Shown here in pieces: positions 1 to 64,000 of a stretch of 64,000 nt of DNA. The first letter of the stretch is position 1, and every line of letters begins with the position of its first letter. The notes below the pieces were generated by a model. The model did no database searches and had not been told where the DNA came from. It saw only the letters and a program-made list of their open reading frames with translations. This DNA comes from Xanthobacter autotrophicus (GTDB taxonomy: Bacteria > Pseudomonadota > Alphaproteobacteria > Rhizobiales > Xanthobacteraceae): the NCBI RefSeq assembly GCF_029991245.1, contig NZ_JAIVFO010000002.1, positions 1 through 64,000 on the forward strand. Reading direction: 5' to 3'. Position numbers and translations under genes: made by a program.

Positions 1-1701
1 CCCGCGCCCCTGACGCCCGCGCTCCAGAAGCTGCTCTACGACGGCTACCAGCATCAGTTGCGCGGCCAGTACGAGGACGCGGCGCGGCACTACCGCAAGA
101 TCCTGCGGGCGGCGCCGGACCAGATGGACGTGGTGCACCTGCTCGGCATCGTCCGCGCCCGCCAGAGCCGGGAGGCCGAGGCCATCGAGCTGTACAAGAA
201 GGTGCTGGCGCGCCGGCCGGACGACGCCAAGGCCTGGCACAACCTCTCCCTCGCCTACGGGGCGCTGGAGCAGACGGCGGACTCGCTGGCCGCCATGGAC
301 CGGGCGTTCGACCTCGACCCCAGCCTGCCGCTCGCCGCCAACCTGCTGCTGCCGGCCCGGCGCGCGATCTGGGACTGGCGCGGCCACGACCGTCTGTTCG
401 ACAGCATGAAGCGCGGCGGTGTGCTGCCGGACGTGCCGGCCCTGCCCTTCGCTACCCTCTATGTGGACGACCCCGCCCTCCACCTCGCCACCGCCCGGCG
501 CAAGGTGGTGGAAGAGAAGATGCCGGCCCGCCCGCGCGTCTTCGACCATTCCGCCCGGCGCACCGCCTCGGGGCCGATCCGCATCGCCTATCTGTCAGCG
601 GACTTCCGCACCCACGCCACCACCTTCCTCATCTCGAAGCTCCTGGCCCGGCATGATCGCAGCCGGTTCGAGGTGACCGCCATATCGGTCAGCTTCAACG
701 ACGGCTCCCCCCAGCGCCAGAGCATCATCGACGCGGTGGACCATTTCCTCGACCGGGAGAAGGCCTCCCCCTCCGCCATCGCCGAGGAGGTCGCCGCCCT
801 CGGCATCGACGTGTTCGTGGATCTCATGGGCCATACCAGCGGCGAACGTCTTGCCGCCTTCGCCGACCATCCGGCACCGGTGCAGGTGAACTTCCTCGGC
901 TATCCGGGCACCAGCGGCGCGCCCTTCATGGACTATGTGATCGCGGACCCGGTGGTGGTGCCGTTCTCGGATGCCGCATACTTCACCGAGAAGATCGTCC
1001 ATCTGCCGGACTGCTACCAGCCCAACGACTCGGACCTGCCGGTGGGCGAGCGCCCGACCCGGACGGACTGCGGCCTGCCGGACGACGCCTTCGTGTTCTG
1101 CGCCTTCAATTCCGCCTGGAAGCTCGATCCGGAGGTCTTCTCCGCCTACATCCGCATCCTCGGGGCGGTGCCCGGCTCGGTCCTGTGGGTGCTGGAAAGC
1201 CGGGAGAACAGCGCCGACAACCTGCGCCGGGAGGCCGAGGCACGGGGCCTCGATCCCGCCCGCCTCGTGTTCGCGCCCATGGTGCCGCTGAAAGACCATT
1301 TCGCGCGGCTGCCGCTGGCTGACCTCTTCCTCGACACCTTCCCCTACACCGCACACACCACGGCCAGCGACATGCTCCGCATGGGCCTGCCCATGGTGAC
1401 CCGCACCGGCCGTTCGTTCGCGTCGCGGGTCGCGGCCAGCATCATGACGCAGATGAACCTGGCGGACCTCATCACCACCGATGTGGACGGCTTCGTGACC
1501 AAGGCCGTGGCCCTCGCCAACGATCCCGCCGCGCTGGCGGATGCCCGCGCGCGCCTGGTGGCCGCCCGCTCCACCTCGCCCCTGTTCGACATCGACCGCT
1601 ATGCCCGCCACATGGAACGGGCGTTCGAGACCATGGTGGCCCGCTTCCGCGCCGGACTGCCGCCCGAAGCCTTCGCCGTGGAGCCGCTGCCCCGCGGCTG
1701 A
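1..1701 (+). CDS. TPR / O-GlcNAc-transferase-like glycosyltransferase (GT41), 5' end cut by window
   Basis: The reading frame is open from base 1, so the true start lies upstream; the visible part is 566 codons. The N-terminal region is TPR-like (helical repeats such as AARHYRKILRAAPDQ and EAIELYKKVLARRPDDAKAW). The rest is a GT41 catalytic domain of the SPINDLY/OGT type, recognised from IRIAYLSADFRTHAT, VDLMGHTSGERL, VQVNFLGYPGTSG and, near the C-terminus, TASDMLRMGLPMVTRTG. The family transfers a sugar from a nucleotide sugar to Ser/Thr of proteins in the cytoplasm; in alphaproteobacteria such proteins are often tied to flagellin or surface glycosylation. The neighbours do not show the target. 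Its GC content is typical of the core region. Confidence 0.9.
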   Translation, partial: PAPLTPALQKLLYDGYQHQLRGQYEDAARHYRKILRAAPDQMDVVHLLGIVRARQSREAEAIELYKKVLARRPDDAKAWHNLSLAYGALEQTADSLAAMDRAFDLDPSLPLAANLLLPARRAIWDWRGHDRLFDSMKRGGVLPDVPALPFATLYVDDPALHLATARRKVVEEKMPARPRVFDHSARRTASGPIRIAYLSADFRTHATTFLISKLLARHDRSRFEVTAISVSFNDGSPQRQSIIDAVDHFLDREKASPSAIAEEVAALGIDVFVDLMGHTSGERLAAFADHPAPVQVNFLGYPGTSGAPFMDYVIADPVVVPFSDAAYFTEKIVHLPDCYQPNDSDLPVGERPTRTDCGLPDDAFVFCAFNSAWKLDPEVFSAYIRILGAVPGSVLWVLESRENSADNLRREAEARGLDPARLVFAPMVPLKDHFARLPLADLFLDTFPYTAHTTASDMLRMGLPMVTRTGRSFASRVAASIMTQMNLADLITTDVDGFVTKAVALANDPAALADARARLVAARSTSPLFDIDRYARHMERAFETMVARFRAGLPPEAFAVEPLPRG

Positions 1702-1714
1702 TCGCGTGGCGTGC

Positions 1715-2203
1715 TCAGGCCTTCGCGCCAGCCGGATCGGCGGGCGAAGGACCTGCCACCTCCGGCCCGGCGCCGGAATCCTGGCTCGCGCGCGCCTTGT
1801 CCGCCAGCAGGGCGTATTCGAGACGCAGGCGCTCCAGCGTCGCCTCGTCCAGATCCTCCAGATCGAGCAGTATTTCGCGCGGCCCGTCGAGACGCGCGAT
1901 CAGTTCGTCGAGCTTGATCTGGAGCGCCGCCGTATCCCGGTTCTGGCTGTTCTGGATCAGGAACACCATGAGGAAGGTGACGATGGAGGTGGAGGTATTG
2001 ATGACCAGCTGCCAGGTGTCGTTGAAGCCGAACAGCGGCCCCGTCATCCCCCACGCCACGATGATCGCCATCGCACCGATGAAGGTGGCGGGCTTGCCGG
2101 TGTAGCGGGCCGCCATCTGGGAGAAGCGGGTGAACAGCGGGCGCGGGGCGCGGCCTGCCTCCACCCGGCGCCGCAGCTCCTTCATCGATGCCTGTGCACC
2201 CAT
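1715..2203 (-). CDS. low-affinity iron permease-like small membrane protein
   Basis: This 162-aa protein has a basic N-terminus, two predicted membrane helices (around TFIGAMAIIVAWGMTG and INTSTSIVTFLMVFLIQN) and an amphipathic C-terminal half. The string STSIVTFLMVFLIQNSQNRD followed by a KLDELI segment is characteristic of the bacterial low-affinity iron permease-like family, related to part of fungal Fet4. The start at 2203 is chosen because GGAGG lies just upstream; a longer frame back to 2410 has low-complexity Ser/Arg sequence and is unlikely. The gene converges on the glycosyltransferase with 13 bases between them. Transport of iron by the short bacterial proteins is inferred from family naming. 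Confidence 0.8.
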   Translation of the reverse strand: MGAQASMKELRRRVEAGRAPRPLFTRFSQMAARYTGKPATFIGAMAIIVAWGMTGPLFGFNDTWQLVINTSTSIVTFLMVFLIQNSQNRDTAALQIKLDELIARLDGPREILLDLEDLDEATLERLRLEYALLADKARASQDSGAGPEVAGPSPADPAGAKA

Positions 2204-2327
2204 AACATCTCCTCCACACCTTGGAGGGAACGAACGGCCACGGCCGCGGTTCCCGTTCTTGGTGACGCTTGAGCTGGCGACGCGTGAGCTTGAGCTTGAG
2301 CTTGCGCGTCCCGCGACGGAGACCCCC

Positions 2328-2684
2328 ATGACGGTGCAGATGATCCTTCTTCCCCTTTTCGTGCACGTGGCGCTGGTGCTCGCGGTGCTGCTGCGCGCGA
2401 TCAAATCCACCGAGGTGACGGCCGACGGCCTGCGCGCCGGGCTTGCGGCGGTGCTGTTCTACACCCTGACCACGCTGGCCCTGTACACCCGCAAGGCGGA
2501 CGTGGCGTTCGTGGTGCTGGCCTGGGTCTTCGTGCTGCTGCGCATCATCTCCGCCTTCCCGCACCTGCTGTCCGCCGCGGCGCGCGGGCGCATGAATTTC
2601 GGGGTCAGCTTCGACCTGGCGAGCCTCGCGGTGCTGGCGCTCATGTGGGGCCTGTTCGCCTTCGCCATCCTGCTGAGCATCTGA
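2328..2684 (+). CDS. MAPEG family membrane protein
   Basis: The product is 118 aa with four hydrophobic segments: LLPLFVHVALVLAVLL, the segment around LAAVLFYTLTTLALY, VVLAWVFVLLRIISAF and LAVLALMWGLFAFAILL. The spacing and the N-terminal motif resemble the short MAPEG (membrane-associated eicosanoid/glutathione metabolism) family. Start ATG 2328 has a weak GGAG upstream; in-frame codons further upstream encode a Glu-Leu repeat and are probably not translated. It is divergent from the iron-permease-like gene. The physiological substrate of bacterial MAPEG proteins of this kind is unknown. Confidence 0.7.
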   Translation: MTVQMILLPLFVHVALVLAVLLRAIKSTEVTADGLRAGLAAVLFYTLTTLALYTRKADVAFVVLAWVFVLLRIISAFPHLLSAAARGRMNFGVSFDLASLAVLALMWGLFAFAILLSI

Positions 2685-2765
2685 TTGCACGGCGGTTGAC
2701 AGGCGAAGCCGGCCGGTCGAGGAGTTGGACTTTATGCTCCAGCCTTGCGCCTCAGGTGACCTTTG

Positions 2766-3428
2766 ATGACCGACCCCGCCCGCCACCTGTCTTCCATCGG
2801 CGGCCGTTCCATCCTGTTCGTGATGGCCACCAGCCAGGAATACGGCCCCCATCTGAAGTCCCGCATCACCCCCCTCATCACCGGGGTGGGGCCGGTGGAG
2901 GCGGCGGTGGAGACGGCGCGGGCGCTCGCCCTCCTCGCCCATCGGGACCTGCTGCCGGACCTCGTCTTCACCCTGGGCTCGGCGGGCTCGCGCCGGCTCG
3001 ACCATGCGGAGGTCTACCAGGTGGCGCGGGTCGCCTATCGCGACATGGACGCCTCGGCCCTGGGCTTCGAGAAGGGGCGCACCCCCTTCCTGGACGAGCC
3101 GGCGGTGATCGAGCTGGCCCACCGCATCGCCGGCGTGCCGGAAGCCTCCCTCTCCACCGGCGGCGCCATCATCTCGGGCGCGGCCTATGATGCCATCGCC
3201 GAGGACATGGTGGACATGGAGAGCTTCGCCGTATTGCGCGCCGCCCGGCGCCATGGCCTGCCCATGATCGGCCTGCGCGGCATCAGCGACGGCAAGGCCG
3301 AGCTGACCGGCTATGGCGACTGGACCGAATATCTCCATGTGATCGACGAGAAGCTGGGCTTGGCCCTCGACCTCTTTGCCCGGCAGCTGGAGGCGGAAGG
3401 CCTTCAGCCCGCCCCCGCGCGCGCCTGA
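2766..3428 (+). CDS. mtnN: 5'-methylthioadenosine/S-adenosylhomocysteine nucleosidase
   Basis: This 220-aa protein belongs to the PNP/UDP phosphorylase superfamily. It would hydrolyse MTA and SAH to adenine plus the thioribose, in the methionine salvage pathway in the cytoplasm. Supporting motifs are ITGVGPVEAAVETARAL near residue 40, the TLGSAGS glycine-rich turn, TGGAIISG, the ribose-binding VDMESFAV and RGISDGKAEL carrying the catalytic aspartate. Start ATG 2766 follows an AGGTGA site; TTG at 2763 is an alternative. It ends ten bases before the RsmB-like gene, so the two are probably cotranscribed. Confidence 0.88.
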   Translation: MTDPARHLSSIGGRSILFVMATSQEYGPHLKSRITPLITGVGPVEAAVETARALALLAHRDLLPDLVFTLGSAGSRRLDHAEVYQVARVAYRDMDASALGFEKGRTPFLDEPAVIELAHRIAGVPEASLSTGGAIISGAAYDAIAEDMVDMESFAVLRAARRHGLPMIGLRGISDGKAELTGYGDWTEYLHVIDEKLGLALDLFARQLEAEGLQPAPARA

Positions 3429-3438
3429 CGGATAGAAA

Positions 3439-4740
3439 ATGACCCCCGCCGCCCGTATCTCCGCCGCCATCGAGGTCCTCGCCGACCTCATCACCCGCCG
3501 CCGGCCCGCCGCCGATGCCCTGAAGGACTGGGGGCTCTCCCACCGCTTCGCCGGCTCCGGCGACCGTGCCGCCATCGCCGGCATCGTCTACGACACCCTG
3601 CGCCGGCGCGCCTCGGCCGCCCATGTGTTGGGCTCCGAGGAGCCGCGGGCGCTGGTGCTGGGCATGCTGGTGCTCATGCGGGCGCTGGACGGCGAGGCCA
3701 TCGCGGCGCTGGCGGACGGCTCCCGCTTCGCCCCGGCGCCCTTGAGCGAGGACGAGCGCACCCGTCTCGCCGACCCGAGCATCAAGGGCGCGCCGCCCTT
3801 CGTGCGCGGCGACTATCCCCAATGGCTCCACGCCTCCTTGCGCCACGTCTTCGGCGAGGACGTGGTGGCGGAAGGCGCGGCGCTCGCCACCCGCGCGCCG
3901 CTGGACCTGCGCGTCAACACCCTGAAGGGCGAGCCGGAGGCGGTGCGCGCCGAACTCTCCCATCTCAACCCGGCGCCCGGCCGCTTCTCGCCGCTCGCCC
4001 TGCGCATCCTGCTGGATTCCGAGGGCAAGGCCCCGCCGGTCTCCGCCGAGCCCGCCTTCCTGCGGGGCGAGGTGGAGGTGCAGGACGAGGGCTCGCAGCT
4101 CGCCGCCATCCTCGCCCGCCCGGTGCCCGGATCCCAGGTGCTGGACCTGTGCGCCGGCGCCGGCGGCAAGACGCTGGAATTTGCCGCCCTCATGGACAAC
4201 AAGGGCCAGCTCTACGCCCACGACAGCGACATCCGCCGCCTGAAGCCCATGCATGAGCGCCTCGCCCGCGCCGGCGTGCGCAACGTGCAGGTGCGCAGCC
4301 CGCGCGGCGCCGAGGACGTGCTCCACGATCTGGAAGGCCACATGGACCTCGTGCTGGTGGATGCGCCCTGCACCGGCACCGGCACCTGGCGCCGCAACCC
4401 CGACGCCAAATGGCGGGTGCGCCCCGGCGCGCTGGCCCAGCGCACCTCCGAGCAGGCCAAGATCCTGGAAGAGGCCGCCCATTATGTGCGCCCGGGCGGG
4501 CGGCTCGCCTATGTCACCTGCTCGCTGCTGGACGAGGAAAACGGCGCGCAGGTGCGTGCCCTGCTCTCCAAGCGGGAGGATTTCCACGTGGTGCCGCCCA
4601 ACGAGACGGTGCTCTCGCTGGGCGCGCAGGGGGCCGCCCTTGCGGACGCCGCCCTCACCAGCCGCGAGGGCATCCTGATGACCCCCCGCCGGACAGGAAC
4701 GGACGGCTTCTTCGTCAGCGTGATGAAGCGGGCGGGGTGA
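3439..4740 (+). CDS. RsmB/NOP-family RNA m5C methyltransferase
   Basis: The 433-aa protein has an N-terminal NusB-like helical region (to about residue 140) and a C-terminal Rossmann methyltransferase domain. Visible motifs are the SAM-binding LCAGAGGKT near residue 237, DAPCTGTGTWRRNP near 309 with the PC cysteine, and VTCSLLDEEN near 359 with the second, catalytic cysteine. Families with this two-cysteine arrangement form m5C in rRNA using SAM. The start at 3439 has no strong Shine-Dalgarno. It lies ten bases behind the nucleosidase gene. Which rRNA position it modifies cannot be told from sequence alone. Confidence 0.92.
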   Translation: MTPAARISAAIEVLADLITRRRPAADALKDWGLSHRFAGSGDRAAIAGIVYDTLRRRASAAHVLGSEEPRALVLGMLVLMRALDGEAIAALADGSRFAPAPLSEDERTRLADPSIKGAPPFVRGDYPQWLHASLRHVFGEDVVAEGAALATRAPLDLRVNTLKGEPEAVRAELSHLNPAPGRFSPLALRILLDSEGKAPPVSAEPAFLRGEVEVQDEGSQLAAILARPVPGSQVLDLCAGAGGKTLEFAALMDNKGQLYAHDSDIRRLKPMHERLARAGVRNVQVRSPRGAEDVLHDLEGHMDLVLVDAPCTGTGTWRRNPDAKWRVRPGALAQRTSEQAKILEEAAHYVRPGGRLAYVTCSLLDEENGAQVRALLSKREDFHVVPPNETVLSLGAQGAALADAALTSREGILMTPRRTGTDGFFVSVMKRAG

Positions 4741-4847
4741 CTCCAGCTTCACCGAAATGAACCTTCAGCGCGAGCGCAGCGTTGTTGCTGCAATCCTGCT
4801 GAAGCGCGCGCGTCGCCAGCCTCCAGACTCCGAAGAAGGAACAAGAC

Positions 4848-5072
4848 ATGGGCATTATCCGCCTGCTGCTGATCGCCGTGCTCCTCGTGGGCGGCTACTG
4901 GGCCTTCTACGTCTACGCCTCCGGCGAGCCCTATGACGAGATCGGCACCGCCATCAATTCCAAGCTCCCCGCCGATGCCCGCGCCTTCGCCTGCGCCGAG
5001 CTGAAGCGCCGCCACGGGGCCGCCGCCGCCACGCCGCCGGCCGGCTGCGAGGCCTATTGGTCCAGCCTCTGA
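4848..5072 (+). CDS. small secreted or membrane-anchored hypothetical protein
   Basis: This 74-aa product has an N-terminal hydrophobic helix (IIRLLLIAVLLVGGYWAFYV) and a short soluble tail with two cysteines (AFACAEL and PAGCEAYW). A good ribosome site, GAAGGAA, lies eight bases before ATG 4848. Codon use matches the GC-rich neighbours. I do not recognise the family. It could be an inner-membrane-anchored periplasmic microprotein. It lies between the methyltransferase gene and guaA with intergenic gaps of about 110 bases on both sides. Confidence 0.65.
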   Translation: MGIIRLLLIAVLLVGGYWAFYVYASGEPYDEIGTAINSKLPADARAFACAELKRRHGAAAATPPAGCEAYWSSL

Positions 5073-5186
5073 TCCGGGCCTCGTCCGGTGCAAGGCCGAC
5101 CTGCGCCGGCCTTGACTTTTTAAATGGCCGCTTTGCCGCTAAAGGAGGGCACAACATTTCCTCCTTCGCGCGCAAGGTGCCCCTTC

Positions 5187-6761
5187 ATGTCCTCTTCCGC
5201 CCCGGATACTGCCGCCCAGGAAACCGTCCTCATCATCGATTTCGGCAGCCAGGTGACCCAGCTCATCGCCCGGCGGGTGCGTGAGGAAGGCGTCTATTCC
5301 GAGGTCGTGCCGTTCCAGAAGGCCGCGGAGGCGTTCCGCACGCTGAAGCCGAAGGCGGTCATCCTGTCCGGAGGCCCGGCCTCCGTCCCGGACGGCGACA
5401 GCCCCCGCGCGCCACAGGAGGTGTTCGAGGCCGGCATCCCCGTGCTCGGCATCTGCTATGGTCAGATGACCATGGCCGAGCAGTTGGGCGGACAGGTTGA
5501 AAGCGGCCACCATCGCGAATTCGGTCGCGCCACCCTGCAGGTCGAGGCCACATCCGACCTGTTCGACGGCCTGTGGCACCCCGGCGAGGGCCACACCGTG
5601 TGGATGAGCCACGGCGACCGCATCACCGCCCTGCCCCCCGGCTTCAAGGTGATGGGCACGTCGGCCAACGCCCCCTTCGCCGCCATCGAGGACGAAGCGA
5701 GGCGCTTCTACGGCCTCATGTTCCACCCCGAGGTGGTGCATACGCCGGATGGCGCGCGCCTTCTTTCCAATTTCGTGCGCAAGGTGGCCCGGCTGGAGGG
5801 CACCTGGACCATGGGCGCCTTCCGCGAGCGCGCCATCGCCCGCATCCGGGAACAGGTGGGCACCGGGCGCGTCATCTGCGGCCTGTCCGGCGGCGTGGAT
5901 TCGTCCGTTGCGGCGGTTCTCATCCACGAGGCCATCGGCGACCAGCTCACCTGCGTGTTCGTGGACCACGGCCTGATGCGCCAGGCCGAGGCGGACGAGG
6001 TGGTCTCCCTGTTCCGCGGCCACTACAACATCCCGCTGGTGCACGTGGACGCCTCCGAGCTGTTCCTGAAGGAATTGGAAGGCGTCGAGGACCCGGAAGC
6101 GAAGCGCAAGACCATCGGGCGGCTGTTCATCGACGTGTTCGACGCCGAGGCCAAGAAGGTGGGCGGCGCCGATTTCCTCGCCCAGGGCACGCTCTATCCA
6201 GACGTAATCGAGAGCGTCTCCTTTGCCGGCGGCCCCTCGGTGACCATCAAGAGCCACCACAATGTGGGCGGTCTGCCCGAGCGCATGAACATGAAGCTGG
6301 TGGAGCCCCTGCGCGACCTGTTCAAGGACGAGGTGCGCGCGCTCGGCCGGGAACTCGGCCTGCCCGAGAGCTTCGTGGGCCGCCACCCCTTCCCCGGCCC
6401 CGGCCTTGCCATCCGCTGCCCCGGCGCCATCAGCCGCGAGAAGCTGGACATCCTGCGCAAGGCCGACGCCATCTATCTGGAAGAGATCCGCTATGCCGGG
6501 CTCTACGACGTGATCTGGCAGGCCTTCGCCGTGCTGCTGCCGGTGCGCACCGTGGGCGTCATGGGCGACGGGCGCACCTACGACCACGTCCTCGCCCTGC
6601 GCGCGGTGACCTCCGTGGACGGCATGACGGCCGACTTCTACCCCTTCGACATGGCCTTCCTCGGCCGCACCGCGACACGCATCATCAACGAGGTGAAGGG
6701 CGTCAACCGCGTCGTCTACGACGTCACCAGCAAGCCGCCGGGCACCATCGAGTGGGAATGA
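5187..6761 (+). CDS. guaA: GMP synthase (glutamine-hydrolysing)
   Basis: GuaA converts XMP to GMP using ATP and glutamine. The 524-aa protein shows a class I glutamine amidotransferase domain (oxyanion SGGPASVPD, nucleophile Cys90 in [15 protein letters not shown]), an ATP-pyrophosphatase domain with the P-loop LSGGVDSS at about 233, and the C-terminal dimerisation domain ending PPGTIEWE. Start ATG 5187 gives the usual family length; in-frame codons back to 5124 lack family similarity. The gene appears intact. It is followed at once by an integrase gene, which fits the known class of islands that integrate at the 3' end of guaA and rebuild its last codons. Confidence 0.98.
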
Positions 6762-6765
6762 TTTT
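6735..6765. other. putative left attachment site (attL) at the guaA 3' end
   Basis: The element begins immediately behind the stop codon of guaA and an integrase reads away from it. Islands of this class use the last codons of guaA as attB, so the core should lie in or near this segment. No second copy of the guaA end was found in the window, so the right attachment site must lie beyond base 64000. The exact crossover bases cannot be fixed here. Confidence 0.45.
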
Positions 6766-6926
6766 GGCCCATCCGGACGTATCCAGAACTACGCTAGGGC
6801 ACGACACAAGCCATTGAAAACAAAAATTAATTCCTTCTAAGACAGTCAGCAGCTATCGGTACGCAGAGTTTGGCTCTGGCGGCCTGCCTGACGGACCTCC
6901 GGTATATTGCTTGGGCGAGTTTTTCA

Positions 6927-6964
6927 AAGTACCGTCACGGTCAACGAGGCTCGTGACGGTACTT
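6927..6964 (+). terminator. 13-bp perfect inverted repeat with T-rich tail between guaA and the integrase
   Basis: Arms 6927-6939 and 6952-6964 (AAGTACCGTCACG and its exact complement) enclose a 12-base loop and are followed by TATTTTTCTTT, which fits an intrinsic terminator for guaA read-through. The arm core GACGGTACTT recurs at 7027-7036 just before the integrase ribosome site, and CGTGACGGTA recurs inside the integrase gene at 7117-7126. The same sequence could therefore also serve as integrase or regulator binding sites. Confidence 0.6.
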
Positions 6965-7053
6965 ATTTTTCTTTAAGTCATTGAAGATAAAAGAAATTAT
7001 CTGCCACGAATCCTCGAAATTGTGCTGACGGTACTTTTCAGGAGGCAGTAAGG

Positions 7054-8310
7054 ATGCTGACGGACGTCGCCCTCAAGGCATTGAAGCCAAAAGAGAAAAT
7101 CTACAAGATTGCGGACCGTGACGGTATGTATGTGCGCGTCATGCCCAGTGGCGCGATCTCGTTTCGCCTGGACTACAGGCTCAACGGCCGTCGGGAGACC
7201 GTCTATCTGGGCAGGTACGGACGCGACGGAATCTCGCTCGCCCGGGCCCGAGAGAAGTGCATCGACGCGAGGCGCGCCATTGGCGAAGGACGGTCGCCGG
7301 CGATAGAGAAGCAGCGCGATAAGCGACGCCTGAAAGAAGCGAAGAGTTTTGGCGAGTTCGGGGAGAAGTGGCTCACCGCCGCGCCGATGGCCGACAGCAC
7401 GCGCGCCATGCGGCGTTCCATCTTCGAGCGAGAGCTTCTGCCGGTCTGGCGCAATCGCCTCCTCACGGAAATCACGCCCGACGACCTCAGAACCCACTGC
7501 GGCAAAATCGTTGAACGCGGTGCCCCAGCGACGGCTATCCATGTGCGAGATATCCTGAAGCAGATCTACGGATTTGCGATCCTGCACGGTGAAAAGGTCG
7601 CCAATCCAGCCGACGATGTCGGCCCATCTTCGATCGCTACATTCGCTCCAAGAGACCGGTCACTATCGCCGTCCGAAATCCGGGTGATGCTGAATCAGAT
7701 CGAGCATGTCGCGACCTTACCCACGATCCGCCTCGGGATGCGGCTTTACCTCCTGACGATGGTGCGCAAGAGCGAGCTACAGAACGCGATCTGGGATGAG
7801 GTTGATTTCGAGAACGCCGTGTGGACCATTCCAAAGGAAAGAATGAAGCGCTCGAAGGCGCACAACGTCTACCTGTCGCGCCAGGTGCTCGACATCATGA
7901 TCGCCTTGAAGACCTGTGCGGGAAATTCAAGATACCTTCTGCCGTCGCGGTACGACGCAGACGCTCCGATGTCGCGCGCCACCTTCAACCGCGTGACCTA
8001 CTCCGTTGTCGAAAGGGCAATGAAGGAGGGCATGCCCCTGGAGCCGTTCACGGTCCACGATCTTCGCCGGACCGGATCCACACTGCTCAACGAACTTGGC
8101 TTCAATAGTGATTGGATCGAAAAGTGTCTGGCGCACGAGGACGGCCGCTCCTCACGCGGAGTCTACAACAAGGCCGAGTATAAGACGCAACGGCGCCACA
8201 TGATGCAGGAATGGTCAGATATTGTTGATGCGTGGGTTGCAGGGCGGAAACGTGCACCTGTCCTTATCCCGTCGTCGATGCCGATCTTTGAGCCCGACCC
8301 GAGTCTTTGA
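7054..8310 (+). CDS. int: tyrosine recombinase / ICE integrase (guaA-type)
   Basis: This 418-aa protein has an N-terminal arm-binding domain (DUF4102-like; LTDVALKALKPKEKIYKIAD at residues 1-20, then SFRLDYRLNGRRETVYLG), a SAM-like core-binding domain and a C-terminal catalytic domain. The catalytic residues are visible: Arg in TMVRKSEL near 239, Lys in RMKRSKAHNV, HDLRRTGST near 335, His in CLAHED near 360 and the nucleophile Tyr in GVYNKAEY near 371. A strong AGGAGG lies eight bases upstream of ATG 7054. Its role is integration and excision of the element. Its 3' end overlaps the convergent alpA-like gene by 47 bases. Confidence 0.97.
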   Translation: MLTDVALKALKPKEKIYKIADRDGMYVRVMPSGAISFRLDYRLNGRRETVYLGRYGRDGISLARAREKCIDARRAIGEGRSPAIEKQRDKRRLKEAKSFGEFGEKWLTAAPMADSTRAMRRSIFERELLPVWRNRLLTEITPDDLRTHCGKIVERGAPATAIHVRDILKQIYGFAILHGEKVANPADDVGPSSIATFAPRDRSLSPSEIRVMLNQIEHVATLPTIRLGMRLYLLTMVRKSELQNAIWDEVDFENAVWTIPKERMKRSKAHNVYLSRQVLDIMIALKTCAGNSRYLLPSRYDADAPMSRATFNRVTYSVVERAMKEGMPLEPFTVHDLRRTGSTLLNELGFNSDWIEKCLAHEDGRSSRGVYNKAEYKTQRRHMMQEWSDIVDAWVAGRKRAPVLIPSSMPIFEPDPSL

Positions 8311-8560
8311 CTGGTCGCGTGCGGCGTTGGTTCACGTCAGGGTGTGGTGCGCGCACTATGGGTGCGGCTCTACGAGAGACCAACCAGGCTTCGACCTCAC
8401 CCAGGTCCCAGACGACGCATCGCGGCGACAGCGCGAAGCGCCGGGGGAATTCTCCTCGCTGCTCCATTTCGTAAATTGTACTGTCTGCAAGCGGCACCAT
8501 TTCGCGCAACTGGTGACGGCGGATGGTTCGCTTGATCGGAATGTCGTTTCGATGTGCCAT
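8264..8560 (-). CDS. AlpA-family helix-turn-helix protein, possible excisionase
   Basis: The 98-aa protein carries an AlpA/MerR-like winged HTH: TIRRHQLREMVPLADSTIYE, then EMEQRGEFPRRFALSPRCV and VWDLGEVEAWLVSRR. AlpA-type proteins regulate integrases or act as recombination directionality factors. The start at 8560 is chosen because GGGAG lies seven bases upstream; ATG 8566 is too close to that site. The gene is convergent with the integrase and overlaps its last 47 bases, so transcription of one could oppose the other. That it is the excisionase is inference. Confidence 0.8.
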   Translation of the reverse strand: MAHRNDIPIKRTIRRHQLREMVPLADSTIYEMEQRGEFPRRFALSPRCVVWDLGEVEAWLVSRRAAPIVRAPHPDVNQRRTRPVKDSGRAQRSASTTG

Positions 8561-8898
8561 CAGCATTCTCCCAAAAACTCGGATCTGGAGAGAATGAAGA
8601 CAATAGTTCCTGAAAGGTGAAGACGTAAAATTCGATCGTCGGACAATGGAGCATCGTAGCGTAGAAATAGAAAGTTTGCGTCCACTACATGCGTGGGCAC
8701 CTCGTTGGGAAAAGGAGGCCAAGATCACATTTGGCTAGGCGCGCCATAGGAGCAGGCTGCGGTTCACCCCCTTCAAAATCCAGTTCCGAAAGGAGTGCCG
8801 GTTCGACCCCGACCACCCGCACCAAATCTTCTCAAGTGCCGGACTCTTTCGACTGGTCTTCGCCGCGCCAGTTTGTATCTGAGTGTGAGGAGACCTGA
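8561..8898. other. gene-free stretch between alpA-like and HxlR genes
   Basis: No convincing reading frame is seen on either strand here. The only recognisable content is the tRNA-Leu 3' half at 8772-8824. The change from AT-richer sequence to cargo genes at this point supports an element junction. Confidence 0.6.
8772..8824 (+). pseudogene. 3' half of a tRNA-Leu(CAA) gene, probable fossil attachment site
   Basis: The segment reads as an anticodon loop TTCAAAA (anticodon CAA), the 3' anticodon strand, a long variable arm TCC-GAAA-GGA, a T-arm GCCGG-TTCGACC-CCGAC with one mismatch, an acceptor 3' strand CACCCGC, discriminator A and an encoded CCA. The 5' half is absent: the bases before the loop do not pair and no GCGGGTG acceptor strand lies upstream. 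Tyrosine recombinases often use exactly this anticodon-loop-to-3'-end part of a tRNA gene as attachment site, so it may mark an older element end. It cannot be a working tRNA. Confidence 0.65.
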
Positions 8899-9393
8899 TT
8901 ACTCCGACACCTTCTGAGGCTGCTTCATGGCCTGAAATCGAGCACGTGTACGCGCGTCGGCGCCAGGACCCGGCCTGAAACGCAGATCCCGCGGGCCGAC
9001 CTCCGCCCCATCGCCGTCAACCAGCTTGACCCTCGGCAAGGGGCGCCCGCGTTGATCCGTCACCACCACGGGCGGGCGGTTCTCGGAGGCGAATTGGTCG
9101 CCCCATTGCTGAAGGGCGACCAACGCCGGAGCAAGCGCGCGGCCCTTCTCGGTCAGGCAATAGAGCGGGCGCGCCGGCGTGCCGCCTCGCAGCAGGACAC
9201 CAGCCGCACAGAGGCGATCGAGCCGATCCGACAGGGTATTTCGCGCCATGCCGAGGCTGCGCTGAAACTCGGAGAACCTCTGCGCCCCCAGGAAAGCATC
9301 GCGAATGATGAGGAGTGTCCACCAGTCACCCACGTCGTTGAGCGCGCGGGCAAGCGAGCAGTTGAACGTCGCGAGATCGGTCTTTCCGGGCAT
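8899..9393 (-). CDS. HxlR-family winged-helix transcriptional regulator
   Basis: This 164-aa protein has the HxlR signature: CSLARALNDVGDWWTLLIIR near the N-terminus, then FLGAQRFSEFQRSLGMARNT (wing helix region), LSDRLDRLCAAGVLLR and YCLTEKGRALAPALVALQQW. HxlR proteins are small homodimeric DNA-binding regulators responding to redox or electrophile signals. It is divergent from a membrane-protein gene. A perfect 9-bp inverted repeat overlaps its start codon, suggesting autoregulation and control of the neighbour. The longer C-terminal tail after residue 110 has no recognised function. Confidence 0.92.
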   Translation of the reverse strand: MPGKTDLATFNCSLARALNDVGDWWTLLIIRDAFLGAQRFSEFQRSLGMARNTLSDRLDRLCAAGVLLRGGTPARPLYCLTEKGRALAPALVALQQWGDQFASENRPPVVVTDQRGRPLPRVKLVDGDGAEVGPRDLRFRPGPGADARTRARFQAMKQPQKVSE

Positions 9394-9440
9394 GGTTGCA
9401 AGTCGGCCTTGTCGAAGTTATGGTCTCACTCTGCAACCAT
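9392..9440. promoter_or_regulatory. inverted repeat, candidate HxlR operator
   Basis: ATGGTTGCA at 9392-9400 and TGCAACCAT at 9432-9440 are exact complements. The first arm covers the HxlR start codon and the pair lies between the two divergent genes. Binding by HxlR is inference from position and symmetry. Confidence 0.45.
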
Positions 9441-9461
9441 TATGGATACCGGACAAGCATC

Positions 9462-10163
9462 ATGACCGAAGGCAGGCAGGTCGAGACGAAGGACGCCGCA
9501 AGCGCCGCGATCCGGATTGGCGGCGTCGGGGTGGTGCTCGGCGCGGTCATGATTGCCATCGTCAGCGGACTCTATGCGGCCTCGCCCACGGCGGCGACGA
9601 TGCCCGTGGTGACAGTGCGGCTGCCGGAGGCGCTCGAAGCCCTGAGAGCGAGCGACGGCATGCAGCTGTGGTGGATTGGCGTGGTGGGGTTGACGGGGGA
9701 CGTCATCTTCGCCGCGGCCGCGATGATGGTCGCCTTTGGTCTCGTATTGCGCGGGCAGTCGATCAAGGCGGCGGGATGGCTCGGGATCGCTCTCAGCAAC
9801 ATCATCTTCGTCAGTGTCGACGCGCTCGTTGGGCGAACCTTCGTGACGGCTGCGTCGAGCGGCACTTCGGAGGCCGGGTTCGTCGCGGCCAAGAGTTTCT
9901 CCGATGCTCTGTTCATTTCTGGAACCTTCGCCTTCGGAGCAGGGGCATTGCTCGTGTTCGGGCCGGCGCTGGTCCGGAGTGGGACGTCTTCATCGCGCGC
10001 GATCTCGTTCCTCGGAACGGCCGTCGGATTGCTCGGTGCAGGCGCCGCGCTGATCTGCCTGTTTGGCGCCGACGCCGGCCAACTGCTCGGCCTTGCGATC
10101 GCCGCAGGCTCGGCAATTTTCTTGATCGTTGGTCTGCGCGCGGCGACGCGCGCCGTTGTCTAG
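9462..10163 (+). CDS. polytopic membrane protein, function unknown
   Basis: The 233-aa product has about six hydrophobic helices (VGVVLGAVMIAIVSGLYA, WWIGVVGLTGDVIFAAAAMM, AAGWLGIALSNIIFVSV, LFISGTFAFGAGALLVFG, ISFLGTAVGLLGAGAALI, LLGLAIAAGSAIFLIVG). I do not recognise the family with confidence; it resembles small DUF4386-like membrane proteins. Start ATG 9462 is chosen as the first Met before the hydrophilic leader TEGRQVETK; the frame stays open back to 9396 without a ribosome site. It is divergent from the HxlR regulator, which probably controls it. Confidence 0.7.
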   Translation: MTEGRQVETKDAASAAIRIGGVGVVLGAVMIAIVSGLYAASPTAATMPVVTVRLPEALEALRASDGMQLWWIGVVGLTGDVIFAAAAMMVAFGLVLRGQSIKAAGWLGIALSNIIFVSVDALVGRTFVTAASSGTSEAGFVAAKSFSDALFISGTFAFGAGALLVFGPALVRSGTSSSRAISFLGTAVGLLGAGAALICLFGADAGQLLGLAIAAGSAIFLIVGLRAATRAVV

Positions 10164-10659
10164 GGTGAGGCACGTAGGCCTGGGACGAACCTCAGAATAA
10201 CTCGTCGAGAGGGCCGTAGATGGCGGGTCGCTCGACGTCCACCGGGGGGCTGTCGCGAATTCTGTGAGCGAGGCCATGATGATGGAAGGGAGAGACTCGT
10301 CACATAGCTTCGAATTGTTGACGATAAGCCGAAGCCTGCGCGTCGAACGGCACACCGATGGGCCGGCGTCCATCGGGTGCACGAGGGGGCTGGCCAGAAT
10401 GAAGACTAAACTTTGGCCCGGATCGCCTGACTGTAATTGCCGGCGGGCGGAGGCGCGCTAGGGGGGCGATAGATTCGGAGACTGCGACCCGCTCCGGCAA
10501 ACCGTCTCGCACCAGTACTTCAGCACAGCCGGAAGCGAGGGCTGGGATTGTAAAGGCGAAGATGTATCCGATATGCGGACGTTAATCGTCCCTGAAAAGA
10601 CTTTCCGATAGAAAATAGACGAATACCCTAAGCTTGGGTGATAGGTGTCGGCTCGATGG
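10164..10659. other. gene-free, probably decayed cargo DNA
   Basis: Short open frames exist on both strands, but none has a ribosome site, a recognisable domain or a consistent codon bias. I see no repeat ends or RNA genes. The stretch lies next to a truncated LysR gene and looks like decayed sequence. Confidence 0.5.
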
Positions 10660-10770
10660 TCACATGGAGAAGAATTGGCCGAGATCGGCAAGATGCCCGT
10701 TGAGCATCGTGCGCAGGCTTCCGCTCTCGACGGCGTTGCGTGTGAGAAAGTCGGGCATATAGCCGATGCT
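10660..10770 (-). pseudogene. C-terminal remnant of a LysR-type regulator
   Basis: The minus strand encodes SIGYMPDFLTRNAVESGSLR, then TMLNGHLADLGQFFSM and a stop. This matches the usual end of the LysR effector domain (a GIGYLPDFL-type turn followed by a GxL...L segment). The N-terminal part, including any HTH, is missing and the sequence upstream of a run of seven C residues loses the frame. It is next to an intact LysR gene with a different C-terminus, so it derives from a second regulator rather than a local duplication. Confidence 0.5.
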
Positions 10771-10814
10771 GCCCCCCCGATCGCTGCGCCGCTAAGGGCT
10801 TCCATATTTTCCCA

Positions 10815-11723
10815 TCAGGGTTTCTGTACGGTTAGAGACTCTGAAAGAAAGTCGACAAAGGCCTGAATTTTAGGACTTGCCGACCGACGAAGAGGAAAAA
10901 TCGCATAGACGGGGATTGGAGGGGGGCGAAGGTTTGGAAGAACAGGAACTAGCGCCCTTGTTTGCACGGATTCCTGCGCCAGGAAGGACGGCAACCAACC
11001 CACGCCAACGCCCTGGCGAAGCGCAAATGCGACGGCAAGCATATCATTCAGCAATAGTCTTGGCCTGATCGGGATCTGCCGGACGCCCGAGCCGAACTGA
11101 ACATCCCAAGGTGCGGCGCCGCGCGTCCAGTGCTTGTCCACGATATCGTGATCGCCTAGGTCCGCAACAATCTGGGGAGTGCCACGGCGGGCTATGTATT
11201 CGGGACTTGCGTAAAGACCGAGCCTCATTTCAGCGATCTTGCGCGCGGCATGGCTCGAATCATCGAGCGCGCCCGCCGCGAATAATATGTCCCAATCGCG
11301 AGTCGACGGGCTTCCATGGTTTTCGAGCTCAAGAATGACATCGACACCGGGAAATCGTTCCATGAACGACGCCATGAGCGGCATGAGCACGCTATACCCT
11401 AACACGTAGGTCGCCTGGACGGTGAGCACGCCATGCGGGACGGCTGTGCTTGTCGCAACAGCATCGGTCGCATCCTCGATCCGGGCCAATATCTGCGTTG
11501 CATGGTCGGCAAAGAGAGCCCCAGCTTCGGTCAGCACAATCCGACGGCCAACGCGCGACAAGAGGAGCGCGCCGAGGGCCTTCTCCAATCGAACGACATC
11601 ACGGCTCACGGTCGACTTCGGCATGCCAAGGACTCGCGCTGCCTCGGTGACGCTCAGGGTACGGGCAACCTCGGCGAAGACACGAAGTTGGTTGAGATCG
11701 GCAATGGAGGAATGTTCACGCAT
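10815..11723 (-). CDS. LysR-family transcriptional regulator
   Basis: This 302-aa protein has an N-terminal winged HTH (LNQLRVFAEVARTLSVTEAA, RVLGMPKSTVSRDVVRLEKA) and a type 2 periplasmic-binding-like effector domain from about residue 95 to 295, with VGVGWLPSFLAQ near 250. ATG 11723 is chosen because it precedes the family start; the upstream 85 in-frame codons are antisense to the amidohydrolase gene. It is divergent from that amidohydrolase over 88 bases that include a GAACA-ACA-TGTTC palindrome, so it is probably its regulator. Confidence 0.92.
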   Translation of the reverse strand: MREHSSIADLNQLRVFAEVARTLSVTEAARVLGMPKSTVSRDVVRLEKALGALLLSRVGRRIVLTEAGALFADHATQILARIEDATDAVATSTAVPHGVLTVQATYVLGYSVLMPLMASFMERFPGVDVILELENHGSPSTRDWDILFAAGALDDSSHAARKIAEMRLGLYASPEYIARRGTPQIVADLGDHDIVDKHWTRGAAPWDVQFGSGVRQIPIRPRLLLNDMLAVAFALRQGVGVGWLPSFLAQESVQTRALVPVLPNLRPPPIPVYAIFPLRRSASPKIQAFVDFLSESLTVQKP

Positions 11724-11725
11724 GG

Positions 11726-11738
11726 GAACAACATGTTC
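11726..11738. promoter_or_regulatory. palindrome, candidate LysR binding site
   Basis: GAACA (11726-11730) and TGTTC (11734-11738) are exact complements with a three-base spacer, three bases upstream of the LysR start codon. Another TGTTC lies at 11713-11717. The position between divergent genes fits an autoregulatory LysR site. Confidence 0.4.
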
Positions 11739-11811
11739 GATCTGATGGCAATTGTCTAGTGGTGGCAACAACGGCATAATGCGAGGAGATAAAGAGATCG
11801 GAGCGGTTTGA

Positions 11812-13146
11812 ATGACCCAGATACTCATAAGCGGCGGCGCTGTTCTCACAATGGATCCGAGCGTTCCGGATCTACAACAAGGCGACGTTCTCATCGACGC
11901 CGATCGCATTGTCGCCGTTGGTCGCAACCTCAGCGCCGAAGGCGCAACGCGGATCGACGCGTCGGGATTGGTGGTCATGCCCGGGCTGGTGAATGCGCAT
12001 CTTCATTGCTGGCAAACGCCTCTGCGCGGCGTCGCCGCCGATTGGACGCTCAAGGACTATCTGCAGAAAGTGCTCGGCGAGTTCGGTCCACGCTTCTCGC
12101 CGGAAGACATCTATTGGGCGACCTTGGCCGCGGCTCTCGATCAGATCGACGCCGGCGTCACGACTCTTGTTGACTGGTGCCACAACGCGCCGACGCCCGC
12201 GCATGCCCAAGCGGCGCTGGAAGCGTTGCGCGATGCGGGCATCCGGGCGCTGTTCCTGAGGGGCGCCTTCACCTTCCAGCCGGGCGGCTTTACCACTCTA
12301 AACGATGGCTCTTCAACAGAAGGTGGTCAATGGAAGGAGATCGGCGTCCCTTCTGGAGCTGACGGCTTGCTTACAATTGGAATGTCGATCCTGGGGCCTG
12401 CTTATGCGCCGCTCGAATTGGTACGCTTTGAACTGAATCGAGCGAATGTGCTTGACCAGATCGTGAGTATGCATTTCTCAAGTTCGTCGGACACAGATGT
12501 TTTTCGGACACTTGCGGCCGAAGGGCTTGTTACGCCGAAGGTCAACATTGTCCACGGCAATGGATTGGCCGCTGAGGAAGTCCGGGCACTCATTGATTGC
12601 GGCGCGACTTTCACTGTTACACCGGAGATCGAGATGCAGATGGGCTTCAGCCCGTGCACTACCGGGCTGATCCGCGCCCACGGCGCTAAACCCTCTCTCG
12701 GCGTCGATACCGAATCGTCTTCCTCTTCCGATCTGTTTCAGGTCATGCGCTTCACCTTGCAATTGCAGAGGTATATGGATCACCAACTTGCAAGGGCGAA
12801 TACTACAGAACCGCTTGAGACCGTATCGATCGGAGCGCGCGAGGCGCTTCAATGGGCGACGATCGAGGGGGCACGCGCAGCCGGCCTCGAAGCGAGCGTA
12901 GGCACTCTGACGCCGGGAAAGCGGGCCGATATCATCTTGGTCCGTGTGCCTGAGGTACAGTCGGGCCTCGATCCTATCCAACTCATCGTATCGAGAGCAG
13001 CAGCTGCGGATGTTGACACAGTCTTCGTTGGCGGACGGCTGAAGAAGCGATCCGGCCAACGGCTTGGCGCCGCGCGGGATGAGGTCGGAAAGAACCTCGC
13101 GCAGATATCGCGTCGAATACTGTCCCCATTGTCGTCGTCCTTGTAG
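11812..13146 (+). CDS. amidohydrolase (TRZ/ATZ-type deaminase/hydrolase)
   Basis: The 444-aa protein has an amidohydrolase fold: an N-terminal beta-sandwich strand (ILISGGAVLTMD), the metal-binding HxH in GLVNAHLHCWQTPLRG near residue 64, further ligands in VSMHFSSSS and NIVHGNGL, and the catalytic aspartate in SLGVDTESSSSSD near 304. The end GTLTPGKRADIILV is typical of the TRZ/ATZ and cytosine-deaminase-like branch. These enzymes hydrolyse C-N or C-Cl bonds on heterocycles such as purines or triazines; the substrate cannot be named here. It is probably controlled by the divergent LysR gene. It is followed by a broken MFS gene. Confidence 0.9.
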   Translation: MTQILISGGAVLTMDPSVPDLQQGDVLIDADRIVAVGRNLSAEGATRIDASGLVVMPGLVNAHLHCWQTPLRGVAADWTLKDYLQKVLGEFGPRFSPEDIYWATLAAALDQIDAGVTTLVDWCHNAPTPAHAQAALEALRDAGIRALFLRGAFTFQPGGFTTLNDGSSTEGGQWKEIGVPSGADGLLTIGMSILGPAYAPLELVRFELNRANVLDQIVSMHFSSSSDTDVFRTLAAEGLVTPKVNIVHGNGLAAEEVRALIDCGATFTVTPEIEMQMGFSPCTTGLIRAHGAKPSLGVDTESSSSSDLFQVMRFTLQLQRYMDHQLARANTTEPLETVSIGAREALQWATIEGARAAGLEASVGTLTPGKRADIILVRVPEVQSGLDPIQLIVSRAAAADVDTVFVGGRLKKRSGQRLGAARDEVGKNLAQISRRILSPLSSSL

Positions 13147-13352
13147 CCAGAGGCATCGCCGCGTCCTGCTGGCACGGCGTTGCCTTCACGGAACTCGCGA
13201 CCATCGCCGGCATGAACCATGTCGGCGCCGTGCTCGGCCTCGGCAACACCTTCGCCTTCGGCGCTTACTTCCTGACGCCGCTCGCCATTCCGTTCGTCCT
13301 GACGCTATCGATCTGGACGGGCGTCTGGCTCACCGCCGCCGTGTCAGATTGA
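13143..13352 (+). pseudogene. C-terminal fragment of an MFS transporter
   Basis: The frame from 13143 to the TGA at 13350-13352 encodes about 69 residues with MFS-like helices: AFTELATIAGMNHVGAVLGL, GNTFAFGAYFLTPLAIPFVL and SIWTGVWLTAAVSD. It has no start codon or ribosome site and begins inside the 3' end of the amidohydrolase gene. It appears to be the tail of a transporter whose front was lost in a deletion or recombination joining the two genes. Confidence 0.65.
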
Positions 13353-13382
13353 TATATGTCAGCTTCAACGACAGGAGAGCCC

Positions 13383-14534
13383 ATGACGCTCCGCCATATA
13401 GGATTGATGACCCTGCTCATGGCTTGCGGCTTCCTCATCGTAGGCCAGCTCTATGTAACGATCCCGTTCGTTGGTGATATCACAAGCCGCTTCGGTGTCT
13501 CGTCCGGCAGCGCCGCGTTGGCCGGATCGGCCTTCGGCTTCGCCTATGCTGCGGGGTTCCTTGTTTTTGGTCCTCTGTCCGACCGCTATGGCCGACGGCG
13601 CGTGCTCGGCTTCGGTTTGATCGCGACCGCTTTGGCGACGGCTCTGGTCGGCGTCGTTCCGGGCTTCGCCTGGATGCTGTTCGCTCGGGCCGTTCAGGGC
13701 TTCGCCGCCTCGACCTTTCCGCCGACGGCGCTGTCGCTCGTCGCCGAGACATTGCCGCCCGAGCAGCGTCCCCTCGGCGTATCGCTGATGAGCTTCGCCT
13801 TTCTCGGCGCGGCACCTCTCGCGCCGTTCCTCGCCGCCCAATCGGGTGCGGGGCTGGCGACAATCATGCTCGATCTGGCGCCGCTCTATCTGTTGGGCGC
13901 CGTCGGTCTGGTGCTTGCCGCTCGCAGCGGCGTCACGAACCAGTCGGCTCCTAGCGGTACGCCCGGCGGAGGAGTCGCTTCGCTGCTTCGTGATCCCGGC
14001 ATTCTGGCGGCCTGGGGCGCCGCCACCACGGTCCTCTTCGGCTTCGTTTGCTTCCATGCTGGTGCGCAGGCTCTTGGGCCTGCGTCCATCGGTGCCGATC
14101 TCCAGACGCTTCGTCTCGTCGGGCTTCCACCCCTAGCCCTGACCTTCGCGGCCGCGCCGCTCACGCGCCGCCACGGCGCGCCGTTCACCGCCCTGGTCGG
14201 CCTTCTTCTCGCGGCACTTGCACTCGGGTTCGCTGCGGCGGGGACGCCGATGGTTCTCATAGTGGCGAGCGTGCTCGTCAGCGCCGGCGTCGCGCTAGCC
14301 GTTCCCGGCCTGATCGCAATGGTCGCCGGACGGGCCTCCAACACCAATCGCGGCCTAGCGCTTGCCGTCTACAGCTTCACCCTGTTCCTCGGCGCCAGCA
14401 TCGCGCCGCCGGTGGCGCAGGTTCTGGCGCCGGTTGGAACGGAGCCCTTGTGGCTGTTGCCGACCTTTCTTCTGGTGATCGCCGCCATCGGTCTTTCAAT
14501 CGCCTGCAAACTGCGACCTGCAACCGCACCATGA
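13383..14534 (+). CDS. MFS transporter
   Basis: This 383-aa polytopic protein has about 12 membrane helices. The MFS loop 2-3 motif is visible as FGPLSDRYGRRRVLGFG near residue 65, followed by FARAVQGFAASTFPPTAL (helix 4 region). Start ATG 13383 follows AGGAGA by four bases; the ATG at 13356 lacks a site. The family are proton-driven exporters or importers; the substrate is unknown. Twelve bases downstream lies a broken secreted-protein gene, preceded by its own AGGAGA. Confidence 0.9.
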   Translation: MTLRHIGLMTLLMACGFLIVGQLYVTIPFVGDITSRFGVSSGSAALAGSAFGFAYAAGFLVFGPLSDRYGRRRVLGFGLIATALATALVGVVPGFAWMLFARAVQGFAASTFPPTALSLVAETLPPEQRPLGVSLMSFAFLGAAPLAPFLAAQSGAGLATIMLDLAPLYLLGAVGLVLAARSGVTNQSAPSGTPGGGVASLLRDPGILAAWGAATTVLFGFVCFHAGAQALGPASIGADLQTLRLVGLPPLALTFAAAPLTRRHGAPFTALVGLLLAALALGFAAAGTPMVLIVASVLVSAGVALAVPGLIAMVAGRASNTNRGLALAVYSFTLFLGASIAPPVAQVLAPVGTEPLWLLPTFLLVIAAIGLSIACKLRPATAP

Positions 14535-14545
14535 GGAGACCGATC

Positions 14546-15232
14546 ATGCTTCGAATAGGAACAGCGTTCGCCACCGTCGTCCTCGGCTTGATCGCCGGGA
14601 CGGCCGCCGCGGTGCTCGCTGATGCAACGAAAGGAAAGACCATGACCATCGCCGGAACAACGTCCGGACCATCCACGACGCTCGTCGCCCTGCCGATCCC
14701 TGAGAACTACAGGATGGTCGACGAGCGCTCGGTCGCCGTCGATGGCGAGGGGATCGAACTCGTCCGCTATGAGCGCATCGATGGCCGCAACGCCGGCATC
14801 GGCGGTGAGCATTTCAGTACGGTCGTCGACGGCACGGGACGCCTAAAGGGCTTCACTCGCATGGATCTCGCTGTCGCCGGGGGGCAATTGCCCTCGCGTG
14901 ACGAGGCCCGCGAGATCGCCATGAGCTTCCTCCGACAGGCTGCGCCCGATCTGCTTCCGGTCCTGAAGATCAGCCGGATCGAGCCGCACGACGAGCCGCT
15001 GCAGGCTACCCACAAGGGCCAATCGGAAACAGTCACGCTCACCGGCATGAAGGTGAAGATGCTCAACACGGCGGATGGCCGCTGGTTCTAGATCATCGTC
15101 GGCTCCGACCGCGAGATCATGGTGTTTGAGCGCGACATCGCATGGGTGACGTTCCCCGGGCACCGCAAAACCGAGAAACGGCTGCACGATTCTTGGCTGG
15201 CCGAACGCGGCGGGTTCGCTAACGCGATTTAA
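14546..15232 (+). pseudogene. secreted hypothetical protein gene with an in-frame amber stop
   Basis: ATG 14546 follows an AGGAGA site. It begins a signal-peptide-like leader (IGTAFATVVLGLIAGTAAA) and a soluble domain (NYRMVDERSVAVDGEGIELV, LKGFTRMDLAVAGGQL). The frame meets TAG at 15089-15091 after GRWF, then continues without another stop through IIVGSDREIMVFERDIAWVT to TAA at 15230. The sequence after the amber keeps the same composition and style, so a single TGG to TAG change in a 228-codon gene is likely. The truncated 181-aa product might still be made. I do not recognise the family. Confidence 0.65.
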
Positions 15233-15246
15233 CGAAAGGCATCAGA

Positions 15247-15705
15247 ATGAAAATATATCCAGTCAACCCACCCGAGGCGAAAATACCTGGGATTTCGCAA
15301 GGTGTGATCATCGATGGTGGCAATCCACTTTTGCTGTCCGGTCATGTTCCGATGCGAAATGATGGTTCGGTAGTCACCTCTCACTCGGAGGCGCAACTGG
15401 AACAGGTTTTCAAGAACATTCAGGAAACGTTGGCTGCGGTCGGCCGAGATTTCCAAAACGCGCCTCGGCTGAGGATCTATGTTCGTGACTTTCACCCGGA
15501 TCATCTGCGAATAGTACGAGCCGTGCGCGATCGCTATGTCGATCCGGCTTGCCCACCAGCCAGTGCGCTCATAGGAGTTGCAAGCCTCTTTCATCCTGAC
15601 GTTCTCGTTGAAATCGACGCTATCGCAGCAGTTCCAGCCCGCCTTGAGCAAAGATCGGGAACGATAGACGGTTCAGGTACTAATGGGGCCCTGGATGAGC
15701 ATTGA
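15247..15705 (+). CDS. RidA/YjgF-family protein
   Basis: The 152-aa product resembles the RidA (YjgF/YER057c/UK114) family, which forms trimers and hydrolyses reactive enamine/imine intermediates. Supporting segments are ISQGVIIDGGNPLLLSGHVP, AQLEQVFKNIQETLAAVG, LRIYVRDFHPDHLRIVRAVR and the C-terminal PASALIGVASLFHPDVLVEID with the conserved strand. The usual Arg in a S-R-S/T trimer motif is not obvious, so this may be a non-canonical subgroup. It starts 14 bases after the broken secreted gene and overlaps the LysR gene downstream. Confidence 0.8.
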   Translation: MKIYPVNPPEAKIPGISQGVIIDGGNPLLLSGHVPMRNDGSVVTSHSEAQLEQVFKNIQETLAAVGRDFQNAPRLRIYVRDFHPDHLRIVRAVRDRYVDPACPPASALIGVASLFHPDVLVEIDAIAAVPARLEQRSGTIDGSGTNGALDEH

Positions 15706-16633
15706 GCTGCGTCAGCTTCGGTATGTCCTGAAAGCTACCGAGACTGGCAGCTTCCGATGTGCGGCACGGGAGTTAGGCATTCATGAATCGGCAGTGAGCC
15801 GACGCATTCGCGATCTGGAAGACGAAATCGGCGCGTCCCTCTTCATTCGACACCATGGCGGAGTATGCCTCACCTATGCGGGACAACGGTTCGTCTCCCG
15901 CGCCCGCAAGGCAATCAACCTGATCGGATACGCAAAGAAGGACGCCGGTGTGATCGGCCGCGGCGAAGATGGCGTGGTGCGCATCGGGTTATTTTCGTCT
16001 CTCGCTTCCGGCTTTCTCACTGAGCTGCTTCGCGCCTACATGGCCGCGAACCCCGGTGTCCGACCGGATCTCGTCGAGGACGGGCCGAGCGAACACATCG
16101 CTGCGGTCCAAAGGCATCAGACGGATGTCGCCTTCCTGACCGGCGAGCCGATCGCGGACGGCTGCGATAGGACGCACCTGTGGAATGAACGGGTCTATGT
16201 TACTTTGCCGAGCGATCACGAACTGGCGCCGAGCGACGAAATCTCTTGGGCCGATCTTCGTGACCGGCACTTCATCGTCAGCGAGGCCGACCCTGGACCC
16301 GAGATTCACGATTATCTGGTCAAACATCTCGCGGACTTGGGCCATCATCCTAGCGTCGAGCGTCACGGCGTCGGCCGGGACAATCTGATGCACCTGGTTG
16401 CCATAGGCCGAGGTCTCACCCTGACCAGCGAGGCGACCACGGCCGCGTGCTTTCCAGGCGTGGTTTACCGGCCGCTGGCCGGCGAAATCCTGCCGTTCAG
16501 CGCGATCTGGTCGCCGCAGAACGATAATCCGGCCCTTCGGCGGTTGTTGAGCCTTGCAAGGGTCATGTCCAAGCGTGGCAAGTTCTCGCCGATGGCCGGA
16601 TCAGCGACTAATCCTTTGGCTGGGCAGGCATAG
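15695..16633 (+). CDS. LysR-family regulator at the edge of the trb cluster
   Basis: The protein of 312 aa from ATG 15695 (ATG 15683 also possible) has an HTH in SIELRQLRYVLKATETGSFR and CAARELGIHESAVSRRIRDL and a substrate-binding domain to about residue 300. A LysR gene in this position, convergent with DUF2274-trbI, recurs in alphaproteobacterial trb-type ICEs, so I count it as backbone rather than cargo. Its 5' end overlaps the RidA-like gene by 11 bases and its 3' end overlaps DUF2274 by 26 bases on the opposite strand. Confidence 0.9.
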   Translation: MSIELRQLRYVLKATETGSFRCAARELGIHESAVSRRIRDLEDEIGASLFIRHHGGVCLTYAGQRFVSRARKAINLIGYAKKDAGVIGRGEDGVVRIGLFSSLASGFLTELLRAYMAANPGVRPDLVEDGPSEHIAAVQRHQTDVAFLTGEPIADGCDRTHLWNERVYVTLPSDHELAPSDEISWADLRDRHFIVSEADPGPEIHDYLVKHLADLGHHPSVERHGVGRDNLMHLVAIGRGLTLTSEATTAACFPGVVYRPLAGEILPFSAIWSPQNDNPALRRLLSLARVMSKRGKFSPMAGSATNPLAGQA

Positions 16634-16871
16634 GTATCGATTGGCGACCATTTTGAGGGTCGCGCCGCGCTTTCGCAAAACCTCGGTCGGTTGCCATGAA
16701 GCGCTCGATCATCGGTGAGATCAGCTTCACAGGATCGCCGACAGATCGTCCCGTCTCTCTCGCCAGCACTTCAGCATAGGCGGCAAGATCCCGATGGACG
16801 GCCGCCGGCAGATCGATCGACACCTTGACCGGCTTGTCGTCGGCAATGGCCCCAAGTTTCAGCTTCGCCAT
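16608..16871 (-). CDS. DUF2274 protein
   Basis: This 87-aa protein has a ribbon-helix-helix-like core (KVSIDLPAAVHRDLAAYAEV, then LARETGRSVGDPVKLISPMI) and matches the DUF2274 family found next to trbI in many alphaproteobacterial conjugative elements. Its start lies three bases after the trbI stop, at the end of the minus-strand trb operon. A DNA-binding role is suggested by the fold but not shown. Confidence 0.85.
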   Translation of the reverse strand: MAKLKLGAIADDKPVKVSIDLPAAVHRDLAAYAEVLARETGRSVGDPVKLISPMIERFMATDRGFAKARRDPQNGRQSIPMPAQPKD

Positions 16872-16874
16872 GGA

Positions 16875-18092
16875 TCACCCCCCATAGGGTTCGAGGACCA
16901 GATCGCGGGTGACGATCACGCGGACGGGGAAGCCCGGCCGGATGGTAAGCGTCGGGGCGATGTTGAGCTGTCGGCGGACGATCTGTTGGCCGGCGTCGTT
17001 GATGGTGTCCTGGCCGCCGTTGCGGATGGCTTGGACAAGTCGGTCATTGTCGTCAGTAGCCAGTTCCGCGCCGACGCCGAGTAGCGTCGAAAGCGCGGCC
17101 GCCTTGGCGATATCCCACCAATGATAGTCGACACCATCCTCCAGGCCGGCAAAGCCCTCGGCATCCGCTCCAGGCTGGCGCTCGAGCACGATGGAGCGGC
17201 CATTGGGCAGGATGAGCCGGTTCCAGACCAGCAGAACCCTGCGTTGCCCGAAACCTACGCCATTGTCGTACTGACCGATCAACCGTGTGCCCTGCGGCAC
17301 CAGCAAGATGCGGCCGGTCGGGCTGTCATAAACGTTTTCCGTCACCTGCGCGGTGATCTGGCCCGGCAGGTCGGATCGAATGCCAGTGATCAATGCAGCC
17401 GCGATGACGGCTCCCGCCTGCAGGATGTTGGGCGAAGCGGGCGCGGCCACGCGATCCGGCGAAACCGTTCGACGGTCGACGGCGGCGTTGAGAAAGGCGA
17501 GCTGGCGATCCTGTGCCGAAGGCGTCGCCGGTTGCGGCGCGAGGCCAAGACCGGTGAGATCAGGTGTTGGCGGGGGCGCCACCGCCGCGGACCCGGCAGT
17601 ACCCGCCGACGCGGTGCGGTTTTCCGTTCCAGAAAACAGGCGGCTCGTTCGGGCCGTCTCGATCTCTTGAAGCCGGCGCTGTTCCTCGGCGCTGGGGCCA
17701 GCATTTGGCGTCGCGATGCCGGGCGTCGGGATGGGCTGCCCGCGGTTCTGCGCATCGAGGATCGGTCGGCCGAGGTCGCCTGGGAGCGGCGGTCCCAGCC
17801 GAGGCACACTGCCATAGTCGCGCGGCAAGCCAGCCAGCCCGTCGGCCGTAGAGCGGTTCTCAGTCGAATAAAGCTCTTCCCTGGTCCCGCTGCCGTCGCG
17901 GGTCTGGAGCGCATAGATCAGCGCTCCGCCAAGGCCGACGCTGGCGACCAGACCGATCCCGGCCAGCGCCTTGCGCGACAGCCGGGTGACGCGCGGCGCG
18001 TCTGCGCCAAGCCGCATGGGGGCGGCCGCCTTAGCCGCCGATCCGGTGAGCGGCGCATCCTCTTCCTCGTCCGGGATATCATTGTCGCTCAC
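16875..18092 (-). CDS. trbI: TrbI, VirB10-like T4SS channel protein
   Basis: The 405-aa protein has a cytoplasmic N-terminus, one membrane helix (LAGIGLVASVGLGGALIYAL, residues about 45-65), a long Pro-rich periplasmic linker and a C-terminal beta-barrel domain with GTRLIGQYDNGVGFGQRR and the closing RVIVTRDLVL. TrbI spans the envelope and links the inner membrane ATPases to the outer membrane pore. It starts at GTG 18092, which overlaps the trbG stop in GTGA, showing translational coupling. Confidence 0.96.
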   Translation of the reverse strand: MSDNDIPDEEEDAPLTGSAAKAAAPMRLGADAPRVTRLSRKALAGIGLVASVGLGGALIYALQTRDGSGTREELYSTENRSTADGLAGLPRDYGSVPRLGPPLPGDLGRPILDAQNRGQPIPTPGIATPNAGPSAEEQRRLQEIETARTSRLFSGTENRTASAGTAGSAAVAPPPTPDLTGLGLAPQPATPSAQDRQLAFLNAAVDRRTVSPDRVAAPASPNILQAGAVIAAALITGIRSDLPGQITAQVTENVYDSPTGRILLVPQGTRLIGQYDNGVGFGQRRVLLVWNRLILPNGRSIVLERQPGADAEGFAGLEDGVDYHWWDIAKAAALSTLLGVGAELATDDNDRLVQAIRNGGQDTINDAGQQIVRRQLNIAPTLTIRPGFPVRVIVTRDLVLEPYGG

Positions 18093-19138
18093 GACGCCGG
18101 CCTCCCGTCAGTGCGCACGATCCGGACGCGGCGCTGTGAATCACCATTGCCGAAGCGCAGTTCGGCGGCGGCGAATAGCCGGTCGACGATTATGTGATTG
18201 CCGCGAACGCGGTAGTTCACCAACTCGGAGGTGTTGCCCTCCGAACCGACGATGAAGAGCGGCGGCATCTCGCCCTGAGCGATGCCGCGCGGGAATTCGA
18301 TGAACACCTGCCGGCCGTCGTCATAGGCGCGCAGCGGTCGCCACGGCGCGCGATCGCCTTCGATCGTATAGCGGAAGTTGATGTTGGCGAGATCGACGCC
18401 GGTGGCGATGGGCCGTGTGGCCTGAGCCTCTGCGTTCTGCCGGCGCAATGCGATCAACTGGTCCTGTGGATACTGCCAGGAGACAGACGCCATGTAGGTC
18501 CGTTCGGTCGAGCGCAGCTCCATATGGTAGGTGCGCAGGTTGGTGTTGATGACGAGGTTGGTCATCAGGTCCGCGCGAGACGGCTTCACCAGGATGTGGA
18601 CCTGGCGCGTCGCGCCGGAACCGCTTTCGGTGTCGCCGATGATCCAGCGCACGGTATCGCCGGCGGCGACCGGACCGGCGCCCACGAGCTGCTCGCCGGG
18701 CTGGAGCGCGATGTCGGTGATTTGACCGATAGCGGTATAGACTTGATAGAGCGCGCCGCCTGTATAGAGATAGACCTGCATGGCGTTGATGAAGCCATCC
18801 CGGACGGGCTGAATCCGTGCTGCCGCATTGGCCTGGTTTACGCGGGCCGCCGGATCTGTGGGCTCCGGCGTCCGGCGAGAGGTCTCGACCGGCTTCATTT
18901 GACCCGGCAGCGGCAGCGGGCGCGGCAGTTCGACAATGGTGACGGGCGCCGGAGGATCGACCGCGATCACAGCGGGCGCCGCATCGTCGTAGGAGATCTC
19001 GGGCGGCTTTTGCGTCGTCGCGCAGCCGGCGAGCGCCGTTGCCGCGAGCAGGACAAGCGGCAACGCGGATTTGCGGAATGTCGGATGTGCGATTGAGGGT
19101 AAGGCCGGATTTCCGGCTTTACGGAAAGACGGCTTCAT
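18089..19138 (-). CDS. trbG: TrbG, VirB9-like T4SS outer-membrane complex protein
   Basis: The 349-aa product has a lipoprotein-type leader (LPLVLLAATALAGCATTQ, with a lipobox cysteine near residue 39) and a C-terminal VirB9 domain (INTNLRTYHMELRSTERTYM, FRYTIEGDRAPWRP, VFIEFPRGI, ELVNYRVRGNHIIVDRL). It forms the outer-membrane ring with TrbI and the short TrbK-type protein. Its ATG overlaps the trbF stop by four bases (ATGA). Confidence 0.96.
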   Translation of the reverse strand: MKPSFRKAGNPALPSIAHPTFRKSALPLVLLAATALAGCATTQKPPEISYDDAAPAVIAVDPPAPVTIVELPRPLPLPGQMKPVETSRRTPEPTDPAARVNQANAAARIQPVRDGFINAMQVYLYTGGALYQVYTAIGQITDIALQPGEQLVGAGPVAAGDTVRWIIGDTESGSGATRQVHILVKPSRADLMTNLVINTNLRTYHMELRSTERTYMASVSWQYPQDQLIALRRQNAEAQATRPIATGVDLANINFRYTIEGDRAPWRPLRAYDDGRQVFIEFPRGIAQGEMPPLFIVGSEGNTSELVNYRVRGNHIIVDRLFAAAELRFGNGDSQRRVRIVRTDGRPAS

Positions 19139-19818
19139 TGCCCAAGCTCCCGTGACCAGTTGATGGCGTTGACGAAGATGCCGAGCGGATTTTTCCGCAG
19201 GCGTTCGGCGTCGCGCGGCGGCTGCACGACGACGGTGAGGATCGCGGTCCAGCGCGAGGTTTCTGCAAGCGAGCCGTCCTGATATCGCCGCTCTGTCCAG
19301 GCGACCCGGAAGCTGTCGGGCGACGCCCGGATGACGCTGGAGACGTCGACGGCGATCTGCTGTTTGCCGACCTTGGTGAAAGGGTCGTTGGATCGCGCAT
19401 AGTCGTTGAGCGCCAGCGCGCCGCGATCGGTCGTGAAGTCATAGGCCCGAAGCCAGTTCTGCCGGACGATGATGGGGTCGGCCGGGATCGAGCGGACCTG
19501 CTCGGTGAAGCGGGCCAGGTGCCAGGCGATCTGAGGATCGGTCGGGCGATAGTCCGCGACGGCGGGCGCTACCGCCTGCGACTGGCCAAGACGGTCGACC
19601 TGCACCACCCAGGGTACGATGTTGCCCCGTGCTGACTGCCAGACGAGCGCGGAGGCGAAGCCGGCCGACAGGATCAGCGAGCCGAAGGCCATCAGGCGCC
19701 AGTTCTTTGCCTGCACGCGGGCCGAGCCGATGCGGTCGTCCCAGACCTGGGCCGCCTTCTGGTAAGGCGTGTCGGGTTGCGGCGTCTTGCCGTAGTGGGT
19801 TGAAGGTCGTTTGAACAT
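19135..19818 (-). CDS. trbF: TrbF, VirB8-like T4SS assembly protein
   Basis: The 227-aa bitopic inner-membrane protein has a short cytoplasmic N-terminus (YQKAAQVWDDRIGSARVQAK), a membrane helix (LMAFGSLILSAGFASALVW) and a periplasmic VirB8-like domain (PWVVQVDRLGQSQAV, LNDYARSNDPFTKV, VAWTERRYQDGSLAETSRW). It nucleates channel assembly. TAATG overlap with trbL shows translational coupling. Confidence 0.96.
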   Translation of the reverse strand: MFKRPSTHYGKTPQPDTPYQKAAQVWDDRIGSARVQAKNWRLMAFGSLILSAGFASALVWQSARGNIVPWVVQVDRLGQSQAVAPAVADYRPTDPQIAWHLARFTEQVRSIPADPIIVRQNWLRAYDFTTDRGALALNDYARSNDPFTKVGKQQIAVDVSSVIRASPDSFRVAWTERRYQDGSLAETSRWTAILTVVVQPPRDAERLRKNPLGIFVNAINWSRELGQ

Positions 19819-21176
19819 TAGCGGTCACTTTCGGAGAGATTGACGGAAGAGCCGCCGCCATGGGCGTCGCCGGAACGGACGGCGTGGGCCGCGGCCTGGA
19901 CGCCGTGGGTCATGCTCTGGGAGCGCTTCATGCGCTTGGCCCATGCGGGCGCACCGCTCGCGGCGGCTGACGAAGACGACGCGGCTTCGCTGGCGTCGCC
20001 GCCGATGGTGCCCATGGTCGAGGATCCGCCCGTCGCTTCGAAGGCCGACTTGGCGCCTTCCGAGAAGCTGGAGCGCATGCTTTCGCTGGCGCGGGACGCG
20101 GCCCGGCGAAGCGGCGACGTGGCGGCGCCGGCTCCGGCGCGCGCGACGCCGCCGAGACCGGACGCAACACCGGATGCGCCGGACTGACCAGCGGAAGCGA
20201 GGCTGTAGGCGGTCGAGGCTCCGCCCGCCATCGCAGCGCCGCCACGAGCGGCAGCAGCGGCTCCTCCAGCCAGGGCGGCGCCACCCGATGCGACAGCGCC
20301 GACGGCGGCGGCGCCCGCAGCAACCATGCCGCCTGCGGCGAGGCCCGTGCCGATGGCGGCTCCCGCGCCGAGCTGCGGGCCGCCGGAGACGAGACCGTTG
20401 GCGATACCTGGACCGAAGATACCGAGGCCGAGCAGCGAGAGCGCCGCCAGCACGATCGCCATGGCCTGGTCGATGGTTGGCGTTGCGCCGCCGAAACCGG
20501 CTGTGAACTCGGAGAACAGTGTCGAGCCGATACCGATGATGATGGCAAGTACCAGCACCTTGATGCCGGACGAGATGACGTTGCCGAGCACGCGCTCGGC
20601 CATGAAGGCGGATTTGCCGAACAGGCCGAACGGGATGAGCACGAAGCCGGCGAGCGTCGTCAGCTTGAATTCGATCAGCGTCACGAAGAGCTGGATCGCG
20701 AGAATGAAGAAAGCGAGCAGCACCAGCGCCCAGGCGAAGAGCATGCAGGCGATCTGGATGAAGTTCTCGAAGAACGACCAGTAACCCATCAGGCTGGAGA
20801 TCGACTCCAGCAGCGGCCGCCCGGCGTCGAGCCCGGTCTGCGCCACCTTGCCAGGCCGAAGGAGATCGGCCGTGGTGAAGCTGGTGCCGGATGCCTTCAG
20901 GCCGAGGCCGGCGAAGCTCTCGAAGATGATCCTGGCGAGGTTGTTCCAATTGCCGATCAGATAGGCGAAGACGCCGACGAACAGGGTTTTCTTGACCAGC
21001 CGCGCGAGAATGTCGTCGTCGGCGCCCCAGCTCCAGAACAGCGCGGCGAGCGTCACGTCGATGACGATCAGCGTGGTGGCGATGAAGGCGACCTCGCCAC
21101 CGAGCAGGCCGAAGCCGCTGTCGATGTAACGGGTGAAGACCTCGAGGAAATGGTCGATGACGCCGGTGCCCCCCAC
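19818..21176 (-). CDS. trbL: TrbL, VirB6-like polytopic T4SS protein
   Basis: The 452-aa protein starts at GTG 21176 and has six or more membrane helices in residues 1-260 (such as VAFIATTLIVIDVTLAALFW, LFAWALVLLAFFILAIQLFV), then a Gly/Ala/Ser-rich low-complexity region and a charged tail with HGGGSSVNLSESDR. This is the normal TrbL layout. It forms part of the inner-membrane channel. The repetitive Ala/Gly region (about 20000-20350 in the window) is compositionally biased and prone to slippage, but the frame is intact. Confidence 0.95.
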   Translation of the reverse strand: MGGTGVIDHFLEVFTRYIDSGFGLLGGEVAFIATTLIVIDVTLAALFWSWGADDDILARLVKKTLFVGVFAYLIGNWNNLARIIFESFAGLGLKASGTSFTTADLLRPGKVAQTGLDAGRPLLESISSLMGYWSFFENFIQIACMLFAWALVLLAFFILAIQLFVTLIEFKLTTLAGFVLIPFGLFGKSAFMAERVLGNVISSGIKVLVLAIIIGIGSTLFSEFTAGFGGATPTIDQAMAIVLAALSLLGLGIFGPGIANGLVSGGPQLGAGAAIGTGLAAGGMVAAGAAAVGAVASGGAALAGGAAAAARGGAAMAGGASTAYSLASAGQSGASGVASGLGGVARAGAGAATSPLRRAASRASESMRSSFSEGAKSAFEATGGSSTMGTIGGDASEAASSSSAAASGAPAWAKRMKRSQSMTHGVQAAAHAVRSGDAHGGGSSVNLSESDR

Positions 21177-21180
21177 GATG

Positions 21181-21576
21181 TTATCGAGCCTCGCCGGGTT
21201 CGGGCGCCATCAGGGGCGCTGTTTCCTTGCGGATGTGCTCGTCTTCGGCCGGCGCGGCCGGCGCCGAATTCTCGTTCTGTCGGGGCGCCTGCGGGGGCTC
21301 GGGCAAGCGCTCGGCGGGGCGTGCGCCGGGGGCGAGGAAGCGCTCGCGGTTTTGTGCCCAGGCGCGCAGACATGCCGCGTCGCGCGTGCCCGCCTCGCCG
21401 AGGAACTGGCAACGGATCAGCTCGTCCCGAAGCGGATCGACCGAGACGCTCTCGGTCGGACGCGCGGACGGAGAAACCGGCGCTTCTTCCTTCCGGGTCA
21501 GCTCGATCGCGGTCGCCGTAATGGCGACCGCGACGAACACGACAGCGCCGAGCCGGGCGAACATCTTTCCGTCCAT
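21181..21576 (-). CDS. TrbK-type entry-exclusion/conjugation protein
   Basis: This 131-aa product has an N-terminal membrane helix (ARLGAVVFVAVAITATAIEL) followed by a periplasmic segment with two cysteines (LIRCQFLGEAGTRDAACLRA) and an acidic Pro-rich tail. Position between trbJ and trbL and the CQFLGE...CLRAW pattern fit the putative entry exclusion protein TrbK-alt. Start ATG 21576 has GGAG upstream. An exclusion role is known for TrbK of RP4 and is only inferred here. Confidence 0.85.
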   Translation of the reverse strand: MDGKMFARLGAVVFVAVAITATAIELTRKEEAPVSPSARPTESVSVDPLRDELIRCQFLGEAGTRDAACLRAWAQNRERFLAPGARPAERLPEPPQAPRQNENSAPAAPAEDEHIRKETAPLMAPEPGEAR

Positions 21577-21586
21577 CGCTCCGCCC

Positions 21587-22348
21587 TCAGTTGCCGTTGT
21601 TGAACATCTTGGCGTTGCCCGGCTGGTAGCCGGCGCCGGGCGTGAGGAAGCGTTGGCGCTGCTCACGGCCCTGTTCGGCCGCGGCGGCCTGCTCGGCCGA
21701 TTGCAGCGACTGCGCGCGCCCGTTCGCCGCGACGACCGCGGTGAGGTCGGCAAGTTGCTGCGCCTGGAGCGCGAGGAGCTGGTTGCCGGCCTGGCTCGCC
21801 TGCAACGCGCCGGTGGCGCCCTGGCTCTGGCCGATCAGTGCCGACATCTGCGTGCGGTTGGTGTCGATGTTGCCGACGACGCCGGCCTGCACCCGCATGG
21901 CGTCCTGCAGCCCGCCCACCGTGTTCTGCCAGCGCTCGCGCGCCTGGGTGACGAGTTGCTGGTCGGTGGCCGAGAGCGACGCGCTCCCATAGGTTGTTTG
22001 GAACGCCCGGTCGATCTGCTGCACGTCGAAGGCGATGCTCTGCGCTTGGGCAAGGAGCTGTTGCGTCCGCTGCACCGACTGCTGAAGCTGTTGGAGCGAG
22101 GAAAAGGGCAGGCTTGCGAGGTTGCGGGCCTGATTGATCAGGCCCTGCGCCTGGTTCTGCAGCGCGGTGATCTGGTTGTTGATCTGCTGCAGCGACCGCG
22201 CCGCGGTGAGGACGTTCTGCGTGTAGTTGGTCGGGTCCCAAACGGTCACCTGGGCGGCAACTGGCTGAACGAGGACCGGCGACAACGCGGCCGGAATGGC
22301 GAGAATGGACGCGGCGAGAAGCGCCGCGCGTGAGCGACGGAAAGTCAT
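21587..22348 (-). CDS. trbJ: TrbJ, VirB5-like T4SS periplasmic protein
   Basis: The 253-aa protein has a cleavable signal peptide (LLAASILAIPAALSPVLVQP, then AAQ) and a largely helical, Gln-rich body (TNYTQNVLTAARSLQQINNQ, QRTQQLLAQAQSIAFDVQQI), as in VirB5/TrbJ pilus-tip proteins. ATG 22348 overlaps the trbE stop by four bases. The longer open frame back to 22798 lies inside trbE and is not used. Confidence 0.95.
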   Translation of the reverse strand: MTFRRSRAALLAASILAIPAALSPVLVQPVAAQVTVWDPTNYTQNVLTAARSLQQINNQITALQNQAQGLINQARNLASLPFSSLQQLQQSVQRTQQLLAQAQSIAFDVQQIDRAFQTTYGSASLSATDQQLVTQARERWQNTVGGLQDAMRVQAGVVGNIDTNRTQMSALIGQSQGATGALQASQAGNQLLALQAQQLADLTAVVAANGRAQSLQSAEQAAAAEQGREQRQRFLTPGAGYQPGNAKMFNNGN

Positions 22349-24783
22349 GACGATATCTCCAGGTTGGTGAGGTCGGGGATGAGGTCGGCGGCCCACGCGA
22401 CGTCGCGGTGGCGCAGCCAGGCGGACAGGAACTCGTCGCGGCCATGCTCGGCCATGATCCGCGCGATGGCGGTCTGGTCGGTCTTCGACGACGCCGCGCA
22501 GAGCGCGAGGGCAACGTCGCCCAGCCCCAGCTCGAACAGCCGGTTGCCGCGGCGCGACTGGCAGTAGTAGTCGCGCTTGGGCATGGCGCGGGCGAGGATC
22601 TCGATCTGTCGGTCGTTGAGCCCGAAGCGCCGATAGATCGCCATGATCTGCGGCTCGATGGCGCGTTCGTTCGGCAGCAATAGCCGGGTCGGGCAACTCT
22701 CGATGATCGCGGGCGCGATCGCCGAACCGTCGATGTCGGAGAGGCTCTGGGTGGCGAAGATGACACTGGCGTTCTTCTTGCGCAGCGTCTTCAGCCATTC
22801 GCGGAGCTGGCCGGCGAAGCCTTCATCGTCGAGCGCGAGCCAGCCCTCATCGACGATCAGCAGTGTCGGCCGGCCGTCGAGACGGTCCTCGATGCGATGG
22901 AAGAGATAGGCGAGAACAGCCGCGGCCGCCCCGGTGCCGATCAGGCCCTCGGTCTCAAAGACCTGCACCTCCGCTTCACCGAGGCGCTCGCTTTCGGCGT
23001 CGAGCAACCGACCATAGGGACCGCCGACGCAATAGGGTTGCAGGGCGCGCTTGAGCGTCTGCGATTGAAGCAGGACCGACAGGCCGGTCAGGGTGCGCTC
23101 GGCGACCGGCGCGGAGGCGAGCGAGGTCAGCGACGACCAGAGATGCTCTTTCACCTCTGGCGTGATGGTGATGCCTTCGCGCATCAGGATCGCGACGATC
23201 CAGTCGGCGGCCCAGGCGCGCTCGGGCGTGTCATGAATACGGGCGAGCGGCTGGAGCGAGACGGAGGTTTCCGCGCCATCGGTCAGGCCGCCGCCGAGAT
23301 CGTGCCAGTCGCCGCCCATGGCGAGCGCCGCCGCCCGGATTGAACCGCCGAAGTCGAAGGCGAAGACTTGGCTCCCAGCGTAGCGACGGAACTGAAGCGC
23401 CATCAGCGCCAGCAGCACCGACTTGCCGGCGCCGGTTGGGCCGACGACCAGCGTGTGACCGACGTCGCCGACATGAAGGGAAAACCGGAACGGGGTCGAG
23501 CCTTCGGTCTTGCCGAAGAGCAGCGGGGGTGCTGCAAAATGCTCGTCCCGTTCCGGCCCCGCCCACACCGCAGAGAGCGGGATCATGTGGGCGAGATTGA
23601 GCGTCGAGATCGGCGGCTGCCGAACATTGGCGTAGACGTGGCCGGGCAGCGAGCCGAGCCAGGCATCGGCGGCGTTGATCGTCTCGGGCATCGCGGTGAA
23701 GTCGCGGCCCTGGATGACCTTCTCGACCAGACGCAGCTTCTCGGCGGCGATGCGTGGATCGTTGTCCCAGACGGTGATGGTCGCGGTGACATAGGCTTGG
23801 CCGGCATAGTCGGCGCCGAGTTCCTGCAGCGCCATGTCGGCGTCGGCCGCCTTGTTGGCCGCGTCGGTGTCGACCAGGGCCGAAGCCTCATTGGTCATCA
23901 CCTCTTTCAGAATCGCGGCGATCGACTTGCGCTTGGCGAACCACTGCCGCCGGATCTTGGTCAGCAGCTTGGTGGCGTCGGTCTTGTCGAGCAGGATGGC
24001 GCGGGTGGACCAGCGGTAGGGAAAGGCCAGCCGGTTGAGGTCGTCGAGCAGACCCGGCGTCGTCGCCGTCGGGAATCCGACGATGGTCAGCACACGGAGG
24101 TGGGCGTTGCCGAGACGCGGCTCAAGGCCGCCGGTGAGCGGCTGATCGGCCAGCAGCGCGTCGAGATACATCGGGATTTCGGGAACGCGCACGCGCTGAT
24201 GCTTCGTCGAGACGCACGAGTGCAGATAGGTCAGCGTCTCACCGTCATCGAGCCAGCGGCATTCCGGCATGAAGCCTTCGACGAGCTGGAGGACGCGGTC
24301 GGTGCGATCGGCGAAGCCGCGCAGGATCTCGTGGGGGTCGACGCCCTTTTCGGCCTTGCCCTCGTAGAGCCAGGTCTCGGCGCGGGCCGCATCCTCGGCC
24401 GGCGGCAGATAGACGAAGCTGAGGAAGTAGCTCGACTCGTAGTGCGAGGCATCTTCCTCGAAGTCGGCCTTGCGCTCGGCGTCGACCAGGGCCGATGCGG
24501 CGTCGGGGAAGCGGCCGGCCGGATAGGCGTCCACGCCATGGCGCCGCGCTTCGACGAAGATCGCCCAGCCGGAGCCGAGGCGGCGGAAGGCGTTGTTGAG
24601 GCGACCGGCCACTGCGACCAACTCGGCGGCGACCGCGGAATCGAGGTCGGGCCCGCGAAAGCGCGCCGTGCGCTGCAGCGATCCGTCCTTGTTGAGCACA
24701 ACACCGTCGCCGGCGAGCGCCGCCCACGGCAGGAAATCCGCGAGGCGGGTCGAGGTGCGGCGATATTCGGCAAGGTTCATCAT
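22345..24783 (-). CDS. trbE: TrbE, VirB4-family T4SS ATPase
   Basis: The 812-aa protein powers pilus and channel assembly at the inner membrane. It has an N-terminal CagE/TrbE domain and a C-terminal AAA-type domain with Walker A GPTGAGKS near residue 446 and Walker B TLLIVDEGWLAL near 640, followed by FATQSLSDIDGS. ATG 24783 or 24780 may be used. Length and motifs are complete for the family. It ends overlapping trbJ. Confidence 0.97.
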   Translation of the reverse strand: MMNLAEYRRTSTRLADFLPWAALAGDGVVLNKDGSLQRTARFRGPDLDSAVAAELVAVAGRLNNAFRRLGSGWAIFVEARRHGVDAYPAGRFPDAASALVDAERKADFEEDASHYESSYFLSFVYLPPAEDAARAETWLYEGKAEKGVDPHEILRGFADRTDRVLQLVEGFMPECRWLDDGETLTYLHSCVSTKHQRVRVPEIPMYLDALLADQPLTGGLEPRLGNAHLRVLTIVGFPTATTPGLLDDLNRLAFPYRWSTRAILLDKTDATKLLTKIRRQWFAKRKSIAAILKEVMTNEASALVDTDAANKAADADMALQELGADYAGQAYVTATITVWDNDPRIAAEKLRLVEKVIQGRDFTAMPETINAADAWLGSLPGHVYANVRQPPISTLNLAHMIPLSAVWAGPERDEHFAAPPLLFGKTEGSTPFRFSLHVGDVGHTLVVGPTGAGKSVLLALMALQFRRYAGSQVFAFDFGGSIRAAALAMGGDWHDLGGGLTDGAETSVSLQPLARIHDTPERAWAADWIVAILMREGITITPEVKEHLWSSLTSLASAPVAERTLTGLSVLLQSQTLKRALQPYCVGGPYGRLLDAESERLGEAEVQVFETEGLIGTGAAAAVLAYLFHRIEDRLDGRPTLLIVDEGWLALDDEGFAGQLREWLKTLRKKNASVIFATQSLSDIDGSAIAPAIIESCPTRLLLPNERAIEPQIMAIYRRFGLNDRQIEILARAMPKRDYYCQSRRGNRLFELGLGDVALALCAASSKTDQTAIARIMAEHGRDEFLSAWLRHRDVAWAADLIPDLTNLEISS

Positions 24784-24793
24784 GGCAGGACCT

Positions 24794-25072
24794 TCAGACG
24801 CTCAGGTGGCCGGGGATGCGCAGATGCCGGCGCACGACATCGACGAACATCGGATCGCGCTTGGCCGCCCAGACGGCGGCGAAATGCCCAACCACCCAAA
24901 GGCCCAGGCCGACCAGCCAGAGGCGCAGGCCTAAGCCGAGTGCCGCGGCCAGCGTGCCGTTGAGGATGGCGATCGCGCGCGGCGCTCCGCCGAGCAGGAT
25001 GTGCTCGGTCAGCGCCCGGTGAACCGGCACGGTGAATCCGGGGACGGGCTCTTCTCCGGCAAACAGGGCCAT
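24794..25072 (-). CDS. trbD: TrbD, VirB3-like T4SS protein
   Basis: The 92-aa protein has a conserved N-terminus (PGFTVPVHRALTEHILLGGA), two closely spaced membrane helices (AILNGTLAAALGLGLRLWLV and LGLWVVGHFAAVWAA) and the terminal MFVDVVRRHLRIPGHLSV typical of TrbD/VirB3. Its ATG shares one base with the trbC stop (TGATG). It acts with TrbE at the inner membrane. Confidence 0.95.
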   Translation of the reverse strand: MALFAGEEPVPGFTVPVHRALTEHILLGGAPRAIAILNGTLAAALGLGLRLWLVGLGLWVVGHFAAVWAAKRDPMFVDVVRRHLRIPGHLSV

Positions 25073-25404
25073 CAGACGAGCGCCCCGCCGCCGAAGGAGA
25101 AGAAGCTCAGGAAGAACGAACTGGCGGCGAAGGCGATCGATAGCCCGAACACGATCTGGATCAGCTTGCGGGCGCCGCCCGACGTGTCGCCGAAGGCGAG
25201 CGTCAGGCCGGTGATGATGATGATCATCACCGCGATGATCTTGGAGACAGGGCCTTCGATCGACTCCAGTATCTTCTGAAGAGGGGCTTCCCACGGCATG
25301 GAGGAGCCGGCGGCGTGAGCGGCGGGCGCCATCATCATGCTGACGAAGGTGACAGAGGCGACCGTCGCGATGTGACGACGAAGGCGCAGAGCGTGACGGA
25401 TCAT
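25072..25404 (-). CDS. trbC: TrbC, VirB2-like pilin
   Basis: This 110-aa pre-pilin has a leader (TVASVTFVSMMMAPAAHA), then two hydrophobic helices (IIAVMIIIITGLTLAFGD and IVFGLSIAFAASSFFLSFFS). That is the standard TrbC/VirB2 form; TrbC pilins are trimmed and often cyclised by TraF, which is also encoded here at 32171-32716. ATG 25404 overlaps the trbB stop (ATGA). Confidence 0.94.
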   Translation of the reverse strand: MIRHALRLRRHIATVASVTFVSMMMAPAAHAAGSSMPWEAPLQKILESIEGPVSKIIAVMIIIITGLTLAFGDTSGGARKLIQIVFGLSIAFAASSFFLSFFSFGGGALV

Positions 25405-26384
25405 GAAGGATCTCCTGTGTGGCCGGGGGCTGCGGGGATGACGCGGTAGTCGCCGTCGGGACCGAGGCCGTCGACACGGGCGAGTTCCACGAGGCGGCGG
25501 TGCGAGCCGCGGCCGGCGAGGACGGCGACGAGATCGATGGTCTCGGCGATCAGCGCGCGCGGGACCGTGACGACCGCTTCCTGGATCAGTTGCTCCATCC
25601 GGCGCAGCGCGCCGATCGCCGAGCCGGAATGGATCGTGCCGACGCCGCCGGGATGGCCGGTGCCCCAGGCCTTGAGGAGATCGAGGGCTTCGGCGCCCCG
25701 GACCTCGCCGATCGGAATGCGGTCGGGGCGCAAGCGCAGCGAGGAGCGCACCAGATCCGACAGCGAGGCGACGCCGTCCTTGGTGCGCAGAGCGACCAGG
25801 TTCGGCGCGGCGCATTGCAGCTCGCGGGTGTCCTCGATGAGCACGACGCGGTCGTCGGTCTTGGCGACCTCGGCCAGGAGCGCGTTGGTGAGCGTGGTCT
25901 TGCCGGTCGATGTGCCGCCGGCGACCAGGATGTTCTTTCGCTCAGTGACCGCGATGCGCAGCGTCTCGGCCTGGCCCTCATTCATGATGCCGGCGGCGAC
26001 ATAATCATCGAGGGTGAAGACGGCGACGGCCGGCTTGCGGATGGCAAAGGCCGGGGCTGTAACGACTGGGGGCAACAGCCCCTCGAACCGCTCTCCCGTT
26101 TCGGGTAGCTCCGCTGAGACGCGCGGCGAACCGGCATGAACCTCCGCGCCGACATGGTGGGCGACGAGGCGGACGATGCGTTCGCCGTCGGCCGGGGACA
26201 GCCGCTCACCCGTGTCGGACAGACCTTCGGAGAGCCGGTCGATCCAGAGTCGCCCGTCGGGGTTGAGCATCACCTCGACGACGCTGGGGTCTTCCAGAAA
26301 CCGGGCGATCGCGGGGCCGAGGGCGGTGCGCAACATGCGCGCGCCTCGGAGTGTCGCCTCGGATTGCTGGTGAGAAGCCGCCAT
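25401..26384 (-). CDS. trbB: TrbB, VirB11-family T4SS ATPase
   Basis: The 327-aa hexameric ATPase shows Walker [11 protein letters not shown] near residue 155, the Asp box region [11 protein letters not shown], Walker [15 protein letters not shown] and the His box [11 protein letters not shown]. It energises pilus biogenesis and DNA transfer at the cytoplasmic face. It is the first gene of the trb operon on the minus strand. A 167-base gap separates it from the ribbon-helix-helix gene upstream, where the operon promoter probably lies. Confidence 0.97.
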
Positions 26385-26551
26385 GTCGTCCCCTTGCGTT
26401 CAGGGACCGTTCGGCCGGCCCGGGATCGGGGATCAGTAGAAGAGGCAGGAAATGGGGCGTTGCAACAACCAGAGTATGGTCATCGTAGCCTGGCGTAGAA
26501 ATACAGGGGAACGGCGGAACGTCCGAATACTTGAGATCGATTGGGTGAAGA

Positions 26552-26986
26552 CTATTCGGCCTCGTCGGCGCCGGGAACGTCTTCGGAAATCTCCTGCCGG
26601 AGCTTCGGGCCTTTGGCGAGTCGGCGGGCGAGCGCGACGACGAAGGCGTCATAGCGCTCGCCCGCCTTGGCGCGAGCGGCGGCCTGCGCGGGTTCCGGCA
26701 GCGGCGGGTTGGTGGTCAGCCAGAACCGCACGAACACGGCCAGCGTCTCGACCGAGATGCCGAGGTCGCGTTCCATCCGGGTCATGCGGCGGTCGAGCTG
26801 GTCGAGGCGCTTGGTGGTCGCCGCCTCCTGGCGATCTGCGGCGTCCGGCGACAGGAAGGAGGCAATGGCCGCCTCGGCGATCAGCGAGCGCGACTGATCC
26901 CGCCGCGCGGCGTAGTCGGCCAGGTTCTTCATCACGTCGGGGTCGACATAGACGGACAGGCGCTGTTTCTTCGGGGTCTTGATCAT
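26552..26986 (-). CDS. CopG/ribbon-helix-helix regulator between traG and trbB
   Basis: The 144-aa protein has an N-terminal ribbon-helix-helix (QRLSVYVDPDVMKNLADYAA, RRDQSRSLIAEAAIASFL), then a coiled-coil-like stretch (TKRLDQLDRRMTRMERDLGI) and a C-terminal helical region. A CopG-type gene at this position is standard in Tn4371-like and alphaproteobacterial trb elements. ATG 26986 is preferred over 26998, which overlaps the traG stop. It likely binds DNA near the trb or traG promoter. Confidence 0.88.
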   Translation of the reverse strand: MIKTPKKQRLSVYVDPDVMKNLADYAARRDQSRSLIAEAAIASFLSPDAADRQEAATTKRLDQLDRRMTRMERDLGISVETLAVFVRFWLTTNPPLPEPAQAAARAKAGERYDAFVVALARRLAKGPKLRQEISEDVPGADEAE

Positions 26987-26994
26987 GGCCGGCC

Positions 26995-28989
26995 TCATAG
27001 ATCGACGCCGTCGCCGGGATCGAGCGACGCCTGACGGGCGACCTGGCGCATGGTCCGATCCATCCGGCTGATGCGGGCGGTGTCGTCCTCGATGTCGTCG
27101 GCGGGGTCGGGTGAGAACTCGTTGTCGATCGGCTCTCTCTTTTCGATGGTCTTCGCCTTGTTCAATTCGGGCTGGTGGCGACGCTCCGAATCCGTGGGAT
27201 CGTCGTCATTTTCCCGTGCGTCTCGCGGCTCCTGCTCCTGCTCTTCGATCGCGAGACGCGGTGGCAGCGGCAGAGCGCTCCAGTCGTCGGGTTTCGCGTT
27301 CTTCGGTTTGGTGAGCACGGGCGGCGGCAGGATGCGTTCCTGGAGTCTCGCATCCTCGTAGTAGCGCGCCTTCTTCGCCAGGATCGGCGGGGCGCCCGCC
27401 ACCATGACGATCTCGTCCGCGGGCGGAAGCTGCATCACTTCCCCCGGCGTCAGCAATTGTCGCGCGGTTTCGGAACGCGAGACCATCAGATGACCGAGCC
27501 AGGGCGAGAGCCGATGGCCGGCATAGTTCTTCATCACCCGCATCTCGGTCGCGGCGCCGAGTGCGTCGGACACCCGCTTGGCGGTGCGCTCGTCGTTGGT
27601 CGCGAAACTCACACGGACATGGCAGTTGTCGAGGATCGAGTTGTTCGGGCCATAGGCCTTCTCGATCTGGTTCAGCGATTGCGCGATCAGGAACGCCTTC
27701 AGACCGTATCCCGCCATGAAGGCCAGCGCGGACTCGAAGAAGTCGAGGCGGCCGAGCGCCGGAAATTCGTCGAGCATGAGGAGCACCCGATGCCGATCCG
27801 CCCTTGCATGAAGATCCTCGGTGAGCCGTCGCCCGATCTGGTTGAGGATCAGGCGGATCAGCGGCTTGGTGCGGTTGATGTCGGATGGCGGCACCACGAG
27901 GTAGAGTGTGGCGGGGCGCGCGGCGCCGACAATATCGCTGATGCGCCAATCGCAGCGCCGCGTCACCTCGGCCACCACGGGATCGCGATAGAGGCCGAGG
28001 AACGACATGGCGGTGGAGAGGACGCCGGATCGTTCGTTGTCGGATTTGTTCAGGAGCTCACGCGCGGCGCTGGCGATGACGGGATGCGTGCCGGCTTCGC
28101 CGAGATGCGCCGTCTTCATCATGGCGGCGAGCGTGGATTCGATCGGGCGCTTGGGGTCAGAGAGGAAGCCCGCGACGCCAGCCAGCGTCTTGTCGGTCTC
28201 CGCGTAGAGGACATGGAGGATGGCGCCGACGAGAAGCGCGTGGCTGGTCTTTTCCCAGTGATTGCGCTTCTCCAGTGAGCCCTCGGGGTCGACCAGGATG
28301 TCGGCGATGTTCTGGACGTCGCGCACCTCCCATTCGCCGCGGCGCACCTCCAGCAGTGGATTATAGGCCGACGATTTCGCATTGGTCGGATCGAACAGCA
28401 GCACCCGGCCATGCTTTGCACGGAAGCCGGCGGTGAGCTGCCAGTTCTCCCCTTTGATGTCGTGGACGATCGCCGAGCCGGGCCAGGTCAAGAGCGATGG
28501 CACCACGAGGCCGACGCCCTTGCCGCTCCTCGTCGGGGCGAAACACAGCACATGCTCCGGCCCGTCGTGACGGAGATAGGCGCGATCGAGCTTGCCGAGC
28601 ACCACGCCGTCTGGACCGAGCAGCCCCGCGCTCTTCACCTCGTCGGGGCGAGCCCATCGCGCCGAGCCATAGGTCTGGACGTTCTTCGCCTCGCGGGCGC
28701 GCCAGACCGACATACCGATGGCGACGGCAATCGAGATGAAGCCACCTGACGCTGCGATATAGGCGCCCTCGACGAAGATCGACGGCGCATAGGCGTCGTA
28801 GAAATACCACCACCAGAAAAACGCCGGGGGATAGTAGACGGGAATCCCAATCAGCCTGAACCATGGCTCGCCGAGCTGCGGCTGAAAGCCGAGCTGCCAG
28901 GCCGTCCACTGCGTCGCCGCCCAGGTCGTGAACAGCACGATCAGGACGACGGTGAGAACTTGGCCCCAAAGGATTTTCGTGGCGGACAT
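26995..28989 (-). CDS. traG: TraG, VirD4-type coupling protein
   Basis: This 664-aa inner-membrane ATPase delivers the relaxase-DNA complex to the T4SS. Two or three N-terminal membrane helices occupy residues 1-95, followed by Walker A APTRSGKGVGLVVPSLL near 151 and Walker B LLMLDEFPALGRL near 403, then FLIAQSLNQIEKAYG. The C-terminus is acidic (PADDIEDDTARISRMD). The relaxase gene lies 35 bases upstream. Confidence 0.97.
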   Translation of the reverse strand: MSATKILWGQVLTVVLIVLFTTWAATQWTAWQLGFQPQLGEPWFRLIGIPVYYPPAFFWWWYFYDAYAPSIFVEGAYIAASGGFISIAVAIGMSVWRAREAKNVQTYGSARWARPDEVKSAGLLGPDGVVLGKLDRAYLRHDGPEHVLCFAPTRSGKGVGLVVPSLLTWPGSAIVHDIKGENWQLTAGFRAKHGRVLLFDPTNAKSSAYNPLLEVRRGEWEVRDVQNIADILVDPEGSLEKRNHWEKTSHALLVGAILHVLYAETDKTLAGVAGFLSDPKRPIESTLAAMMKTAHLGEAGTHPVIASAARELLNKSDNERSGVLSTAMSFLGLYRDPVVAEVTRRCDWRISDIVGAARPATLYLVVPPSDINRTKPLIRLILNQIGRRLTEDLHARADRHRVLLMLDEFPALGRLDFFESALAFMAGYGLKAFLIAQSLNQIEKAYGPNNSILDNCHVRVSFATNDERTAKRVSDALGAATEMRVMKNYAGHRLSPWLGHLMVSRSETARQLLTPGEVMQLPPADEIVMVAGAPPILAKKARYYEDARLQERILPPPVLTKPKNAKPDDWSALPLPPRLAIEEQEQEPRDARENDDDPTDSERRHQPELNKAKTIEKREPIDNEFSPDPADDIEDDTARISRMDRTMRQVARQASLDPGDGVDL

Positions 28990-29024
28990 CGTGTTGGTCC
29001 CTTCTGTTCCAGATGACGGGCGGG

Positions 29025-30764
29025 CTACAGTCCCAGCCCGCGTTTGCGGCCGAAGCTCCAGTCGATGCCGCCGTCGCCGCGGGCGATGCCGGAAACGTGG
29101 CGACCGAGTTGCTTTTCGAGTGACGGTGACCAGGGCACGAGCTGGAAGCCGAGCCCGTCGTCGATCATCGCGTACCGGCCGGACGCGAGCGCGAAACGCT
29201 GCCGATAAGTGCCGGCGACATACTCACCATTCGCGGATCGGCCGAGCGTCCGTCCGGTCTCGGCGGCAAGCTTCTCGCCGAGGGCTTCAACATCGCGGCG
29301 ACGAAGCGTGTCGATGAGGTTGCGCGCGAAGATCACGCCGCGCCCCTGGCGCTCGGCGAAACCCTGTTCGATCAGATGCTCCGCGCGTCGATCCAGGGCG
29401 CCGCTCACCTCCGCCCCGAATCCCCCGCCGCCGAGCGCGACGGGCTCGCGGGCGATCGCCTGCCGATCAAGCCAGGTCGCGCCTGTCGCAGAAATCTGAC
29501 GTTCGATGGAGAGATCGGAGCGGACTGCGAGCGCCACGCGTCGTCGCCCCTGCGCATCGTCGAACTTGCGCAGTTCGACGATGGAGCCCGGCGCACTGTC
29601 GCCAGCGGCGTCGAGGTCGGGCAGCTTGATGTGATGGGTGCGGCCGTCGACGCCGTCGACCACGGCATAGGCCGTGCCCTTCAACTCGTCGTCGAGGCCG
29701 CGATCGACCAGACGCCCGATAACCGGATCGTCGAGGCTCTCGCCGGCCAGCACATAGCTCGACGCACCACGTTCGATGCCCCGCTCGGTGAGCCCGCGAT
29801 GGATGCGCTTGATGATGTCGCCGCGCTCGCCGAGTTCGCGTAGCGTCGCCTCGGCGTTCTCCGCCATCACCCATTGGCCCGGGCCGATCTGGTCGGCGAG
29901 GCCGAGGGATTCGAGCTTGCGTAGCCGGCCGACCTTGAGCGCATGGAATTCGTCGGGCTGGCGATCAGCGCGCGGGGCGAGATCGACGGCGCCGGTGCGG
30001 TAGCTGTCGCGCGCGAGCTGGCGGTCAAGATTGGTCCAGCGCTCGCTATCGATCTGGCGTTCGAGTGTCCGGCGGATTTCCTGATCGGTGCGCGGACCCA
30101 ACTCCTGGGTGATCAGATCCTGGGCGCGAGCCCGCATGCCCTCCTTGATGTAGTCGCGGGAGATGACGAGGTCCTGGCCATCATCGGCGCGGCCCCGCAC
30201 GATGACGTGGATATGCGGATGCTCGGTGTTCCAGTGATCGACGCCGACCCAATCCAGTTTCGTGCCGAGATCCTTCTCCATCTGACCCATGAGGTCGCGG
30301 GTGAAGGTCTTGAGGTCCGACATCTCCACCGCATCCTCGGGCGAGACGATGAACCGGAAATGATGCCGGTCGTCCTCGCACCGCTCCGCGAAACCCTTCG
30401 CATCGACGTCGTCGGCTTCCGGGCCGAACAGATGGGCCTTCTCTCCATCACGGGTGACGCCTTCGCGCTTCAGATATCCAAGATGGGCGGCGAGCGGCGC
30501 GGACCGGGCCGAATGCCGGACCACACGGGTCTTGATGACGGCGCCCCGCGAACGGCTGGTCAGCAGCCGGTTGGCCTGGACGCTGGCGCGCACGCCACGT
30601 CCGAAGCGCGAGCGATTGCCGGAGGTGATCTTGCCGGAGCGGGAGACACGGCCGCCGGCCTTCTGGGCGGCGGCGAGCGCCTGGGCGATGAAGGGCCGCG
30701 CGCGCTGATTGCCGGATGAGCGGATGCGGCCAGGCCGGATGCGGAAATCGTCCTCGCCGCTCAT
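29025..30764 (-). CDS. VirD2-like relaxase with DUF3363 domain
   Basis: The 579-aa protein nicks the origin of transfer and pilots the strand. The N-terminal domain (to about residue 260) contains the helical/strand signature VSPEDAVEMSDLKTFTRDLM, and the metal-binding histidines lie in the HPHIHVIVRG motif near 195 with DRHHFRFIVS before it; RDYIKEGMR supplies a nearby tyrosine. The remainder is DUF3363 (DRQLARDSYRTGAVDLAPRA, HHIKLPDLDAAG, EKQLGRHVSGIARGDGGIDW). ATG 30764 is chosen because family members start with the same MSxxDDFRIRPGRIR pattern. Confidence 0.94.
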   Translation of the reverse strand: MSGEDDFRIRPGRIRSSGNQRARPFIAQALAAAQKAGGRVSRSGKITSGNRSRFGRGVRASVQANRLLTSRSRGAVIKTRVVRHSARSAPLAAHLGYLKREGVTRDGEKAHLFGPEADDVDAKGFAERCEDDRHHFRFIVSPEDAVEMSDLKTFTRDLMGQMEKDLGTKLDWVGVDHWNTEHPHIHVIVRGRADDGQDLVISRDYIKEGMRARAQDLITQELGPRTDQEIRRTLERQIDSERWTNLDRQLARDSYRTGAVDLAPRADRQPDEFHALKVGRLRKLESLGLADQIGPGQWVMAENAEATLRELGERGDIIKRIHRGLTERGIERGASSYVLAGESLDDPVIGRLVDRGLDDELKGTAYAVVDGVDGRTHHIKLPDLDAAGDSAPGSIVELRKFDDAQGRRRVALAVRSDLSIERQISATGATWLDRQAIAREPVALGGGGFGAEVSGALDRRAEHLIEQGFAERQGRGVIFARNLIDTLRRRDVEALGEKLAAETGRTLGRSANGEYVAGTYRQRFALASGRYAMIDDGLGFQLVPWSPSLEKQLGRHVSGIARGDGGIDWSFGRKRGLGL

Positions 30765-31008
30765 GGCAGGGAACCCGCACATCGCGCAAAAGCCCTGAAA
30801 TCCTTATGAAAACGCGGAAGCCGCAGGCTGCGCCAGTCAGGCGTGCCTCGCGAAATCGTCGCGTAAACCCTTGAAAACACACGACCGAACCAAGGCGCAC
30901 ATCGCGCCCTTTTATCCCGCCATCTCCCGGTCGTGTTCCCAGCCTTCCACCTCCGCGCCCTCCATGACACGCCATGACACGCCAGACCCGGAATCCAGGA
31001 TGATCGAC
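30765..31008. other. intergenic region upstream of the relaxase, candidate oriT
   Basis: This 244-base gap between the relaxase start and the transglycosylase stop is A-rich relative to its surroundings. It contains an inverted repeat CGCGA-AATCG-TCGCG (30849-30863), and further along CCATGACACG occurs twice in tandem. Origins of transfer commonly sit next to the relaxase gene and carry such repeats. No nick-site consensus was recognised, so this is a location-based guess. Confidence 0.35.
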
Positions 31009-31773
31009 TCATCGCGGACCTTCCTCGCCGGATCGCGCAACGAACATGCCGTTTGACCGCGGCGTGGTGGTGGAAGAATCGCGAACATGTGCCGTAGCCA
31101 GATCGTCGCCGGATCGACGATTGGGCTGCTCAGGATCGGCGGTCGATGGGCGTTCGGACTGCCCGACGAAGAGCGGCGCTCGTGTCCACGAAAGCGGGTC
31201 GGCGACAGCGACCCTGATAGCGCCGGAAAGATCTTCACCGCCGACAAAGGGCGCAAGTGCGGCGACATAGGCGCGTGTCTCGGCCGGCAGCGCGCGGCCC
31301 GTAGCGAGATATTCCTCGTAACGTCCGGACCCTGCATTGTAGGCTGCCAGGAAGCCGGGCGATCCGTAGCGGTCGTACATCTCGCGCAGATACGCCGCGC
31401 CCCCGAGAATGTTGTCGCGTGCGTCATAGGGATCGCCGCCGAGCCGGTGGCGGATACGCAGCTCGGCCCAGGTCGCCGGCATGATCTGCATCAGGCCCAT
31501 CGCACCTGCGGGGGACAAAGCCCGCACCTCGCCGTGGCTTTCAACCCGCATCACCGCGCGAATCCAGCCCTCCGGAATGCCGAAACGCTGCGAGGCCTCG
31601 GCGATGATCACCGCGTAAGGGTCGGCGATAGCGGCCCGTTCGATCGGGGCACTCTGCGCCAGCGTGGCGGCAGGCAAAGCGGCGATCGAAAGAAGGCCGG
31701 AAAGGAGAAGGAGGGCGGAACGGCGGGCGACCTTGGGACCGCCGGCGGCGGAGCGGTGGTGAGTGATCGGCAT
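31009..31773 (-). CDS. lytic transglycosylase (SLT/GH23), conjugation-associated
   Basis: This 254-aa exported enzyme locally opens peptidoglycan for the T4SS, a VirB1-like role. It has a signal peptide (ALLLLSGLLSIAALPAATLA), the catalytic Glu in AVMRVESHGEVRALSP, GAMGLMQIMPATWAELR and AAYNAGSGRYEEYLATGR, all in order. ATG 31773 gives the leader at the N-terminus. It begins five bases after the DUF736 stop, so the two are cotranscribed. Confidence 0.94.
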   Translation of the reverse strand: MPITHHRSAAGGPKVARRSALLLLSGLLSIAALPAATLAQSAPIERAAIADPYAVIIAEASQRFGIPEGWIRAVMRVESHGEVRALSPAGAMGLMQIMPATWAELRIRHRLGGDPYDARDNILGGAAYLREMYDRYGSPGFLAAYNAGSGRYEEYLATGRALPAETRAYVAALAPFVGGEDLSGAIRVAVADPLSWTRAPLFVGQSERPSTADPEQPNRRSGDDLATAHVRDSSTTTPRSNGMFVARSGEEGPR

Positions 31774-31777
31774 GGCG

Positions 31778-32128
31778 TCACTCCCGCTCGCCGCGCTTGG
31801 GCGGACGATTCCAGTGCAGCGACCACGATGCTTTGTCGGCGTCGGAGCGGAACAGGTTGGCGCGGATCGGCTGCATGAAGACGGGATCGTCGAGCAGCAG
31901 CGAGAGGTATTCGCCAGCCTTCTCTCCGGTGCGCTTCCAGGCGGCTCCAACCTCTGGGCCGACCTCCGACCCATCGCCGTCGTCGCCGAGGTGAACGCGG
32001 TAATCCGGCGCGTTCTCGGCATCGGACGGATCGGCCGGAACGAGGGCGAGCCGCACGTCAAGAGTGAGCGTGCGGACGTGGCCGGAATATCCGGACTTCG
32101 TGCGGGTGAACTCTCCGATCTGTGGCAT
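31778..32128 (-). CDS. DUF736 protein (first copy)
   Basis: The 116-aa protein matches DUF736: IGEFTRTKSGYSGHVRTLTL at the start, then APDYRVHLG, EVGAAWKRTGEKAGEYLSLL and DPVFMQPIRANLF. These small acidic proteins are frequent in alphaproteobacterial conjugative elements and have no established function. ATG 32128 follows AAAGGA. A second copy occurs at 37456-37776 with about the same layout but clearly different sequence. Confidence 0.9.
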   Translation of the reverse strand: MPQIGEFTRTKSGYSGHVRTLTLDVRLALVPADPSDAENAPDYRVHLGDDGDGSEVGPEVGAAWKRTGEKAGEYLSLLLDDPVFMQPIRANLFRSDADKASWSLHWNRPPKRGERE

Positions 32129-32170
32129 TGGTGTTCCTTTCTGCGGTGGGGTTGATGAAATCCGGGCCAA

Positions 32171-32716
32171 TCAATGGGTCGGAGCGCGCCATTCGTAGCG
32201 GCCGGTCCCGTCCTCGTCGGTCCAGAGCGGGGTGGCGCGGCCGATGATCGAGCTGGCTTGAAGCGGCCCGAAGTAGCGGCCGTCGAGGCTGTCGCGGACG
32301 TCCCAGTTCATGAGGAAGACCTCGCCGCTGAGGATGCGGCGGCACCCCCGCCAGACCGGCAACGGTCGGCCGAGCCGGTCGCGTTCGAGCGCCGTACCCA
32401 TCTCGTTGCCGTCGACGGTGATGGCGCCGCCGGTGCGGCAGACTTCTTGCCCGGGAAGGCCGACGACCCGCTTCATCAGCGGCACACCGCGCGGCAGGTA
32501 TCCGCGTTCAGCCATGAAGCCAGCCAGCGGATCGGGCGCGTCTACGGCGACCAGGTCCGTGACTTCGAGGTGCTCGGCCGGATGGATCGCATAGAGGCCG
32601 ATCGGCGTACTGGCCGATGCGTTCCAGATCAGCCTCGGCGCGACATGGACAAAGGACAGTCCACCGATCGCGAGCACGCAAAAGTACGTCGTCATGACGT
32701 AACCGAAGCGGGTCAT
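32171..32716 (-). CDS. traF: TraF, S26-family pilin-processing peptidase
   Basis: The 181-aa membrane-anchored serine protease matures the TrbC pilin. It has an N-terminal helix (MTTYFCVLAIGGLSFVHVAP), the catalytic Ser in NASASTPIGLYAI, the Lys in PLMKRVVGLPGQEVC and the late box NWDVRDSLDGRYFGPL. ATG 32716 overlaps the DUF2840 stop (ATGA). Confidence 0.95.
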   Translation of the reverse strand: MTRFGYVMTTYFCVLAIGGLSFVHVAPRLIWNASASTPIGLYAIHPAEHLEVTDLVAVDAPDPLAGFMAERGYLPRGVPLMKRVVGLPGQEVCRTGGAITVDGNEMGTALERDRLGRPLPVWRGCRRILSGEVFLMNWDVRDSLDGRYFGPLQASSIIGRATPLWTDEDGTGRYEWRAPTH

Positions 32717-33231
32717 GGCGCGACCCTCCGGCGCTGGAGCCAGGCGTCGTGGCGCTCGCGGGTGTAGGCGCGCGGTTCATGGCCGGCGCTCAGACGGTTG
32801 TGGACGTGTCGCCAATGATCGGGCGCGGCGTCGATCGGATCGACGCCGAGCGCCTCGATGGTGTCGATGAACTGGAGCACCCGCTCGACCTTCGGCCAGC
32901 CCTCGACCTTGAGCAGGATGTCACCGCCAGGTCGGACGAACGGCAGCGTCTGGAACGGCTCGCCGGATCGAACCGCGCGCACGATGTCGATGCGCGAGAT
33001 GACCGTGCCGAAGTCGTTCGCGGCCCAACGGACGAAGGCGAAGGTCGTGTTCGGGGCGAAGCCGACGATGCGCCTGCGCCGGTCGAGGATCTGTTCGTGA
33101 ACCTCGCGGCCGAACCTGATCCAGTGCTCGATCTTCTTTTCGAGCCAGGTCAGTTCGACGAGTGTGGTGAAAGGTGCGGCGACGGCCGGCAACGGGCCGC
33201 CGCGCACGCGGGGGGCCGCGTTGCCGGTCAT
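32713..33231 (-). CDS. DUF2840 protein
   Basis: The 172-aa product matches DUF2840, which is found almost only between parA and traF of trb-type elements: TLVELTWLEKKIEHWIRFG, EQILDRRRRIVGFAPNTTFA, FVRWAANDFGTVISRIDIVR, then LPFVRPGGDILLKVEGWPKV. Function unknown. It overlaps both neighbours by four bases, so it is translated as part of the repA-parA-traF operon. Confidence 0.92.
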   Translation of the reverse strand: MTGNAAPRVRGGPLPAVAAPFTTLVELTWLEKKIEHWIRFGREVHEQILDRRRRIVGFAPNTTFAFVRWAANDFGTVISRIDIVRAVRSGEPFQTLPFVRPGGDILLKVEGWPKVERVLQFIDTIEALGVDPIDAAPDHWRHVHNRLSAGHEPRAYTRERHDAWLQRRRVAP

Positions 33232-33482
33232 GGAGTGCCTCCTTGGCTCTCGGGAAATTCGCGGGCGAGCAGGTCGCGCAGCATGTCGGCGACGGTCTGA
33301 CCGCGCCCAAAGGCGGTGATCTTGATGCGGCCGCGCAACTCCGGCGTGACGTCGATCGTCAGCCGGGCGGTGAACGTCGAGGCGTCATCGCTTCGACCCG
33401 GCGCCGTCCCGGATTCCTTTATCCAGTCCTCGGCGGTGCCGGGACGTGCGGCGAAGCCGCGCTTCGGGGATCGCCCGTTCAT
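33228..33482 (-). CDS. ribbon-helix-helix protein, ParA partner candidate
   Basis: This 84-aa protein ends in a ribbon-helix-helix fold (ARLTIDVTPELRGRIKITAF, GRGQTVADMLRDLLAREFPE) behind a flexible basic N-terminus. It directly follows parA with an ATGA overlap, as ParG/ParB-type centromere-binding partners do. A partition or transcriptional role is inferred from this context. Confidence 0.85.
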   Translation of the reverse strand: MNGRSPKRGFAARPGTAEDWIKESGTAPGRSDDASTFTARLTIDVTPELRGRIKITAFGRGQTVADMLRDLLAREFPESQGGTP

Positions 33483-34117
33483 GGCGCGATCCTCCCGACC
33501 TCGGTGGCGAAGATCGCGATCTCGCGTGCCGCCGGGCTGTCCTCGTCTGTTTCAAAGACGAGGCGGCCCGATCGCGCGGCATCGGCGAAGGCGACGCGCT
33601 GGCCGATGGTCGTGGCGAGCAAGGGCGGATCGTGATCGGCGAGGGTCTCGGCTGTTTCGCGGGCGATGACGGTGCGCGTGGCGCAGCGATTCAGCACGAA
33701 GCGGGCGGCAAGCTCCGGACGGTAGATCCGCGCCTCCCGGATCAGCGACAGCATCTCGGCTGACGCCCAGCCATCGAAGGGCGACGGTTGTACGGGGATC
33801 AGCGCGAGATCGGCGGCGAGCAGCGCCGAGCGCATCAACCCGGCGATACGGGGCGGCCCGTCGATGACGACGTGATCGGCGTCACGCGCCAACTCGGGCG
33901 CTTCGCGATGCAGCGTGTCACGCGCCAGGCCGACGACACCGAACAGCCGCGGCAGACCTTCATGCGCCCGCTGTTCAGACCAGTCGAGCGCCGAACCCTG
34001 CGGGTCGGCATCGATCAGCGTGACGCGCTTTCCCGTTCTGGCCCATTGTCCGGCGAGGTGCAGCGCAAGCGTCGTCTTGCCGACGCCGCCTTTCTGATTG
34101 AGGAGGGCCACGATCAT
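33479..34117 (-). CDS. parA: ParA-family partition ATPase
   Basis: This 212-aa small ParA has the deviant Walker A NQKGGVGKTTLALHLAGQW at residues 7-25, switch I DADPQGSALDW and Walker B VVIDGPPRIAGLM. It lacks an N-terminal HTH, like plasmid type Ib ParA. In integrative elements it stabilises the excised circle. ATG 34117 overlaps the repA stop (ATGA). Confidence 0.95.
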   Translation of the reverse strand: MIVALLNQKGGVGKTTLALHLAGQWARTGKRVTLIDADPQGSALDWSEQRAHEGLPRLFGVVGLARDTLHREAPELARDADHVVIDGPPRIAGLMRSALLAADLALIPVQPSPFDGWASAEMLSLIREARIYRPELAARFVLNRCATRTVIARETAETLADHDPPLLATTIGQRVAFADAARSGRLVFETDEDSPAAREIAIFATEVGRIAP

Positions 34118-35274
34118 TGTGCCCCCCGCGGTTTGCGGTCGAAGGGCAGTTCGGGAAATACCGGGGCATCGGGGTGCGCGGCGCCGGATTTACTGAAAGA
34201 CGCGGCGTGCTTGAGTTTGCCCGATAGCCTCGATGTTCTGGCGTTACTGCCACCTTCGGCGGAGTTTTCAACAACGCCGCGCGCTCTATAAGAGTTAGAT
34301 TCTGTGTTAGATTCTAAGTTAAGGGCGCGATTTCCGCTTGCTGTCGAGGGGCTTAACCCCTGTTTTAGTTCCCGATAGCACGAGCCTGCGGTTCCCGATG
34401 GCACGATAGTTCGGGTTCCTGATAGCACGAGGCCGTCCACAGGTTTTCCACAGGGCGATGGTTCGAAGGCGAGCAGCACCCGGCCGCCGATCTGGACCTC
34501 GATGAACAGCGTGTATCCGGGCAGCGGTTGGCGGCGGACGATGTCACGCAGCTCGAAGGCAAATCGCTTGAAGGGCGAGAGGCTGCCGGACTTCAGGTAG
34601 AGATGGCGGAAGTCGAAGCGCCAGCCGGCGCGCTGGCGGCCGCCATGCTTGCGCACGATCCGATAGAGCCAGCGGTCGAGCCCGCCCGTCAGCGAAAAGT
34701 AGGCGCGGTCGATGGTGAGCACGAGGGCATCGTCGAGGACTGCCTGGTAGAACCAGTCGGGGACGATCAGTTCGATACCGGCGGGACGGCCGCGCCGGTC
34801 CGTGCGCTCGACCCATTCGTTGATCCAGGAGAAGCGGTGCCGGCGGCCTTCCGCGGGCTGGCGGATCGTCGTCGCCACCGTTGTCGATTGCAGGCGATCG
34901 AGCGCCGCCTTGAGGCGCAGGTAGTCGCGAGCGCCGACGCCACGTCCGATGAAGGTGAGGATTTCGTAGGGCGTCGCCGCCATCAGGCGCGAGGTGCGCA
35001 GCCCGGCGTCGCGCGCCTCGACGAGCTGGCTCGCGGCCCAGATCAGGATATCGGCGTCCCAGATGGTCGCCATGCCGTGATCGGGCACGGCCTCGACGCG
35101 GATGGATACGTCGCCGGCGACGAACTCGATCGGCTGGGTCCGATGGGATTTGGAGAGGCTGAAGAAGGGATAGGCCATGAGATCCTGCGCGTCTCGGGGT
35201 GCGAGATCGCCGCCGCGCGCGCGGAACAGTTCGAGCTGTCCACGTTCCGACAGGGGGCGATGGCGCACCGGCAT
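34114..35274 (-). CDS. repA: replication initiator protein A (RPA family)
   Basis: The 386-aa protein matches the plasmid RepA/RPA initiator family: PFFSLSKSHRTQPIEFVAGD, MATIWDADILIWAASQLVEA, IGRGVGARDYLRLKAALDRL, then IELIVPDWFYQAVLDDALVL and ITG-type SLTGGLDRWLYRIVRKHGGR. Tn4371-like and alphaproteobacterial ICEs carry it and some replicate autonomously after excision. The C-terminal 80 residues have lower-complexity, AT-richer DNA around 34260-34420. It is the first gene of the repA-parA-rhh-DUF2840-traF run. Confidence 0.93.
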   Translation of the reverse strand: MPVRHRPLSERGQLELFRARGGDLAPRDAQDLMAYPFFSLSKSHRTQPIEFVAGDVSIRVEAVPDHGMATIWDADILIWAASQLVEARDAGLRTSRLMAATPYEILTFIGRGVGARDYLRLKAALDRLQSTTVATTIRQPAEGRRHRFSWINEWVERTDRRGRPAGIELIVPDWFYQAVLDDALVLTIDRAYFSLTGGLDRWLYRIVRKHGGRQRAGWRFDFRHLYLKSGSLSPFKRFAFELRDIVRRQPLPGYTLFIEVQIGGRVLLAFEPSPCGKPVDGLVLSGTRTIVPSGTAGSCYRELKQGLSPSTASGNRALNLESNTESNSYRARGVVENSAEGGSNARTSRLSGKLKHAASFSKSGAAHPDAPVFPELPFDRKPRGAQ

Positions 35275-35294
35275 TGAGGGAACCGCCGCGACGG

Positions 35295-35576
35295 TCAGCG
35301 GGCGTGCCGGCCGGCAAAGGCGGGCGGCACGGTCTCTTGGCGCTTGGCGGGCAGGACGGTGCCGCGAGGATCGGAGGTCGAGGTGACGGCGCCGCGGTCG
35401 GCCCAGGCCTGCAGGTCGTCGATCGCGTAGACGACGCGCCCTCCGAGCTTGCGATAGCCGGGACCGGTCCCATAGGTCCGGTGCTTCTCCAGGGTGCGGC
35501 CGGACAGGCCCAGGAATCGGGCGGCTTCGGGAGTACGCAGGTAGCGTGGCGGCAAGCCGGCGAGATTAGGCGTCAT
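35295..35576 (-). CDS. AlpA/excisionase-like helix-turn-helix protein
   Basis: This 93-aa protein has a HTH_17-type winged helix: RYLRTPEAARFLGLSGRTLE, then GPGYRKLGGRVVYAIDDLQA. Such proteins, just upstream of repA, are conserved in these elements as excisionase or transcription factor. Its stop is 21 bases before the repA start on the same strand. It could be the directionality factor activated by the FseA-like protein encoded next to it; that is inference. Confidence 0.9.
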   Translation of the reverse strand: MTPNLAGLPPRYLRTPEAARFLGLSGRTLEKHRTYGTGPGYRKLGGRVVYAIDDLQAWADRGAVTSTSDPRGTVLPAKRQETVPPAFAGRHAR

Positions 35577-35711
35577 GATCGGGCCTCCATGCGTTTCGCT
35601 GGGGCCGCTGGCGGTTAGCGGCGGACGAAGGACATGGTGGCGAAGCAGGACAGCGCAGATGCAGTGGGAAGATTGGGGGGCCTAAATGCCCACACCAGTC
35701 GCGTGTCGGGC

Positions 35712-36290
35712 CTATGATCGACGGCGATGACGCAGAAGTTTGCGATAGCCGCCCGCGACCATGGCAAGGCCATCCTTGATCAGATCCATGGTGGCGTAGC
35801 GTTCCGGCGCGGCCTGCCATTCGTCACGGGTGGGTTTTTTCAAGCGGAAGATCACGTCGGCGATCTCCTGTTGGTTCGCGCCGTTGCGATGCCCATCGAC
35901 TGCCTGCAGCATGCGGCGCGCGCGGGCCAGTTGCTGGCGCGTGAGGCGGGTATCCGGCGGGATGGCGCGGGCGTACAGGGATTTGAGCAGCCGCGTGACG
36001 GCCTCGATGCGGCCGAAGCCATCGAGGTCGAGCGGCACGATCGCAGCGAGAGCGCCGTCGGCGGCGGCGCCAGCGAGGCGCACCACATGGAGCCGCTGGC
36101 CGTTGCCAAGATCATGCAGGGTGTGAGCGCCCTGTTCGTCGAGATACGCGGCGGCCTCGCTCAGGGTCGCGAGGACGTCGCTATCGGCTGGCAGAATGGG
36201 CGGGGCGCTCGTCAGCAGGACGGCGCCCGTATCGTCCTCCGCGGACCAGAACACCGGGGCTTCTGTGGCCTTGAGCGACGGCCTCACCGG
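35712..36290 (-). CDS. DUF2285 domain reading frame, translated through a +1 frameshift
   Basis: This frame has no good start codon of its own; it lacks a ribosome site where it opens. It encodes 192 residues from the frameshift point: VRPSLKATEAPVFWSAEDD, VLATLSEAAAYLDEQGAHTL, then IPPDTRLTRQQLARARRMLQ, with the helical DUF2285 domain at the end (GANQQEIADVIFRLKKPTRD and a GGYRKLLRHRRR tail). It continues the DUF6499 frame upstream by +1 at TTT-CCC-G. In ICEMlSymR7A the excision activator FseA is made by +1 frameshifting between two such frames, so this is probably the same kind of fused activator, here 257 aa in total. Confidence 0.75.
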   Translation of the reverse strand, partial: PVRPSLKATEAPVFWSAEDDTGAVLLTSAPPILPADSDVLATLSEAAAYLDEQGAHTLHDLGNGQRLHVVRLAGAAADGALAAIVPLDLDGFGRIEAVTRLLKSLYARAIPPDTRLTRQQLARARRMLQAVDGHRNGANQQEIADVIFRLKKPTRDEWQAAPERYATMDLIKDGLAMVAGGYRKLLRHRRRS

Positions 36291-36486
36291 GAAATCGCAA
36301 CCCCCAGCGTTGGCGAGCGCCACCGATCAATCGCTCAAGGTCGCCCGCCGGATGCGCGATTTCAGCGTAGTCGCGCTGATAGTCGTCATTGCGCCGTAGA
36401 TATTCCCAGCCGACGTCGGACGCCGTCAGATGGTCGAGGTAGTCGTAGGTCGATGAAGTTTGCCACCTGGATATATCAGGGGTCAT
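36181..36486 (-). CDS. DUF6499 domain reading frame, N-terminal half of the FseA-like activator
   Basis: ATG 36486 with AGGAGG upstream opens a frame encoding DUF6499: TPDISRWQTSSTYDYLDHLT, ASDVGWEYLRRNDDYQRDYA, then RQRWGLRFP. After residue 66 this frame runs into sequence unlike the family and stops at 36181. The DUF2285 frame carries the expected continuation. So the 101-aa zero-frame product and a 257-aa frameshift product may both exist. Alternatively the gene is simply broken by one inserted base. Confidence 0.75.
   Translation of the reverse strand: MTPDISRWQTSSTYDYLDHLTASDVGWEYLRRNDDYQRDYAEIAHPAGDLERLIGGARQRWGLRFPGEAVAQGHRSPGVLVRGGRYGRRPADERPAHSASR
36288..36294 (-). promoter_or_regulatory. 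candidate +1 programmed frameshift site TTT-CCC-G
   Basis: In the DUF6499 frame the codons read CGA TTT CCC GGT. A slip of one base forward on CCC or TTT gives RFP followed by VRPSLKA, which rejoins the conserved DUF2285 frame. CCC followed by G is a plausible +1 slip codon. Functional frameshifting is inferred from homology of the gene pair to msi172/msi171. Confidence 0.55.
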
Positions 36487-36605
36487 CTCCGTCCTCCTGG
36501 CTCGCATTATTCTTGCGTGTCGAGCCAAGTACGATCCCCGGTTGAGCAATCTGGCGGAAGTCCCCGAACCGGCAACAGGCGATGCCACAGCGGCATCGCG
36601 GCCGA

Positions 36606-36884
36606 TCAATGCTGGTGGCTCTCCCGCACGAGTTGGCGGTAGCCGTGCTCGGTCATCCAGCGGGCGCGGGCGAGATGGGTGTCGTGGATATGGCGGGCCC
36701 GTTCCGGTTCCCGACCGGGGTCGAGGCCGAACAGGATCGAGACCGCCTCACGCCAGTCGGCGCCGTCCGCCGCGGCGTCAAGCAGGCGCAGATAGAGCTT
36801 CCCGTGCTCGCGATCATAGGCCGTGAGCACCGCGCCCTCTGGTGGCTCGTCCAGGAATTTGACGTGCGTCACACCGACCCCCAT
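36606..36884 (-). CDS. short DUF2285-like protein, QseM-like antiactivator candidate
   Basis: The 92-aa product has the pattern THVKFLDEPPEGAVLTAYDR, LYLRLLDAAADGADWREAVS, ILFGLDPGREPERARHIHDT and ARARWMTEHGYRQLV, which I recognise as the short DUF2285-type protein of these ICEs. In ICEMlSymR7A a small DUF2285 protein, QseM, binds and blocks FseA and TraR. Here it lies between the XRE gene and the FseA-like pair on the same strand. A perfect hexamer inverted repeat AATTGC-N7-GCAATT (36896-36914) lies just upstream of its start. Confidence 0.7.
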   Translation of the reverse strand: MGVGVTHVKFLDEPPEGAVLTAYDREHGKLYLRLLDAAADGADWREAVSILFGLDPGREPERARHIHDTHLARARWMTEHGYRQLVRESHQH

Positions 36885-36895
36885 TGGCCAACCAT

Positions 36896-36914
36896 AATTG
36901 CCTTTGAAGCAATT
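36896..36914. promoter_or_regulatory. inverted repeat upstream of the short DUF2285 gene
   Basis: AATTGC and GCAATT are separated by seven bases, 12 bases upstream of ATG 36884. The surrounding stretch is AT-rich compared with the genes on either side and probably holds the promoter. A binding protein is not known; the XRE gene next door is the obvious candidate. Confidence 0.4.
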
Positions 36915-37007
36915 GTTAACTGTATCTCTCTTGACAGACGGAGGCCCCAGGGCCGGGAAAGTCGGACACTACGCCGCGCCCGCGAAAAGGCTTTCGCGAG
37001 CCTGATG

Positions 37008-37262
37008 TCAGGATGAGTGGCTACTTTCGATCTTGGCACGGACAAGCATCACCCCTTCGCCCTGGTCGGAGGTGAGGAAGACGATGCCGTTGCCCTCGAG
37101 CACCTTGCTGACTTGATCGCGCGTTGTTTCGTACACCTCGAGCCCGTTCTCGGACTCGAGACGCTTCAACGCGGTCAGCGATACCAGGGCCTTTTCAGCG
37201 AGCGTCTCCTGCGTCCAACCAAGCAACGCGCGCGCGGCCCGCGTTTGTCGGGCGGTGATCAT
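37008..37262 (-). CDS. XRE-family helix-turn-helix regulator, QseC-like candidate
   Basis: This 84-aa protein is nearly all HTH: ARQTRAARALLGWTQETLAE, then KALVSLTALKRLESENGLEV, with a short C-terminal strand region (GNGIVFLTSDQGEGVMLV). It resembles controller-type regulators and the XRE repressors in transfer modules. AGGAGGTGATC lies upstream of ATG 37262. Its own start codon is inside the palindrome GATCATGCATGATC and a second symmetrical site lies 37 bases upstream, suggesting autoregulation. Confidence 0.88.
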   Translation of the reverse strand: MITARQTRAARALLGWTQETLAEKALVSLTALKRLESENGLEVYETTRDQVSKVLEGNGIVFLTSDQGEGVMLVRAKIESSHSS

Positions 37263-37270
37263 GCATGATC
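37257..37270. promoter_or_regulatory. 14-bp perfect palindrome over the XRE start codon
   Basis: GATCATGCATGATC is self-complementary and includes the start codon of the XRE gene. Binding here would block translation initiation or transcription. It may also be chance from GATC and ATGCAT overlap. Confidence 0.35.
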
Positions 37271-37298
37271 ACCTCCTACAAACCCAAATGCGCACGCC

Positions 37299-37324
37299 AG
37301 AACTACGGCTAAAATAGTCGTTCT
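37299..37324. promoter_or_regulatory. operator-like inverted repeat upstream of the XRE gene
   Basis: AGAACTAC at 37299-37306 and GTCGTTCT at 37317-37324 match as inverted arms in seven of eight positions around an A/T-rich centre (GCTAAAATA). The site lies 37 bases upstream of the XRE start, where a promoter is expected, like operators of controller proteins. Confidence 0.5.
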
Positions 37325-37413
37325 TGACCGATTAGGCGAGAGGAAAGTGCGTCACAGAGCAGGTGTTTGGCGAATCACGGCCGAACTGATTCGGTCGCCC
37401 GGCAAAGAGCTTG

Positions 37414-37441
37414 GCCCCGCCCGGGGGTATCCGGGCGGGGC
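37414..37441 (-). terminator. strong GC hairpin behind the second DUF736 gene
   Basis: Arms 37414-37424 and 37431-37441 (GCCCCGCCCGG and its exact complement) enclose a six-base loop. It lies 15 bases after the DUF736 stop on the minus strand and is followed in that direction by CAAGCTCTTTG. This fits an intrinsic terminator with a short T tract. Confidence 0.7.
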
Positions 37442-37455
37442 GTTGCTGTGGTGGC

Positions 37456-37776
37456 TTATTCGCCCCGGCGACTGGGGCGGGACCAGATGAGGCTGTAGCC
37501 TTCGTCCTCGTCGTCGAAGAGGTTGGCGTAGATCGGAGCATTGAAGCTCGGGTCGTCCAGCTTCACACCCAGATAGTCGCGGCCCTCGGTGGAACGCTTG
37601 GCCCAAGCGGCGCCGATTTCAGCGCGTCCCACGAAGATCCGGTGGGAAGGGGCGTTCTCGCTGGCCTGGCTGGCCTCGGGGACGATGCGGACGCCCTTGG
37701 CCTGGACGCTGAGGGTGACGATCTCGCCGGCGAACTCGTTGGTGCTGGTCTTCTTGAAGGTGCCGATGGTGGCCAT
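37456..37776 (-). CDS. DUF736 protein (second copy)
   Basis: This 106-aa DUF736 member begins ATIGTFKKTSTNEFAGEIVT and contains APSHRIFVGRAEIGAAWAKR, GRDYLGVKLDDPSFNAPIYA and NLFDDEDEGYSLIW. GGAGA lies upstream of ATG 37776. It is distinct from the copy at 31778-32128, so both are probably old residents. A GC-rich hairpin terminates it. Confidence 0.92.
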   Translation of the reverse strand: MATIGTFKKTSTNEFAGEIVTLSVQAKGVRIVPEASQASENAPSHRIFVGRAEIGAAWAKRSTEGRDYLGVKLDDPSFNAPIYANLFDDEDEGYSLIWSRPSRRGE

Positions 37777-38379
37777 GATAAGTCTCCGTTGCTCTCTGTT
37801 TCGAGCCCGCGCCCATCGCGGCCTCGATGGCGATCGGCAGGCCGGAGGCGATCGACGGCGCATCGCTTGCGACCGCAGCGTCAGCGGAGGATGGCGACAG
37901 GCGACTTTCTTGTTTCGCGAGGAATGACGGCGCAGCCGGTAGGGGAAGAAAGTCGATCGGCGCCGTTGCGTCATAGGCGATCGAGGCTTCAGCCGTCCTT
38001 CGGCCAGATCAAGCCGTTGAGAGGCCGCAGGGGAGCGCGCGACCCGACAGAGGACCGTCAAGGGAGCTTGGCCCACCGACCTGACCCGAAAGCGGACCTG
38101 GCACGCGGCGCGCGTTGGTGATGCACCCGCTCCCGCCGGAGCCCGCGCCTGCATTGCCCTCTATCCGGCCAGCGCGTCAGACGCCCCCTCGTACCGGGTT
38201 GGTAAGCTGGGCACGATGTCGTCGAACCGCCGGGCTTCAGCCTCCACCACTTGCCGTGAAGGTGAGATGTGAAGCGGGTTCGAATCCGATTCATAGCGCC
38301 CGACAACCGCTACGCTTCCCAGGACAGGATGATGCGGCGGCGCGCCTTGTCTGGACATGCCCGTCGCCAGGATTGAGGA
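37777..38379. other. gene-free stretch with structured repeat copy 1
   Basis: No convincing coding frame is seen here on either strand; the long open frames show antisense-like composition. The only recognisable structure is the repeat at 37877-37955. The stretch between 37980 and 38380 has short inverted segments but nothing I can name. Confidence 0.55.
37877..37955 (+). repeat. structured non-coding repeat, copy 1
   Basis: The copy starts with a 21-base box (37877-37897) identical to 41074-41094: AGCGTCAGCGGAGGATGGCG plus A. Then comes the arm CGACTTTCTT (37902-37911), a GTTTCGCG box shared with copy 2, a loop of about 34 bases, and the exact complementary arm AAGAAAGTCG (37946-37955). The arm sequence differs from copy 2 but pairing is kept. 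It lies about 100 bases upstream of the DUF736 start on the minus strand. The strand of action is unknown. Confidence 0.7.
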
Positions 38380-38820
38380 TCAGCGCCGTGCGAGCGCGTG
38401 CCCGGATACCTCGGGCGGGGCCATCGCGACCAGGCGCGTCCAGGCTGTTGCGCCTACGGCGACCGCGCCGATCACCGAGAAGGCGATTTGCCAGCCTTCG
38501 GAGGGCATGGTGAGTTTGGTGAGGCCGAGCGTGGCGTGATAGCCGGCGACGGCGGCCGGAGCCGCGAAGGCGAAGGCGATCGCCAAGCGGATCCACACTG
38601 AACGGACGGACGTGAAGATGAACTGGGCCGTGCCCCACGTCACCCCGGCCGCAAAGGCGCCGATCAGCACCCCGCCAATGGGTCCGGCGCCGGTGTCGTA
38701 GGCCCATAGGCCGATGGTGACGCCGGCAAAGAACGGCAGCGCGTAAACGGCGAGCGTGAATAGAAGCCAGCAAAAGAAGCCGATGCCGGCGACTGAAGCA
38801 AGAATACCGAGGGCGATCAT
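38380..38820 (-). CDS. polytopic membrane protein, unknown
   Basis: The 146-aa protein has four to five hydrophobic helices: GILASVAGIGFFCWLLFTLA, YALPFFAGVTIGLWAY, PIGGVLIGAFAAGVTWGTAQ, LAIAFAFAAPAAVAGYH and WQIAFSVIGAVAVGATAW. GGAGA lies nine bases upstream of ATG 38820. I do not recognise the family. It lies among conjugation-element genes and could affect the mating channel or surface exclusion, but nothing in the sequence says so. Confidence 0.7.
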   Translation of the reverse strand: MIALGILASVAGIGFFCWLLFTLAVYALPFFAGVTIGLWAYDTGAGPIGGVLIGAFAAGVTWGTAQFIFTSVRSVWIRLAIAFAFAAPAAVAGYHATLGLTKLTMPSEGWQIAFSVIGAVAVGATAWTRLVAMAPPEVSGHALARR

Positions 38821-38960
38821 GAGGGTGGTCTCCGTGACAAAGGTCGAACGGTTGCGCCTCCACCACCACCGCGGCGCAATGGTGAATATAGCCGAAGATG
38901 AGCGGCGGCGGGAGCGGAAATCCGGTGGGACTTCCGCTTCCACGGCGAGGCCGGCCCCGG

Positions 38961-39128
38961 TCAGGGGGCGAAAGGATCGAACTCGTGCACGATGGCGGCT
39001 GTATCGCCGTCGTACTCGTTGGCTGGCATGACGCCGAGGCTGCCGTCGCCGGCCTGAAAGATGATGATGGCGACCATGAGGGTGGTGGCGAGGCTGAATG
39101 CGAAGGCGTGTGCGTCGTTGAGGGACAT
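38961..39128 (-). CDS. small single-helix membrane protein, unknown
   Basis: This 55-aa product reads MSLNDAHAFAFSLATTLMVA, then IIIFQAGDGSLGVMPANEYD and an acidic end. ATG 39128 has a strong AGGAG eight bases upstream. The same frame is open back to ATG 39242 (with AAGGG upstream), which would add a second hydrophobic leader (FGYACAVIAALGWTHRA), so a 93-aa form is possible. One predicted membrane helix. Function unknown. Confidence 0.6.
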   Translation of the reverse strand: MSLNDAHAFAFSLATTLMVAIIIFQAGDGSLGVMPANEYDGDTAAIVHEFDPFAP

Positions 39129-39460
39129 TGTTCCGGCTCCTGTCTTGGAGGCGGGGGCCATCCCCCGCGCGACAGGCGCCCGATGTGTCCAGCCGAGGGC
39201 CGCGATCACCGCGCAGGCATAGCCGAAGCGGCGGCATGCTCGCATAGCCGACCCTTCACGGGTTGATGGCGTCAGGCCCTCGGCTGGATCAAGGATCAGC
39301 GCATTTGGAAGCGGGGGTGGTTTTCCGTCCATCTCAGGAGCCTTGGGGCAGGCCCTCGACGATGCTTCAGTCGGGAGCTGACTTGCTGCGCTCTTGGTCG
39401 TGATGTCGCCGTCACGGTTGGCTACAATATCGGCAAGAACAACGGCGGACAGGACGAGTG
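39129..39460. other. gap between small membrane gene and flavin reductase gene
   Basis: Apart from the possible N-terminal extension of the small membrane gene up to 39242, I see no gene, repeat or RNA. The two flanking genes are divergent, so their promoters should lie here. Confidence 0.5.
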
Positions 39461-40021
39461 ATGACAAAGCGGTATGAGAAGAACGACCTGCCGGTGGGCC
39501 AGGTGCGGCGCTATCTGGAACCGGGTTCGATCGTGCTGGTGTCGTCGGCGTGGGAGGGAAAGACCAACATCATGACGCTGGGCTGGCAGACGGTCATGGA
39601 GTTCACGCCTTCGCTCGTCGGCTGCATGATCTCGAGCGGCAATCACAGCTTCCAGATGATCAGAAACAGCCGCGAATGCGTCATCAACCTGCCGACGACG
39701 AAGCTCACGGACACGGTGGTCGGCATCGGCAACACGTCCGGCGCCGAGATCGACAAGTTCACGGAGTTCGGCCTGACGGCCGAGGACGCCCATGAAGTCG
39801 GAGCGCCGCTGATCCGCGAATGCCATGCAAGCTTCGAATGCCGCCTGCACGACGATGTGCTCGTCGAAAAATATAACTTCTTCATCTTCGAAGTGGTGAA
39901 GGCTCATGTCGCGGCGTCGCCGAAACATCCCGAAACGCTGCACTACACTGGTGACGGTGTGTTCATGGTGTCCGGCAAGATCATCAGCCGGAGATCGCTG
40001 TTTCGACCGGAGATGTTGTGA
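39461..40021 (+). CDS. flavin reductase-like FMN-binding protein
   Basis: The 186-aa protein matches the flavin reductase (DIM6/NTAB) family: LEPGSIVLVSSAWEGKTNIM, TLGWQTVMEFTPSLVGCMIS, RECVINLPTTKLTDTVVGIG and AHEVGAPLIRECHASFECRL. These bind FMN and reduce flavins or act as oxidoreductase partners. ATG 39461 follows AGGACGAG. It is the only plus-strand gene in this part of the backbone, so it is probably cargo. It converges with the DUF2493 gene, 11 bases apart. Confidence 0.92.
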   Translation: MTKRYEKNDLPVGQVRRYLEPGSIVLVSSAWEGKTNIMTLGWQTVMEFTPSLVGCMISSGNHSFQMIRNSRECVINLPTTKLTDTVVGIGNTSGAEIDKFTEFGLTAEDAHEVGAPLIRECHASFECRLHDDVLVEKYNFFIFEVVKAHVAASPKHPETLHYTGDGVFMVSGKIISRRSLFRPEML

Positions 40022-40032
40022 GATGACGGCGC

Positions 40033-40971
40033 TCACGCGCCGCCTCTCTTGCGGAAATCGAACAGCTTGATGCCGAGCTTGCGGGCCTTGTCGGCGAAAT
40101 TGTCCTGAATGCCGGTGCCCGGGAAGACGATGACGCCGATCGGCAGGACGTCGAGCATGGCGTCGTTGCGCTTGAACGGCGCGGCTTTGGCGTGCTTCGT
40201 CCAGTCGGGCTTGAAGGCGACCTGTGGCACTTTGCGCGTGTCGGCCCACTTCGCGGCGATCAGTTCGGCGCCCTTCGGCGATCCACCATGCAACAGAACC
40301 ATGTCCGGATGCTTGGCGTGAACCTTGTCGAGCGTCTCCCAGATCAGCCGGTGATCGTTGACGTCGAGTCCGCCGGTGAAGGCGACCTTCGGCCCGGTCG
40401 GAAGCATCACCTCGGTTTCTGCCCGACGCCTGGCGGTCAGGAAGTCGCGGCTGTCGATCATCGCCGAGGTCAGTGCGCGGTGGTTGACCATCGATCCGGA
40501 GCGCGGCCGCCAGGATGAGCGGGTGTGGCGCTCGAATTGCTCGGCGGCCTGGTCACGCATCAGCTCGAAGGCGTCGCGGCGTTCGAGCAGGGTCTGTCCC
40601 TCGGCGATGTGGCGCTCCAGCTCGACCGATTTCACCTCGGAGCCATCCTGTTCGCGTTGGCCGCGACGTTGCGCCTGCTCGTTGTCGTCCAGCTCGCGCT
40701 CGATCCGGGCGGTGGCGCGGTGGAAGAGATTGACGGTCGACCAAAGGATCTCGTCGAGGTCGGGTTCGAGGCGGGTTTCAGCCATGCTCGTGATCAGGGC
40801 GTCGAAGATATCGGCGATGGCGCCGGCGACGACGTTGCCCTCGGGGAGCGGCCTCGGGTCGGGTTCGTCCTGGAAGGGGCGGTAGCCGTAAAGCTGCAGT
40901 TCGGACAGGAGGTGGTCGGTGGGGGAAGAAGCGTGGTGAGGTTCGTAGGTGTCGTCGAGATCGGCTGTCAT
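40033..40971 (-). CDS. DUF2493 protein (SLOG/Rossmann-like nucleotide-binding)
   Basis: The 312-aa protein has a charged helical N-terminal half (TARIERELDDNEQAQRRGQR) and a C-terminal DUF2493 domain: KVAFTGGLDVNDHRLIWETL, then VLLHGGSPKGAELIAAKWAD, TRKVPQVAFKPDWTKHAKAA and LPIGVIVFPGTGIQDNFADK. This Rossmann-like SLOG-related fold binds a nucleotide or nucleotide derivative. It is a standard passenger of alphaproteobacterial conjugative elements without known function. The non-coding region upstream holds structured repeat copy 2. Confidence 0.9.
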   Translation of the reverse strand: MTADLDDTYEPHHASSPTDHLLSELQLYGYRPFQDEPDPRPLPEGNVVAGAIADIFDALITSMAETRLEPDLDEILWSTVNLFHRATARIERELDDNEQAQRRGQREQDGSEVKSVELERHIAEGQTLLERRDAFELMRDQAAEQFERHTRSSWRPRSGSMVNHRALTSAMIDSRDFLTARRRAETEVMLPTGPKVAFTGGLDVNDHRLIWETLDKVHAKHPDMVLLHGGSPKGAELIAAKWADTRKVPQVAFKPDWTKHAKAAPFKRNDAMLDVLPIGVIVFPGTGIQDNFADKARKLGIKLFDFRKRGGA

Positions 40972-41335
40972 GGGGCTCGTCCTTCGTCGGGTGACCGCGA
41001 CCGCCGCGGCCTTCATGGCGACGAAAGGCGGCGGGCGGCCCCGACCTGCACCCGGAGCGACGCGCAGGGCCGGAGCGTCAGCGGAGGATGGCGAAGGCCG
41101 GCTATTTTGTTTCGCGCTGCAAAGCCCGAAGCCGGGGTCCCCGCGCGGCTTGCCGCGTGGGGTGGAAAGGGCGGCGGAAAATAGCCGGGCGCAGCCATTG
41201 CCGGTCGGGACCGCTTGCCGCCCCGATCGCCCTCTCAGAAGGCCGTGGTCGCGGCTCTTTCCGATGGCAGGTGGAGGGGCCCATAACCGATGCGAGACAC
41301 CGGCCACGACCCTCACTTCACGTCCCCGCTTCGAT
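40972..41335. other. gene-free stretch with structured repeat copy 2
   Basis: No coding frame is convincing here. The recognisable content is the repeat at 41074-41188. A GC-rich segment around 41140-41160 can pair with itself (CCGCGCGGC / GCCGCGTGG, imperfect). Confidence 0.6.
41074..41188 (+). repeat. structured non-coding repeat, copy 2
   Basis: The 21-base box at 41074-41094 is identical to that at 37877-37897. It is followed by the arm CCGGCTATTTT (41098-41108), the shared GTTTCGCG box, a loop of about 69 bases and the exact complementary arm AAAATAGCCGG (41178-41188). Compared with copy 1 the arm bases differ on both sides in a compensating way. It lies about 100 bases upstream of the DUF2493 start on the minus strand. 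Confidence 0.7.
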
Positions 41336-42376
41336 CTATGCCGCCATCTGCATGAAGCGAGCGACGTCTTCCGGTGCGATCTGAACCCGCACCGCCGCCC
41401 GAAGCGCATCGATGCCGAGCGTGCGGAGATCTTCGTTGAAGTCCCCGAGCCGTGGCGACAGGGTGATCGCCTCGATCCCGACCGCCTGCGCCCGTTCGAC
41501 CAGGCTCGCCATCGCGTTGTCACCGGCCAGATCGTCGTCGCGGGCAATGTAGAGCCGTCGCAGCGTCGCCGGGAACAGGATGGCGGCGAGATGTGCAGCC
41601 GAGAGCGCCGCCACCATCGGCATGTGGGGCAGAGTCATTCGCAGCGACAGCATGGTCTCGATGCCTTCCCCGGCCGCCATGACATGCGTCGCGCGGTCGA
41701 ACCGGACGGCGTTCCCGAGAAGGTCTCCCATCGCCCGCCTCGGCGTGTCGATCGGCGCCTTGCGGCTTCCGTCAGGCGACAGCCAGGTGCGGTGCGCGCC
41801 GGTGATCCGGTTGTCGAGATCGGTGACGGACGCGATCATCGCCGGCCAGGTCTCGGTCGGGCTGTAGCTGTCCGGGCGATAGTAGCAGCGTGGATGGAAG
41901 CGCAGGGCTCCGGTTCCGTGCAAAGCCGTAATGCCGCGTTTGCGCAGATACGTCTCCACGATGGTGCCCGTAATCGGCTGCGACATGGAAACCAGCCGCC
42001 GTGCTGATTCCGGCGATCCCGCCGGTGCGGATGACGGCCGGGGCCGCGGCTGAGGGCCGGGCTCGGGTTGGGGCAGGCTGAGGAAACGTCGGGCCTCGTC
42101 GGCGACGTCCTTGAAGTCGAGCAGGCCACAGCTCTCGCGGATAACGTCGAGCAGATCGCCATGGTCGCCGGTGGCGGCGTCGGTCCATTTGCCGGCTGCG
42201 CCCTTGCCGGACTCGGTGCCCTTCAGCCGGACGAACATCGAGCGGCCTGGATTGTTCTGGACGTCGCCAACCAGCCAGTAGCGGCCTTCGCGCCGGCCGT
42301 TGGAGAGATATTCGCGGCAGACGGCCTCGGCGTTGCGGCCGAGACGTTGTGCAAGGTCGGAAGCGTCACGGGCCAT
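41336..42376 (-). CDS. Toprim-domain protein (primase-like)
   Basis: The 346-aa protein has an N-terminal zinc-finger-less CHC2-like/DUF7146 part (REGRYWLVGDVQNNPGRSMF, AAGKWTDAATGDHGDLLDVI) and a C-terminal Toprim fold with the Glu in MAAGEGIETMLSLRM and the DxD pair in LYIARDDDLAGDNAMASLVE. Such plasmid-borne primase-like proteins may prime the transferred strand. Its ATG overlaps the TAA of the giant methylase-helicase gene (TAATG), so it depends on it for translation. Confidence 0.93.
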   Translation of the reverse strand: MARDASDLAQRLGRNAEAVCREYLSNGRREGRYWLVGDVQNNPGRSMFVRLKGTESGKGAAGKWTDAATGDHGDLLDVIRESCGLLDFKDVADEARRFLSLPQPEPGPQPRPRPSSAPAGSPESARRLVSMSQPITGTIVETYLRKRGITALHGTGALRFHPRCYYRPDSYSPTETWPAMIASVTDLDNRITGAHRTWLSPDGSRKAPIDTPRRAMGDLLGNAVRFDRATHVMAAGEGIETMLSLRMTLPHMPMVAALSAAHLAAILFPATLRRLYIARDDDLAGDNAMASLVERAQAVGIEAITLSPRLGDFNEDLRTLGIDALRAAVRVQIAPEDVARFMQMAA

Positions 42377-45300
42377 TATACCGCCTCCCGTTCGGCGATC
42401 CGCGCGAGCGGATAGCGTTCGAGCACTTTCGCCAGAATGGCGGGGTCAGCGGCGTCGGTCGGCACGAACATGCGCAGCTTCCAAGAGATGATCTCGTGGA
42501 ACAGGCCATAGGTGCGCAGGCGATCGCGCATCGTGTCGGTGAAGCCGGACAGTTCGATCCGGTTCACGCCCATGACACGGACCCTGCGAAGCTGGAGCCC
42601 TTCGGCGAGATCGAGGATCGTCTTGCCATCCATCAGCGCCGTGAAAGCGTCTTCGGGGCTCAAGGTGCTGCTGCCCGCTGCGGTCGCACCCGCGACCCAC
42701 GCGGATGAGACGCGCCGGCCGACGATGCGTTCGCCGGTGTCGGTCTGGAGCCGATAGACGCGTGTCGATTCATTCGGCAGGCGCTTCCAGATTGGCAGCA
42801 GCAGCCCGGAGACGACGTGGATGATGCTGTCGGTAAACGTCGGCACCTCGGTCAGTTCCACCTCCCAGGCGCGAGCGAACACCTGGCGGTCGGCTTCGAC
42901 CCAATGGGTCTGCGGCATCATCGCCAGCGGCATGGCGGGATGCTCCATCGGTCGGATGAGCCGGACGCGGCGTTCGACCTCGCCGTCGTCGAGCATCAGG
43001 CTGCTGGTCGGAACCTGCACGGCGGCGCGGCCCGACTGCCCATTGATGAGCAGCACCGCTCGGGGGTCGGTGAGGTGGTTCAGCGCTTCGTCGAGCGTGA
43101 CCGGTCGGTTGCGCTCGCGCTGGGTGATGGTGAGAAGCCGGGTCTCGGCGGAGGTGCCCGGATGGGTGTAGATCGCCTGACGGTCGGTGACGACGAAGCT
43201 CTCGGCGGTCAGGGTCTCCAGCCCGACGTCATAGACGCCCGACGCGATAGCCCCCTCGATGCGAGACGACAGCAATTGTTCGAACGCCGTGAACAGGATG
43301 TTCTGCAATCGAATAGTGAGAGCCAGCAATCGGTTGAGGAAGGTCGTGATCGGCGGCAACTCGTCCTTGATGCCGCCCGAATCCATCAGCGACAGGCCGG
43401 TCGCATCCTCGAACATCTGCAGTGAGCAGCCCTCGACCTTGCCCCGCACCAGCAACAGGTAGAGCTGGCGCAGTGCGTCGCGGGCATAGTGGCTCTCCAG
43501 ATTGTCCTCGGGCCTGAACAGGCCCTGGCCGCCGGTCTGGCGCTGGCCCTTGGTGATGGCGCCGAGCGTGTCGAGCCGACGGGCGATGGTCGAGAGGAAG
43601 CGCTTCTCGGCCTTGACGTTGGTCGCGATCGGCCGGAACAGCGGAGGTTGCTGCTGGTTCGTGCGATTGGTGCGACCGAGCCCCTGGATGGCGGCATCCG
43701 CCTTCCACCCTGCCTCGAGCAGATAGTGAACCCGCAGCCGGCGGTTCTTCGCCGACAGCTCGGCGTGATAACTGCGCCCGGTGCCACCTGCCTCCGAAAA
43801 CACGAGGATGCGCTTGGCATCATCCATGAACGCCTGCGTCTCGGCGAGATTGGCGGAGCCGGCGCGGGTCTCGACCATCAGGCGGTCGACGCCACCGGCG
43901 CCGGTCTTGCGGATGATGCGGCGCGAGCGGCCCGTCACCTCGGCCACCAGGTCGGTGCCGAAGCGCTGGACGATCTGGTCGAGCGCGCCGGGAACCGGGG
44001 TCAGCGACGCCAACCGTTCGATCAATCGGTCACGCCGGGCGACAGCCTCGCGGCTCTCGATCGGTTGGCCGTCGCGATAGACCGGCCGCGATGACAGCTT
44101 GCCCTCGCTGTCGGTGAATGGCTCGTAGAGCTGCACCGGGAACGAATGGGCGAGATAGTCGAGGACATACTCCCGCGGCGTGATGTCGACCTGGACGTCG
44201 CCCCAATCTTCGGTCGGGATCTCGGCCAGACGCCGTTCCATTAGCGCCTCGCCGGTGGAAACGATCTGGATGACGGCGGCGTGGCCCTCCGCCAGATCGC
44301 GCTCGATCGACTGGATTAACGACGGTGTCTTCATGCTGGTGATCAGGTGGGAGAAAAACCGCTGCTTGGCGCCTTCGAAGGCCGACCGCGCGGCGGACTT
44401 GGCCTGCGCATTCAGGGTGCCGGTCGAGCCGGTGATGTTCGCCGCCTGCATCGCGGCATCGAGATTGTTGTGAATGATGCCGAACGCCCCGGCATAGGCG
44501 TCGTAGATGCGGACCTGCTCAGGCGTCAGCGTGTGCTCGAGCAACTCGTATTCGACACCTTCGTAGGAGAGCGAGCGGGCCGCATAGAGACCGAGCGCCC
44601 GGAGATCGCGCGCGAGCACCTCCATCGCCGCGACGCCGCCGGCCTCGATCGCCTCGACGAACTCGGCGCGGGTGGCGAAGGGAAAGTCCTCGCCGCCCCA
44701 GAGGCCGAGGCGCTGGGCATAGGCGAGATTGTGGACCGTTGTGGCGCCGGTCGCCGAGACGTAGACGATGCGTGCGTTGGGCAGGGCGTGCTGGAGCCGA
44801 AGGCCCGCGCGTCCCTGTTGCGAGGCGGCCTGGTCGCCGCGTTCTCCCTTGCCGCCGGCGGCGTTCTGCATGGCGTGGCTCTCGTCGAAGATGATCACTC
44901 CATCGAAGTCGGAGCCCAACCAGTCGACGATCTGTCGGACGCGCGAAACTCGTCCGTCGCGCGCGTCGGACCGCAGCGTGGCGTAGGTGGTGAATAGGAC
45001 GCCTTCCGCCAGCCGGATCGGCGTGCCCTGGCGAAAACGCGAGAGCGGCGTGACCAGCAGACGCTCCATGCCGAGCGCCGACCAATCGCGTTGAGCATCC
45101 TCGATCAGCTTGTCGGACTTCGACACCCAGACGGCGCGGCGGCGGCCTTTCAGCCAGTTGTCGAGCAGGATGCCGGCGACCTGGCGGCCCTTGCCCGCGC
45201 CGGTGCCGTCGCCCAGGAACCAGCCGCGACGGAAGCGGACGGCGTTCTCGGCGTCGTCGCGCGCGGCCGAGACGAGGTCGAACGTCTCATCCACCGTCCA

Positions 45301-46719
45301 TGATCCGGCAAGATGACCGGCATGGGACTCGCCTGCGTAGATGACGCTTTCGAGCTGGGCGTCGGACAGCAGGCCGTCGCTGACGACGACGGGTGGCAGG
45401 TGTGGCCGATAGGTCGGTGTCGGCGGCGCGACCGAGGCCATGGCCGCCGACTGCACCAGCTTTGTGGGGTGAACCTGAGAGCCGGGAATATGGATCGCCT
45501 GCAATCCGTATTCCTCATAAAGCGCCTCGGTGATCCGGCCATCCTCGACCGGCTTCCAGTCGACGGTCTCATAGGCGAGTTCGACGCCTTCTGGCTCCGC
45601 CGTTCGCGCTGTACCGGAGGACGGGCGCATCGCGCAGGCGCGCACGGTTCGAGGGATGGCCAAGCCGACAACCGGCGCCACGGTGGCGGCAACAGGCAGC
45701 CTCGACGGGACATGATCGGCGACCCAGCCGAGAAGCGTGGCGACGTCGGGTGCGACGCCCGGTGAAGTCGGGAACACGCTCGCATTGTCGGCCGGAGCCT
45801 TGTCGATCACGGTCAGGCGGGTGTCGATGGTGGTGCCGTGTTTGGCGTAGACCGCGCCATCGATCGCGGCCGAGAACACGACGCGCCCGCGCTCCTGCAG
45901 CCGAATGAAGGCGTCACGCCAGGAAGGGTTGTCGGGGGAAAAGCTCGCCCCGGTGATGGCGACGAGGCGGCCGCCATCGGCAAGGCGCGACAGGCTGGAG
46001 GCGACATGGCGCGAGGCGGCGTCCGCCATTCTGCCCTCGACATTGGCCATCACCGAGAACGGCGGGTTCATCAGCACAACGCTCGGCGTGACGCCGGCGT
46101 CGAGATGGTCGTCGATCTGCGCCGCGTCGAAGCGGGTGACGCCGATGTTCTGGAACAGGTGGCCGAGCAGCCCGGCGCGTGTCTCCGCCAGCTCGTTGAG
46201 GACAAGCGATCCACCGGCAAGCTCGGCCAGAATGGCGAGCAGGCCAGTGCCGGCCGAAGGCTCAAGCACGCGGTCGGCCGGTGTGATCGCGGCGGCAACG
46301 CTCGCCGCGAGTCCCAATGCGATCGGTGTCGAGAACTGCTGGAACGTCTGGCTCTCCTCGGAGCGGCGGGTGTGGGTGGGGAGAAGGCCCGCCAGCTTGC
46401 CGAGCATCGGCAGCATGGCGGTGGGCGACGCGGCTTTGGCGCGGATCGCCGGGCCAAACTTGCGCAGGAAGAGGACCGTCGCTGCCTCGCAGGCTTCGTA
46501 AGCGGTCTTCCAGTCCCAGGCGCCGGACGCGTCGGAGGCGCCGAAAGCGGTCTCCATCGCTTTACGCAGCATGGCTGCGTCGATGCGACGGCCCTGTTCG
46601 AGATTGGGGAGGATGAGCCGCGCGGCTGCAAGAATGCGAGCGGCGGGGTCAGCGTCGTCGAGCGCCGCGGGAAGGCGCGCGGCCGGAATGGCGGACGCGG
46701 CAGTGGAAGAAGTCGTCAT
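42376..46719 (-). CDS. giant methyltransferase-helicase, strawberry-notch-like
   Basis: This 1447-aa protein joins an N-terminal adenine-methyltransferase-like domain (VLEPSAGTGLLAILAELAGG near 145 and motif IV LMNPPFSVM near 215) to an SF2 helicase: Walker A GDGTGAGKGRQ near 502, DEAH-like FDESHAMQNAA near 607 and the late motif GLGRTNRTNQQQ near 1010 within a strawberry-notch C-terminal domain. Genes of this kind are conserved in large conjugative elements and phages. Protecting incoming DNA or counteracting host restriction is a reasonable role but not proven. A leader element shared with two other genes lies upstream of its start. Confidence 0.93.
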   Translation of the reverse strand: MTTSSTAASAIPAARLPAALDDADPAARILAAARLILPNLEQGRRIDAAMLRKAMETAFGASDASGAWDWKTAYEACEAATVLFLRKFGPAIRAKAASPTAMLPMLGKLAGLLPTHTRRSEESQTFQQFSTPIALGLAASVAAAITPADRVLEPSAGTGLLAILAELAGGSLVLNELAETRAGLLGHLFQNIGVTRFDAAQIDDHLDAGVTPSVVLMNPPFSVMANVEGRMADAASRHVASSLSRLADGGRLVAITGASFSPDNPSWRDAFIRLQERGRVVFSAAIDGAVYAKHGTTIDTRLTVIDKAPADNASVFPTSPGVAPDVATLLGWVADHVPSRLPVAATVAPVVGLAIPRTVRACAMRPSSGTARTAEPEGVELAYETVDWKPVEDGRITEALYEEYGLQAIHIPGSQVHPTKLVQSAAMASVAPPTPTYRPHLPPVVVSDGLLSDAQLESVIYAGESHAGHLAGSWTVDETFDLVSAARDDAENAVRFRRGWFLGDGTGAGKGRQVAGILLDNWLKGRRRAVWVSKSDKLIEDAQRDWSALGMERLLVTPLSRFRQGTPIRLAEGVLFTTYATLRSDARDGRVSRVRQIVDWLGSDFDGVIIFDESHAMQNAAGGKGERGDQAASQQGRAGLRLQHALPNARIVYVSATGATTVHNLAYAQRLGLWGGEDFPFATRAEFVEAIEAGGVAAMEVLARDLRALGLYAARSLSYEGVEYELLEHTLTPEQVRIYDAYAGAFGIIHNNLDAAMQAANITGSTGTLNAQAKSAARSAFEGAKQRFFSHLITSMKTPSLIQSIERDLAEGHAAVIQIVSTGEALMERRLAEIPTEDWGDVQVDITPREYVLDYLAHSFPVQLYEPFTDSEGKLSSRPVYRDGQPIESREAVARRDRLIERLASLTPVPGALDQIVQRFGTDLVAEVTGRSRRIIRKTGAGGVDRLMVETRAGSANLAETQAFMDDAKRILVFSEAGGTGRSYHAELSAKNRRLRVHYLLEAGWKADAAIQGLGRTNRTNQQQPPLFRPIATNVKAEKRFLSTIARRLDTLGAITKGQRQTGGQGLFRPEDNLESHYARDALRQLYLLLVRGKVEGCSLQMFEDATGLSLMDSGGIKDELPPITTFLNRLLALTIRLQNILFTAFEQLLSSRIEGAIASGVYDVGLETLTAESFVVTDRQAIYTHPGTSAETRLLTITQRERNRPVTLDEALNHLTDPRAVLLINGQSGRAAVQVPTSSLMLDDGEVERRVRLIRPMEHPAMPLAMMPQTHWVEADRQVFARAWEVELTEVPTFTDSIIHVVSGLLLPIWKRLPNESTRVYRLQTDTGERIVGRRVSSAWVAGATAAGSSTLSPEDAFTALMDGKTILDLAEGLQLRRVRVMGVNRIELSGFTDTMRDRLRTYGLFHEIISWKLRMFVPTDAADPAILAKVLERYPLARIAEREAV

Positions 46720-46764
46720 GGTGTGAAGCCTCGGGAGAGCGGGGACGGATCGAACCGCGGGGCG

Positions 46765-46817
46765 CTCTCTCTCGACCCCGTCGGCTCAAACCCGTCCCGG
46801 CATCCCTCTTCCTCTCA
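46765..46817 (-). promoter_or_regulatory. repeated 5'-leader element, copy A
   Basis: Read on the plus strand it holds CTCTCTCTC (46765-46773), CCCGTCCCGG (46791-46800) and CCTCTTCCTCTCA (46805-46817), in the same order and similar spacing as copies B and C. It lies 46 bases upstream of the methylase-helicase start and overlaps the DUF4326 stop codon. This copy differs in one base of the CCCGTCACGG box. On the transcript strand the boxes read GAGGAAGAGG, CCGGGACGGG and a GA-rich run. Confidence 0.65.
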
Positions 46818-47123
46818 GGCTGCGGCGCTGACGCCGCGCCACCACGCGATCCGCTCGTCGCGGCTGGCATTGGCGAGCCGCCGCAGCAGGTCGCCGTGGC
46901 AGGCCAGCGGCGCGCAGAAGCAGACGAGGTCGCTACCGCGCAGCTCGTCGAGCGCCCGTAGCAGATGATGCTGATCGGCAAGCCAGCGCTCGTGCTTGGC
47001 GATGACGGTGGCGCGATCGCTGTCGGGGCCGATGCGGAACGGATTGCTCCACTTGCTGCCCCGGCCGATGTAGACGGCCCCGGCAGGCACGCCGACCTCC
47101 CGTTTGTTCAAAACCCTGCACAT
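46815..47123 (-). CDS. DUF4326 protein
   Basis: The 102-aa protein matches DUF4326: CRVLNKREVGVPAGAVYIGR, GSKWSNPFRIGPDSDRATVI, ELRGSDLVCFCAPLACHGDL. The WSNPF and LVCFCAPLACHGD patterns are diagnostic. These small proteins occur in phages and plasmids with no established function. ATG 47123 is chosen because AGGAGG sits eight bases upstream; GTG 47132 is too close to it. Confidence 0.9.
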   Translation of the reverse strand: MCRVLNKREVGVPAGAVYIGRGSKWSNPFRIGPDSDRATVIAKHERWLADQHHLLRALDELRGSDLVCFCAPLACHGDLLRRLANASRDERIAWWRGVSAAA

Positions 47124-47451
47124 CGCCGTCACCTCCTGATCCCGTTGCGGCGACCTGTCGGCCGGGCGCGGTCAGGCGGCGTCGGTCACGCGAGACCGGA
47201 TGGGCGATGCGGTAACGGCTTGTCCGTTGACCGGCGTTGCGCCGCGTCCAGACAAGAGAGCCGTCATGGGATCGAAAGGGAGGCGAGCGTCAGGGCGAGA
47301 GCGATAAGCGGCGTGCCGACCCGAAGGCTATTTCTGTCGCGGGCGCATGGCGGTAGACTCGGGCCTTCATCGCAAGGCACGCGCTTCATCCTGCCCTCGG
47401 CCGAGTTGCGTCCGCGCCATCGAGATAAGGCCAGTCGCAAGGAGGCGGACT
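47124..47451. other. gap between DUF4326 and the small secreted gene
   Basis: No convincing gene is seen. A segment near 47286-47345 (GAGCGTCAGGG, then GGCTATTTCTGTCGCG) weakly resembles the structured repeat of copies 1 and 2, but the complementary arm is not found. The two flanking genes are divergent. Confidence 0.45.
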
Positions 47452-47808
47452 ATGAAGGGTAGCGTGATCGCAATTGCCGTGGTGGCTCTGGTGGTGGGGT
47501 TCGCTGCTGGATTTGCTCTACGGCCCGTCCTTGCGCCGGCGGGAGTATCGGCAGCGGCAGCCGCCGGCGTTGCGCAGCCAACGGAAGAGGAAGCGATTGC
47601 GGCAGTTCGGCGTCATAAGCTGTTCACGGGCACGTCGCTTACCAGCGCGACGCTGAAACTCGGCGACTGCGCGCCGGGCGGCGTCGGGCCGGGCGTCACC
47701 TGCATGACGCAACTCACGATGGATGCCAGCAAGCCCAACGCGACGCCGCAGAACCGCCCCGTCGGCTTCGCCCGCGTCAATGGACAATGGGAGGTCGCGG
47801 TCTGGTAG
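47452..47808 (+). CDS. small exported hypothetical protein
   Basis: The 118-aa product starts with a membrane helix or signal peptide (AIAVVALVVGFAAGFALRPV) and has a soluble domain with two cysteines (LKLGDCAPGG and GVTCMTQLTMD) and the end RPVGFARVNGQWEVAVW. AAGGAGG lies upstream of ATG 47452. I do not recognise it by name; the domain looks like a small secreted fold stabilised by a disulfide. It stands alone on the plus strand, convergent with the DUF6117 gene. Confidence 0.7.
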   Translation: MKGSVIAIAVVALVVGFAAGFALRPVLAPAGVSAAAAAGVAQPTEEEAIAAVRRHKLFTGTSLTSATLKLGDCAPGGVGPGVTCMTQLTMDASKPNATPQNRPVGFARVNGQWEVAVW

Positions 47809-47812
47809 CTGG

Positions 47813-48061
47813 TCAGCCGGGCGCGGCGCCGTTGATCTCGCCGGACGGCTCTGGTGGACGATAAGCGTCGTAGGGATTTCCGTCCGCGAGATGGCCGAAC
47901 GGTGTGAACACATAGTCGCCGTCGTCCCGACCCACGGCACAGATGACATAGCGCGGCTCGCCGGTCACGGCGTCCGTGCATTTCATCAGGGCGAGACTGC
48001 CGTCTTCTGCCGCGCGCAGCAGCGTGTTGAAGTTGGCGCGGGCATGGTGGGGGATGCTCAT
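47813..48061 (-). CDS. DUF6117-like small protein
   Basis: The 82-aa product reads SIPHHARANFNTLLRAAEDG, then LALMKCTDAVTGEPRYVICA and VGRDDGDYVFTPFGHLADGN, a pattern I recall as DUF6117, a family of conjugative-element proteins with no known function. GGAGGA lies upstream of ATG 48061. It overlaps the stop of the gene upstream (ATGA), so both form one transcript. Confidence 0.78.
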   Translation of the reverse strand: MSIPHHARANFNTLLRAAEDGSLALMKCTDAVTGEPRYVICAVGRDDGDYVFTPFGHLADGNPYDAYRPPEPSGEINGAAPG

Positions 48062-48477
48062 GGTTTTCCTCCCTGTCCTGCGTCGAGCATCTCGGCGAGC
48101 CAGCGATGCGTGCTGATCCATGCAACGGTCTCGCCGGCGTCGAGATCGAGCACATGCGCGCCGCCTGCGAAGGCGTTGACGCGCGGGCGCGAGCAGGTGT
48201 TGGACCATTGAAAGCCCCAACGGCCGGTGAGGCCGAAGGTCTTGGCGCACACCAACACGAAGTCGATGACACGCTGGGGATCGCCAGTCGCCTCGTCCCG
48301 CATCCAGAGCTGTGTGCCGCCATGCTCCGGCTGGATCGAGAGAAGGAAGCCGTCGGATGGCGGGTCTTCCTCTGCGCCCTCCAAGGAAAGTGCATTGTAG
48401 AGATCGAGGGCGCGAGCAGCGTTGTCGGGTGTGCCGACATCGAGCAGGCACGAGAAATGGGTAAAGTAATCAGCCAT
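48058..48477 (-). CDS. conserved hypothetical protein of the element backbone
   Basis: This 139-aa protein has no recognised domain. Features: FTHFSCLLDVGTPDNAARAL, DGFLLSIQPEHGGTQLWMRD, RVIDFVLVCAKTFGLTGRWG and GGAHVLDLDAGETVAWISTH. It is probably soluble with an alpha/beta fold. AGGAG lies nine bases upstream of ATG 48477. A 10-bp hairpin (48498-48539) stands between it and the ParB-like gene and may separate or attenuate their transcription. Confidence 0.75.
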   Translation of the reverse strand: MADYFTHFSCLLDVGTPDNAARALDLYNALSLEGAEEDPPSDGFLLSIQPEHGGTQLWMRDEATGDPQRVIDFVLVCAKTFGLTGRWGFQWSNTCSRPRVNAFAGGAHVLDLDAGETVAWISTHRWLAEMLDAGQGGKP

Positions 48478-48497
48478 CGGAGGGCTCCTGAAACGTC

Positions 48498-48539
48498 GAA
48501 AGCCCGGCTGATCCCTGTCACGCAGGGGGCCGGGCTTTC
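48498..48539 (-). terminator. nested hairpin between ParB-like gene and 48477 gene
   Basis: Outer arms 48498-48507 (GAAAGCCCGG) and 48530-48539 are exact complements, and an inner CCCTG / CAGGG pair adds a second stem around TCACG. No clear T tract follows on the minus strand. It may be a terminator or attenuator for the ParB-like gene upstream, or an mRNA processing structure 20 bases before the next ribosome site. Confidence 0.5.
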
Positions 48540-48595
48540 TGATCGATCTGGTGATGAAAACGAATGCGGAGCGACCGGAGCCGCCCCGCACAAGG

Positions 48596-50728
48596 CTACT
48601 CGGCCGCGATCATGCGGGTCGGGTCGTCGTCGGTCTCGACTGCCGCGTCCTCGTCATCGCTGGCGAGGAAGTCGGGCAACGCCCCGGTCTCGCCAGTCGG
48701 CGTATCGGCAGCGGTCTCGATGTCGGCCAGGCGCAGCGGCTCGGGCAGCCAGCCGGTGCCGTCGAGCAACCGTTCGGCCTCCCGCGCCATGTCGCCCTTC
48801 TTGAGGTGATCGATGAGCTGGGCCGACTGCTCGCCCTTCGCCTCGCGCACCGCCTCGAGAATGCGGGGCTTGGTGACACGGCTAAGATAGTTGTCGACGG
48901 TGGGCCGCCACCCGGCGTCGACCATGTCGAGACCAACGGCGCGGGCCAGGCGATCGGCGTGCTTCAGGCGGCGTTCGAGGCCGTGCTGCGAAAGCCCGGC
49001 GCCGCCGTAGCGGTCGACCTTCTCGTAGAGCGCGTTCACGCCGTAGGAGACGCAATGCGCGAGCAAGGCCGAGCGACTGGCGTCGTCGAGGCCGACCAGC
49101 CAATCCCACAGCGCATCCTCGTCGGCGGGCAGATCGGTCTTCCAGTCGTCCTGCCGCGCGGCGATGGCCTTTGCGGATGGGCTGTCCTTCAGGTCGGCGG
49201 CCTGAACGGAGAAGAAGACGTGCCGAACCGAGGCCTCCAGGCATCCACCCGAAGACGAAGTACGCTGGAAGGTGTCGAGCACCAGCTTGTGCAGCAGCGC
49301 CGTCAGAGCAACGTGCGGATTGGTGGCGAGGGCGTCGCGCAAGGCCAGCGTCCGATGTGCGGTCAGCTCGGTGACCAGACGCTCCGGCAGCGGCTTGATG
49401 ACGTCGTCATCGTCGTCCTCCGGCTCGACCTGACCGCCGATGGTAATGATCGCGCGCTGGACCATTGGCGTTGACGGGGCGGATGCCTCGGGCGTCGCGC
49501 CCTCGGCTCCGGTATCGTCTTCGCCATCCACCGTGACCGGCGCCTCGTCCTCGGGGCGGACATAGCCGCGATCGACCGACAGCTTGCCGTCGCCGTCGAT
49601 GCTGACGAACACGCCGGCACGGACGATGTCGCTCAGGTCGTAGATGAGAGGGCGATCGTCGAAGGCGGCCAGCGCCGTCTCGATCTCGCCAAGCCGTTCA
49701 TCCGCTTCGTCCGGCAGCTCGTCGGCGCCTTCATACTCGGCTTCAAGCTTGGCGTATTCGGCGTTCAGCGCCTCGATCGTCGCCTTTTCCTCGACACGGA
49801 GATCGGCAGTCGTGCCGGACAGCTCGCGCAGGCCGTGGGCGTGTCCGTAGGGCGTCTCGACCGCGACCGAGATCCACTTCCAGCCCTCGGCGGCGATGGC
49901 CTCGGCCTCCACCTTCAGCTTGTCGGCGACCAGGCGGTCGAGGAGAGCGACATCCTCCAGCCAGCCGCCATCATCGTTCTGGAACAGGTCGCGCATGACG
50001 ACGCCCCCGGCCTCGGCATAGGCGTCCAGGCCGACGAACTGCGCGCGCTTGTCGGAGGCGCGGACCGTCGTCTCCGTCAGCATGCGACGGATCTGATAGG
50101 CCTCCTTGCTATAGGAGCGCTGGACCACCTCCCAGACCTGTGCCTGACGGGCGTGGTCATGGGTGACGGTGAACGCCATCAGTTGCTCCAGCGTAATGCC
50201 GTCCTCGGCGTAGAGGTCGAGCAGGCTCGGAGCGACGGCGGCAAGGCGCAGACGCTGCTTCACGACATTGACCGGGACAAAGAAGGCCGCGGCGATGTCC
50301 TCCTCGGGCTGGCCCTTCTCGCGCATCGCCAGGAACGCCCGGAACTGGTCGAGGGGATGCAGAGCCACACGCTGGACGTTTTCCGCCAAGGAATCCTCCT
50401 CAGCCGAGGTGGCGGCGTCGGCGGCTTTCGGGATGCACGGCACGGGCGCGGTCTTGGCGAGACGCTTCTGCTTGACGAGGCGTTCGAGCGCCCGGTAGCG
50501 GCGACCGCCGGCCGGGACCTCGAACATGCCGGTCTCGGCGCCTTCGGCATCGAGCACCGGCCGGACGTTGAGGCCCTGAAGCAAGCCGCGCCGGGCGATG
50601 TCCTCGGACAGCTCCTCGATCGAGACGCCGGCCTTCACGCGCCGGACGTTGGACTGGCTGAGCACCAGCTTGTTGAAGGGAATGTCGCGCGAGGACGACA
50701 GGGTGATTTTCTGAACGACAGTAGCCAT
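48596..50728 (-). CDS. large ParB/RepB/Spo0J-type protein
   Basis: The 710-aa protein has a ParB N-terminal domain (IPFNKLVLSQSNVRRVKAGV, SIEELSEDIARRGLLQGLNV, then FEVPAGGRRYRALERLVKQK), the SLAENVQRVALHPLDQFRAF box and an HTH-like region (EEDIAAAFFVPVNVVKQRLR). The C-terminal 450 residues are an acidic, helical extension typical of plasmid ParB-like proteins of this size class. Its role may be regulation or nuclease-type ParB activity rather than partition. ATG 50728 is preferred; GTG at 50785 in the leader would add 19 residues. Confidence 0.92.
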   Translation of the reverse strand: MATVVQKITLSSSRDIPFNKLVLSQSNVRRVKAGVSIEELSEDIARRGLLQGLNVRPVLDAEGAETGMFEVPAGGRRYRALERLVKQKRLAKTAPVPCIPKAADAATSAEEDSLAENVQRVALHPLDQFRAFLAMREKGQPEEDIAAAFFVPVNVVKQRLRLAAVAPSLLDLYAEDGITLEQLMAFTVTHDHARQAQVWEVVQRSYSKEAYQIRRMLTETTVRASDKRAQFVGLDAYAEAGGVVMRDLFQNDDGGWLEDVALLDRLVADKLKVEAEAIAAEGWKWISVAVETPYGHAHGLRELSGTTADLRVEEKATIEALNAEYAKLEAEYEGADELPDEADERLGEIETALAAFDDRPLIYDLSDIVRAGVFVSIDGDGKLSVDRGYVRPEDEAPVTVDGEDDTGAEGATPEASAPSTPMVQRAIITIGGQVEPEDDDDDVIKPLPERLVTELTAHRTLALRDALATNPHVALTALLHKLVLDTFQRTSSSGGCLEASVRHVFFSVQAADLKDSPSAKAIAARQDDWKTDLPADEDALWDWLVGLDDASRSALLAHCVSYGVNALYEKVDRYGGAGLSQHGLERRLKHADRLARAVGLDMVDAGWRPTVDNYLSRVTKPRILEAVREAKGEQSAQLIDHLKKGDMAREAERLLDGTGWLPEPLRLADIETAADTPTGETGALPDFLASDDEDAAVETDDDPTRMIAAE

Positions 50729-50754
50729 CGGGGTAGTCTCCGCGACGGGCGCCG

Positions 50755-50812
50755 AGAGACTCTCTCTCAGCCCTAAACCCGTCACGGAGCGAAGCGCCGC
50801 CCTCTTCCTCTA
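50755..50812 (-). promoter_or_regulatory. repeated 5'-leader element, copy B
   Basis: Read on the plus strand: GAGAGA-CTC-TCTCTC, a perfect 6-bp hairpin near 50755-50769, then CAGCCCTAAACCCGTCACGG, then CCTCTTCCTCTAA to 50812. The order and spacing match copy C. The ParB-like gene starts 26 bases beyond it on the minus strand. The hairpin arms differ from copy C but still pair. Confidence 0.7.
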
Positions 50813-50900
50813 AGGGGGCAGCGCCACGGAACGGAATTGGGGACACGCGTGAAGCGCAAAGCCGGAGACACGGAAAACCGCATCCCCGGCTTCACGGAAA

Positions 50901-52097
50901 TCAGGCCGCTCGGTCGAGCAGCTTCTTCGCCTTGCCCTCCATGTCGAGGCGGGCATCCTGATGGGGCTTGTCGCGCGCGAGGGCGGTGATGCCCTGCACG
51001 AAATCGAAGACGCTCTCGGGCGGGCGACCTTCTTCGGCCAGCACCGTGTCGATGATCTTGCCGGTCTCGGCCTTCGAGAAACCACGGCGGCGCAGGAAGT
51101 CGGTGCGATCCTCGTCACTGCGCGCCACGATCCGCTCCCGGGCCGCCTTGATGCCGTTGACGAAAGGCAGCGGTGAGGAATTGGCGAAGTTCGCCAGCGC
51201 TGGTGCCGCCTCATGAGCGAAGCGGTTGGCGGCATATTTGGAATGGCGGATGGTGATCTCCTCGAAATCCTCCACGCCCCAGAGATTTCGATTCTGGCAA
51301 ACCGCGCGCAGATAGAAGCTCGCCATGCCAAGCGTCTTGGCGCCGACCTCGGAATTCCAGCAGTAGAAGCCCCGGAAGTAGAGATCCGGCGAGCCGTCCG
51401 GCAGACGGCCGGCCTCGATCGGGTTCAGGTCATCGACGAGGAAGAGGAAGACGTCGCGGTCCGAGGCGTAGAGCGTCGTGGTGTCCTTGGTGATGTCGAT
51501 GCGCGGATTGTAGGTGCCGGTCGACCAATCGAGCACGCCGGGCACTTTCCAGCGTGTGTCGCCCGTGCCGTTGCCGGCAATGCGCTGCACGGCCTCGACC
51601 AGCTCGTGATCGTAGATGCGGCCGTAGTCCGGGCCGGTGACGGCGCGCAGTTCGATACGGCCGTTATCGGTTTCCAGCGTCTTGATCTGCTCCGCCCGAT
51701 TGGACGTTAGGCCATATTGCAGGTTGATCGCGGCGAGCGGCGCGGGAAGCTGGCGTAGATAGGCTGCCGGCGCGCCGACCAGGCTCGCGAGTTGGCCGAA
51801 GCTCCAATGGGTCGGGGCGATGGGCGTATCCGTGCCGGGCAGGATTAGCGCCAGCCGTTCCGGGTCGCTGCGGTTCGCCTCGACATGGATGAGCGCGCTC
51901 TCCACTACGCGCGTCCGGCTGCGATCGGCGCGGTCACGGACGGCCCGCGCCAGCTCGGACAGCGACAGGTAGCGCTCGTCTGCGGGCCGGGAAAACCATT
52001 CCGACGAGACGCGGCCGATCCGGTCGCCGCGGCCGACATCCACTTTGTAGCCGCCGCTGGTGTCGCGGCGGGCCTCTAGAACTGAAACCTGAGTCAT
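50901..52097 (-). CDS. DUF932 protein (plasmid/phage conserved)
   Basis: The 398-aa protein matches DUF932: IGRVSSEWFSRPADERYLSL, THWSFGQLASLVGAPAAYLR, YGRIYDHELVEAVQRIAGNG, LFLVDDLNPIEAGR, YFRGFYCWNSEVGAKTLGMA and QNRNLWGVEDFEEITIRHSK. It is a frequent companion of ParB-like and strawberry-notch genes in conjugative elements; function unknown. ATG 52097 overlaps no other gene. Its leader contains copy C of the repeated element. Confidence 0.92.
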   Translation of the reverse strand: MTQVSVLEARRDTSGGYKVDVGRGDRIGRVSSEWFSRPADERYLSLSELARAVRDRADRSRTRVVESALIHVEANRSDPERLALILPGTDTPIAPTHWSFGQLASLVGAPAAYLRQLPAPLAAINLQYGLTSNRAEQIKTLETDNGRIELRAVTGPDYGRIYDHELVEAVQRIAGNGTGDTRWKVPGVLDWSTGTYNPRIDITKDTTTLYASDRDVFLFLVDDLNPIEAGRLPDGSPDLYFRGFYCWNSEVGAKTLGMASFYLRAVCQNRNLWGVEDFEEITIRHSKYAANRFAHEAAPALANFANSSPLPFVNGIKAARERIVARSDEDRTDFLRRRGFSKAETGKIIDTVLAEEGRPPESVFDFVQGITALARDKPHQDARLDMEGKAKKLLDRAA

Positions 52098-52122
52098 GGG
52101 ACCAATCTCCATGACGGTCGCC

Positions 52123-52182
52123 GGAGAACTCTTCTCCAGCCCTCAACCCGTCACGGCAAAGCCGGTCCGTCCTCTTCCTCTC
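52123..52182 (-). promoter_or_regulatory. repeated 5'-leader element, copy C
   Basis: Read on the plus strand: GGAGAA-CTC-TTCTCC, a perfect 6-bp hairpin, then CAGCCCTCAACCCGTCACGG and CCTCTTCCTCTCA. It lies 26 bases upstream of the DUF932 start. The two boxes are identical to copy B apart from one or two bases, while the hairpin arms differ with pairing kept. Confidence 0.7.
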
Positions 52183-52393
52183 AAAGGGGCGTTGCGGGGC
52201 CTCCCGCAGAAGGGGTCGGCCGAGACGCAAGGCTCGGGCGCAGGGGAAGGCTTTCCCCAATATCTCGACTTCCAATCAGCTAGCGGCTGACTCCTAGTCC
52301 GCCGGTCGAAACCCTCGTCGAATGACATGCATGCAGGTTTACGCCGCGTAGCTCTGAGGCACCTTCATCCCCCGACTCGGACAGATCGCACAC

Positions 52394-52418
52394 GTGATTG
52401 TCGAGTGTCGATTATCAC
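52394..52418. promoter_or_regulatory. promoter/operator region of the methyltransferase operon
   Basis: GTGAT (52394-52398) and ATCAC (52414-52418) form an interrupted palindrome 16 bases upstream of the regulator start, next to a -10-like TATAGG at 52419-52424 and a TTGTCG further upstream. The gene-free stretch 52183-52393 before it shows no other structure. The HTH protein encoded next is the likely ligand. Confidence 0.45.
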
Positions 52419-52433
52419 TATAGGGTCTGATTG

Positions 52434-52754
52434 ATGGGGTTTGAACGAGTCGATTTGGCGATGCATCCAGGATCAGCGGTTCGGCAGGAATGTCTTGAGA
52501 AGCACGGGTTGAGCGTCACCGACGCCGCCCGGGTGCTTGGCGTGGATCGGCAGACACTCAGCAACCTGTTGAACGCACGATCGGGGATTTCGCCTGAAAT
52601 GGCGATCCGGCTGGAGAAGGCTTTCGGGACACCGGCCCGGGAGTGGCTGATGCGGCAGCTGGATCATGAACTGGCCGAGGCGATGCACAAGGCCGACAGC
52701 ATAGACATCCAACCCCTTCCTAGCGCCCCGGACGAGATGCGGGAGCGCTCATGA
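52434..52754 (+). CDS. HigA-type XRE helix-turn-helix regulator
   Basis: This 106-aa protein has the HigA antitoxin-like HTH (AMHPGSAVRQECLEKHGLSV, TDAARVLGVDRQTLSNLLNA, RSGISPEMAIRLEKAFGTPA, REWLMRQLDHELAEA). No HigB toxin is encoded next to it. It is the first gene of a five-gene run and overlaps the methyltransferase start by four bases, so it probably acts as the control protein that sets expression of the restriction-like system. ATG 52434 is preferred over TTG 52431. Confidence 0.9.
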   Translation: MGFERVDLAMHPGSAVRQECLEKHGLSVTDAARVLGVDRQTLSNLLNARSGISPEMAIRLEKAFGTPAREWLMRQLDHELAEAMHKADSIDIQPLPSAPDEMRERS

Positions 52755-55504
52755 ACGCCGTCGAAATCGAAGAAGCTATCTCGGCGCTGGCAGAGCGGCC
52801 TTTCGACGTCTCGGAATTTCCCTACGCGTTCCTCGAAGCTTTCGGGAACAAGGAGACCACGCTCAAGCGCTTGCGCAAGGGCGAGTCCAACAAGTCCGAT
52901 CTGGGCGGCGTGCTGCAGACAAACAATATCCACATCGCCACCTGCAAGCCCGGTGACGTGACGCGCACGCTGGAAGCATTGAAGGCCAGCCCGGCCACGG
53001 CGCGGGCGAAGGCGCGCTTTGTGCTCGCGACGGACGGCGACCTGTTTGAGGCCGAAGATCTCACGACTGATGACGCGCCGCTCTCCTGCACCTATGCCGA
53101 TTTTCCGAACCACTTCGGCTTCTTCCTGCCATTGGCGGGCATCACCACGGTCAAGCAGGTCCGCGAAAGCTCGTTCGACATCCGGGCGACCAGCCGCCTG
53201 AACCGGCTCTATGTTGAGCTGCTGAAGGACAATCCCGACTGGGGCACCGCGCAGCGCCGCCACGACGTGAACCACTTCATGGCCCGGCTGATCTTCTGCT
53301 TCTTTGCGGAGGATACCGACATCTTCAACGGCATCGGCGTGTTCACGTCGGCCATCGAGAGAATGAGCGCGAAGGATTCGTCCAACACCCATGAGGTGAT
53401 CAGCGAACTGTTCCGCGCCATGAACACGAAGGCAACGAAACGGGTTGCGGCGGGCATCCCGCGCTGGGCCGATGGCTTCCCGTATGTGAACGGCGGGCTG
53501 TTTTCTGGCAGCACGGATGTACCGCGGTTCAGCCGCATCGCTCGGTCCTATCTGCTGCATATCGGCAGCCTCGACTGGAGGAAGATCAACCCGGATATTT
53601 TCGGGTCGATGATCCAGGCGGTAGCCGATGATGACGAGCGCGGCGCGCTCGGCATGCACTACACCAGCGTGCCGAACATCCTGAAGGTGCTGAACCCGCT
53701 CTTTCTGGATGACCTTCGTGAGAAGCTGGATGAAGCTAGCGACAATGCGCGCATGTTGCTCAACCTGCGCAAGCGCATGTCTAAGATCCGCGTGTTCGAT
53801 CCGGCCTGCGGTTCGGGCAATTTCCTTGTCATCGCCTACAAGGAGATGCGGGCTATCGAGGCGGAGATCAAGCGCCGCCGTGATGAAGCCGACCAACGGA
53901 CGGAAATTCCGCTAACGAACTTTCGCGGGATCGAACTGCGCGACTTTCCAGCCGAGATCGCGCGCTTGGCGCTCATTATCGCCGAATACCAGTGCGATGT
54001 GCTCTATCGCGGCCAGAAAGAGGCCCTGCGAGATTTCCTGCCGCTCGATGCGCAGAACTGGATCACCTGCGGCAACGCCCTGCGGCTCGATTGGCTGAGC
54101 ATCTGCCCGCCGACGGGAACGGGCGTGAGGCACCACGCCGACGACCTGTTTCATACGCCGCTCAATCAGGCGCAGATCGATTTCGAGAATGAGGGCGGCG
54201 AGACTTACATTTGCGGAAATCCGCCGTACATCGGCGGAAAGAAACAAAGTGCTGAACAGAAAAGCGACCTCGCGGCCATTTTTTCCGGAGGGCAGCATAA
54301 GAACTTAGATTACGTATGCGGGTTCGTTGTTAAAGCTTGCAGATTCATAGATTCTTTTGACAAGGCTGCATTGGTTACTACTAATTCGATCAATCAGGGC
54401 ACCCATGTCCCAGTGCTCTGGCCAGAGGTTTTCCGAGCCAATTGCGAGTTGGAGTTTGCATACGCACCATTCAAATGGGCGAACAACGCGGCGAACAACG
54501 CCGGCGTTTCCTGCACAATTTTGGGTTTGAGAGTACGTAAACCGGGCCCGAAATACATCTGTAACGGAAATACCCGGCGCGAAGTGTCCAATATCAGTCC
54601 TTATCTCGTCGAGGGACCGGATCGGATCGTGCAGTCGGAAACGAAGCCGATTTCTGGTCTCTCCAAGATGATCACTGGCAACGCTGCATACGACGGCGGC
54701 CACCTTTTTCTTGATAGCCGCGAGGCCCAAGCACTTAGAGGCAGCTTCCAAGAAATTAGCGGCAATATCCGATCTGTCTTGGGCACGTCGGAGTTCATTG
54801 ACGGCATTTTGCGGTTTTGCCTTTGGTTTAACGACGACGAACTCGACTTCGCGGCCTCGCATCCTGCCGTGGCTCCTCGCATTGCATCTGTGCGCTCCTA
54901 TCGCGAGACTGGTGGTGATGTTGCCAGGACATTAATTTCTCGTCCTCACCAATTCAGGTATCGGCACGAAGCAAAGCACTGCCAAATACTTGTACCGCAG
55001 GTATCATCGGAGCGTAGAGAGTACTTGCCAGTTGGGTATCTGAGCAGTGACACTATAATAACACATCTCGGTCACGCAATTTACGATCCAACGCTAGTCG
55101 ATCTGTCGGTGCTGAGTTCAAAGCTCCATTTGACGTGGGTCTCGACGATATGTGGGAAGCTGGAAACGCGACTGCGCTACGCTAGCAATCTGGGCTGGAA
55201 TACGTTTCCGGTACCGATATTGACTGATAAGAACAAAGTTGATCTCACTCGCTGCGCCGAAAATATCCTCCTTGCCCGAGAGGCACATTTCCCAGCGACG
55301 ATCGCCGAGCTTTATGATCCAGCGACCATGCCCGACGACCTCCGTGCAGCTCACGACCGTAACGACGAGGTGCTCGAGCGCATCTATATCGGCCGTCGAT
55401 TCAAGAACGACACCGAACGACTCGAAAAGTTGTTCGACCTTTACATCAAAATGACGACAGGATCGAGCAACGCAACCAGAACACGTATGGCGGCGACAGC
55501 ATGA
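52751..55504 (+). CDS. MmeI-like class I DNA methyltransferase
   Basis: The 917-aa protein resembles the MmeI/type IIL group. An N-terminal region (to about 150: FPYAFLEAFGNKETTLKRLR, SNKSDLGGVLQTNNIHIATC) is followed by a helical domain (HFMARLIFCFFAEDTDIFNG) and an N6-adenine methyltransferase core with motif I DPACGSGNF near 353 and motif IV GNPPY near 490. Target recognition and a helical end (NDTERLEKLFDLYIKM) follow. No intact D-ExK nuclease motif is seen in the N-terminus, so cleavage is probably left to the GIY-YIG and helicase partners. The region around 54240-55300 (target recognition) is visibly AT-richer than the rest. Confidence 0.93.
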   Translation: MNAVEIEEAISALAERPFDVSEFPYAFLEAFGNKETTLKRLRKGESNKSDLGGVLQTNNIHIATCKPGDVTRTLEALKASPATARAKARFVLATDGDLFEAEDLTTDDAPLSCTYADFPNHFGFFLPLAGITTVKQVRESSFDIRATSRLNRLYVELLKDNPDWGTAQRRHDVNHFMARLIFCFFAEDTDIFNGIGVFTSAIERMSAKDSSNTHEVISELFRAMNTKATKRVAAGIPRWADGFPYVNGGLFSGSTDVPRFSRIARSYLLHIGSLDWRKINPDIFGSMIQAVADDDERGALGMHYTSVPNILKVLNPLFLDDLREKLDEASDNARMLLNLRKRMSKIRVFDPACGSGNFLVIAYKEMRAIEAEIKRRRDEADQRTEIPLTNFRGIELRDFPAEIARLALIIAEYQCDVLYRGQKEALRDFLPLDAQNWITCGNALRLDWLSICPPTGTGVRHHADDLFHTPLNQAQIDFENEGGETYICGNPPYIGGKKQSAEQKSDLAAIFSGGQHKNLDYVCGFVVKACRFIDSFDKAALVTTNSINQGTHVPVLWPEVFRANCELEFAYAPFKWANNAANNAGVSCTILGLRVRKPGPKYICNGNTRREVSNISPYLVEGPDRIVQSETKPISGLSKMITGNAAYDGGHLFLDSREAQALRGSFQEISGNIRSVLGTSEFIDGILRFCLWFNDDELDFAASHPAVAPRIASVRSYRETGGDVARTLISRPHQFRYRHEAKHCQILVPQVSSERREYLPVGYLSSDTIITHLGHAIYDPTLVDLSVLSSKLHLTWVSTICGKLETRLRYASNLGWNTFPVPILTDKNKVDLTRCAENILLAREAHFPATIAELYDPATMPDDLRAAHDRNDEVLERIYIGRRFKNDTERLEKLFDLYIKMTTGSSNATRTRMAATA

Positions 55505-56277
55505 GCGACTATGCGTTGTTCCAGATGTGGGGTCCATTTCGGCAGTCTCTGATTGCCGGCCACCTCTTCTATGTCGAACAGGCGAGAAGGCGCTTGCTCT
55601 CGCAGTTTGAAGACATCGAGGCCGAAGCCGACAAGGCTGCCGAAGAATGGCTTCAGCGAAGCAGCGGACGTTTTGATCCTGATCGGCATGACGCGGGCGA
55701 CTTCTACGAAGCTGCCAACGACGCCGGCATCGAGTTCTATACCCTTCTAAGTGACATGCGGGACCAGACCCGCTTGAGCGTCGTCGCGGGCATGTTCCAT
55801 GAATGGGACAAGCAACTGCGCGATTGGCTAGTTCGAGAAATTCAGCATTGGCACCAAGGTGACGCCGCTGCGCAGAAAGTGTGGTCGGCTGATTTCGTGC
55901 AGATTGCCGAATTGTTGGCCAGCATTGGTTGGGAGATACGTAGCACGGACTACTTCAAAATTCTTGATGCCTGCCGTCTTGTTGTTAACGTCTATAAGCA
56001 CGGTAAGGGAAAATCACTTGAGGATCTCAAGCAAAAGTATCCTGAATATCTCGATGACCCGTTTCGCGGCGCTGCATTCTCGAGCGTGGAGTATCGCGAC
56101 CACACGCATCTAAGGGTGAGTGACGAGCAGTTTCAGGCATTTTCAGATGCGATCATCGCGTTCTGGCAAGCGGTGCCAGAGAACATATTCGAGTCAAAGG
56201 TCAATGACGTGCCCGACTGGTTTGGCAAGGCCATCCTGAAAGACCGCACCGGCCACAAACAGGCGAGCAAGCAATGA
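55501..56277 (+). CDS. 258-aa unknown protein of the restriction-like operon
   Basis: I do not recognise this protein by name. It is predicted mostly helical and soluble (LFYVEQARRRLLSQFEDIEA, EFYTLLSDMRDQTRLSVVAG, MFHEWDKQLRDWLVREIQHW) and contains ACRLVVNVYKHGKGKSLEDL. The N-x-x-K-H-G part resembles the Rx4-6H active-site region of HEPN ribonucleases, but the arginine position is Val, so any nuclease activity is doubtful. Four-base overlaps with both neighbours show it is an integral part of the operon. Base composition is AT-richer than that of the helicase gene. Confidence 0.75.
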   Translation: MSDYALFQMWGPFRQSLIAGHLFYVEQARRRLLSQFEDIEAEADKAAEEWLQRSSGRFDPDRHDAGDFYEAANDAGIEFYTLLSDMRDQTRLSVVAGMFHEWDKQLRDWLVREIQHWHQGDAAAQKVWSADFVQIAELLASIGWEIRSTDYFKILDACRLVVNVYKHGKGKSLEDLKQKYPEYLDDPFRGAAFSSVEYRDHTHLRVSDEQFQAFSDAIIAFWQAVPENIFESKVNDVPDWFGKAILKDRTGHKQASKQ

Positions 56278-58334
56278 TCGACAATACGCCAAAATCAGTC
56301 CCCTCCGTTTCGGTTAAGTATGCCAGCAACGGCAGCTCAACCAAGGCCAACGAGTTCGGCATGCGACCGATGCAGGAGCGCGCCTTCGAGAAGCGCGGCG
56401 AGCAATATCTGCTAATCAAGTCGCCGCCAGCCTCGGGCAAGAGCCGCGCGTTGATGTTTATCGCGCTCGACAAGCTGATCAATCAGAGCGTCAAGCAGGC
56501 CATCATCGTCGTGCCGGAAAGATCCATCGGCTCTAGCTTTCATGACGAGCCGCTGAGCAAGCACGGCTTCTGGGCGGACTGGCACGTCGAGCCGATGTGG
56601 AATCTCTGCGACGCGCCCGGAAACGACAATGGCGGCAAGGTCAATTCGCTCGGCGCGTTCCTTGAAAGCGACGACAAGGTGCTGGTCTGCACTCATGCGA
56701 CCTTCCGGTTCGCCGTCGACAAATTCGGGGTTGGAGCTTTCGATGACCGTCTGATCGCGGTGGACGAATTCCACCACGTTTCGGCTAATCCCGACAACAA
56801 GCTCGGCATCCATCTGGGCGATTTTATCACCCGTGACCGCGTGCATATCGTCGCGATGACCGGATCCTACTTCCGGGGCGACGCCGAGGCGGTGCTGGCG
56901 CCGCAGGACGAAGGCAAGTTCGAGAGCGTCACCTACACCTATTATGAGCAGCTCAACGGCTATCAATATCTGAAGCAGCTCGACATTGGCTATTTCTTCT
57001 ATTCGGATTCCTACGCCGACGACATTCTGAAGGTTCTGAACCCAGCCGAGAAGACGATCATCCACATCCCGAACGTCAATTCGCGCGAGAGCACGAAGGA
57101 CAAGATCAAGGAGGTGGAGCACATCATCGAGGAGCTGGGCACCTGGCAAGGGACCGATCCGGCCACCGGATTCCAACTGGTCAAGACGCCGGAAGGCCAG
57201 ATCCTGCGTATTGCCGATCTGGTCGATGACGATCCAGCCAAGCGGGATCGCGTGTCTGCCGCGCTGAAAGACCCTACGCAGAAGAACAACCGCGATCACG
57301 TCGACATCATCATCGCGCTGGGCATGGCGAAGGAAGGCTTCGACTGGATCTGGTGCGAACATGCGCTGACGGTTGGCTACCGCTCCAGCCTGACCGAGAT
57401 CGTGCAGATCATCGGTCGTGCCACCCGTGATGCACCGGGCAAGACCCGCGCCCGCTTCTCAAACCTGATTGCCGAGCCTGCCGCCGCCGACGACATCGTG
57501 ACCGAAGCGGTGAACGACACGCTGAAAGCGATCGCGGCGAGCCTGCTGATGGAGCAGGTGTTGGCCCCTCGCTTCGAGTTCAAGCCGAAGAATCCGCAAA
57601 ACGAGCCGACGCCGGGCTTTGACTATGGCGAGGGCGGCTACCATCCGAATAAGTGCAACGTCGGCTTCAACGAGGAATCCGGCAAGTTCCAGATCGAGAT
57701 CAAAGGCCTTGCCACGCCCAAGAGCGAAGAAGCGACGCGGATCTGCCAAGAAGACCTGAACGAGGTGATCGCGGCCTTCGTGCAGGATAAGACGACGATC
57801 GAGCGCGGCCTCTTCGACGAGGAACTCGTCCCCGAGGAACTGACCCAGGTGCGCATGGGTAAGATCATCAAGGACAAGTTCCCGCATCTCGACGCGGAGG
57901 ATCAGGAGGCCGTGCGTCAGCATGCTGTGGCGGCGTTGAATCTGACCCAGAAGGCGAAGGAAGTCGCGGCGGGCAGCTCGCTCGGCGAGGAGAGCGCGAA
58001 TACCGCCTTTGTCGATGGCGTGCGCAAGTTCGCGATGGACGTGCGCGAGTTGGACATCGACCTGATCGACCGGATCAATCCGTTCGGGGAGGCCTATGCG
58101 ATCCTCGCCAAGACGATGAGCGAGGAAAGCTTGAAGCAGGTCGCCGCGGCGATCGCCGCCAAGCGCACCAGCCTGACGCCCGAGGAGGCGAAGGTGATCG
58201 CCAAGCGCGCCGTCGAGTTCAAGCGGGAGCGCGGGCGTCTGCCGTCGATCAGCTCGGCCGACGCTTGGGAAAAGCACCTGGCTGGAGGCGCCGCAGCGTT
58301 CGTCCGCTTCAAGGATGAGGGCCGCTATGAGTGA
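56274..58334 (+). CDS. SF2 DEAD/DEAH helicase
   Basis: The 686-aa protein has helicase motif I KSPPASGKSRALMFIALDKL near residue 45, motif Ia IIVVPERSIG, motif II AVDEFHHVSANP near 160, motif III AMTGSYFRGD and motif VI QIIGRATRDAPGKTRARFS near 380. A long C-terminal part (from 440) with RTSLTPEEAKVIAKRAVEFK and RERGRLPSISSADAWEKHLA follows. This type partners type I/III-like and other restriction systems as a translocase. It overlaps both neighbours (four and eight bases). Confidence 0.93.
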   Translation: MIDNTPKSVPSVSVKYASNGSSTKANEFGMRPMQERAFEKRGEQYLLIKSPPASGKSRALMFIALDKLINQSVKQAIIVVPERSIGSSFHDEPLSKHGFWADWHVEPMWNLCDAPGNDNGGKVNSLGAFLESDDKVLVCTHATFRFAVDKFGVGAFDDRLIAVDEFHHVSANPDNKLGIHLGDFITRDRVHIVAMTGSYFRGDAEAVLAPQDEGKFESVTYTYYEQLNGYQYLKQLDIGYFFYSDSYADDILKVLNPAEKTIIHIPNVNSRESTKDKIKEVEHIIEELGTWQGTDPATGFQLVKTPEGQILRIADLVDDDPAKRDRVSAALKDPTQKNNRDHVDIIIALGMAKEGFDWIWCEHALTVGYRSSLTEIVQIIGRATRDAPGKTRARFSNLIAEPAAADDIVTEAVNDTLKAIAASLLMEQVLAPRFEFKPKNPQNEPTPGFDYGEGGYHPNKCNVGFNEESGKFQIEIKGLATPKSEEATRICQEDLNEVIAAFVQDKTTIERGLFDEELVPEELTQVRMGKIIKDKFPHLDAEDQEAVRQHAVAALNLTQKAKEVAAGSSLGEESANTAFVDGVRKFAMDVRELDIDLIDRINPFGEAYAILAKTMSEESLKQVAAAIAAKRTSLTPEEAKVIAKRAVEFKRERGRLPSISSADAWEKHLAGGAAAFVRFKDEGRYE

Positions 58335-59526
58335 TCTCGACCTTGATGAACTGCGTGCGGAGCTCGACGATTTCGCGCAACCGGAAAAGAAGGGCGGCCG
58401 TTCGCCCCTGGAGGAGCGCATCATCGCGGGCTTTGAGGAGATTCAGCGCTTTGTCGAGAAAAACGGCCACGTTCCGCGCCACGGCGAGGATGGCGATATA
58501 TTCGAACAGCTCTACGCCGTGCGGCTCGACCGACTGCGCGCGCTGGAAGAATGCCGGTCTCTTCTCACACAGTTTGATCACCAGGGACTGCTTACCGATG
58601 CGCCCATGGCGTCTGGCCCGCCCGCTGACTTGATGGATGAGGACGAGCTGCTCGCCGAACTGGAGGGCGCGGCCGGTTCATCCGACATCACCAAGCTGCG
58701 CCATGTGCGCACCAGTGCGGAGAAGCGCGAGGCCGAAGAAATCGCGAGCCGCGAGAAGTGCGTGGATTTCGATAGATTCAAGCCCCTATTCCTGCAGGTG
58801 CAGGCCGATCTTGAGAGCGGGCGCCGGATCACAAGACCCTTCGTCAAGGATGCAGGTTTCCTGAAAGCCGACATTCAGGCCGGGCAATTCTTCATCCTTG
58901 GCGGCCAGACCGCTTATGTGGCGGAGGTTGGAGAGCCGATAAGGGCGCCGAATGGCGAAACCGACGCGCGGCTCCGGGTGATCTATTCCAATGGCACCGA
59001 GAGCGACCTGCTGCTGCGATCGCTGCAGCGCGCCCTCTACAAAGATGAGGCTGGTCGGCGTATTACCGAGCCCAGCGCCGGCCCGTTATTCGACGACCAG
59101 ACTGGCGATGGTGATCAGGCCAGCGGCACGATCTACGTGTTGCGGAGCAAGTCCGACCATCCGCTGGTCGCCGCGAACCGTGAAATCCTGCATAAGATTG
59201 GCGTGACGGGCGGCAGCGTCGAGCGGCGTATCGCCAACGCTCGCCTCGATCCCACTTACCTCATGGCCGATGTCGAGATCGTCGCTACTTACGAGCTTTA
59301 CAACGTCAACCGCGCGAAGCTTGAAACCTTGATCCACAAAGTCTTTGGCGCGGCTCGGCTAGATGTCGAGATCAAAGATCGCTTCGGCCAGCCGATCGTG
59401 CCCAAGGAGTGGTTCTTGGTTCCTCTGTTCGCCGTGGATGAGGCCGTCGTCCGCATAAAGGACGGTACGATCACGGGATGCGTCTACGATCCGCAGACTG
59501 CGCGTCTGGTGCTTCGGGAACGCTGA
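58327..59526 (+). CDS. GIY-YIG (T5orf172/MUG113-type) nuclease-domain protein
   Basis: The 399-aa protein has an acidic helical N-terminal half (DLDELRAELDDFAQPEKKGG, EERIIAGFEEIQRFVEKNG) and a GIY-YIG domain from about 255: GTIYVLRSKSDHP, HKIGVTGGSVERRIANARLD, VEIVATYELYNVNRAKLETL and IHKVFGAARLDVEIKDRFG. Ile-Tyr-Val, Lys-Ile-Gly, the Arg in ERRI and Glu in KLETLIH mark the active site. ATG 58327 with GAGGG upstream is chosen over ATG 58315. It is the last gene of the operon and the probable DNA-cutting subunit. Confidence 0.92.
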   Translation: MSDLDLDELRAELDDFAQPEKKGGRSPLEERIIAGFEEIQRFVEKNGHVPRHGEDGDIFEQLYAVRLDRLRALEECRSLLTQFDHQGLLTDAPMASGPPADLMDEDELLAELEGAAGSSDITKLRHVRTSAEKREAEEIASREKCVDFDRFKPLFLQVQADLESGRRITRPFVKDAGFLKADIQAGQFFILGGQTAYVAEVGEPIRAPNGETDARLRVIYSNGTESDLLLRSLQRALYKDEAGRRITEPSAGPLFDDQTGDGDQASGTIYVLRSKSDHPLVAANREILHKIGVTGGSVERRIANARLDPTYLMADVEIVATYELYNVNRAKLETLIHKVFGAARLDVEIKDRFGQPIVPKEWFLVPLFAVDEAVVRIKDGTITGCVYDPQTARLVLRER

Positions 59527-59658
59527 CCTAGAGTTATCACTTAGGAACATGTTGAAAGGTATTTGGCGCAAAAAAAGCCAATGGTAGTGCGGCAACGTTA
59601 GGCGTATCGCAGATCGACTCAAAGGCGCGTGGGGCGGCCAACAAAGCCTCTCCATAAT
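59527..59658. other. intergenic gap between two convergent defence operons
   Basis: The 132 bases contain a small hairpin (TTGGC-GCAAAAAAA-GCCAA, 59563-59581) that could terminate the plus-strand operon; its stem is only five pairs. Nothing else is recognised. Confidence 0.4.
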
Positions 59659-60843
59659 CTAGCAGGCGGCTCGGCCCATTTTGGCAGGGCGAGGCACAAT
59701 AATTGCTCCGCGTATCCCGCGGATTTTGAGCAGCCCCTTTCGAAGCTCGGAGTGATCCTCTGTTCGGGCGATATCGTCCCAGATGACCACGACAATATGT
59801 CTATATGGACTGAGTTCCTGGAGATAGGTGCTTGCATCTGCAGCGACTTCTTCAATCACCTTAGAAAAAGCGGTTTTGCCGGCGCGAAGGAACTTCGCCT
59901 CTATAATAAGATCCAAGGAGGGGACTGCGAAGTCAGCCCGGGGCTTATGATGCCCAAGGGATTTCAGCCACTCCTCGTCATCAATATCAGTGAAGACGGG
60001 AGCTAGCACGGCCCAAAGTAGGTTTTGAACGTGATATTCATTTTCTATTTGCCAGCGCGCGATGGCGGAGTTCGGCGTGCGAGGTTTGTCTTCCCACGTC
60101 CAGTGCCGCAGGCCCGCTGATAGACCCTCAAGCAAGTTTACGACCTGCTCTACCATAATCGCACCTGGTCGGATTGAGGTCGAATTTTTGAGAAGAAAGT
60201 GGAGCGCGATCTGCTGCGTGGCGGCACGTGTCATACCGTCGTTTCTACCGCGCCTTTCGGCGATCAACGTCCATGCGGCTTCCTTGTCTTCCTCTGATGC
60301 CGGCGTGCCCAAACGTTCGGCCAGCGCAGTTCGTAAGTCGGCCGTCATCGTGCTCATGGATTGTCCGACGAGTTCAGATGCTGAGGCAATGAGCGCATCA
60401 TTCCAGTCACCGGGACTTCCCGGCGCCGGCTGCTTTGCAAGTAAGTTGCGTAGCCAACTGGCAGATTCTTTTGCCTTGGCCGCGGGCAATTTCGAAATCC
60501 CGAGCGCCACTCCGAGCAGGGCTATGCCGTCTACTTCAAACGCGAGTGGCCGACCTGGGACGAAGAAAGACCGCTGCTGGAGCCAATTCAGCGCGTCGAC
60601 AAACGCGGCCTGAAACCCTGGATCAAGATGGCAAGCATAGCCAAGGACAGCGGCGTGCTTGGACTCACGCACAGCTCCATTTGGCGCCATTGCGGCGTCT
60701 CCAAGACCTGCGAGGATTGTGATGTTGCCGTGATGCCTGAACCCCATCCATTGAGAGAACGCGCGAGCGTGTTCCGGCTGGTCCACATCATCGCTGGCCG
60801 CGATCGCAAGTGCTTCACTTAGCTGGTCTATCAGATGGGTCAC
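59659..60843 (-). CDS. PD-(D/E)XK nuclease partner of the long Argonaute
   Basis: The 394-aa protein starts at GTG 60843, which overlaps the Argonaute stop in GTGA; a longer frame back to 61203 lies antisense-like inside the Argonaute 3' end and is not used. The N-terminal 230 residues are helical (FSQWMGFRHHGNITILAGLG, FEVDGIALLGVALGISKLPA). The C-terminal nuclease domain shows Glu in ENEYHVQNLLWAVL near 264, then RADFAVPSLDLIIEAKFLR with Asp near 302-308 and the E-A-K triad near 313, and DIARTEDHSELRKGLLKIRG. This matches the nuclease effector (AgaN-like) that forms abortive-infection systems with inactive long-B Argonautes. Confidence 0.88.
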   Translation of the reverse strand: MTHLIDQLSEALAIAASDDVDQPEHARAFSQWMGFRHHGNITILAGLGDAAMAPNGAVRESKHAAVLGYACHLDPGFQAAFVDALNWLQQRSFFVPGRPLAFEVDGIALLGVALGISKLPAAKAKESASWLRNLLAKQPAPGSPGDWNDALIASASELVGQSMSTMTADLRTALAERLGTPASEEDKEAAWTLIAERRGRNDGMTRAATQQIALHFLLKNSTSIRPGAIMVEQVVNLLEGLSAGLRHWTWEDKPRTPNSAIARWQIENEYHVQNLLWAVLAPVFTDIDDEEWLKSLGHHKPRADFAVPSLDLIIEAKFLRAGKTAFSKVIEEVAADASTYLQELSPYRHIVVVIWDDIARTEDHSELRKGLLKIRGIRGAIIVPRPAKMGRAAC

Positions 60844-63128
60844 AGGAACCACCGCGTCCGGCCGATGGAACCAAGCATGGTGTCGGGGTCCCAATTGGGT
60901 ACGTCGCGCAGTCCGGCCAGAAGGCGCGCGATGAGTTCGGAATAGAGGATCGTGATGGGAAGTGGAGCTGGCGTGAACATACGCCATGAGTGACAGGAGA
61001 AATCGAAGGCCTGTCGAGCAAGATAGGTCATGTCTCGGAATGTGGACTTCCGATGAAGCTTCAGAAGTGAAGGCTGCGGGAGACCGTGATGCGGCAGCTT
61101 CACCTCGCGACTGCCGGTGAAGCAGAGAAGCGTCTCTGAGTCGCTCAGCACGACCGACAATCCTCGCTCTGGAGCAAGCGCTCCCTTGGTGGCGCCTGAC
61201 CATCGAACGCCTTGATTGGTCTCGTCGAATAGACTGAACGGATGGTCATCGACGACATGCAGGAACGCGTACTTCACTTGTGATAGGCCAAGGTTATCGA
61301 CGAGCTTAGCAACAGCTTCTGCTTCGGCGTCCTTGATCTGCTTGAACACGTGAAAAATCAGACGGACGTCGTCGGTGCTTCGCCAATTGTCTGTCTTGCG
61401 CACCTGCTCGATTGAATGTGCCAGCGACTTGAATAGCTCGTGAGGATAGTCGTCGTACGACACCGCCGCCGTCCGATTTTCGAGAAGATATCTCCCGTCG
61501 CTGCTGAAGACGGTCGTGATACCCACAACGCGTTCTTGGCCCCCAAGGCGAGAGGAGCTGATATTTTGCGATCCGATGCCAATGACGAGTTCATGGGCGA
61601 CGCTCGGGTGCGATTTTAGGAGCCAAGGGACGCCGCCGGCCTTGGCGTAGGTCGCCACACTCATATTGTTTAGCGCGTAGACGAGCCGTCCGTCCGGCAT
61701 GTTCATCGTATCGAGAGTGATCTCTTGAACGGGCACGCGTTGTTTGAGGAAGGCGGCCTTCACCGAGAAATATGGATTTCTCACCGGAGGTAAGTCACGG
61801 AACGCTTTGTCGATCTGCACGATGGCCAGATTCCACTCGAAGCCGTCGTTGGTCGCCGCTTCGATCGCTTCGCGGCACGCAGCGGCGTATTCCGCCACGC
61901 TGCTGCCTCGCGATGTGAAGATCTGGACCTTCGGTTTTTGGAGTGCGTAGCGCCGGATGAAGCCCTTCTCGTACGGAATGCGATCACCCGATTTGACGTT
62001 TGGGAGACCGTCGAGGAACTTCGCCAAGAACCGATCTACCTGCCCCTCGAACGCCGATTGGCAGACCACCGCGATTCTAAGCTCCTTAGGCGTGAACGAG
62101 CGCTGGTCGTATGGTCCGTTCTTGTCGAGACCCCCTTCGTTCCAAGTACCTGTCCGGGTGCCGCTCGGGTCAAAGACCAGGATCGGCTTTTTGATCACCT
62201 CGCTTGCGAAATTCCAGCTTCCTTTGACGCTGCCGGTCAGTGGGCCAACGCGAAGTGGGACACCGGGAGCCAACTCGATGTCCTGCCGACGAAGGTAGTC
62301 GAACATCCTTCGCGTGTGTTCGAGGCGACCCGGGCCGCTGAGGTGCTTGGATGCAGTGTGATCGGCCGCATTGAGAACCTGCGCGGCCTTCGAACCAAGC
62401 AGCCGCTCGGCGCACCAGACCAGGTTTTCCTTTCTGTTCTCGAGGAAGGCATCAGCGAGTTCGATAGAGGAGGGCCCATCGCCGTGGTCTTCAAGTGTGA
62501 TACGGGATCCTTGAAGTGAGGTGACGCGCCCGGCGAGCTGATACGCGCCGCGCAAGCGCTCGTCGTCGCGAGCATGGAAGGAAGTGACATACCGGCCTTC
62601 TATTGGAATACCGGCGGTCATTAGGGCTTCGCAGTTGGCTTCGATCCGGTTGGTGGTGCGTACACCGCACATGAGCAACAACTCCGAGCGCTTGTCGCCA
62701 GTGCGGATCGAACGCGTGTCGAAAGAGAAGATCACCCGGCGCTGCAGCCAGTCGGGGAGGCCGCTATCTGCGGGGAGCAGATTTGTAGGCTGCTGCGAGA
62801 GAATGCGCAGGGGATGCCATCCTATGACCTCGCGCCCCAACCTTGTGAAAAGCCGTAGCAAGGCGTCGAGGGTGAGAGGCCCTAGAAGCCAAGGCGCTTC
62901 GCTTGCGAGGTGATCTTCGGCCGAATTTCCGAGCCGCGTGAGGCCATCGACCAGCGCCACCGAATGGATCGATGAACCGTCCTCTCCCCCGCGCCGGAAC
63001 AGGTATTCCTGTCTATGTTTGGTGCGGAGTTGCTCGAGGACGTCTCTGTTAAACGGCTGAACGCCCACCGTTAAGCTGGCTTCCGGATCGCTTTCTATAC
63101 GCACTGCATTGAGTAGGAGCTTTGCCAT
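60840..63128 (-). CDS. long-B prokaryotic Argonaute, RsAgo-like, catalytically inactive
   Basis: The 762-aa protein resembles Rhodobacter sphaeroides RsAgo by eye. Matches include an N/PAZ part with the AGIPIEGRYVTSF turn and the LENRKENLVWCAERLLG linker, and a MID domain near 445-500 with RNPYFSVKAAFLKQRVPVQE and the 5'-phosphate pocket continuing to NNMSVATYAKAGGVPWLLK. The PIWI domain has HELVIGIGSQNISSSR near 510, ITTVFSSDGRYLLEN, VDDHPFSLFDE and the C-terminal IGRTRWFL. The first DEDX aspartate is replaced (VIGIGSQ) and LIFHVFKQIKDAE lacks the usual third acid, so slicing is not expected. It should use a small guide to detect invader nucleic acid and activate the coupled nuclease. Confidence 0.95.
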   Translation of the reverse strand: MAKLLLNAVRIESDPEASLTVGVQPFNRDVLEQLRTKHRQEYLFRRGGEDGSSIHSVALVDGLTRLGNSAEDHLASEAPWLLGPLTLDALLRLFTRLGREVIGWHPLRILSQQPTNLLPADSGLPDWLQRRVIFSFDTRSIRTGDKRSELLLMCGVRTTNRIEANCEALMTAGIPIEGRYVTSFHARDDERLRGAYQLAGRVTSLQGSRITLEDHGDGPSSIELADAFLENRKENLVWCAERLLGSKAAQVLNAADHTASKHLSGPGRLEHTRRMFDYLRRQDIELAPGVPLRVGPLTGSVKGSWNFASEVIKKPILVFDPSGTRTGTWNEGGLDKNGPYDQRSFTPKELRIAVVCQSAFEGQVDRFLAKFLDGLPNVKSGDRIPYEKGFIRRYALQKPKVQIFTSRGSSVAEYAAACREAIEAATNDGFEWNLAIVQIDKAFRDLPPVRNPYFSVKAAFLKQRVPVQEITLDTMNMPDGRLVYALNNMSVATYAKAGGVPWLLKSHPSVAHELVIGIGSQNISSSRLGGQERVVGITTVFSSDGRYLLENRTAAVSYDDYPHELFKSLAHSIEQVRKTDNWRSTDDVRLIFHVFKQIKDAEAEAVAKLVDNLGLSQVKYAFLHVVDDHPFSLFDETNQGVRWSGATKGALAPERGLSVVLSDSETLLCFTGSREVKLPHHGLPQPSLLKLHRKSTFRDMTYLARQAFDFSCHSWRMFTPAPLPITILYSELIARLLAGLRDVPNWDPDTMLGSIGRTRWFL

Positions 63129-63191
63129 ACAGGATTATCTCTGAGGTCCAGATATTGGAAATGAATGCGAGGCCGGCGTTGCCATCCTGTA
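63128..63191. promoter_or_regulatory. inverted repeat in the divergent Argonaute/ATPase promoter region
   Basis: TACAGGAT (63128-63135) at the Argonaute start codon and ATCCTGTA (63184-63191) just before the ATPase ribosome site are exact complements, 48 bases apart. TTGCCAT also occurs as a direct repeat beside each arm (63122-63128 and 63179-63185). The arrangement suggests one regulator controlling both directions. Confidence 0.45.
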
Positions 63192-63203
63192 AGGGCGGCT
63201 CGT

Positions 63204-64000
63204 TTGATTGTAGAAATAAAAGGCAATGTATCGACCAATGCTCGCCTCTATTCTACGTTGCCTACTGACGCTGGCGGAAAAACTGTCCAGCCAGGTGGGG
63301 GGGCGAACTTGGGGGACGCAGCGACGAGCGCGTTCGCGGCGACCTTTGATGTTGCCGACGATCTTCTCTGGCAGGCGAGCGCCGGCCGGCTGGCGGGTCG
63401 CGGTGCAATTACTATCGGACGGTCGGGACAGATTGGCCCACTGGTCGAACTGGCGCTCGCGACACGCGCGACGCCGACGGTTTACGGCTCTGTCAAGGTC
63501 ACCCCGCCTTTCTTTAAGCAGGTGCTGCAGGGCTTGGCCGCCGGCCAGATCAGTGGAGGCGGCGCTCGCGATATTGCGGGCGTGTTTCCGTTGGTTCGAA
63601 ACGAACCCGACGGCGACGACAGCCGCTGGCACCAATGGGCGAGCCACGCGGAAAACGCAGCGGTAGCGTCCGGCCTTGCGCGCGGCCTTGTCAGCGGCCT
63701 GATGGGCGCGCTGGGTGAGCTGCAGGAAAACGTCTATCAGCACAGTGGCCGACCAGAAACGGGCCTGGTGGCATACGCGACGGTTAACGGAGCATTCGAG
63801 TTGGTTGTTGCGGACTCTGGAGTCGGCGCCCTGGCGAGCTTGCGGCAAAATCCCGAATATTCCGAGCTCGGCAATTCCGGTGAAGCGTTGAAGGTCGCCG
63901 TATCGGACGGCGCCTCGCGCCACAGCCGCGTGAGTGGACGAGGCTACGGTATCGGACAACTGTTCCGGGCGCTGGCTCATGATGCGGCGGACCTACGCTT
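63204..64000 (+). CDS. GHKL/HATPase-domain protein, 3' end cut by window
   Basis: The frame is open to the last base (265 codons seen). TTG 63204 is the likely start: AAGGG lies eight bases upstream and the protein begins LIVEIKGNVSTNARLYSTLP. ATG 63165 in the same frame would add an Arg-rich leader without a good site. The GHKL ATP-binding motifs are clear: N box GELQENVYQHSG near 172, G1 VADSGVGALASL near 204, G2 GRGYGIGQLFRALAH near 245. No histidine-kinase dimerisation helix or receiver is seen in front; the N-terminal 150 residues are unassigned. It could be a stand-alone anti-sigma/kinase-like or MutL/Hsp90-type ATPase acting with downstream genes outside the window. Confidence 0.85.
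   Translation, partial: MIVEIKGNVSTNARLYSTLPTDAGGKTVQPGGGANLGDAATSAFAATFDVADDLLWQASAGRLAGRGAITIGRSGQIGPLVELALATRATPTVYGSVKVTPPFFKQVLQGLAAGQISGGGARDIAGVFPLVRNEPDGDDSRWHQWASHAENAAVASGLARGLVSGLMGALGELQENVYQHSGRPETGLVAYATVNGAFELVVADSGVGALASLRQNPEYSELGNSGEALKVAVSDGASRHSRVSGRGYGIGQLFRALAHDAADLR

Follow-up and report, generated by a model that had tools for sequence, protein, structure and literature searches.

A probable programmed +1 ribosomal frameshift in an FseA-type activator gene of an ICE from Xanthobacter autotrophicus

In a 64,000-nucleotide stretch of Xanthobacter autotrophicus DNA (the window), a gene divided between a DUF6499 frame and a DUF2285 frame appears, with high confidence on our part, to express an FseA-type activator of ICE excision by programmed +1 ribosomal frameshifting. 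Judged by its site, partners and setting, it is very probably a true +1 frameshift gene, of a known kind and homologous to FseA of ICEMlSymR7A. In excerpts describing that system, FseA (msi172-msi171) of Mesorhizobium japonicum R7A likewise joins DUF6499 to DUF2285 through a +1 frameshift, next to a UGGGGG-encoded WGL motif, and RdfS and QseM partners are present in both elements. That FseA is made by +1 frameshifting, which the sequence-only reading had cited, is stated in excerpts of PMC10359603, PMC5882170 and PMC5009743.

Two frames and their join

The DUF6499 frame opens with an ATG (36486..36484, minus strand) 6 nt behind an AGGAGG and runs into a stop codon at 36183..36181, and its earlier description as well initiated and ending early was borne out. 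The companion statement that the DUF2285 frame has no start of its own held only in part: a GTG exists in that frame at 36323..36321, upstream of the slip and within the DUF6499 domain, and nothing ahead of it passes, by eye, for a convincing Shine-Dalgarno. The slip codon TTT occupies 36294..36292, the skipped C is 36291 and the A-site codon is CCC. Reading TTTC as a single Phe yielded a 257-aa DUF6499-DUF2285 protein with no internal stop, exactly as had been proposed for a +1 slip at TTT-CCC-G. The TTTC slip word occurs once, at residue F65 of the joined protein, and the slip site (UUU-C) directly follows the WGL motif; near the N-terminus, GWEYLRRN corresponds to the AWEFLRRN-like motif of DUF6499. 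The joined protein returned no NCBIfam match, and no match up to E 1 in a PDB sequence search. At the +1 frameshift of prfB a stop codon occupies the A site; the site described here has CCC in that position and does not have that layout.

We propose that the majority of ribosomes would stay in the DUF6499 frame and terminate 36 codons after the slip, leaving a short product, and that the remaining minority would move forward one base at UUU-C, where tRNA-Phe would shift its pairing from UUU to UUC as it reportedly does in R7A FseA, and so produce the 257-aa fusion. The fused protein would then bind DNA and activate rdfS, which begins 135 bp after the fseA stop, RdfS would direct the integrase at guaA towards excision, and the QseM homologue would bind the DUF6499 domain and block the activator. 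Transfer of the element would thereby be throttled through the frameshift.

Table 1. Features of the window; coordinates are window positions.
Feature	Position	Strand	Evidence or remark
guaA	5124..6761		GMP_synt_C, E 3.9e-42
Putative attL core, guaA 3' end	6747..6763	.	putative counterpart outside the window, at contig 82289..82305
Tyrosine integrase, directly after guaA	7054..8310	+	PF00589, E 3e-22
Conjugation block	16875..33231	-	Pfam scans
TrbI	16875..18092	-	
VirB8-like	19135..19818	-	
TrbE-like	22345..24783	-	
Secretion ATPase (TrbB-like)	25401..26384	-	
TraG	26995..28989	-	recognised from sequence
DUF3363 relaxase	29025..30782	-	
SLT transglycosylase	31009..31641	-	
S26 peptidase	32171..32716	-	
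DUF2840	32713..33231	-	
ParA-like ATPase	33479..34117	-	Pfam
Replication initiator RPA	34114..35274	-	Pfam
RdfS-like excisionase (HTH_17)	35295..35576	-	PDB 8dgl RdfS, E 5.4e-10
rdfS leader hairpin, pairing Shine-Dalgarno GGAGG (35588..35584)	35583..35641	-	folding, alignment, covariance model
Candidate FseA box TGGGCA-N16-TTCCCA	35665..35692	-	5/6 complementary
DUF2285 (PF10074), +1 frame after the slip	35712..36290	-	Pfam, E 1.1e-29; stop TAG 35714..35712
DUF6499 (PF20109), zero frame of fseA-like gene	36184..36486	-	101 codons; Pfam, E 1.1e-21
+1 slip signal TGGGGG TTG CGA TTT C	36291..36306	-	sequence and conservation
21-bp palindrome GCGATGCCGCTGTGGCATCGC between qseM and fseA	36579..36599	-	sequence
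QseM-like DUF2285-only ORF (antiactivator homologue)	36606..36884	-	PF10074, E 1e-7; PDB 7uqt QseM, E 8.3e-20
Small HTH_3 protein upstream of qseM	37008..37262	-	Pfam, E 3e-5
MmeI-like type IIG restriction-modification enzyme	52751..55504	+	ICE cargo
Argonaute-associated helical nuclease	59659..61203	-	adjoins Argonaute
Class II prokaryotic Argonaute	60840..63128	-	within the putative ICE

Conservation of the slip site among homologous loci

We searched whole genomes for DUF6499 in four overlapping sets. At least 107 of the 296 genomes from the window's family had a match, as did at least 69 of 297 from its order, at least 50 of 397 from its phylum and at least 122 of 347 from a different family in its class. 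The 252 loci sampled were in part the best-scoring and in part picked by hand, with unbroken or odd genes chosen on purpose, and proportions among them are not prevalences. Repeat copies of the window genome's own loci (L004, L006, L007 and L046), contig pieces (L039-L041) and RNA-model loci (L193-L198) were left out before counting. Non-redundant sets exclude loci in which no motif was located or whose joined protein was short; the split sets consist only of loci in which a W-G-x-x-F/C type motif was found, and the larger of them holds 137 loci below 80% identity.

In this sample 193 loci were split with a +1 offset, 49 were unbroken, 9 had no DUF2285 within reach and 1 had an offset of +2. 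The slip tetramer of the 193 split loci was TTTC in 183, TTTT in 5 and TGTC in 2; three were missed by the script and, read by eye, proved to be TTTC (L014 and L237) and AGTC (L217), which brought TTT to 190 of 193. Phe stood at the slip in 135 of the 137 non-redundant split loci, the remaining 2 having TGT. It was encoded by TTT in all 135, against 243 of 907 Phe codons elsewhere in the genes (about 27%), and the next base was C in 130 and T in 5, never A or G. An earlier set of 104 non-redundant split loci had given the same picture, with TTT at all 102 Phe and TGT at the other 2 against a background of 26% (binomial p 3e-60, a value that ignores shared ancestry). Codon choice just before the slip was skewed as well: in the 104 loci, CGA made up 64 of 75 Arg codons, GGG 74 of 102 Gly codons and TTG 54 of 96 Leu codons, against backgrounds in the same genes of 10%, 13% and 12%. 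Among 35 non-redundant unbroken loci the motif located a Phe in 18, encoded by TTC in 13 and TTT in 5; the preference for TTT is gone in unbroken homologues. The pattern at the slip codon is not explicable by the amino acid alone.

That TTT is invariant at the slip Phe and is followed by C or T fits slipping of tRNA-Phe and strongly opposes the view that an ordinary unbroken gene was disrupted by an indel or by a sequencing error. Unbroken homologues, found in several branches, lend that alternative some support; the identical offset in 193 of 252 loci, TTT at 190 of these and the intactness of both frames in the window make it extremely improbable. The sequence-only reading had named homologues that are normally unbroken as the mark of such an accident, and the alignment of many loci that it proposed instead found most of them split at a conserved codon.

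A second alternative is that DUF6499 and DUF2285 are translated separately, the latter from GTG 36323 or lower, and cooperate as two proteins without any frameshift. The DUF2285 frame does contain that GTG, two proteins are listed in three annotated records, and excerpts of PMC9601964 describe two cooperating proteins, with no frameshift, for Azorhizobium homologues. Set against this, separate translation leaves unexplained the TTT at every one of the 135 slip Phe codons, the C or T that follows and the TGGGGG-CGA context, and the tree of these proteins has unbroken forms arising or being lost repeatedly. We regard separate translation as quite unlikely. If the frameshift is accepted, annotation divides frameshifted activators into two genes.

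The tree, built by a quick method from 172 proteins and containing some long branches, requires the gene to have passed between the split and the unbroken state 11 times, and well-supported branches compel 5 of these switches. The state has switched repeatedly, whether by gain or by loss. The slip is not essential, since 49 of the 252 loci have an unbroken homologue. We also considered the length of the open frame as an indicator of fusion and dropped it, as several split genes retain a long zero frame.

TTT is absent from the slip in three split loci, L055 and L008 with TGT-C and L217 with AGT-C, whose frames nevertheless stay open. Slipping of tRNA-Phe is impossible at these three. L008 (6820..7940) belongs to the same genome as the window, where contig C492 carries a second qseM and fseA with the slip TGT-CCC-C and both frames open. 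Contig C336, which opens with an rdfS leader followed by the gene itself, probably continues C492. In this second copy slipping at CCC-C could yield the same protein; the second fseA copy may instead be failing.

Farther afield, a plasmid of Paracoccus saliphilus has the same annotated gene order as the window and the slip site TTT CCC, and viral contigs contained one weak relative. According to excerpts of PMC10359603, about 61% of 4709 FseA homologues have a conserved +1 site; the window locus belongs with them, with no difference seen at the slip site. Our counts add nucleotide-level support, from many genomes, for the published view that ribosome slippage widely gates transfer of such ICEs.

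The qseM-fseA-rdfS block and the rdfS leader

The fseA-like gene is flanked by homologues of QseM and RdfS, and together with the conserved slip codon and following base these bear out its earlier identification as an FseA-like activator gene. Excerpts of PMC10359603 report that in R7A FseA activates rdfS and binds DNA as a dimer, and that QseM binds DUF6499 and blocks FseA. The QseM-like ORF of the window has a single Pfam match, to DUF2285, and no DUF6499. The small HTH_3 protein upstream of it is a possible QseC counterpart. The palindrome between qseM and fseA could be an operator or a hairpin, and its appearance suggests an operator, possibly one that serves the HTH_3 protein; by eye, many relatives have a dyad of similar length with a third half-site behind it. 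The qseM-fseA-rdfS block would make up one compact control cassette.

Among the first 142 split loci, 97 had a QseM-like gene upstream and 104 had an RdfS-like gene downstream. A QseM-like gene was nearby in 84 of 103 non-redundant split loci versus 0 of 26 unbroken loci in the first sample, and in 104 of 136 versus 7 of 34 in the wider one. The notion that a split frame requires QseM was abandoned when the wider sample turned up 14 unbroken fseA-like genes beside a QseM-like gene (L226-L236, L238, L241 and L244). The 7 of these that are non-redundant form one branch among split genes and are natural frameshift-free versions. Allowing for common descent left only 5 well-supported independent pairs, over which QseM and the split state changed the same way in a mean of 1.7, the opposite way in 0 and were equal in 3.3, a result that was not significant.

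The frameshift might be real and the protein nevertheless regulate something besides rdfS and excision. The R7A circuit is not copied whole here: in R7A, TraR turns fseA on (excerpts of PMC10359603 and PMC5882170), and a search of the window's draft genome of 495 contigs for the LuxR-type receptor domain PF03472 gave 0 matches, with a positive control (1 of 14 genomes, E. coli). The FseA box, too, is uncertain. Excerpts of PMC10359603 describe this box as a pair of inverted hexamers separated by 15-16 bp, which in Mesorhizobium sits about 62 bp ahead of rdfS; the fseA-rdfS gap of the window offered only 5/6 candidates, with spacers of 16, 18 and 20 that overlap and score equally. In the same gap of 86 relatives, exact inverted hexamers with a 16-bp spacer were found 14 times against 1.2 expected from letter shuffles, and were enriched likewise at spacers of 14, 17 and 18. 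A different target is opposed by the RdfS-like gene downstream of fseA, present in 78 of the 102 non-redundant split loci whose sequence extended far enough and in most cases similarly spaced, and we consider another target improbable. The lack of a LuxR-type receptor domain makes a trigger other than R7A's TraR likely; judging from the draft genome, excision may be triggered differently from that of ICEMlSymR7A.

Between fseA and rdfS we found a hairpin in three parts whose 3' arm holds the rdfS Shine-Dalgarno. In the window it folded at -28.6 kcal/mol (z -3.84). Across 95 leaders the mean z was -3.0, with 67 below -2, versus -0.4 and 11 for nearby DNA. RNAalifold run on all 77 rdfS leaders returned no structure. 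For a structural alignment we used 43 of the 77, picked by eye after viewing single-sequence folds, a choice that may favour structure; the 52 leaders outside this alignment had a mean z of -2.2, with 27 below -2. On the 43, RNAalifold gave 12 pairs only, with the middle stem missing and a small covariation term (-0.46). When the structure derived from the window was imposed on them, 85.4% of cells paired and 12 of 20 pairs had two-sided changes; 0 of 500 shuffles, which ignore relatedness, reached any of five measures, and slid controls were lower. Pairing in the middle stem reached 57.6% of cells only. A covariance model, which matches on sequence together with structure, found the hairpin in 30 of 55 held-out split loci, each time (30 of 30) in the rdfS leader. 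Among 22 unbroken loci it had one match, on the other strand from fseA.

We put at about even the chance that this conserved hairpin hides the Shine-Dalgarno and so brakes excision at a second translational step. If it acts on translation, it would add a further layer of control, with a protein, a small RNA or translation of the leader perhaps serving to open it. If transcription starts as near rdfS as the box at about 62 bp suggests, part of the 5' arm would lie outside the mRNA. The window is among some copies in which a short ORF (here ATG TCC TTC GTC CGC CGC TAA) reaches into the hairpin's 5' side; a leader peptide was rejected as a candidate, being by eye not retained in all relatives. 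Rfam over 33000..39000 gave no family match and one chance-level match. The terms hairpin, stem-loop, leader and untranslated are absent from PMC11963761, and none of the matches listed in a literature search, whose range stopped short of the original 2015 frameshift paper, concerned an rdfS leader hairpin, which is apparently undescribed so far.

The element and related ICEs

The gene appears to sit in an ICE of about 75.5 kb integrated at guaA. The putative attL core at the guaA end and its counterpart are identical at 15 of 17 positions, counted by eye, and an 18-bp sequence ahead of the integrase recurs at contig 82067..82084. ICEMlSymR7A differs in being integrated at tRNA-Phe; guaA is among the sites listed for non-symbiotic Mesorhizobium ICEs in excerpts of PMC8627217. 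The position of fseA differs also, between qseM and rdfS in the window and, in excerpts of PMC5882170, in a traI2 operon in R7A. After rdfS come RPA, ParA, a small RHH protein, DUF2840, the S26 peptidase, the transglycosylase, the relaxase, TraG and the trb genes. The RdfS-like HTH_17 gene thus precedes replication initiator, DUF2840 and S26 peptidase genes in the order given in excerpts of PMC8627217, where non-symbiotic Mesorhizobium ICEs likewise have a replication initiator and DUF2840 between rdfS and traF. ICESyms lack both according to these excerpts, in contrast to the window, whose RPA and DUF2840 genes lie in the interval from rdfS to the S26 peptidase gene.

The cargo of the putative ICE includes the Argonaute, its associated nuclease and the type IIG enzyme of Table 1. 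A further piece of sequence (L039, contig C222 63000..82000) added a HipA-like protein, an AbiJ_NTD3 protein, a UvrD-like helicase beside an OLD-like ATPase, and a DUF2326 protein.
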